This document shows positions 1-21,732 of a stretch of 21,732 nt of DNA, piece after piece. The notes beneath the pieces were generated by a model that was not told the origin of the DNA, ran no database searches, and saw only the letters and a list, made by a program, of their open reading frames with translations. Positions within the stretch are counted from its first letter, which is position 1, and the number at the start of each line of letters is the position of its first letter. Source of the stretch: a virus; IMG/VR virus record IMGVR_UViG_3300042883_000537, positions 1 through 21,732 of that record; one strand, written 5' to 3'. The position numbers and the translations under genes are program-made.

Positions 1-2
1 GA

Positions 3-140
3 GGAGTACTAGACTTTACCAGTCTTAGCACTGATATCAAGCCCAGTGCTAGCGAAGTTTATGATCTAGGTAGCCCGACAGCTCGTTGGAGAGATCTTTA
101 TCTAGCTGGTTCAAGTTTATATCTTGCTCAGCTCAGATAA
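3..140 (+). CDS. 3' end of upstream tail-fibre reading frame (partial)
   Basis: An open frame enters from the left edge and stops at a TAA at 138-140. It encodes the fibre motif DLGSPTARWRDLYL. A close relative of this motif (DLGSSTLPWRSLYV) sits inside the next fibre gene, where it is followed by more fibre, not by a stop. The frame downstream, shifted by -1, continues with the expected fibre sequence (SAQITANLAGVLNLPSGTT). I therefore infer that this fragment and the 86-1930 frame are one gene broken by a one-base deletion around 123-137. It could instead be a real C-terminus, but a stop right after this motif would be unusual. Confidence 0.6.
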   Translation, partial: GVLDFTSLSTDIKPSASEVYDLGSPTARWRDLYLAGSSLYLAQLR

Positions 141-1930
141 CTGCCAATCTAGCAGGTGTATTAAATCTGCCATCGGGTACCACTATAAACGGACAACTGA
201 TTATAGATCCTGCAAACACAGCTTTTAAAACTTTCTCAGTGGCAGGACAGTCGGATATTGTGGCAGACAGTGTGGTAGATACACTGACTGTGGCAGCTGG
301 CAACAGTGGTATAACATTGACTACCAATGCCACTACTGACACACTAACAATTGCCAACAGTGGTGTAATAGGCCTTGCAGGTACTGTGGGGCAGATCGGA
401 GTCAGTGCTGCAACTGGTACAGTGACATTGACCAATTTGGGCGTTACTAGTTTGGCAGGCACAGCAGGTGGCATCGGAGTAAGTGCTGCTTCAGGTAGTG
501 TGACCCTGACCAATCTTGGTGTCAAACAGATCGTAGGAACTGCTAGTCAGATCGGTGTAACTGGTGATGGCACAGGAATAGTAACCATTACCAATTTGGC
601 GCCAGCAAGTCCAACATTTAGATTTATTGTTGTAGACGGTGCTACCTTACAGCCAGTGGCAGCTGACAATATTTCAGATACACTGAATTTGATATCCGGT
701 AACGGACTAACAATTACCAAAGACACTGCAACAGATACACTAACATTCAGTGTAAACAGCAATTTAGATATCAGAGGTTCAGTGTTTGCAGATGACTCTA
801 CCATGTTGGTAGATGCTACTAACGGTGTACTGAGAGGAAATTTTATAGGTTCAGTGTTTGCAGATGATAGTTCGCAGATCATAGATGGCAACTCTGCCAC
901 AATCTACGGTAATATAGAAGCCACAACATTAAGAACATCAGATTCAAGAGTAACACTAGGTATAGGCGCAGGGGGCGACGGACTGCAAGGTTTAGACTCT
1001 GTTGCTATCGGAATCGTAGCAGGTGGATTTAATCAAGGAGACTACGCTGTTGCTATTGGTTCTGGTGCAGGCAATGTTAATCAAGGGAATCGTGCTGTTG
1101 CTATCGGAGCCGCCGCAGGTGCAGGTCAAGGCGATTACGCTATTTCTATAGGCAATGGAGCAGGGTATCCGTCAGCTGTTTCAGGATCCATTGCAATTAA
1201 CGCATCTGGATTTACACTAGATGCACCAGCGGCTGGTTTCTATGTTAATCCCGTTAGAAATCAAACTGGCACAAGCGGCATTGTACAATACGATTCTAGT
1301 ACAAAAGAAGTTACGTATAATTCCGCATTAGGATCAGTAAGCGGCACACTTAGCGGTACGTTTACTGGAAATATTTTTACATCATTGATTGATTCAGCAG
1401 ACAGTTCAGCAATTACTGTTACTCCTAAAACAATTTTTAGTAGCGATGTCAATGTAGAAAACGAGCTTACTGTATCTAATGGTATTACATTCAGTGACGG
1501 TAGTGTACTAAAAAGTTATAGTCCTGTTACAGTAATTGCTGCCACAACAACTACGCAGACAGTAAACGACGGAGCAAGTGCCTCATTTATACAGTTTGTT
1601 GACACAGTTGACACTGCTAATTCGTATAGTACTGGAACATTTACAGTACCATACACAGGTTACTATCAGATCAACATGTCAGTATATTTCTCAACCACAG
1701 TAACATTAAACCCGGGTAGCTTTCTTACTATAGATACTAACCTTGATGTCACTAAAGCGGTTGTAATTTTCAATGGTTCTTGGACTGGCAGTTATCTACA
1801 CTACTCAACTGTAATGCCGGCCTCTGCAGGAGATGCTGTTAGAGTTGCTATAAGACAAGTCAGTGGTGGACCTGTTGACATATCGAGTAGTAGTCGACTA
1901 GCAATACACCGCGTGAGCATAGGAGCGTAA
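86..1930 (+). CDS. Tail-fibre protein, 5'-incomplete, YadA-like head repeats and C1q-like tip
   Basis: Beta-rich virion fibre, probably a homotrimeric adhesin projecting from the baseplate. The nominal TTG start at 86 is unlikely to be real: the frame opens there only because of a probable one-base deletion near 126, and the true N-terminus lies left of the window. Visible modules in order: threonine/valine-rich repeats of the type GVTSLAGTAGGIGVSAASG (about nt 370-600); two FADDSxxxxD segments (about nt 780-900); YadA-head-like AVAIGxxAG repeats (about nt 985-1215); a connector with NPVRN and STKEVTY (about nt 1245-1320); and a C-terminal region (about nt 1515-1930) with TGTFTVPYTGYYQINMSVYF and an AGDAVRVAIRQ strand. 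That last pattern resembles C1q/TNF-like jelly rolls and is the probable receptor-binding tip. The next fibre gene follows one base after the stop. Fibre role is well supported; the receptor is unknown. Confidence 0.8.
   Translation: MERSLSSWFKFISCSAQITANLAGVLNLPSGTTINGQLIIDPANTAFKTFSVAGQSDIVADSVVDTLTVAAGNSGITLTTNATTDTLTIANSGVIGLAGTVGQIGVSAATGTVTLTNLGVTSLAGTAGGIGVSAASGSVTLTNLGVKQIVGTASQIGVTGDGTGIVTITNLAPASPTFRFIVVDGATLQPVAADNISDTLNLISGNGLTITKDTATDTLTFSVNSNLDIRGSVFADDSTMLVDATNGVLRGNFIGSVFADDSSQIIDGNSATIYGNIEATTLRTSDSRVTLGIGAGGDGLQGLDSVAIGIVAGGFNQGDYAVAIGSGAGNVNQGNRAVAIGAAAGAGQGDYAISIGNGAGYPSAVSGSIAINASGFTLDAPAAGFYVNPVRNQTGTSGIVQYDSSTKEVTYNSALGSVSGTLSGTFTGNIFTSLIDSADSSAITVTPKTIFSSDVNVENELTVSNGITFSDGSVLKSYSPVTVIAATTTTQTVNDGASASFIQFVDTVDTANSYSTGTFTVPYTGYYQINMSVYFSTTVTLNPGSFLTIDTNLDVTKAVVIFNGSWTGSYLHYSTVMPASAGDAVRVAIRQVSGGPVDISSSSRLAIHRVSIGA
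985..1215 (+). repeat. YadA-head-like repeat block in first fibre gene
   Basis: Roughly four imperfect copies of AVAIGxxAGxxxQGxx (SVAIGIVAGGFNQGDY, AVAIGSGAGNVNQGNR, AVAIGAAAGAGQGDY, AISIGNGAGY). In trimeric adhesins such repeats form a left-handed parallel beta roll. The block ends in the same type of connector (STKEVTY) that follows the longer repeat block of the next fibre gene. Confidence 0.75.
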
Positions 1931-1931
1931 A

Positions 1932-4900
1932 ATGGCAAAACAGAATATTAATGTAGGTACCACAGCTAACGACAAGAAAGGCGATAGCCTACGAGCCGCG
2001 TTCCAAAAAGTCAATGCTAACTTCACAGAACTTTACACAGCACTGGGAATAAATGCGGATGTTAATTTAAATATTGGTGCGTTTGAATTCACTGGTAGTA
2101 CTATCAGTACCACTGACAGCACACCCGTTGTGATTGATCAAGCAACCACCATAACCAGTAACTTAACAGTTGGCGGAGATATGTTGCCTAGTGTGGCCAA
2201 TGGTGGCGATCTAGGTAGTTCAACATTGCCTTGGCGCAGTCTGTATGTCAGCAACAACACAATTTTCCTAGGTGGCATAGCATTATCTGTAGACGCCGGC
2301 GGCAATCTATTGGTCGATGGCAGTCTAGTAACAGGTGGCGGAGGATCTAGTGTAACTACCAGTTCAACTGCTCCAGCAGACCCTAGTCTAGGCGACCTAT
2401 GGTATGACACTGCATCGGGCAGAACATATGTTTATTATGATGCTAGTTGGGTTGATGCCAGTCCCGTAGATGGTGTAGGTATCACCAGTTACAACGACCT
2501 AACCAACAAACCTACTTTGTTCAGCGGCAGTTACAACGACCTAACCAACAAGCCCAACCTGGGCGGCACATATCAGTTTTCAGTGGCTGCAGATGATTCA
2601 ACACAGAGATTAATATCTGCAGATGAAGTCATCAAGTTTGTAGGTGCAGGCGGAGTCACCACAGCCAGTGATGCAGAAGGCAATATTACTATCACAGGAA
2701 CTATACCTTCCAGTCTGGTCAACGGTGCTTATTCGGTTGTGCAAGAATCAACTGGCAATTTCAAAGTCAATGCACAGGCTATCGTTTCAGAAAATCAACT
2801 GGCTATTGAAGGTGATGGACTGGTGCAACTTCAATCAGCAAACGGTTCTTATATCAGTGTATGGAATGAAGGCAACACCAAAGAAATCAACCTAGTCTTA
2901 GTTGATAATGCTGAAGATCCCTCTCAAACTTGGACATTTAACACAGACCGCACCTTGATCCTGCCTGATGACAGTAGAATTAAATCCGCTACCAACATCG
3001 ACATCACCATAGACACTCCGGACAGCAGCACATTCAATTGGCGGTTTGGAGCGGACGGTGACCTAACACTGCCAACTGGCGGAGTTATTTCAGAAGGCGT
3101 TGTTACCAGCAATCCCACTATTCAACTTACACCAGCAAGCCCAGAGGTAGCCAGCCAAAAGTTAGTAATTAAAGGCGGCGGCTCGTATATCTACACTGAC
3201 AACGGCATAGAAATAAATTATTATGTCAATACTGCTCAAGTTGGTGATACTCTTACTTTCTATGTTTATTCAGATACATATGCTGATCAAACACTATACT
3301 GGTGGATCTACCCAGAAGGTGCTGGCATCGCTGATCCAGACTCTGGTACAGTAACATTAGACGGCAGCGGCGGTGACTTTAGTATTCTCGTTGACAGTGA
3401 TGACTACGAATTTACTATTCGTGTATCACCTGAAGAAGATAATTACGATCCTGAAAGTATAGGCGTTGAATCAGGTTTGATCAACAGTGACGCACCTTCA
3501 TATGTAGGAGGTGATCATCACCTACACTTGACCACAGGCGATTTAACAGAAACCAGTATCTTCTTGGGCACTGACGATCACAATGTGCGTACTACCACTA
3601 ACGGTAAAATACAAATAACCACCCCCAATGCGACTAACAAGATTTGGGAGTTTGACACGGCAGGTGATTTGACCATACCAGGTGATATCAAGAGCAACGG
3701 CAACATCAACATTGACATCAACTTGGCAGATTCAACTCTGCGCAGATGGCAGTTCGGTGAAGATGGGGATCTAACATTCCCTAACGGTGTTCTTAAGATT
3801 GCCGGTAATACAATTAGCAATTATGTTGCCGGTGATGAAGAGGGCAGCGGAAGTCAACTTGAAGTATCTCAATCAAAGACAGTTATCACAAACGGAGTTA
3901 CTAATAGTCTTGGCGAAGGTGGCCCGTCACTAACAGGTCAATCTCTATTTGAAGTTAGCACCAACGGAATTCTCAGCTCCTTCCAAGTTATCAATACATT
4001 AGGTGAGGGTGAGTCAACACTGATCAGTGAATACCTAACTGAATTAGACAACAATAGCTTTAAGATCGGACAAAGAGCTACTAATGATCTAGGTGACGGT
4101 AGCGAACCTCTTGTAGCATTTAATGGGTGGACCTTTGGCATAGAAGAAGACAACATTACGCTGGCAATAACATTCCCAGACGGCACAACACAGACCACCG
4201 CAGCCCAAGCATTCTCGTTCAGTGTGGCAGGAGATGATTCCACACAGAGAGTAATCAGCAACAACGAACTCATCAAGTTTACGGGTGCAGGAGGTATTAC
4301 CACTGCCAGTGATGCAGAAGGCAATATCACAATCAACTATGTTCAAGGTGATATCCGCAGTGAAGGCAACATCAACATCGACATTAACCTTGCAGATTCA
4401 ACTCTGCGTAGATGGCATTTTGGGGAAGATGGTGAGTTAACAGTACCAGGACCGATTAGTGGATTAGGAAATGCTAAACTAGACTTTACTACTTACGCCA
4501 ACGTTGCATATCTAACAAGTACTAGTGATGATACTACTGCATTGTATATGGGGTCGGTATCTGCTGAGTTATACGCTCAAACAAATATACTCATCAGGAC
4601 CAATACTGATGGAGCATCAAAACAATGGACATTTGGTGACGATGGCAGTTTAACATTGCCAGGTAGTATCACACTAACAAATGGTGCTGTGATAAAAGAC
4701 ACAGCTGGCGATGCTGTGGCATTTGGTTCGCAAGCAGGGCTCACCAGCCAGAGCAGTGGCGCGGTGGCTGTCGGTAATGCTGCTGGTCAAACTACTCAAG
4801 GTGCCTACTCAGTAGCCATTGGCACCACTGCTGGACTTATTAGTCAGGGACAAAATGCAGTGGCCATTGGTGTAAGTGCTGGTGAAACTTCACAAAGTGT

Positions 4901-5726
4901 TGATGCTGTAGCCATCGGCAATGCAGCTGGCCTCAGCCTTCAAGGTGCTAACACAGTGGCCATTGGTGTAAGTGCTGGTAATACCGGTCAAGGTGCTGGC
5001 GCAGTGGCTATTGGTTACTATGCTGGCGGCGGTGAACAAGGTGTCAATTCTGTGGCCATTGGTTATGCTGCCGGCTACAATGGTCAAGCCGCTAACTCAA
5101 TCGTTCTAAATGCCACTGGCAGTGTGTTGAATCAATCTATACCTAATACATTCAAAGTGGCACCAATTAGGAATATCAGTGCTACCAGTGGAGTATTGCA
5201 ATACAACGACAGTACCAAAGAAGTTTCATACAGTAATAGTGTCACTGCTGAAACATTCAACACGGATCAGATCACTGTTGTGGGCAATAGAATCAGCACA
5301 ACGGTCACAAACGCCAATCTTGAAATAGAATGCAATGGCACTGGTGGTGTGGTGATCAACACCCTAGCAGAAGCTACCACTGCCAGCACAGCCAGAAGTG
5401 CTGGTTATCTAGGTATCCCGGCAAGCGCAGTTTCAACCACTGCCACATTGACCATAGCAGATGCTGGCGAACACATTTATGTAACAACCACAGGCCAGAC
5501 CATAACCATTCCAGCAGCCGCATCAGTGGCCTATCCAATAGGAACCACTCTTACATTCATTGCTGGACCAAGTGCTACCACAGTGACTATTGCTATTACC
5601 TCAGACACACTGAGATTGGCGGGTGGCACCAGCACTGGCACAAGAACACTGGCGGCCAACGGTATGGCCACAGCAGTCAAGGTAGCTGCCACTACCTGGT
5701 ACATTAACGGAACAGGACTAACATAA
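1932..5726 (+). CDS. Long modular tail-fibre protein (1264 aa)
   Basis: Large trimeric-type fibre. Residues 1-40 (INVGTTANDKKGDSLRAAFQ, then KVNANFTELY) match the N-terminal attachment module of several fibre genes of marine T4-like phages, so this is probably the baseplate-proximal end. Next come a DLGSSTLPWRSLYV segment (about 95-110), two tandem YNDLTNKP linkers (about 187-205) and two FSVAxDDSTQRxIS modules (about 216 and 761). At least six WxFGxDGxLTLP-type repeats are spread between about 330 and 910. A block of eight YadA-head-like AVAIGxxAG repeats covers about 927-1056, followed by the STKEVSY connector. The C-terminal domain from about 1145 (GYLGIPASAV ... TSDTLRLAGGTSTGTRTLA) is of a type common at phage fibre ends. 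An AGGAG ribosome-binding site precedes the ATG. Specific receptor unknown. Confidence 0.85.
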   Translation: MAKQNINVGTTANDKKGDSLRAAFQKVNANFTELYTALGINADVNLNIGAFEFTGSTISTTDSTPVVIDQATTITSNLTVGGDMLPSVANGGDLGSSTLPWRSLYVSNNTIFLGGIALSVDAGGNLLVDGSLVTGGGGSSVTTSSTAPADPSLGDLWYDTASGRTYVYYDASWVDASPVDGVGITSYNDLTNKPTLFSGSYNDLTNKPNLGGTYQFSVAADDSTQRLISADEVIKFVGAGGVTTASDAEGNITITGTIPSSLVNGAYSVVQESTGNFKVNAQAIVSENQLAIEGDGLVQLQSANGSYISVWNEGNTKEINLVLVDNAEDPSQTWTFNTDRTLILPDDSRIKSATNIDITIDTPDSSTFNWRFGADGDLTLPTGGVISEGVVTSNPTIQLTPASPEVASQKLVIKGGGSYIYTDNGIEINYYVNTAQVGDTLTFYVYSDTYADQTLYWWIYPEGAGIADPDSGTVTLDGSGGDFSILVDSDDYEFTIRVSPEEDNYDPESIGVESGLINSDAPSYVGGDHHLHLTTGDLTETSIFLGTDDHNVRTTTNGKIQITTPNATNKIWEFDTAGDLTIPGDIKSNGNINIDINLADSTLRRWQFGEDGDLTFPNGVLKIAGNTISNYVAGDEEGSGSQLEVSQSKTVITNGVTNSLGEGGPSLTGQSLFEVSTNGILSSFQVINTLGEGESTLISEYLTELDNNSFKIGQRATNDLGDGSEPLVAFNGWTFGIEEDNITLAITFPDGTTQTTAAQAFSFSVAGDDSTQRVISNNELIKFTGAGGITTASDAEGNITINYVQGDIRSEGNINIDINLADSTLRRWHFGEDGELTVPGPISGLGNAKLDFTTYANVAYLTSTSDDTTALYMGSVSAELYAQTNILIRTNTDGASKQWTFGDDGSLTLPGSITLTNGAVIKDTAGDAVAFGSQAGLTSQSSGAVAVGNAAGQTTQGAYSVAIGTTAGLISQGQNAVAIGVSAGETSQSVDAVAIGNAAGLSLQGANTVAIGVSAGNTGQGAGAVAIGYYAGGGEQGVNSVAIGYAAGYNGQAANSIVLNATGSVLNQSIPNTFKVAPIRNISATSGVLQYNDSTKEVSYSNSVTAETFNTDQITVVGNRISTTVTNANLEIECNGTGGVVINTLAEATTASTARSAGYLGIPASAVSTTATLTIADAGEHIYVTTTGQTITIPAAASVAYPIGTTLTFIAGPSATTVTIAITSDTLRLAGGTSTGTRTLAANGMATAVKVAATTWYINGTGLT
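2991..3073 (+). repeat. Inter-gene repeat type 2, copy 1
   Basis: An 83-nt module encoding NIDITIDTPDSSTFNWRFGA and DGDLTLP. An almost identical DNA copy lies at 8421-8503 in another fibre gene, including the preceding ATTAAATCC stretch. DNA-level identity beyond what protein conservation needs suggests recent exchange. Confidence 0.85.
3699..3780 (+). repeat. Inter-gene repeat type 1, copy 1
   Basis: A module of about 82 nt encoding NINIDINLADSTLRRWQFGE followed by DGDLTFP. Near-identical copies occur at 4364-4447 in the same gene and at 7011-7093 and 7902-7984 in the fibre gene two positions downstream. Confidence 0.85.
4364..4447 (+). repeat. Inter-gene repeat type 1, copy 2
   Basis: Second copy of the NINIDINLADSTLRRW module. 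It is preceded by a GATATCCGCAGTGAA stretch, nearly matched before the copy at 7011 (AATATCCGCAGTGAA). Confidence 0.85.
4710..5125 (+). repeat. YadA-head-like repeat block in second fibre gene
   Basis: Eight imperfect copies of an about 17-residue unit AVAIGxxAGxxxQGxx. At DNA level the 20-mer GCCATTGGTGTAAGTGCTGG occurs exactly twice, about 100 nt apart. The repeat number is likely to vary between relatives through slippage or recombination. Confidence 0.8.
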
Positions 5727-5727
5727 T

Positions 5728-6420
5728 ATGACAGGCGTAACAGCATTAATGACCAGTTATGGCGGAAGCTCACTGCCAACTTTGGTATACGATTTAGACG
5801 CAGCCAACTATTCTGCTGTGCCTGTGAACGGCACCTCGGATGCTACAGGAACTTACACACTATCGGTGGCCAATGCTGGCGGCAGTATTTCTTGGCAATC
5901 TGCCAACGGTGGGGTATTTAGAAAAAGCAACAACGTGGGCACTGATGTTATCTATGGTGGTCCTAACTATGTCACCGGACAAAGTTACACAGTGTTCATG
6001 GCCTACAAACGCATAGCAACTGCTGATGGTAGATTATTGAACACACAAAGCGAAGCCAGCAAAGACTGGCTCATGGGTCTGTACAACGGCCACGACCAAA
6101 CATTCTATCCTAACTTTGCAGTTAACCTGCCGTCATCGGGTGCTGATCTCTTCTGGCATCTTGATTTTGCTACTTGGAACACTTCAACAGGTCTAGGACA
6201 ACTATATTCTGCAACCAGTTCCTCGCCAACTGGCACATTGTTCACCGGCACCAATGCTGGTGGTGGTGGTTTCAATCAGTTGCGATTGTTCAGTCGTTCA
6301 TCAGGCAGTGAAGTACAAACAGCTGATATAGGATTTATCAAAGTCTATAATGGTGTATTAACGCTGTCCAATGTTCAGTCGCTGTATACCACATACAAAG
6401 CAAGATTTGGATACCCATAA
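5728..6420 (+). CDS. LamG/concanavalin A-like domain protein, probable fibre accessory or tip
   Basis: A 230-aa protein separated from the preceding fibre gene by a single base, so almost certainly co-translated with it. The pattern LVYDLDAANYSAVP, followed by a SYTVFMAYKR strand, a central WLMGLYNGHD segment and a C-terminal IGFIKVYNGVLTLSNVQSLY helix and strand, fits the LamG/concanavalin A-like jelly-roll fold seen in many phage fibre-associated proteins. Such domains usually bind glycans. It lacks the N-terminal attachment module of its neighbours and has no signal peptide, so it may ride on the preceding fibre as a separately encoded tip or adhesin. The fold assignment comes from pattern recognition and is moderately secure; the binding target is unknown. 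Confidence 0.65.
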   Translation: MTGVTALMTSYGGSSLPTLVYDLDAANYSAVPVNGTSDATGTYTLSVANAGGSISWQSANGGVFRKSNNVGTDVIYGGPNYVTGQSYTVFMAYKRIATADGRLLNTQSEASKDWLMGLYNGHDQTFYPNFAVNLPSSGADLFWHLDFATWNTSTGLGQLYSATSSSPTGTLFTGTNAGGGGFNQLRLFSRSSGSEVQTADIGFIKVYNGVLTLSNVQSLYTTYKARFGYP

Positions 6421-6442
6421 AACGGTAAATATCCTAAAGAGA
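6420..6442 (+). promoter_or_regulatory. Late-promoter-like element with RBS, copy 1
   Basis: AAACGGTAAATAT, one variable base, then CTAAAGAGA, ending seven bases before the ATG at 6450. The same 23-nt element with one difference, at the same distance from the ATG, precedes the fibre gene at 10025. The GGTAAATA core (6424-6431) agrees with the T4 late box TATAAATA at six of eight positions, and AAAGAGA may serve as ribosome-binding site. Role inferred. Confidence 0.5.
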
Positions 6443-6449
6443 ACACACA

Positions 6450-9400
6450 ATGGCAATATTAAATTTTCCAAACTCAGGGCTAGTGGCAAATGCAACACAA
6501 TACACTGGCGACAACGGCATAACCTACACCTGGGACGGTGTTAAATGGATAGTGCAGTCCGCAGGCATTGTTGGCACTATAAGTTACACAGACTTGACCA
6601 ACAAGCCCACTATACCTACCAGCTTTGATAGATTGGTCAACGGTGCCAACACAGTTAGCCTCGGCTCAGACGGTTCATTAACACTGCCAGCCACTGGTTC
6701 ATTATCAACAGGTAGTATATATTTTAATGGTTCACTACACACTGGAAGTCAAAGTCAATACCAGTTTGAAGAAATTATAACTGGGGAGGGCGAAGAGGCT
6801 GTATACTCTTCGAAATTATCACTGCCAAACATTGCAGAGATTTTTGCAGGCGAGGACCTTAGTCTTTCAACCTGGGGATCAGGAGTTGCTATAAAGGTAA
6901 GAAATCCTAGTGATTTCAGTGATCATACTTGGTCATTTGACAATAACGGTAGTCTAACATTGCCTGGTGCTTTGACATTTCCGAGTGGTGGTGGTAATAT
7001 CCGCAGTGAAGGCAACATCAACATTGACATCAACCTCACAGACTCAACACTGCGTAGATGGCAGTTTGGAGAAGATGGTGATCTAATATTGCCAGCAGGT
7101 GGAGATATCAAGAACAGCACAGGCACTAGTGTACTAGGTGGCGGAGGTGGTTCCAGTTTAGTCAACGGCACAGAAACCTTTACACTTTCCGCAACAGGTA
7201 ATGCAACATTCAGCGGCGAAACTGGCGGTGTTAATAGAGGTATCGTATGGGACTACGGCGCGGTTGCTGGCGGTGTTAACAGTAGGATTAGACAAGACGA
7301 AGATGGCCTAACTGTTCGTGCTTACACAGAGAACGGTGGAAATTATGCTGCCCCAGTACGAATCCTCACCAATCAAGGTGATAACGAGCGAGTTTGGCAG
7401 TTCGACGGTGCTGGAGATCTAACTCTGCCCACAGGTGGTGACATCAAGGACAGTGAAGGCAACTCAGTATTGGGTGGTGGCACAGGCGATAGTCTAACCA
7501 GTAACAATGACATCAACATCACAGTCAACAGTGAAGATAGCAGTAGCTATACTTGGAACTTTGGACAGACTGGTATACTAACAGCACCAGATGATATTGT
7601 CACTGGTACAAATGGTGGTAGATTTGTACAAGACTGCGGCGATGGCACAACTTCAATGCGTTGGATCAATGTAGAGGTTGACGACGATACCACACAACTT
7701 ATTCGAGCCTACAGTGGTGATCCAGATGGTGAAGGTGACAGTGACGAACGAGCACAGATTAAACTAAACTGGCAGGATGAATATCGCAGTGGCCTAACCA
7801 TTAGATCATTTGATCGTACAGATAGCATGTCGACAGTTAGCCATGATTGGAAGTTTCAAGGCGACGGTGGTCTAGAACTACCAGGCGATATCCGTAGCGA
7901 AGGTGCCATCAACATTGACATCAACCTGTCAGACTCAACTCTGCACCGTTGGCAGTTTGGTGAGGATGGCAACTTAACATTCCCAAGTGGCATGACCATG
8001 GGATACCTCGAAGGTGCTGAAGGCATCCAGGGAAGTGTTAATACCACAGTAGGCATTTTATCACAAGGCACAAGTGGTGCTGCCGCTTTACAATGGATAA
8101 ACGATGCCGAAAACGCAACGGCTGTTGCGACTGTAATAGTCAACAGTTTGTTTGCGCCCAGTACAGGCACTGTGCAAATCATTACAGGTGATGTTGGTCC
8201 AGTTCCAGAACACAGTTGGACCTTTGGCCCCGATGGTGATCTAACACTGCCAGATGGTGGTCCAATATGGTTTGGCGGTAATAACTGCCGCATACAAGCG
8301 TTGCAGGCTTTCAGCATCTCCAGTGATGGAGGTATCGTAGTAGAAGTAACTGATAAACAATGGGCCTTTGGCCTCGATGGTACTTTAACATTACCCAATG
8401 ACGGTGGTATTAAATCCTCTACCAACATTGACATCACCATAGACACTCCGGACAGCAGTACATTTAATTGGCGATTTGGTGCAGATGGTGAACTGACACT
8501 GCCAGTAGGTGGTGATATTGTTGACAGCACAGGTGCAAGTGTATTAGGCGGTGGCACTAGTATACCCACTGTGGTTACCACTGGAGCCGTTGGGGTTGAT
8601 GGTGCGGCCCACGCCAAGGTGCAATTCACTGTGGCCAGCGGCACAGAAGTGACCGCTGTTGGTGTTACTGTGATAGGAGTGTCTGTTCCAGCCAACAGCC
8701 GAATTACCCTGTCTGGATCTCCAGGCACAGGATCATTTGATATTGTGGCCGTTGCAACCTACACCACCCCCGGCGACACTTATATATTCACTCCGTTTGC
8801 CACAAATGCATCAGGCACTGGTTATGGTGCACCAATAGCAGGTGAAGGAACAAATCCTTGCTTGGTAAGAGGCACCTTGATTACCATGGCGGATATGTCA
8901 AGGGTGGCTGTGGAGAATATCACATACAATGACGACATTCTGGTCTGGGACTTTGATCTTGGAGAGTTTGCATCGGCCAAACCTATATGGATCAAGAAAA
9001 CACAGACCGCAGTGGTGTCTTGCTTACTAACATTCAGTGATCACAGCGAATTGCAAATTGTTGGTGATTCACCAAAAGCACATAGAATTTTCAATAAAGA
9101 AGCTGGCAAGTTCACATACGGCTCAATGCCAGAGACTCCAATAGGAACAACCACATTCAATGACCAAGGTGAAGAAATCACGCTGATCAGCAAAGAATGG
9201 ATTGTGGGTGAGGTTGAGTTCTATAATGTGATGACAGACTATCATATGAATCTATTTGCCAATTCAATTCTAACCAGTATGCGTTATAATAATGTATATC
9301 CTATCACAGATATGAAGTTTGTCAAGGACAGCAGAACACTACGCACCGCAGATGATTATCCAAATGTTGAAGAAAGATTATACAAAGGATTTAGATTGGC

Positions 9401-9488
9401 TGAACAAACACAAAGCATTGAGGAGATTGAAACTCATATCCAATGGTTGCTGTCATTAGAAGTTGAGAAAGAAACTGAGAGCGTATGA
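6450..9488 (+). CDS. Tail-fibre protein with C-terminal Hint (hedgehog/intein-like) domain
   Basis: A 1012-aa fibre. The N-terminus has the common phage-fibre opening YTGDNGITYTWDGVKWIVQ (about 18-36), then a YTDLTNKPTIP linker and nine WxFGxDGxLTLP-type repeats from about 165 to 690. Near residue 804 the sequence changes character. NPCLVRGTLITMAD matches intein/Hint block A with Cys804 as the candidate nucleophile, GDSPKAHRIF supplies the block B histidine (His878), and YNVMTDYHMNLFANSIL (from about 925) matches the block F region. The usual C-terminal His-Asn is missing, so splicing is not expected; N-terminal autocleavage at Cys804 is possible. About 70 more residues follow, ending in a charged helical tail. 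The stop overlaps the next start (ATGA). Fibre role is secure and the Hint call strong; any cleavage is inference. Confidence 0.85.
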   Translation: MAILNFPNSGLVANATQYTGDNGITYTWDGVKWIVQSAGIVGTISYTDLTNKPTIPTSFDRLVNGANTVSLGSDGSLTLPATGSLSTGSIYFNGSLHTGSQSQYQFEEIITGEGEEAVYSSKLSLPNIAEIFAGEDLSLSTWGSGVAIKVRNPSDFSDHTWSFDNNGSLTLPGALTFPSGGGNIRSEGNINIDINLTDSTLRRWQFGEDGDLILPAGGDIKNSTGTSVLGGGGGSSLVNGTETFTLSATGNATFSGETGGVNRGIVWDYGAVAGGVNSRIRQDEDGLTVRAYTENGGNYAAPVRILTNQGDNERVWQFDGAGDLTLPTGGDIKDSEGNSVLGGGTGDSLTSNNDINITVNSEDSSSYTWNFGQTGILTAPDDIVTGTNGGRFVQDCGDGTTSMRWINVEVDDDTTQLIRAYSGDPDGEGDSDERAQIKLNWQDEYRSGLTIRSFDRTDSMSTVSHDWKFQGDGGLELPGDIRSEGAINIDINLSDSTLHRWQFGEDGNLTFPSGMTMGYLEGAEGIQGSVNTTVGILSQGTSGAAALQWINDAENATAVATVIVNSLFAPSTGTVQIITGDVGPVPEHSWTFGPDGDLTLPDGGPIWFGGNNCRIQALQAFSISSDGGIVVEVTDKQWAFGLDGTLTLPNDGGIKSSTNIDITIDTPDSSTFNWRFGADGELTLPVGGDIVDSTGASVLGGGTSIPTVVTTGAVGVDGAAHAKVQFTVASGTEVTAVGVTVIGVSVPANSRITLSGSPGTGSFDIVAVATYTTPGDTYIFTPFATNASGTGYGAPIAGEGTNPCLVRGTLITMADMSRVAVENITYNDDILVWDFDLGEFASAKPIWIKKTQTAVVSCLLTFSDHSELQIVGDSPKAHRIFNKEAGKFTYGSMPETPIGTTTFNDQGEEITLISKEWIVGEVEFYNVMTDYHMNLFANSILTSMRYNNVYPITDMKFVKDSRTLRTADDYPNVEERLYKGFRLAEQTQSIEEIETHIQWLLSLEVEKETESV
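7011..7093 (+). repeat. Inter-gene repeat type 1, copy 3
   Basis: Encodes NINIDINLTDSTLRRWQFGE plus DGDLILP. DNA is nearly the same as the copies at 3699 and 4364 in the fibre gene two positions upstream. Confidence 0.85.
7902..7984 (+). repeat. Inter-gene repeat type 1, copy 4
   Basis: Encodes AINIDINLSDSTLHRWQFGE plus DGNLTFP. This is the most diverged of the four type 1 copies. Confidence 0.8.
8421..8503 (+). repeat. Inter-gene repeat type 2, copy 2
   Basis: Near-identical to 2991-3073 and encodes NIDITIDTPDSSTFNWRFGA. It is the last fibre repeat but one module before the Hint domain. Confidence 0.85.
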
Positions 9489-10003
9489 AAGTGTTATTCT
9501 TGGATCACTACGGTGTACTGTGTTTGAGTCCCAAGCCTGTTACAAGAACTGAGTTCAGTATGCCCACATCAGATGAATTTGCTGACACGGGTATAACTTT
9601 TTTCAGCGACTTTGATCCTGATGCGGTAGCTGTGTTGAATGATATCATACAGCGAACAGGTGCTGAGATAGTGATCTCTAGTGATTGGAAACGAGAAACC
9701 ACCCTGAGTGGAATGTGTGAATTTTATCAGGAACAGGGCATAGAAAAAATGCCCTTGGCCTATACTGCGTGGTTGCCCGGAGCAGCCACATATCACGAAC
9801 AGCGGGCTGGTGAAATCACAGCTTGGCTAGATCAGCATCCTGAGATTACCCACTGGTGTGCAGTAGATGATTTATATATGGGCACTTGGTTAACCAACTT
9901 TGCCTGGGCTAAATGTGTAGATCAGGGTATCAAAGATCCCGCAGTGCAAGGTCAGATACTAGAGTTATTAGCCACACAAGGTTTGGATACTGATAAACGG
10001 TAA
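9485..10003 (+). CDS. HAD-superfamily protein with altered catalytic motif I
   Basis: A 172-aa protein whose ATG overlaps the stop of the Hint-bearing fibre (ATGA), so it is translationally coupled to it. It resembles small HAD proteins of the 'Swiss Army Knife' RNA-repair-associated type: motif I at residues 4-12 (LFLDHYGVL), FDPDAVAVLNDII at 43-55, motif II IVISSDWKR at 62-70, an RAGEITAWLDQH helix at 107-118 and the acidic motif VDD at 127-129. HAD phosphohydrolases need two aspartates spaced DxD in motif I. Here the second is Tyr9, so the nucleophile (Asp7) is kept but the general acid/base is lost. Reduced, altered or no phosphatase activity is therefore possible. The location in a fibre operon is odd for a nucleic-acid repair enzyme. 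HAD fold confident, substrate unknown. Confidence 0.75.
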   Translation: MKVLFLDHYGVLCLSPKPVTRTEFSMPTSDEFADTGITFFSDFDPDAVAVLNDIIQRTGAEIVISSDWKRETTLSGMCEFYQEQGIEKMPLAYTAWLPGAATYHEQRAGEITAWLDQHPEITHWCAVDDLYMGTWLTNFAWAKCVDQGIKDPAVQGQILELLATQGLDTDKR

Positions 10004-10017
10004 ATATACTAAAGAGA
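9995..10017 (+). promoter_or_regulatory. Late-promoter-like element with RBS, copy 2
   Basis: Repeats the 6420-6442 element with one mismatch: AAACGGTAAATAT, one base, CTAAAGAGA, again seven bases before an ATG (10025). It overlaps the stop codon of the HAD gene. The GGTAAATA core is at 9999-10006. Confidence 0.5.
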
Positions 10018-10024
10018 GCGAAAT

Positions 10025-10573
10025 ATGGCCATACAAACAATCAATATCGGTAATCAAGTAAACGACGGACTAGGCGATGATCTACGCACGGCCTTTGAAA
10101 AAGTCAATGCCAACTTTGCAGAACTATTAACCACCTTTGATTTAACTGCTGCAAATACTCAAGAATTAGGCGCTAAAGTTTTTAAAGAAAAAACAGGCAG
10201 CATATTAAAATTTAGAAATTTGGTATCTGGTACAAAAATTGTTGTCACAGAATACGACAACAGTATTGAAATTCGTTCCACACAGCCGGACGCTTTTACC
10301 AGCATTACCACTAATGCAGGAATAGTACAGGCAGGAGATAATACCAATATTGCCATCCAAGGTGGCAGCAATATCACAGTCACTGGATCTACTCCATATA
10401 TCACTGTTGATACCAACTTGGATCTAAATGCATTGCTATTAGGTTTTGATTTTGGCCCTATTGGCAATCAATATACTACAGCTCTGCAGGTGCTATCAGC
10501 TGCTGCCAATGTGGACTTTGGCACTTGCCCTACTCCTGGACCATTTAACATAGATCTTGGCACATTGGTATAA
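10025..10573 (+). CDS. Short tail-fibre-like protein with baseplate attachment module
   Basis: A 182-aa protein that opens with INIGNQVNDGLGDDLRTAFE and KVNANFAELL, the same N-terminal module as the 1264-aa fibre. After a short linker (FKEKTGSILKFRNLVSGTKI) comes a beta-rich stretch with NAGIVQAGDNTNIAIQGGSN (about 97-116) and ITVTGSTPYITVDTNLDL (about 118-135), similar to the V/T-rich repeats of the first fibre. It then ends in a short unique region (CPTPGPFNIDLGTLV). It may be a short fibre, or an adaptor that uses the same docking site as the long fibre. Preceded by a late-promoter-like element. Structural role well supported, exact position in the virion unknown. Confidence 0.7.
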   Translation: MAIQTINIGNQVNDGLGDDLRTAFEKVNANFAELLTTFDLTAANTQELGAKVFKEKTGSILKFRNLVSGTKIVVTEYDNSIEIRSTQPDAFTSITTNAGIVQAGDNTNIAIQGGSNITVTGSTPYITVDTNLDLNALLLGFDFGPIGNQYTTALQVLSAAANVDFGTCPTPGPFNIDLGTLV

Positions 10574-10582
10574 GGACAACCA

Positions 10583-13216
10583 ATGATTACTTGGATTACT
10601 CCAGCTGGCAGAATAAGCATAGTAACCGAAAGGATTATTCTAGATATTCCTCTAGAAGCAACATCCGATGTTGGTCCTATTACATTTACCTTGCTGGCAG
10701 GCTCATTGCCTAGAGGGCTAAGACTAGACACAGTGGTTGCCACAGATAGTTCTCAGGGCACGGTGTTTATCAAGGGCAGTCCTACAGAAGTAGAAAAATA
10801 CACAGTCAGCAGATTCGTAATTCGTGCAGACGACGGAGAAGACATTGAAGATCGAACTTTCAGTATCGATGTTGACGGTTCCGATGAACCAGCTTGGTTG
10901 ACCAAAGAAGGGTTCTTGAATGTAGGTTCAGGTGAAAATTATTTTGTTCTTGATAATGCCTTTGTGGATTTTCAACTTGAAGCAGAAGACACAGATGAAA
11001 GCATCGGAGATGTACTTGAATACTATCTTGTGCCGTCAGGTGGAGAATTACCTCCTGGTCTAACACTAACACGTCAAGGAAGACTATTTGGATTTACTGA
11101 TCCGGTGTTTGCTCTTGACGTCGCAGGACCGGGAGGTTATGATACTGAAGCATTTGATATCACAGCACTGGATGTAGCAGAGGCCAAAAGCAACGGATTT
11201 GATTCCTATCTCTATGACAATGTCACCTATGGTTACACCGAAGCCAGTCAAACTCCTAGACGCCTAAGTAGATTCTACACGTTTATTGTTGCGGTATCAG
11301 ACGGTGAGAACGAAATAAGAAGATTGTTTAGGATTTGGGTAGTCACTGAAGAATTCTTGCAGGCAGACAACAGTATACTACAGATCGATACCAATCTGTT
11401 CAGAGCGGATGCCACAGGTGATCGTAAACCAATATGGATCACCGAAAGCAATCTAGGTAGACGAAGAGCCAATAACTACATCACAGTTTATCTAGATGTT
11501 TATGATCCTCCTTCACTTGCCGGCACTATTACATATATATTTTTGCCTACCAACGGTGGTACCTACAGATACAAAGATACCGGTGAAATAATTACCACTG
11601 GCCGATGGGAACTTAGTTCAGAAACTGTGTACTTTCCAGTATCAAATATTAGAACCAATGATCCCGATGACTGGACTGTGATCATACCGGAAACTGTGAG
11701 TGAACTGCCTCCGGGCATGGTGATTGATTCTATCACTGGTGAAATAGCTGGTCGGGTGCCTTATCAAAGTGCTGTAACCAAAACGTATCAATTTACCGTA
11801 CAGGCCATTAATTATCCTGCTACTCTGTCCTCGTTGGTCTACACAGTGTTGCTGGGCAGTTGGAGTTCTACTTTCAACTATACCATAGGACAGGCCGTAA
11901 GGTATGGAGATTTTATCTACATAGCTGTGCAGGCCAGTAGAAATCAATTTCCAGATGCATTGGACAGCATATATTGGACCAAGGGTGTTTCAACTGTTGA
12001 AAAAATATTCAGTATAGACATCATTGGTGAAATTGAAAGCAGTATAGAGTGGATATCCGACGGTGATCTAGGAACCATAGTTCCCAATCAACCCAGTCAG
12101 AAGTTTGTGGAAGCTAGGAGTTTGAGATACGGTGGCAGAGTAATCTATGAAATTGCCTCAGGCACATTGCCGCCTGGACTAGACTTTCAGTCTACAGGTA
12201 TAATAATAGGCAAGGTAAAACAATTTGGTGACGAAAACGGCCCTGGACTCACTAGATTTTACGAAAGAACTGACAGTTTGAATCCCGGTGAAGATAGTTC
12301 TACATTGTCTAGAGACTATACTCCAGCATTTGACAACAACACCAGCTTTGACAAAACTTTTAAATTTGAAATTGTGGCCAAAGATTCTGCAAATTTTGCA
12401 GAGTCAGTGAAAGCATTCACAATGCTGGTGGTGGCAGACAACACAAAAACCTTTGCCAACTTATATCTCAAAGCATTTCAGACCAAGGAAAAAAGATTAA
12501 ATTGGTTTAATTTTATTACCGATAACAATATATTTAGATCCGATGATTTATATAGACCCGGTGATATCAATTTTAGTATCCAAACAGAATTAAAAATACT
12601 GGTGTTTGCTGGAATTGAAAGTGTTGAAGCTGTGAATTATGTACAGGCCATGAGTCGAAATCACTATCGTAAACAGATACGATTTGGTGATCTACAGTAT
12701 GCGGAAGCCAAAGATCCTCTTACACAAGAAACTTTGTATGAAGCAGTTTATGTAGAAGTTGTGGACGAATTTGAAAAAAATGGCAAAAGCATCAGTCAAA
12801 CAGTAGAGCTTTCCGACAACATCAACAGCAAGGTGCTTGTAAGTTATGACACCATAAAGATCGACAGCAATATTCCTTTGATCAGCGACAGTGATCATCA
12901 AAGAGTATTTCCCAACAGTTTTAAAAATATGCGAAGTCGTATAAAAACTCTAGGAGAAAGAGACCGCACATTCCTTCCACTATGGATGAGAAGTATACAA
13001 AATCAAGCGTTTGTGGAAGCCGGATACGTCAAAGCTCTAGTTCTTTGTTACAGTAAACCTGGATCAGGAGCCAAGATAATTTCTAGAATAAAGCAGGCCA
13101 ACTTTGATTTCAAATCAATAAATTTCACCGCAGATAGATATCTGATTGATGTGCTGGACGGTGTCATTGAGAATAAATATCTAGCATTTCCGCAACGTGG
13201 AGAAAAATTACCGTGA
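10583..13216 (+). CDS. Putative-Ig (He_PIG-like) repeat structural protein with CBM5/12-like segment
   Basis: An 877-aa virion protein, probably of the tail or baseplate periphery. It contains four He_PIG-like signatures: LPRGLRL near residue 43, LPPGLTLTRQGRLFG near 156, LPPGMVIDSITGEIAG near 375 and LPPGLDFQSTGIIIGK near 529. Each ends a domain of Ig/cadherin type. Between the third and fourth, about residues 425-468, WSSTFNYTIGQAVRYGDFIY plus a downstream YW fits the W-Y-G-Y-YW spacing of carbohydrate-binding family 5/12 modules. The C-terminal third (from about 630) has no repeats and looks like a folded unique domain. The ATG has an AGGA ribosome-binding site nine bases downstream of the previous gene, and the stop overlaps the next GTG start. 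Surface glycan binding is inferred. Confidence 0.75.
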   Translation: MITWITPAGRISIVTERIILDIPLEATSDVGPITFTLLAGSLPRGLRLDTVVATDSSQGTVFIKGSPTEVEKYTVSRFVIRADDGEDIEDRTFSIDVDGSDEPAWLTKEGFLNVGSGENYFVLDNAFVDFQLEAEDTDESIGDVLEYYLVPSGGELPPGLTLTRQGRLFGFTDPVFALDVAGPGGYDTEAFDITALDVAEAKSNGFDSYLYDNVTYGYTEASQTPRRLSRFYTFIVAVSDGENEIRRLFRIWVVTEEFLQADNSILQIDTNLFRADATGDRKPIWITESNLGRRRANNYITVYLDVYDPPSLAGTITYIFLPTNGGTYRYKDTGEIITTGRWELSSETVYFPVSNIRTNDPDDWTVIIPETVSELPPGMVIDSITGEIAGRVPYQSAVTKTYQFTVQAINYPATLSSLVYTVLLGSWSSTFNYTIGQAVRYGDFIYIAVQASRNQFPDALDSIYWTKGVSTVEKIFSIDIIGEIESSIEWISDGDLGTIVPNQPSQKFVEARSLRYGGRVIYEIASGTLPPGLDFQSTGIIIGKVKQFGDENGPGLTRFYERTDSLNPGEDSSTLSRDYTPAFDNNTSFDKTFKFEIVAKDSANFAESVKAFTMLVVADNTKTFANLYLKAFQTKEKRLNWFNFITDNNIFRSDDLYRPGDINFSIQTELKILVFAGIESVEAVNYVQAMSRNHYRKQIRFGDLQYAEAKDPLTQETLYEAVYVEVVDEFEKNGKSISQTVELSDNINSKVLVSYDTIKIDSNIPLISDSDHQRVFPNSFKNMRSRIKTLGERDRTFLPLWMRSIQNQAFVEAGYVKALVLCYSKPGSGAKIISRIKQANFDFKSINFTADRYLIDVLDGVIENKYLAFPQRGEKLP

Positions 13217-13800
13217 GCAATATCAATTACGTCAGTATAAACGAAAACTTTCCTGTAGCAGGGCAAGATAACGACACACAGGTGTTCAGAGACAACTTTG
13301 ACACCATTAAAACTAGCCTACGCTATGCCAAAGAGGAATTGGAAATTTTCCAAAATTCTGCCACTGGCGCAGCTAGATTAAATCAAAGTAACGATTTCAA
13401 TCAAAATATCATATCCAATGCTGTTTTGCAAGGCAATAGAGATAGGCTATTCGATGGTGAAAATTATAATGCAGCAACATTGGATGTAAACTATACCAAT
13501 GGTGCATATCAAATTTATAAATTTGGTACTAGTGGTTCCAATGTAGAAATAAACTTTCTCGAATTTCCGGAAAACGAAACTCCACCAGGTGTTGGCAAAG
13601 TCACATTGGAATTGTACAGCGACGGATCTTCTAAAACAATCACTTTTAAAAGCATCGGTGGATTGGTCTATAAGAAAAATGCAGCATTAATTTCATTAGG
13701 CACACTTACATTAACATCAGCTACTAATCCAGTCATTTTAGAAGTTTGGAGATACAAATCAGCAACAATATTTCTAAACTATGTAGGAGTGTTCACCTAA
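13213..13800 (+). CDS. Tail-fibre-like structural protein (VAGQDNDTQVFRDNF module)
   Basis: A 195-aa protein starting at a GTG that overlaps the upstream TGA. Residues 5-60 (YVSINENFPVAGQDNDTQVF, RDNFDTIKTSLRYAKEELE) form an N-terminal module I recognise from tail proteins of cyanophage- and pelagiphage-like T4 relatives. Its FRDNFxxIKxxL core looks like a distant version of the AFxKVNANFxEL module in the fibres at 1932 and 10025. The rest is beta-rich (VTLELYSDGSSKTITFK, NPVILEVWRYKSATIFLNYV) and resembles a short jelly-roll or fibre tip. Function beyond virion structure is not visible. An AATAAATA box at 13172-13179, inside the preceding gene, could be a late promoter for it. Confidence 0.7.
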   Translation: MSNINYVSINENFPVAGQDNDTQVFRDNFDTIKTSLRYAKEELEIFQNSATGAARLNQSNDFNQNIISNAVLQGNRDRLFDGENYNAATLDVNYTNGAYQIYKFGTSGSNVEINFLEFPENETPPGVGKVTLELYSDGSSKTITFKSIGGLVYKKNAALISLGTLTLTSATNPVILEVWRYKSATIFLNYVGVFT

Positions 13801-14033
13801 TGTTTCATCCCCTAGAGGAAGATCTCAGTCTACTCAAAGACAGTGAAGTTGAATTAAAACTTCAAGAATTGACTAGAAAATATTTTTTGGCCGCTAGAAT
13901 GGGCAAAAATGAGATGTTGACACAACTGTCTACGTTTGTTACAATATATAAAGAGGAGCTATCAAAGAGAATGTTAGCTAAGACTCAAGGTACTTACGAT
14001 ACAGATTTGAATCAACTTATAAATGTGGACTGA
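13800..14033 (+). CDS. Small conserved phage protein (77 aa), unknown function
   Basis: The chosen start is the ATG at 13800, which overlaps the upstream TAA as TAATG; earlier in-frame starts would run deep into the previous gene. The protein MFHPLEEDLSLLKDSEVELK ... LTRKYFLAARMGKNEMLTQL is almost entirely helical, acidic then basic, with no membrane segment. I recognise the PLEEDLSxLKDSE ... KYFxAAxMG pattern from small proteins of marine T4-like phages, always without assigned function. Its stop lies 11 bases inside the next gene. Likely co-expressed with the late structural genes. Confidence 0.75.
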   Translation: MFHPLEEDLSLLKDSEVELKLQELTRKYFLAARMGKNEMLTQLSTFVTIYKEELSKRMLAKTQGTYDTDLNQLINVD

Positions 14034-14493
14034 AGATAATACTCAAGAAGAACTTGTAAAAGGCGTACTCCGACACGGACCGGCTATGCTTGACCTGTGT
14101 CAAAGTTCTGCAGATCTGTCAAAATACGTTGACACCGTTGTTGCTGAACACCTAGACTATCCAATTCCCACAGACTCAATAGATCCCAACAATTGGTTTA
14201 TTCCTAGAACATATCAAGAGATGGACATAGAAACATTTCTTTTGGAAAATAGTCCCAAATCAAATCACCCAAGAATCATACAGGAACTGGATCTATATAA
14301 AAAACACAATATGATTTTGATGCTCAAGACCATGAAATATATTGTAGACACACTTAGAACTAATAATGTAGTTTGGGGTGTTGGGCGAGGATCAAGTGTG
14401 GCCAGTTATGTGCTTCACATCATAGGTGTACACAAGATAGACAGTGTTAAATACAATCTACCAATAGAAGAATTTTTTAAAGGAGAAAAATAA
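14023..14493 (+). CDS. DNA polymerase III alpha (C-family) palm-fragment-like protein
   Basis: A 156-aa protein. Its C-terminal half (about 83-152), RIIQELDLYKKHNMILMLKT ... NNVVWGVGRGSSVASYVLHI and IGVHKIDSVKYNLPIEEFF, aligns by eye with the segment of bacterial DnaE/PolC that reads VGPGRGSGAGSLVAYALxIT ... DPLxYxLLFERF, the entry to the polymerase palm. The glycine/serine-rich GRGSS loop (121-125), which handles incoming nucleotide phosphates in C-family polymerases, is present. The protein ends just before the place where the catalytic PDxDxDF aspartates would lie, and nothing downstream restores them. It is therefore not a polymerase. It may be a nucleotide- or DNA-binding remnant adapted to a new role. 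It sits among small late genes with overlapping ends. The similarity is clear; the role is unknown. Confidence 0.65.
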   Translation: MWTEDNTQEELVKGVLRHGPAMLDLCQSSADLSKYVDTVVAEHLDYPIPTDSIDPNNWFIPRTYQEMDIETFLLENSPKSNHPRIIQELDLYKKHNMILMLKTMKYIVDTLRTNNVVWGVGRGSSVASYVLHIIGVHKIDSVKYNLPIEEFFKGEK

Positions 14494-14720
14494 TGGTTAA
14501 AGCATATCGTACAATGAGAGGTCGTGAAGTTGATTTTGAAAAACTTAGCCTACGTAATGAAAATACTCCAGCAGTGGGTAATATGAGAGTCAATGCTCGT
14601 GGTGACGAACTAGGAGCAGGTGGTAAGATTATTAAAACTAGAGAACAAATTCTAGCAGACTACTATCAAAACAATCCACGCTCAGTAGACACAGTTGGTG
14701 TCACCGGTAATAAAAAATAA
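14493..14720 (+). CDS. Small conserved phage protein (75 aa), unknown function
   Basis: The ATG overlaps the upstream stop (TAATG) and a strong AAGGAGAAAA ribosome-binding site lies just before it. The sequence contains YRTMRGREVDFEKL, VGNMRVNARGDELGAGGKII and KTREQILADYYQNNP. I recognise the pattern from small proteins of marine T4-like phages. It is basic and glycine-rich in the middle with a helical end, and has no transmembrane segment. A virion or assembly role is possible from the neighbourhood but nothing in the sequence proves it. Confidence 0.75.
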   Translation: MVKAYRTMRGREVDFEKLSLRNENTPAVGNMRVNARGDELGAGGKIIKTREQILADYYQNNPRSVDTVGVTGNKK

Positions 14721-14729
14721 AAGAAATCT

Positions 14730-15152
14730 ATGTCATTTGCATTCGCACCTAAAAAAATCAAAGTTCGAGCCCTGTCTAAGGACATATTAGTTGTTGATAT
14801 GGACATGGGCGACATGACCACATCCAGCGGCATTGTCATTCAAAGTGACAACGGCAAAGCTCACGGAGTAAAACCTCGTTGGGCAAAAGTTTATAAAGTT
14901 GGTAGTGAAGTAGATATAGATGTCAAAGTTGGACAGTGGGTATTAATCGAACACGGTCGTTGGACTAGAAAAATCAACATCGACGATGGAGAAGGTGTCA
15001 AGGACTTTCAGAAGGTAGAAATCAAATCTATCATGGCAGTGGCCGATGAAAGACCCAATGATTTTTATATTGGTAAAGAATTCAGCAACGGCAGCAGTAT
15101 GACTATTTCTCCTGATGACTTTATGCCCGGTAACTTATCTAAAATTGTATAA
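14730..15152 (+). CDS. groES: GroES-like co-chaperonin (gp31 analogue)
   Basis: A 140-aa protein of the Cpn10 fold. Residues 10-45 give KVRALSKDILVVDMDMGDMT followed by SSGIVIQSDNGKAHG. This corresponds to the first GroES strand and mobile loop, ending in a hydrophobic tripeptide (Ile35-Val36-Ile37) of the kind that docks onto GroEL. Residues about 48-82 (PRWAKVYKVG, VKVGQWVLIEHGRWTRKI) form the conserved barrel core. Bacterial GroES is about 97 residues; this one is longer because of a C-terminal extension (about 105-140) unique to phage versions. T4 encodes gp31 for the same purpose, folding the major capsid protein with host GroEL, and this protein probably does likewise. The next gene overlaps its stop by one base. 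Confidence 0.85.
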   Translation: MSFAFAPKKIKVRALSKDILVVDMDMGDMTTSSGIVIQSDNGKAHGVKPRWAKVYKVGSEVDIDVKVGQWVLIEHGRWTRKINIDDGEGVKDFQKVEIKSIMAVADERPNDFYIGKEFSNGSSMTISPDDFMPGNLSKIV

Positions 15153-15391
15153 TGGGTTTTAAAAAATCTTGGGATGTAGGTAACATTACATCTCAAATTC
15201 ATACTCTGTCTAGAGAATGTAGCAGTCCTCACAACGACGGATTTACTGCCTGGGGCTGCAAACAGGATCTGCTAATCATTCAACAGTTGATAAACGAAGC
15301 TATAAAAATTTCGCCAAACTTCGGCTCAATGGAAGACAACTGGTTGAAAGAACAGGAACAAAAGCGTATAATTAAAATACTTAAACAATAG
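15152..15391 (+). CDS. Small conserved phage protein (79 aa), unknown function
   Basis: The start overlaps the co-chaperonin stop (TAATG), implying coupled translation. The protein FKKSWDVGNITSQIHTLSRE ... SSPHNDGFTAWGCKQDLLII is all-helical with a charged C-terminus (WLKEQEQKRIIKILKQ). The FKKSWD ... SPxNDGFTAWxCKQDL pattern is one I know from marine T4-like phages as an uncharacterised protein. No catalytic motif is visible. Its 3' end contains a sigma70-type promoter for the next gene. Confidence 0.75.
   Translation: MGFKKSWDVGNITSQIHTLSRECSSPHNDGFTAWGCKQDLLIIQQLINEAIKISPNFGSMEDNWLKEQEQKRIIKILKQ
15344..15372 (+). promoter_or_regulatory. Sigma70-type promoter upstream of ugd-mazG unit
   Basis: TTGAAA (15344-15349), a 17-nt spacer and TATAAT (15367-15372). 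The start of transcription would fall near 15379, about 20 nt before the ATG at 15400. Five of six -35 and six of six -10 positions match consensus. It lies inside the end of the preceding coding region. Confidence 0.6.
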
Positions 15392-15399
15392 GATTTGTT

Positions 15400-16194
15400 A
15401 TGCGTATAGGTATTATAGGGTTTGGCTTTGTGGGCCAGGCCATTGGATGGTCTTACCAACACAAAGCCGAACTCGTTATTAGAGATCCAAAATTAGTAGA
15501 TTCTGCATCTCTAGATCAATTTGTAGAATGTGATGCTATTTTTATCTGCGTTCCAAGTCCGTCAACTGAGGACGGTCATTGCGACACAACTATTCTAGAA
15601 GACACTCTAAAAGAATTGTTGTTTGTAAACATCAATAAACAAATTCCTGTTATTAGCAAGGTTACTGCTCCGCCCAGTGTCTATGCTCGTCTACAGGAAC
15701 AATATCCCAACTTAGTCTACTGTCCGGAGTTTTTAACTGCGGCCAATAATGTTTCAGACTATGCTAACTCAAACTACTTTGTGCTTGGTGGCGGCTACGA
15801 CTGGTGTGTTAAAGCTAGAGCAGCAATTCATCAAGGTGTTCCATTAGTGCATGACCAGTTTACTATAGTAGATATAAAAACTGCTTCACTGTACAAGTAT
15901 ATGATGAACACCTATCTAGCAACTAAGGTAACATTTATGAATGATTTTAAAATGTTAGCAGACGCAGAAGGAGTTGCTTGGGACGATTTAAAGTATCTGT
16001 CAAAAGCAGATAATCGAATTGGTAATACACATATGAATGTTCCTGGACCGGATGCACAATACGGTTGGGGTGGCGGATGCTTTCCTAAAGATGTTGCTGC
16101 TATAATAATGGAAGCCATTGATAAGAATGTAGACTTTGAACTGTTAGATAGAGTAGAAACAATTAACAAAAAACATAGGAGAAAAAATGACTAA
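15400..16194 (+). CDS. ugd: UDP-glucose/GDP-mannose dehydrogenase family protein, short form
   Basis: A 264-aa member of the family that oxidises nucleotide sugars to uronic acids with NAD. The N-terminal Rossmann motif GFGFVG is at 7-12. IFICVPSPS follows near 47-55, PEFLTAANNV carries the conserved Glu, and the central helix has KYMMN (Lys166, Asn170). The catalytic loop GWGGGCFPKD holds Cys227 and Asp231. The four residues equivalent to Lys, Asn, Cys and Asp of known enzymes are all present. Usual members have about 390-450 residues; this one stops right after the central helix and lacks the C-terminal sugar-nucleotide domain. Marine phages carry similar short forms. It overlaps the MazG-like gene by 8 nt. 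It may modify sugars or act on another substrate. Confidence 0.85.
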   Translation: MRIGIIGFGFVGQAIGWSYQHKAELVIRDPKLVDSASLDQFVECDAIFICVPSPSTEDGHCDTTILEDTLKELLFVNINKQIPVISKVTAPPSVYARLQEQYPNLVYCPEFLTAANNVSDYANSNYFVLGGGYDWCVKARAAIHQGVPLVHDQFTIVDIKTASLYKYMMNTYLATKVTFMNDFKMLADAEGVAWDDLKYLSKADNRIGNTHMNVPGPDAQYGWGGGCFPKDVAAIIMEAIDKNVDFELLDRVETINKKHRRKND

Positions 16195-16555
16195 TCCTTT
16201 TAGAGACCAAGAGAAGTTTATGCGAGCCTGTGATCAAAGCGTCGACAAGTTTGATGAGCAGCAATACGCAATGTATATTAAACTCATTGACGAAGAGCAT
16301 CAAGAATTATTGGAAGCTACTCTAGCAGAAGATCCAGTAGAACAATTAGATGCCTTGATAGACATTTTGGTTGTGACTATTGGCGCTATTCATTCAATGG
16401 GTGCAGATGCTGAAGGTGCGTGGAAAGAAGTTATGAAAACAAACTTTGCCAAGATTGACAACGAAACTGGTAAAGTTCGTAAGCGTGAAGACGGTAAGGT
16501 ATTGAAACCCATAGGGTGGGTGCCTCCGGAGTTGGCTCCGTTTGTGAGCAAATAA
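16187..16555 (+). CDS. MazG-like nucleotide pyrophosphohydrolase
   Basis: A 122-aa all-alpha NTP pyrophosphohydrolase. The metal-binding pattern is LIDEEHQELLEA (Glu36, Glu37, Glu40) followed by DALIDILVVTIGAIHSMG (Asp55, Asp59). The typical C-terminal NFAKID...GKVRKREDGKVLKP plus GWVPPEL is also present. Enzymes of this group hydrolyse NTPs or (d)NTP analogues to the monophosphate and pyrophosphate. Phage versions have been proposed to tune nucleotide pools or host (p)ppGpp, and the exact substrate cannot be read from sequence. An AGGAG site precedes the ATG, which overlaps the dehydrogenase stop. An intrinsic terminator follows directly. Confidence 0.85.
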   Translation: MTNPFRDQEKFMRACDQSVDKFDEQQYAMYIKLIDEEHQELLEATLAEDPVEQLDALIDILVVTIGAIHSMGADAEGAWKEVMKTNFAKIDNETGKVRKREDGKVLKPIGWVPPELAPFVSK

Positions 16556-16558
16556 CTC

Positions 16559-16586
16559 AAAGGGTCTAGACAGACCCTTTCTTTTC
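16559..16586 (+). terminator. Intrinsic terminator after MazG-like gene
   Basis: Perfect 9-bp stem AAAGGGTCT / AGACCCTTT with loop AGAC (16559-16580), followed by the pyrimidine-rich CTTTTC. It closes the dehydrogenase-MazG unit, four bases after the stop codon. Confidence 0.8.
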
Positions 16587-16595
16587 CTCTATAAT
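16567..16595 (+). promoter_or_regulatory. Sigma70-type promoter for replication gene cluster
   Basis: TAGACA (16567-16572), 17-nt spacer, TATAAT (16590-16595), with transcription expected to start near 16602. The -35 box lies within the loop and 3' arm of the terminator hairpin. An AAAGGA ribosome-binding site then precedes the ATG at 16617. Confidence 0.6.
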
Positions 16596-16616
16596 AACAT
16601 AAAAGGATATGGTATA

Positions 16617-16838
16617 ATGTACAAAACAATTTACACCAGCGTTGAAGTTGACGTTGATCTGTTAGAGTTTGACACAGATGACTTAATCGAAGAACTAGAA
16701 AGTCGTGGAGCAGGTGCTACTGACTACGGCGACGGTAAAGAAATACTGCAAGCCATCTACGAAAAACGTAGAATGAATAAAGATTATCAACAAGAATTAG
16801 ATCAATTGATCTGGTTAGGAACAGGAAGAATTGTATGA
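16617..16838 (+). CDS. Small acidic protein (73 aa), unknown function
   Basis: The first gene after the promoter at 16567, with AAAGGA about ten bases before the ATG. The protein begins YKTIYTSVEVDVDLLEFDTD and has a helical charged middle (DLIEELESRGAGATDYGDGK) and end (ILQAIYEKRRMNKDYQQELD). No known motif. Its stop overlaps the clamp-loader start (ATGA), so the two are translationally coupled. It could be a small replication accessory, but that is only a neighbourhood inference. Confidence 0.7.
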   Translation: MYKTIYTSVEVDVDLLEFDTDDLIEELESRGAGATDYGDGKEILQAIYEKRRMNKDYQQELDQLIWLGTGRIV

Positions 16839-17755
16839 AAGAATTATGGGTAGAAAAATATCGTCCTAAAACCATTGACGGTTATGTATGGCGAGATGAA
16901 GCGCAGCGTAGACAGGTGCTAACCTGGATCAAAGACAAAAGCGTTCCGCATCTGCTATTGAGCGGGCCTCCAGGCATTGGAAAAACCACTATGGCCAAGA
17001 TGCTGGTGAACGAAATTGGTATTGAAGATGCAGATGTCTTAGAAGTAAACGCCAGTAGAGAAACTGGAATTGATTTTATTAGAGATAAAATTGTACCTTT
17101 TATTTCTACTATTGCCTGGGGTCCGTTTAAAGTTGTGCTACTTGACGAGGCAGATCGCCTGAGTCCCAATGCGCAAGATTCGCTAAAAGGCATCATTGAA
17201 GAGTACAGTTCGTTCGCTCGATTTATTCTAACCTGTAATAGTCCAAATAAAATAATGCCTGCACTGCATAGTCGATGCCAGCAATTTCATTTTACAAAAC
17301 TTGATATTACAGAATACACAGCAAGAGCAGCCACTGTTCTAGTAGAAGAATCAGTTGAGTTTGATCTTGAAACACTGGATCTATATGTTAGTACTGCTTA
17401 TCCTGATCTTAGAAAATGTCTCAACCTACTACAACAACACGTAACAGATCAAAAACTGCATCCGCCTACCAAAGAGGATGCAGGAACCTTGGAGTGGAAG
17501 TTTGAAATGGTAACATTATTTCGAGCTGGAAAGATACACGATGCTCGTAAACTGTTATGTTCAAAACTTCGAGCAGATGAAATTGAAGAAGTTTATAGAT
17601 GGCTATATGACAATATTGAGATCTTCGGGGGTGACCAAGAACAATATCAAGCCATACTTACACTGAAACAAGGACTGGTTGATCACTCTATGGTTGTTGA
17701 TCCAGAGATAAATCTAGCCGCGGTATTAATTAAACTTGCTAGAATTAATGCCTGA
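16835..17755 (+). CDS. 44: Sliding-clamp loader large subunit (gp44-like AAA+ ATPase)
   Basis: A 306-aa AAA+ clamp loader. Residues 5-12 WVEKYRPK is the family's N-terminal signature. Walker A GPPGIGKT is at 44-51, Walker B LLDEAD at 102-107, a sensor 1 segment LTCNS at 132-136 and the clamp-loader SRC motif at 146-148, where the arginine acts as trans finger on the neighbouring subunit. The C-terminal collar (about 210-306) is less conserved. T4 gp44 is about 319 aa and forms a 4:1 complex with gp62, loading the gp45 clamp. Neither gp62 nor gp45 is visible here. The start overlaps the preceding stop and the end overlaps the next gene by 8 nt. Confidence 0.92.
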   Translation: MKELWVEKYRPKTIDGYVWRDEAQRRQVLTWIKDKSVPHLLLSGPPGIGKTTMAKMLVNEIGIEDADVLEVNASRETGIDFIRDKIVPFISTIAWGPFKVVLLDEADRLSPNAQDSLKGIIEEYSSFARFILTCNSPNKIMPALHSRCQQFHFTKLDITEYTARAATVLVEESVEFDLETLDLYVSTAYPDLRKCLNLLQQHVTDQKLHPPTKEDAGTLEWKFEMVTLFRAGKIHDARKLLCSKLRADEIEEVYRWLYDNIEIFGGDQEQYQAILTLKQGLVDHSMVVDPEINLAAVLIKLARINA

Positions 17756-18221
17756 AGACAATACGCCAAACTCAGCCAAGGGAAGGATCAGCTACGATTC
17801 TACATCAACTGGTTCTCTGATACCTTTTTTTAATAGGAATGTATCAGAGTATCCTACAGAAGCGGGTGGAGTTAAATTTGATCTAGTACCCGTTACCAAG
17901 CAAAAGGATCTAATGATCAATCATGCTAGGATATATGCCCAGCAAGAATATGATCGCATCATGGAGTTGGTTAGTGTGTTGGAAAAACAGGCTCAGGCTA
18001 TCAAACGTAGATTGGAAATTACAGATTCTGTTCATGCAGCAGTTTATCAATTCCAACCTGTTATGGGAAATATATATTGGCTAGTATGGGACAAAAGAAA
18101 GCAACATACATTGTTAACACAGAACGGACCCAACGATTGGTCTAGTAGTTCGCCGGAAGATTACGAGTATAAGGCCCAAGTAAAGTATATGGGTGACCAC
18201 ACCTGGATGGAAATAGAATGA
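17748..18221 (+). CDS. Conserved phage protein, DUF2452-like, unknown function
   Basis: A 157-aa protein. I chose the ATG at 17748 over a TTG four codons earlier; it overlaps the gp44 stop by 8 nt. The N-terminus is polar (PEDNTPNSAKGRISYDSTST), followed by a helix-rich centre with IYAQQEYDRIMELVSVLEKQ and AQAIKRRLEITDSVHAA. The C-terminal beta part (GNIYWLVWDKRKQHTLLTQN, PNDWSSSSPEDYEYKAQVKY) resembles proteins grouped as DUF2452, in which a tyrosine/tryptophan-rich strand set precedes a PxEW-like element. No enzymatic motif is evident. Its place next to the clamp loader hints at a replication-era gene. Confidence 0.65.
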   Translation: MPEDNTPNSAKGRISYDSTSTGSLIPFFNRNVSEYPTEAGGVKFDLVPVTKQKDLMINHARIYAQQEYDRIMELVSVLEKQAQAIKRRLEITDSVHAAVYQFQPVMGNIYWLVWDKRKQHTLLTQNGPNDWSSSSPEDYEYKAQVKYMGDHTWMEIE

Positions 18222-18460
18222 ACAACAGATATATGATTGTAACTTATGTTAAAAAGCCCAATGGCAAATGGGATGAATTAACAGAGTTTAAAAACAATAT
18301 TAGAACCAAGCACATTCAAAGTGCCAAGGTTATCCTAGACTTTAAAGAAAAGAAATGTGTTGTAAACAGTCTCAACAGAGAAGCTACATTTGATGATATG
18401 TTAGAAATGTATAAAAGAGTATTGGGGGATCAACTGACCCCCCATCTCCCTAAAGATTAA
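18218..18460 (+). CDS. Small basic protein (80 aa), unknown function
   Basis: Starts in an ATGA overlap with the previous gene. The sequence NRYMIVTYVKKPNGKWDELT ... QSAKVILDFKEKKCVVNSLN has an alternating beta-alpha-beta look and a helical end (DDMLEMYKRVLGDQL). No known motif. It ends tail to tail with phoH, sharing four bases. Confidence 0.65.
   Translation: MNNRYMIVTYVKKPNGKWDELTEFKNNIRTKHIQSAKVILDFKEKKCVVNSLNREATFDDMLEMYKRVLGDQLTPHLPKD
18424..18443 (-). terminator. Possible terminator hairpin for phoH
   Basis: GGGGG and CCCCC arms (18424-18428, 18438-18442) plus TC/GA with one bulged A form a GC-rich hairpin inside the end of the convergent plus-strand gene. In the phoH direction it is followed by a moderately T-rich stretch (CTCTTTTAT). 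No U-run follows in the plus direction. Weak call. Confidence 0.35.
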
Positions 18461-19200
18461 TCATCACCATATATTGTTAATATCTCCTTTACTGCCTCGT
18501 GGCGTTCAATGTCTCCTGCAGTAAATTTGCAAAGATCTACATACCTGTGATTTGCAAAGTTGTTATACAACCCTAGGAACTCGAGAAGCCCGTTGTTTGA
18601 CGGACGGTCTGCTTGTTGCAAATCTCCAGTGACTACCATCTTAGATCCGATACCCAGCCTAGTAAGCAGCATTTTCATTTGACTAGGCGTAGCGTTCTGC
18701 ATTTCGTCTGCTATAATTACTGAATTTTTAAAAGTCCGACCTCTCATATATGCTAGAGGACTGGTCTCAATGATTCCTTCCGCTACCATATGTTCAATTT
18801 CTTTGGAATTGTAATTTTCAGCTACTACATCCATAATTGGTCTTGTCCAAGGAGCCATTTTTTCATTTAGATCCCCAGGTAAAAATCCGTGGTCTTCATC
18901 TACTGACACAGCTGGTCTTGTAATTATTATCTTGGTAGCATCTCCGTATTTGAGTTGATCAATAGCCCATTGCACAGCCAACATGGTTTTACCCGTGCCT
19001 GCAGGACCTGTAGCAAACACAATCATTTTATTTGGATCGTTTAGCTTCAACAGGTAGTCTTCTTGACTGAGATTTTTGGGATATATTTGAACTCTAGGAC
19101 GTTTTTTGTAAGATGTATTATCTACTAGGTTAATGACGTTAGACGCTTGGTAATGATGAGCATTAGCTGTTTTCAGCGGTGCTGCTTTTTTTCTCTTCAT
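18457..19200 (-). CDS. phoH: PhoH-like ATPase
   Basis: A 247-aa P-loop protein on the opposite strand to all its neighbours. Walker A GPAGTGKT is at 65-72, IITRPAVSV at 92-100, Walker B IIADEMQNATPSQMKMLLTR starting at 162, TGDLQQAD at 191-198 and the terminal IERHEAV at 231-237. These are hallmarks of the PhoH family (ATPase, predicted RNA helicase-like or RNA-processing partner). Marine phages carry phoH very often, and its benefit is unsettled; phosphate-stress control is not shown by this sequence. The first 35 residues are basic (KRKKAAPLK) and specific to phage forms. An AGGAGGG ribosome-binding site lies about ten bases before the ATG. Confidence 0.92.
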   Translation of the reverse strand: MKRKKAAPLKTANAHHYQASNVINLVDNTSYKKRPRVQIYPKNLSQEDYLLKLNDPNKMIVFATGPAGTGKTMLAVQWAIDQLKYGDATKIIITRPAVSVDEDHGFLPGDLNEKMAPWTRPIMDVVAENYNSKEIEHMVAEGIIETSPLAYMRGRTFKNSVIIADEMQNATPSQMKMLLTRLGIGSKMVVTGDLQQADRPSNNGLLEFLGLYNNFANHRYVDLCKFTAGDIERHEAVKEILTIYGDD

Positions 19201-19228
19201 ATAAGGTTAGCCCTCCTGTTAAATGTTA

Positions 19229-19261
19229 GGCACGGACCTCAAACCGTTGGTGTCCGTGGCC
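19229..19261. other. Strong hairpin in divergent intergenic region
   Basis: CACGGAC (19231-19237) pairs with GTCCGTG (19252-19258). After one C/T mismatch, TCAA pairs with TTGG around an ACCG loop. GG (19229-19230) can pair with CC (19260-19261) over a bulged G. No T-run follows on either strand, so it is unlikely to be a simple terminator. It would lie in the phoH 5' leader if transcription starts beyond it. Confidence 0.55.
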
Positions 19262-19321
19262 GAACACAACAGTATTTAACAACAAGTTCTAAAAGTTATA
19301 AGTTGTGTTAAAGAAACTACT

Positions 19322-19332
19322 GGAATAAATAC
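19322..19332 (+). promoter_or_regulatory. Late-promoter-like box
   Basis: AATAAATA at 19324-19331 matches the T4 late consensus TATAAATA at seven of eight positions. Transcription would then start near 19337, just at the GGGAG ribosome-binding site. This favours the ATG at 19346 as start of the next gene over the ATG at 19334. Confidence 0.5.
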
Positions 19333-19345
19333 AATGGGAGATACT

Positions 19346-19879
19346 ATGGCCGACATCAAAGACATTATAGCTAATATAGAAAACGTATACGGATCTAACA
19401 ATAGTCTTAATCTTTTAAAAGATTTTGAAAGAGTTATCGATGAATTAGACACCTACGTCTACGATAATTGGATAGACGGCGAACTGGTCCAAGGTCCTAT
19501 TGAAAGTAGATACTGGGTACAGTGTACATTCATGTGGCCCAAAGAACAAATGCCCGAACCACAAGGTGGCAAACGACTATTAGACTACGGCTGTAAAGTG
19601 CAGTTTGCAGAAACTAAACTGGCCAAAGTTAGAAAAATTAAAAAGCCAGATGATATTAGACCCGGGACAAAGAAAGGTAAAATTGATCAAGAAGATATAT
19701 GGATGGTCAAAATCACTATGCCTAAAAAATTAATGAATGATATCAATCGCGGATACCGTAATTTAGATAAAAACAAAGTTGAAGATATTCTAAATCAACA
19801 AGGCGCTGTTAACATTCAGGCCGATGCAGCAGAAGCACAAGTACAGGATATGGCAAATGCAGAACAACCAGCAGCTTAA
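19346..19879 (+). CDS. Conserved T4-like phage protein, unknown function (first of a pair)
   Basis: A 177-aa protein from the ATG at 19346. This start has GGGAG five bases upstream; the ATG at 19334 would leave almost no leader after the late-promoter-like box. The sequence begins ADIKDIIANIENVYGSNNSL and continues with LLKDFERVIDELDTYVYDNW, EGxxx-like acidic turns, and WVQCTFMWPKEQMPEPQGGK. A beta part then reads LLDYGCKVQFAETKLAKVRK and KKPDDIRPGTKKGKIDQEDI, followed by WMVKITMPKKLM. I know this pattern from marine T4-like phages without function. The alanine/glutamine-rich C-terminal tail (about 150-177) looks disordered. It overlaps the partner gene by 23 nt. Confidence 0.7.
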   Translation: MADIKDIIANIENVYGSNNSLNLLKDFERVIDELDTYVYDNWIDGELVQGPIESRYWVQCTFMWPKEQMPEPQGGKRLLDYGCKVQFAETKLAKVRKIKKPDDIRPGTKKGKIDQEDIWMVKITMPKKLMNDINRGYRNLDKNKVEDILNQQGAVNIQADAAEAQVQDMANAEQPAA

Positions 19880-20606
19880 CGAAGGATTGAGATCGTTAGA
19901 TCTACAAGAAATGATCTATCCATTATTTGAGATTGACAGTCACAGATCTAAAATGGGTGAAGATCGAGATGTTTGCGTAATCACTTTCAAAGTCAAAGAT
20001 CGAAATCCTGCTAAGGATGTCATGGAATTTATAGAAAAAGGATTTGAGTTTGTGCTAGATTCAGATGTTAGCTCTGGAGAAAACGCCAAGGGTGAATATT
20101 TTGTATTTGTTGAACTGAATCGTACTCCCCAAATTTCTAAGCAAATTGAAGAAATTACCTATGGAGTTAAGAAACTTACAGGAATAGATAACTGGAAATT
20201 TAAATATCACAAGATGTCTGATGAATTTGATATGACTCAAGAATCATTGGATCGCATTGTTCCTCCTACTCCGAATGAATACGATCGCAATCTAAATAAA
20301 TTACAAACAGAAGGAATTAAACGTTTCTTCAGCAAAACTCTAATGGACGATCTAACATTAGACGGTGATGTTATCACAATACACAAACCTTTTAACAAAC
20401 AGATCAAACTGCGTATGGTAAAAGAAGCTGCTACTGATTCTATCCTAGAAGGAGTAGTAGACGCTATCATAATGGATGATGCTTCTACTAGTGAAGTATT
20501 TTGGCTAACTAAAGTACTAGGCGACTACAATATCAACAAGGTAGGCGACAAATTTATGTTTGACAACAACGGTCAAGCAATGCTATTACAAAGGATTGAA
20601 CAATGA
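19857..20606 (+). CDS. Conserved T4-like phage protein, unknown function (second of a pair)
   Basis: A 249-aa protein. The start is uncertain. I chose the ATG at 19857 with AGGAT upstream; an ATG at 19824 would add 11 residues that look like out-of-frame reading of the previous gene's tail. Residues near 15-60 give LQEMIYPLFEIDSHRSKMGE and DRDVCVITFKVKDRNPAKDV, then EFIEKGFEFVLDSDVSSGEN. Mixed alpha/beta structure follows, with TYGVKKLTGIDNWKFKYHK and a C-terminal VFWLTKVLGDYNINKVGDKF. The MGEDxDVCVxxFxVxxR stretch recurs in marine T4-like phages. It is coupled to both its upstream partner and the endolysin (ATGA), so it is a late gene, perhaps virion-related. Confidence 0.7.
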   Translation: MQNNQQLNEGLRSLDLQEMIYPLFEIDSHRSKMGEDRDVCVITFKVKDRNPAKDVMEFIEKGFEFVLDSDVSSGENAKGEYFVFVELNRTPQISKQIEEITYGVKKLTGIDNWKFKYHKMSDEFDMTQESLDRIVPPTPNEYDRNLNKLQTEGIKRFFSKTLMDDLTLDGDVITIHKPFNKQIKLRMVKEAATDSILEGVVDAIIMDDASTSEVFWLTKVLGDYNINKVGDKFMFDNNGQAMLLQRIEQ

Positions 20607-21232
20607 GCTTTACATTTAACTTTACAAAAGAACAACTGAAAGAAATGATTCCAAAGAATCCTTATGTGGATCAATGGTTTGAAGCAATTAACGAAATACT
20701 TCCCGAGTACGAAATCACAACTCCTCAACGTGTGGCTGCTTTCCTAGCACAGTGCGCTCACGAAAGCGGCGGCTTTGTTTTCCTAAAAGAAAACTTAAAC
20801 TACAAGGCAGCTAGTCTACGCAGAGTGTTTCCCAAGTATTTTCCTGATGATGCTATTGCTGCTCAATATGCAGGCAAAGGCGAAATGATTGCTAACCGAG
20901 TTTATGCTAACCGTATGGGCAATGGAGACGAAGCCAGCGGTGACGGATTCCGTTATTGCGGTCGTGGTCTTATTCAGTTAACCGGTAAGAACAACTATAC
21001 ATTCTTTGCAGGATCATTGGACATCCCAGTTGAAGAAGCCAGCGAATATCTACAGACATTCGAAGGAGCAGTTCAGTCAGCCTGTTTCTTCTGGGAACAA
21101 AACAAACTAAACCAGTGGGCAGATGCAGGTGATATCTTAACATTGACCAAACGCATCAACGGTGGTACAATTGGTCTAGAAGATCGCGTTAAACATTATA
21201 ATCACGCCCTGCATATATTCGGGGTACACTAA
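20603..21232 (+). CDS. Endolysin, GH19 chitinase/lysozyme-like
   Basis: A 209-aa peptidoglycan hydrolase. Its catalytic glutamate is probably Glu54 in FLAQCAHESGGF (48-59), with a second acid at Glu63 in KENLNY. The substrate-cleft signature YCGRGLIQLTGKNNY (118-132) is the GH19 family hallmark. Family members cleave the beta-1,4 link of the glycan strands. The length is typical of a single catalytic domain without a separate cell-wall-binding domain. No signal peptide or transmembrane segment is seen, so release to the periplasm needs a holin. The short N-terminal stretch FTFNFTKEQLKEMI is a normal lead-in helix. It overlaps genes on both sides by one to four bases. Confidence 0.88.
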   Translation: MSFTFNFTKEQLKEMIPKNPYVDQWFEAINEILPEYEITTPQRVAAFLAQCAHESGGFVFLKENLNYKAASLRRVFPKYFPDDAIAAQYAGKGEMIANRVYANRMGNGDEASGDGFRYCGRGLIQLTGKNNYTFFAGSLDIPVEEASEYLQTFEGAVQSACFFWEQNKLNQWADAGDILTLTKRINGGTIGLEDRVKHYNHALHIFGVH

Positions 21233-21720
21233 TGAGCCAGATAGCATGGATGATTGGTCTAGTACCTGATGCTGTACTAAGCGGTTTATATTGGCTCATT
21301 ATTGCTGCTGGAGTTACTGGAGTACTTGCTGGTTGGTTAGGCAAGTGGATTCCATTCTACGGAAACTATGTAAAGATTCTACAGCCAGTTGGTATTGTAT
21401 TACTGGTGTTGGGTGTATGGCTGCGTGGGGGCTACGATACCGAAATGGCTTGGCGAGCAAAGGTTGCTGAAGCTGAAGCACGAGTTGCGGTTGCTGAACA
21501 GAAGTCACAGGAAATCAATACAGTCATTGAACAAAAAATAGTTGAAAAAACTAAAGTGATTAAAGGCAAGACCGAGTACATCACACAGTATCTCGACCGT
21601 GAAGTTGTAAAGAAAGAAGAAATTATCAAGTACATCGAACAATGTCCTGTGCCTAAAGAGATTATCGATATACATAACCAAGCTGCTGAAATGAATAAGG
21701 CTGCCGAGGGTAAGAAATGA
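21232..21720 (+). CDS. Membrane protein with coiled coil, i-spanin-like (possibly holin-spanin)
   Basis: A 162-aa protein directly after the endolysin. It has two hydrophobic segments, about 15-36 (AVLSGLYWLIIAAGVTGVLA) and 49-65 (ILQPVGIVLLVLGVWL), then a long charged coiled coil (about 75-135) rich in Glu/Lys. A CPVPKEIIDIHNQAAEMNK end carries the Cys-Pro and small-residue pattern common in Rz-type inner-membrane spanins. Ordinary i-spanins have one membrane anchor; the extra segment could mean a fused holin-like hairpin or an unusual topology. It probably disrupts the outer membrane after endolysin action. Lysis role is likely from context; the exact class is uncertain. Confidence 0.65.
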   Translation: MSQIAWMIGLVPDAVLSGLYWLIIAAGVTGVLAGWLGKWIPFYGNYVKILQPVGIVLLVLGVWLRGGYDTEMAWRAKVAEAEARVAVAEQKSQEINTVIEQKIVEKTKVIKGKTEYITQYLDREVVKKEEIIKYIEQCPVPKEIIDIHNQAAEMNKAAEGKK

Positions 21721-21732
21721 AATACATTATTT
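21717..21732 (+). CDS. Start of next gene (3'-incomplete)
   Basis: The ATG at 21717 overlaps the preceding stop (ATGA) and reads MKYII before the window ends. A basic residue followed by hydrophobic residues would suit a signal peptide, as expected if this is the outer-membrane spanin partner. Too little is visible to say more. Confidence 0.4.

Follow-up and report, generated by a model that had tools for sequence, protein, structure and literature searches.

How can a phage end one transcript and start the next within a few tens of nucleotides? Joined elements of this kind, termed promoter-early stem-loops (PeSLs), are reportedly found in T4-type phages such as RB49, Phi1, KVP40 and nt-1. 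A PeSL is a strong σ70-like promoter joined to a stem-loop terminator; it lies in regions where small genes are shuffled and is used by the host RNA polymerase. PeSLs are also described as terminating transcription in the cell, as numerous in each genome, and as recombining with one another, with DNA mini-circles. For the DNA studied here, a viral record of 21,732 bases that we refer to as the window, the original prediction was that two host-type promoters and a terminator, the latter overlapping the second promoter in a compact end-and-restart arrangement, delimit an early unit between late and replication genes.

A nucleotide search with positions 14000–18500 against 50,697 phage records at an E-value of 1e-5 gave no match. 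The best isolates for the clamp-loader gp44-like gene (16835–17755, plus strand; phrog_168, 1.7e-73) are the Pseudomonas jumbo phage PA5oct and its kin, at 51% identity, and we therefore read the window as a distant, uncultivated branch of the PA5oct-like phages. Its phage would be a jumbo phage, judging from relatives such as a contig of 281,658 bases. The phages that carry the terminator–promoter cassette described below are giant phages, mostly uncultivated.

Along the window, a tail-like block is followed by a 95-aa ORF, a DNA polymerase III alpha-like fragment, a 75-aa ORF and a GroES-like gene. The middle part, on the plus strand, consists of a 79-aa ORF without family match (15152–15391), a UDP-glucose/GDP-mannose dehydrogenase-like gene, ugd (15400–16194; phrog_9148, 3e-39; PF00984, PF03721), a MazG-like pyrophosphohydrolase gene (16187–16555; phrog_671, PF01503), the cassette, a 73-aa ORF without family match (16617–16838), gp44 and a 161-aa gene at the gp62 place (DUF2452, PF10504, 5e-7; 17736–18221), named gp62 by position only. 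An 80-aa ORF and, on the opposite strand, phoH end the series. The ORF that starts at 1932 matches baseplate and tail-fibre families, which makes it plausible to call the upstream genes late. Scans of the window for Rfam families, at gathering score, and for tRNAs gave no matches.

Both predicted promoters are present. Promoter 1, TTGAAA-17-TATAAT, lies at 15344–15372 on the plus strand (−35 at 15344–15349, −10 at 15367–15372), within the 3′ end of the coding sequence of the 79-aa ORF, with 27 nt between it and the ATG of ugd at 15400. Promoter 2, TAGACA-17-TATAAT, is found on the same strand at 16567–16595 (−35 at 16567–16572, −10 at 16590–16595), before the replication cluster, with 21 nt between it and the next ATG at 16617. 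Each agrees at 11 of 12 positions with the general σ70-type pattern (TTGACA/TATAAT separated by 17 ± 1 nt). Sites combining a perfect TATAAT with at least 5 of 6 bases of the −35 box at spacing 17 number two on both strands of the window; the average over 300 Markov shuffles of it is 0.11. Looser matches in positions 1–20000 are near background (61 versus a shuffle mean of 49.6, sd 7.3), so that the case for promoters rests on the strong sites and on the relatives.

The terminator stem-loop, AAAGGGTCT-AGAC-AGACCCTTT, occupies 16559–16580 on the plus strand. As foreseen, its stem is a perfect 9-bp helix (16559–16567 with 16572–16580), in which four of the nine pairs are G–C; the loop is AGAC and the tail CTTTTCCTCT. 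The T-rich tail as a whole (16578–16589, plus strand) sits inside the spacer of promoter 2. The hairpin thus has a G+C-bearing stem and then a U-tract, like an intrinsic terminator. When folded as RNA, 16553–16592 reached −12.0 kcal/mol (z = −3.03, none of 200 shuffles being as good); with 13 more bases upstream the z-score was −2.03, and 6 of 200 shuffles were as good. The −35 box of promoter 2 had been placed in the loop and 3′ arm; it does overlap the hairpin, but what it covers is the loop and the closing base pair. Terminator and promoter together form a cassette of 37 bases (16559–16595).

We took as relatives the best 80 of at least 598 gp44 loci in viral contigs and dereplicated the 81 loci obtained by adding the window to a set of 65. 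On the sense strand of this set, pairs matching TTGACA/TATAAT at 11 or more of 12 positions numbered 142 at a spacing of 17 nt and 1–23 at the 15 other spacings between 10 and 25 nt; perfect pairs (12 of 12) numbered 39 at spacing 17 and 0–1 elsewhere. When spacings of 16–18 nt were pooled, the real count of 164 compared with a mean of 16.6 (sd 8.0, maximum 39) for permuted-hexamer decoys in 200 trials. This sense-strand peak bears out the assignment of the promoters to the host, σ70-like type, with the caveat that related sequences are not independent events. The 23 matches at spacing 24 were compared over their first 12 bases, and those listed begin like the site in the 95-aa ORF. A consensus of T4-type late promoters, TATAAATA, was not enriched on the sense strand (9 versus 11), and we therefore do not read the sites as late promoters.

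On the minus strand the pooled count (44) equalled that of the highest decoy (mean 17.4, maximum 44). Thirty-one of these matches had a spacing of 18 nt, and 25 of the 31 were one antisense site within gp44; we rejected this peak as promoters and consider it a coding artefact due mainly to that site. The 142 sense matches were distributed over the 95-aa ORF (59), the 79-aa ORF (29), cassettes (24), a nucleotidyltransferase-like gene (10) and other places (20). Since 98 of the 142 are in the coding sequence of three genes, and since the antisense gp44 site shows that such mimicry occurs, protein conservation could imitate promoters. Within about 520 nt 5′ of gp44, a promoter with at least 11 of 12 matches was found in 20 of 65 loci; in eight of them it belonged to a cassette, and in the rest it lay in or near the 3′ part of another gene.

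We therefore considered the possibility that the intragenic sites are mere by-products of conserved amino acids. They comprise promoter 1 and a third host-type promoter, TTGACA-17-TACAAT with a TG before the −10 box, at 13917–13945 (plus strand) inside the 95-aa ORF, the location that provides the 59 matches mentioned above. Both sites are in conserved protein segments, and the antisense gp44 site shows that conserved coding sequence may mimic a promoter in many loci. In the 95-aa ORF, whose motif is covered in 60 of 61 loci, the motif codons were TTG for 57 of 57 Leu, ACA for 57 of 57 Thr, GTT for 48 of 48 Val, ACA for 53 of 53 Thr and ATA for 51 of 54 Ile, whereas the spacer codons vary; they rank 2, 5, 6, 7 and 8 of 87 for synonymous bias. 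In the 79-aa ORF, where 44 homologous loci include 41 that cover the motif, the Leu in the −35 box is encoded by TTG in 40 of 41 (background 0.15), and wherever the codon supplying the first T of the −10 box encodes Arg, it is CGT (35 of 35; background 0.26). Among the other codons at this position, CAT (4) and TGT (1) keep the T and TCA (1) does not. The five motif codons rank 1, 2, 15, 22 and 26 of 75. The last three ranks suit the by-product explanation, as does the Ile codon of the −10 box, with only 20 ATA among 39 (ATC 15, ATT 4); at 15344 the −10 box is less fixed than the −35 box. Yet motif codons of both ORFs count among the most biased synonymous columns, whereas the 11 codons of the antisense gp44 control site rank 32 to 293 of 294. 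We take both intragenic promoters to be selected at the DNA level, on the evidence of related loci, and regard the by-product explanation as quite improbable. The study of the cassette also suggests that codon choice can keep promoters in place within genes.

Promoter 1 is tied to the 79-aa ORF rather than to ugd, since what follows this ORF varies: among the queried genes, the next feature in 44 loci was mazG in 30, ugd in 11, gp44 in two and the nucleotidyltransferase gene in one, with other genes possibly in between. Promoter 1 being part of the 79-aa ORF, at its 3′ end, the two promoters do not delimit a fixed ugd–mazG unit, and the original prediction is to be modified on this point.

Recurrence of the cassette was assessed by finding terminators and then the position of strong promoters relative to their loops, spacers of 16–18 nt being allowed. 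The 65-locus set contained 347 terminators and 31 terminator–promoter pairs. In 24 of these pairs, from 24 of the 65 loci, the −35 box was within 1.5 nt of the loop centre; the same scan found no cassette in 41 of the 65 loci, some of which are cut short. Five Markov-shuffled sets yielded 0–3 pairs each and not a single loop-centred cassette. The distinct cassettes of the set, 21 in number, all have a 17-nt spacer. The end-and-restart arrangement thus recurs in relatives at a fixed register. A looser collection, drawn from all fetched loci of the group with spacers of 17 and 18 nt only and with pairing required, comprised 48 distinct sequences and 14 stems, the spacer being 17 nt in 47 and 18 nt in one (PA5oct). 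These counts keep one probably false match (L206, TTTCCA); when it is left out, the five inner positions of the stem show 3, 4, 4, 3 and 3 types of base pair. Since pairing was a selection criterion, it is the variety of pair types, and not pairing itself, that constitutes evidence.

A pattern scan of viral contigs recovered 74 stretches with the stem that we call type A and 42 with a second one, type B. With the window included, the −35 box of the 75 type-A cassettes, in which the pattern left a base open, is TTGACA in 62 and TAGACA in 13, so the TAGACA of the window is one step away from the usual form of the family. The type-A pattern in its TTGACA form was absent from a collection of bacterial and archaeal genomes. 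A 56-base query containing the cassette produced weak matches only (best E-value of 1 among the matches listed; 80% coverage in 0 of 32 records). One of them, from a vequintavirus, is flanked by convergent genes and resembles a terminator that these share rather than a cassette.

The register was also followed in seven large contigs (G001, G002, G004, G005, G006, G008 and G009; G003, G007 and G010 were left out), with promoters of at least 10 of 12 matches. The distance between the centres of the −35 box and of the loop was 0 to 0.5 in G001, G002, G004, G005 and G008. A second form, at 4.5, in which the −35 box is in the 3′ arm, was present in G001 and G004, and five further pairs were far off. 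G006 and G009 had no pairs at the strict cut, and a looser scan gave two in G006. Overlapping pairs number 0–2 per large contig and all pairs 0–5 in the seven contigs, mostly partial.

The surroundings of the cassette were compared across relatives, whose dnaJ-like, nucleotidyltransferase-like and membrane-like genes are named from inspection of the sequence rather than by family searches. In these relatives, a changing series of small genes (79-aa, ugd, mazG, nucleotidyltransferase-like, 60-aa membrane-like and 73-aa) fills the interval from the GroES-like gene to gp44. By this comparison, the promoter pair of the window lies where small genes change and the blocks on either side are conserved. 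The cassette follows mazG in eight of the 24 cassette loci, the GroES-like gene (among the queried genes) in two, and lies between phoH and the dnaJ-like gene in 14; seen from mazG, the next feature is a cassette in 8 of 47. Type A, the window included, stands behind mazG in 52 of 75 cases, behind the GroES-like gene in one and behind another or no called gene in 22. The first genes 3′ of the 52 mazG-side copies fall into 12 sequence clusters, at least nine of which look like separate families. Just behind the cassette, close relatives of the window differ by the presence or absence of genes: the window has the 73-aa ORF and then gp44, three relatives (L001, L003, L194) have the 60-aa gene, the 73-aa gene and gp44, and two (L002, L004) the 60-aa gene and then gp44. 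Type B precedes the dnaJ-like gene in 42 of 42 cases, and not every copy of the cassette marks gene turnover, since this type fronts a single gene family. In PA5oct, an annotated DnaJ lies beyond phoH.

Does the hairpin actually end transcripts? In the window, the stem begins 3 nt after the stop codon of mazG, and the same distance is kept in 45 of the 52 mazG-side type-A cassettes, across 39 distinct mazG sequences. Before the dnaJ-like gene, 24–28 nt separate the end of an open frame from the stem in all 14 distinct sequences listed. In a study on an E. coli terminator, efficiency fell from about 90% to less than 10% once a translated gene had its stop codon placed 5 bp before the terminator, termination was maximal beyond 27 nt from the stop codon in that system, and translating ribosomes were predicted to suppress termination at close stop codons (PMC4824070). 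By analogy, the 3-nt distance means that termination may be poor on translated RNA, and the terminator of the window probably lets polymerase through when the RNA is being translated and stops it tightly when it is not. The same proximity would suit a cassette in which only the promoter works, the hairpin being incidental or serving mRNA stability at the 3′ end of the mazG mRNA, without termination. We judge this unlikely, because pairing is kept through the 14 stems (one of them probably false), because the tail remains T-rich, although the search also asked for this, and because the dnaJ-side cassettes come near the 27-nt maximum given in the E. coli study (PMC4824070). The converse view, that only the terminator is real and the promoter match arises by chance or from the AT-rich sequence after the T-tract, could invoke the near-background number of loose promoter matches in the window. 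If it were correct, the spacer should not be 17 nt in every distinct cassette of the 65-locus set when 16–18 nt were permitted, nor should a register peak at 0 appear that is missing from the controls, or RB49 and KVP40 prefer other registers; we consider it very improbable.

The recurrent 3-nt distance to the mazG stop codon would also fit a translation-coupled control, and we considered a regulated attenuator in which a leader RNA or protein governs readthrough from ugd–mazG into the replication genes, the promoter being secondary. Yet single folds contained no alternative antiterminator pairing, the window has no Rfam family at gathering score, and type A also occurs behind genes other than mazG or none called, and once behind the GroES-like gene. 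An attenuator of this kind appears rather improbable.

These comparisons lead us to regard 16559–16595, with a probability of about 0.8, as a compact terminator–promoter cassette for the host RNA polymerase, similar to PeSLs and with a register of its own. Transcripts arriving from ugd–mazG would end at the hairpin and its run of T's, and host polymerase with σ70 would bind 16567–16595 and start near 16602, the loop doubling as −35 box and the T-tract sitting in the spacer of the σ70-type promoter. Promoter 2 would then drive the 73-aa ORF, the clamp-loader gene and the genes beyond. Judged by its sequence, the cassette would both terminate and initiate in infected cells, and may do so early; with the stem starting 3 nt after the mazG stop codon, translation of mazG would gate termination here. 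Use of the host enzyme fits with the two gene classes searched in G001, G002, G003, PA5oct and KVP40: a β′-like RNA polymerase gene was found in none of the five, and σ70 region 2 in KVP40 only, below the cut-off. Because the cassette sits where small genes come and go, a gene landing behind it would obtain its own promoter and some insulation. By sequence comparison it is conserved and seems functional; recurring with different stems and before different genes, it looks like a reusable stop-and-restart part.

A more speculative mechanism combines termination, translation and initiation. E. coli polymerase that has terminated can remain on the template and begin again from a promoter close by (PMC6978380), and the overlapping promoter would be the nearest possible restart site for a polymerase so retained. 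It is conceivable, although we hold it to be doubtful, that the cassette is a translation-gated recycling switch, in which a polymerase, on letting go of its RNA in the T-tract, restarts on the spot and mazG ribosomes set how often it stops. If true, such a switch would make any gene landing behind the cassette independently transcribed. The two stop-codon distances (about 3 and about 25 nt) would let translation-gated termination be tested cleanly, and the overlap of loop and −35 box would do the same for the recycling of polymerase after an intrinsic terminator (PMC6978380).

Like a PeSL, the cassette of the window joins, by its sequence, a σ70-like promoter and a terminator stem-loop in one small element, and its mazG-side form is surrounded by variable genes and is a mark of gene exchange; the dnaJ-side form, unlike it, always has the same neighbour. 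PeSLs belong to T4-type phages (Straboviridae), whereas the present cassette belongs to PA5oct-related phages. To our knowledge, the register of promoter and terminator is not a defining feature of PeSLs. When submitted to the same scan, RB49 gave 14 pairs, nine of them with the −35 box 29–31.5 nt after the loop centre, and KVP40 gave six, four of them at −4, before the loop, compared with 0 to 0.5 in the group of the window. Because its register differs from those of RB49 and KVP40, we consider the cassette a variant of the PeSL: the kind is known, and the register, as far as sequence comparison goes, is not that of either phage. In PA5oct (Arenbergviridae), the 11 pairs comprise one at −0.5, six at 26 to 39.5 and four at −35 to −54. 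The first, at 186478, resembles the cassette of the window by its loop-centred −35 box, its TTGACA and TATAAT and its position 2.2 kb before a gp44-like gene, but differs from it by an 18-nt spacer, the stem GGGCAC/GTGCCC and another neighbour gene. The words promoter and terminator are absent from the main text of the paper on MIJ3, a relative of PA5oct, and no description of the cassette for the PA5oct-like group was found in the literature searched, outside of which were the PeSL papers and the PA5oct transcriptome paper. A report on the haloarchaeal virus HGTV-1 likens a repeated promoter-like box with an inverted repeat to PeSLs (PMC3950731); the motifs differ, the box being an archaeal TATA box. 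Three phage groups with three preferred registers suggest that this design originated, or was reset, on more than one occasion, and the present findings extend composite promoter–terminator cassettes from T4-type phages to PA5oct-like jumbo phages.

In nine of the loci that lack the cassette, in which a terminator stem-loop is overlapped by a sigma70-like promoter, a promoter matching TTGACA and TATAAT at 12/12 or 11/12 positions is predicted within a nucleotidyltransferase-like gene (L040, L057, L059, L060, L061, L063, L070, L077 and L078). This gene lies immediately upstream of gp44, the clamp-loader-like gene, or one small gene earlier. Judged from these sequences, it is as if the sources of promoters upstream of gp44, cassette or nucleotidyltransferase-like gene, were exchangeable.

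A second form of terminator-promoter overlap was found on two large contigs of the same PA5oct-like phage group (G001:171738 and G004:78615), where it precedes another gene. Here the stem is GCCAGTC, and the -35 element, TTGACT, falls in its 3' arm, with an offset between -35 centre and loop centre of 4.5, as compared with 0 to 0.5 in the usual cassette. In the window, a second terminator-like hairpin (18423-18444, minus strand; 9 bp, 6 of them G-C) is located directly past phoH, where the replication genes end convergently.

A 156-aa ORF (14023-14493; PF07733, 7e-11; phrog_11127, 5e-37) matches bacterial DNA polymerase III alpha over just a fragment of that protein, and a GroES-like gene adjoins it in most loci covering that place. 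The tail-side genes include one with a HAD-like domain of RNA-repair type (9485-10003; PF18143, 6e-19). The C-terminal 150 residues of the long ORF at 6450-9488, starting CLVRGTLI, gave no match in a Pfam search; by eye, they give the impression of a Hint/intein-type domain. The two long ORFs at 86-5726 also had no Pfam match in such a search, and the second matches a baseplate/tail-fibre connector. Their AVAIGxxAG-type repeats leave an impression of trimeric adhesin heads.
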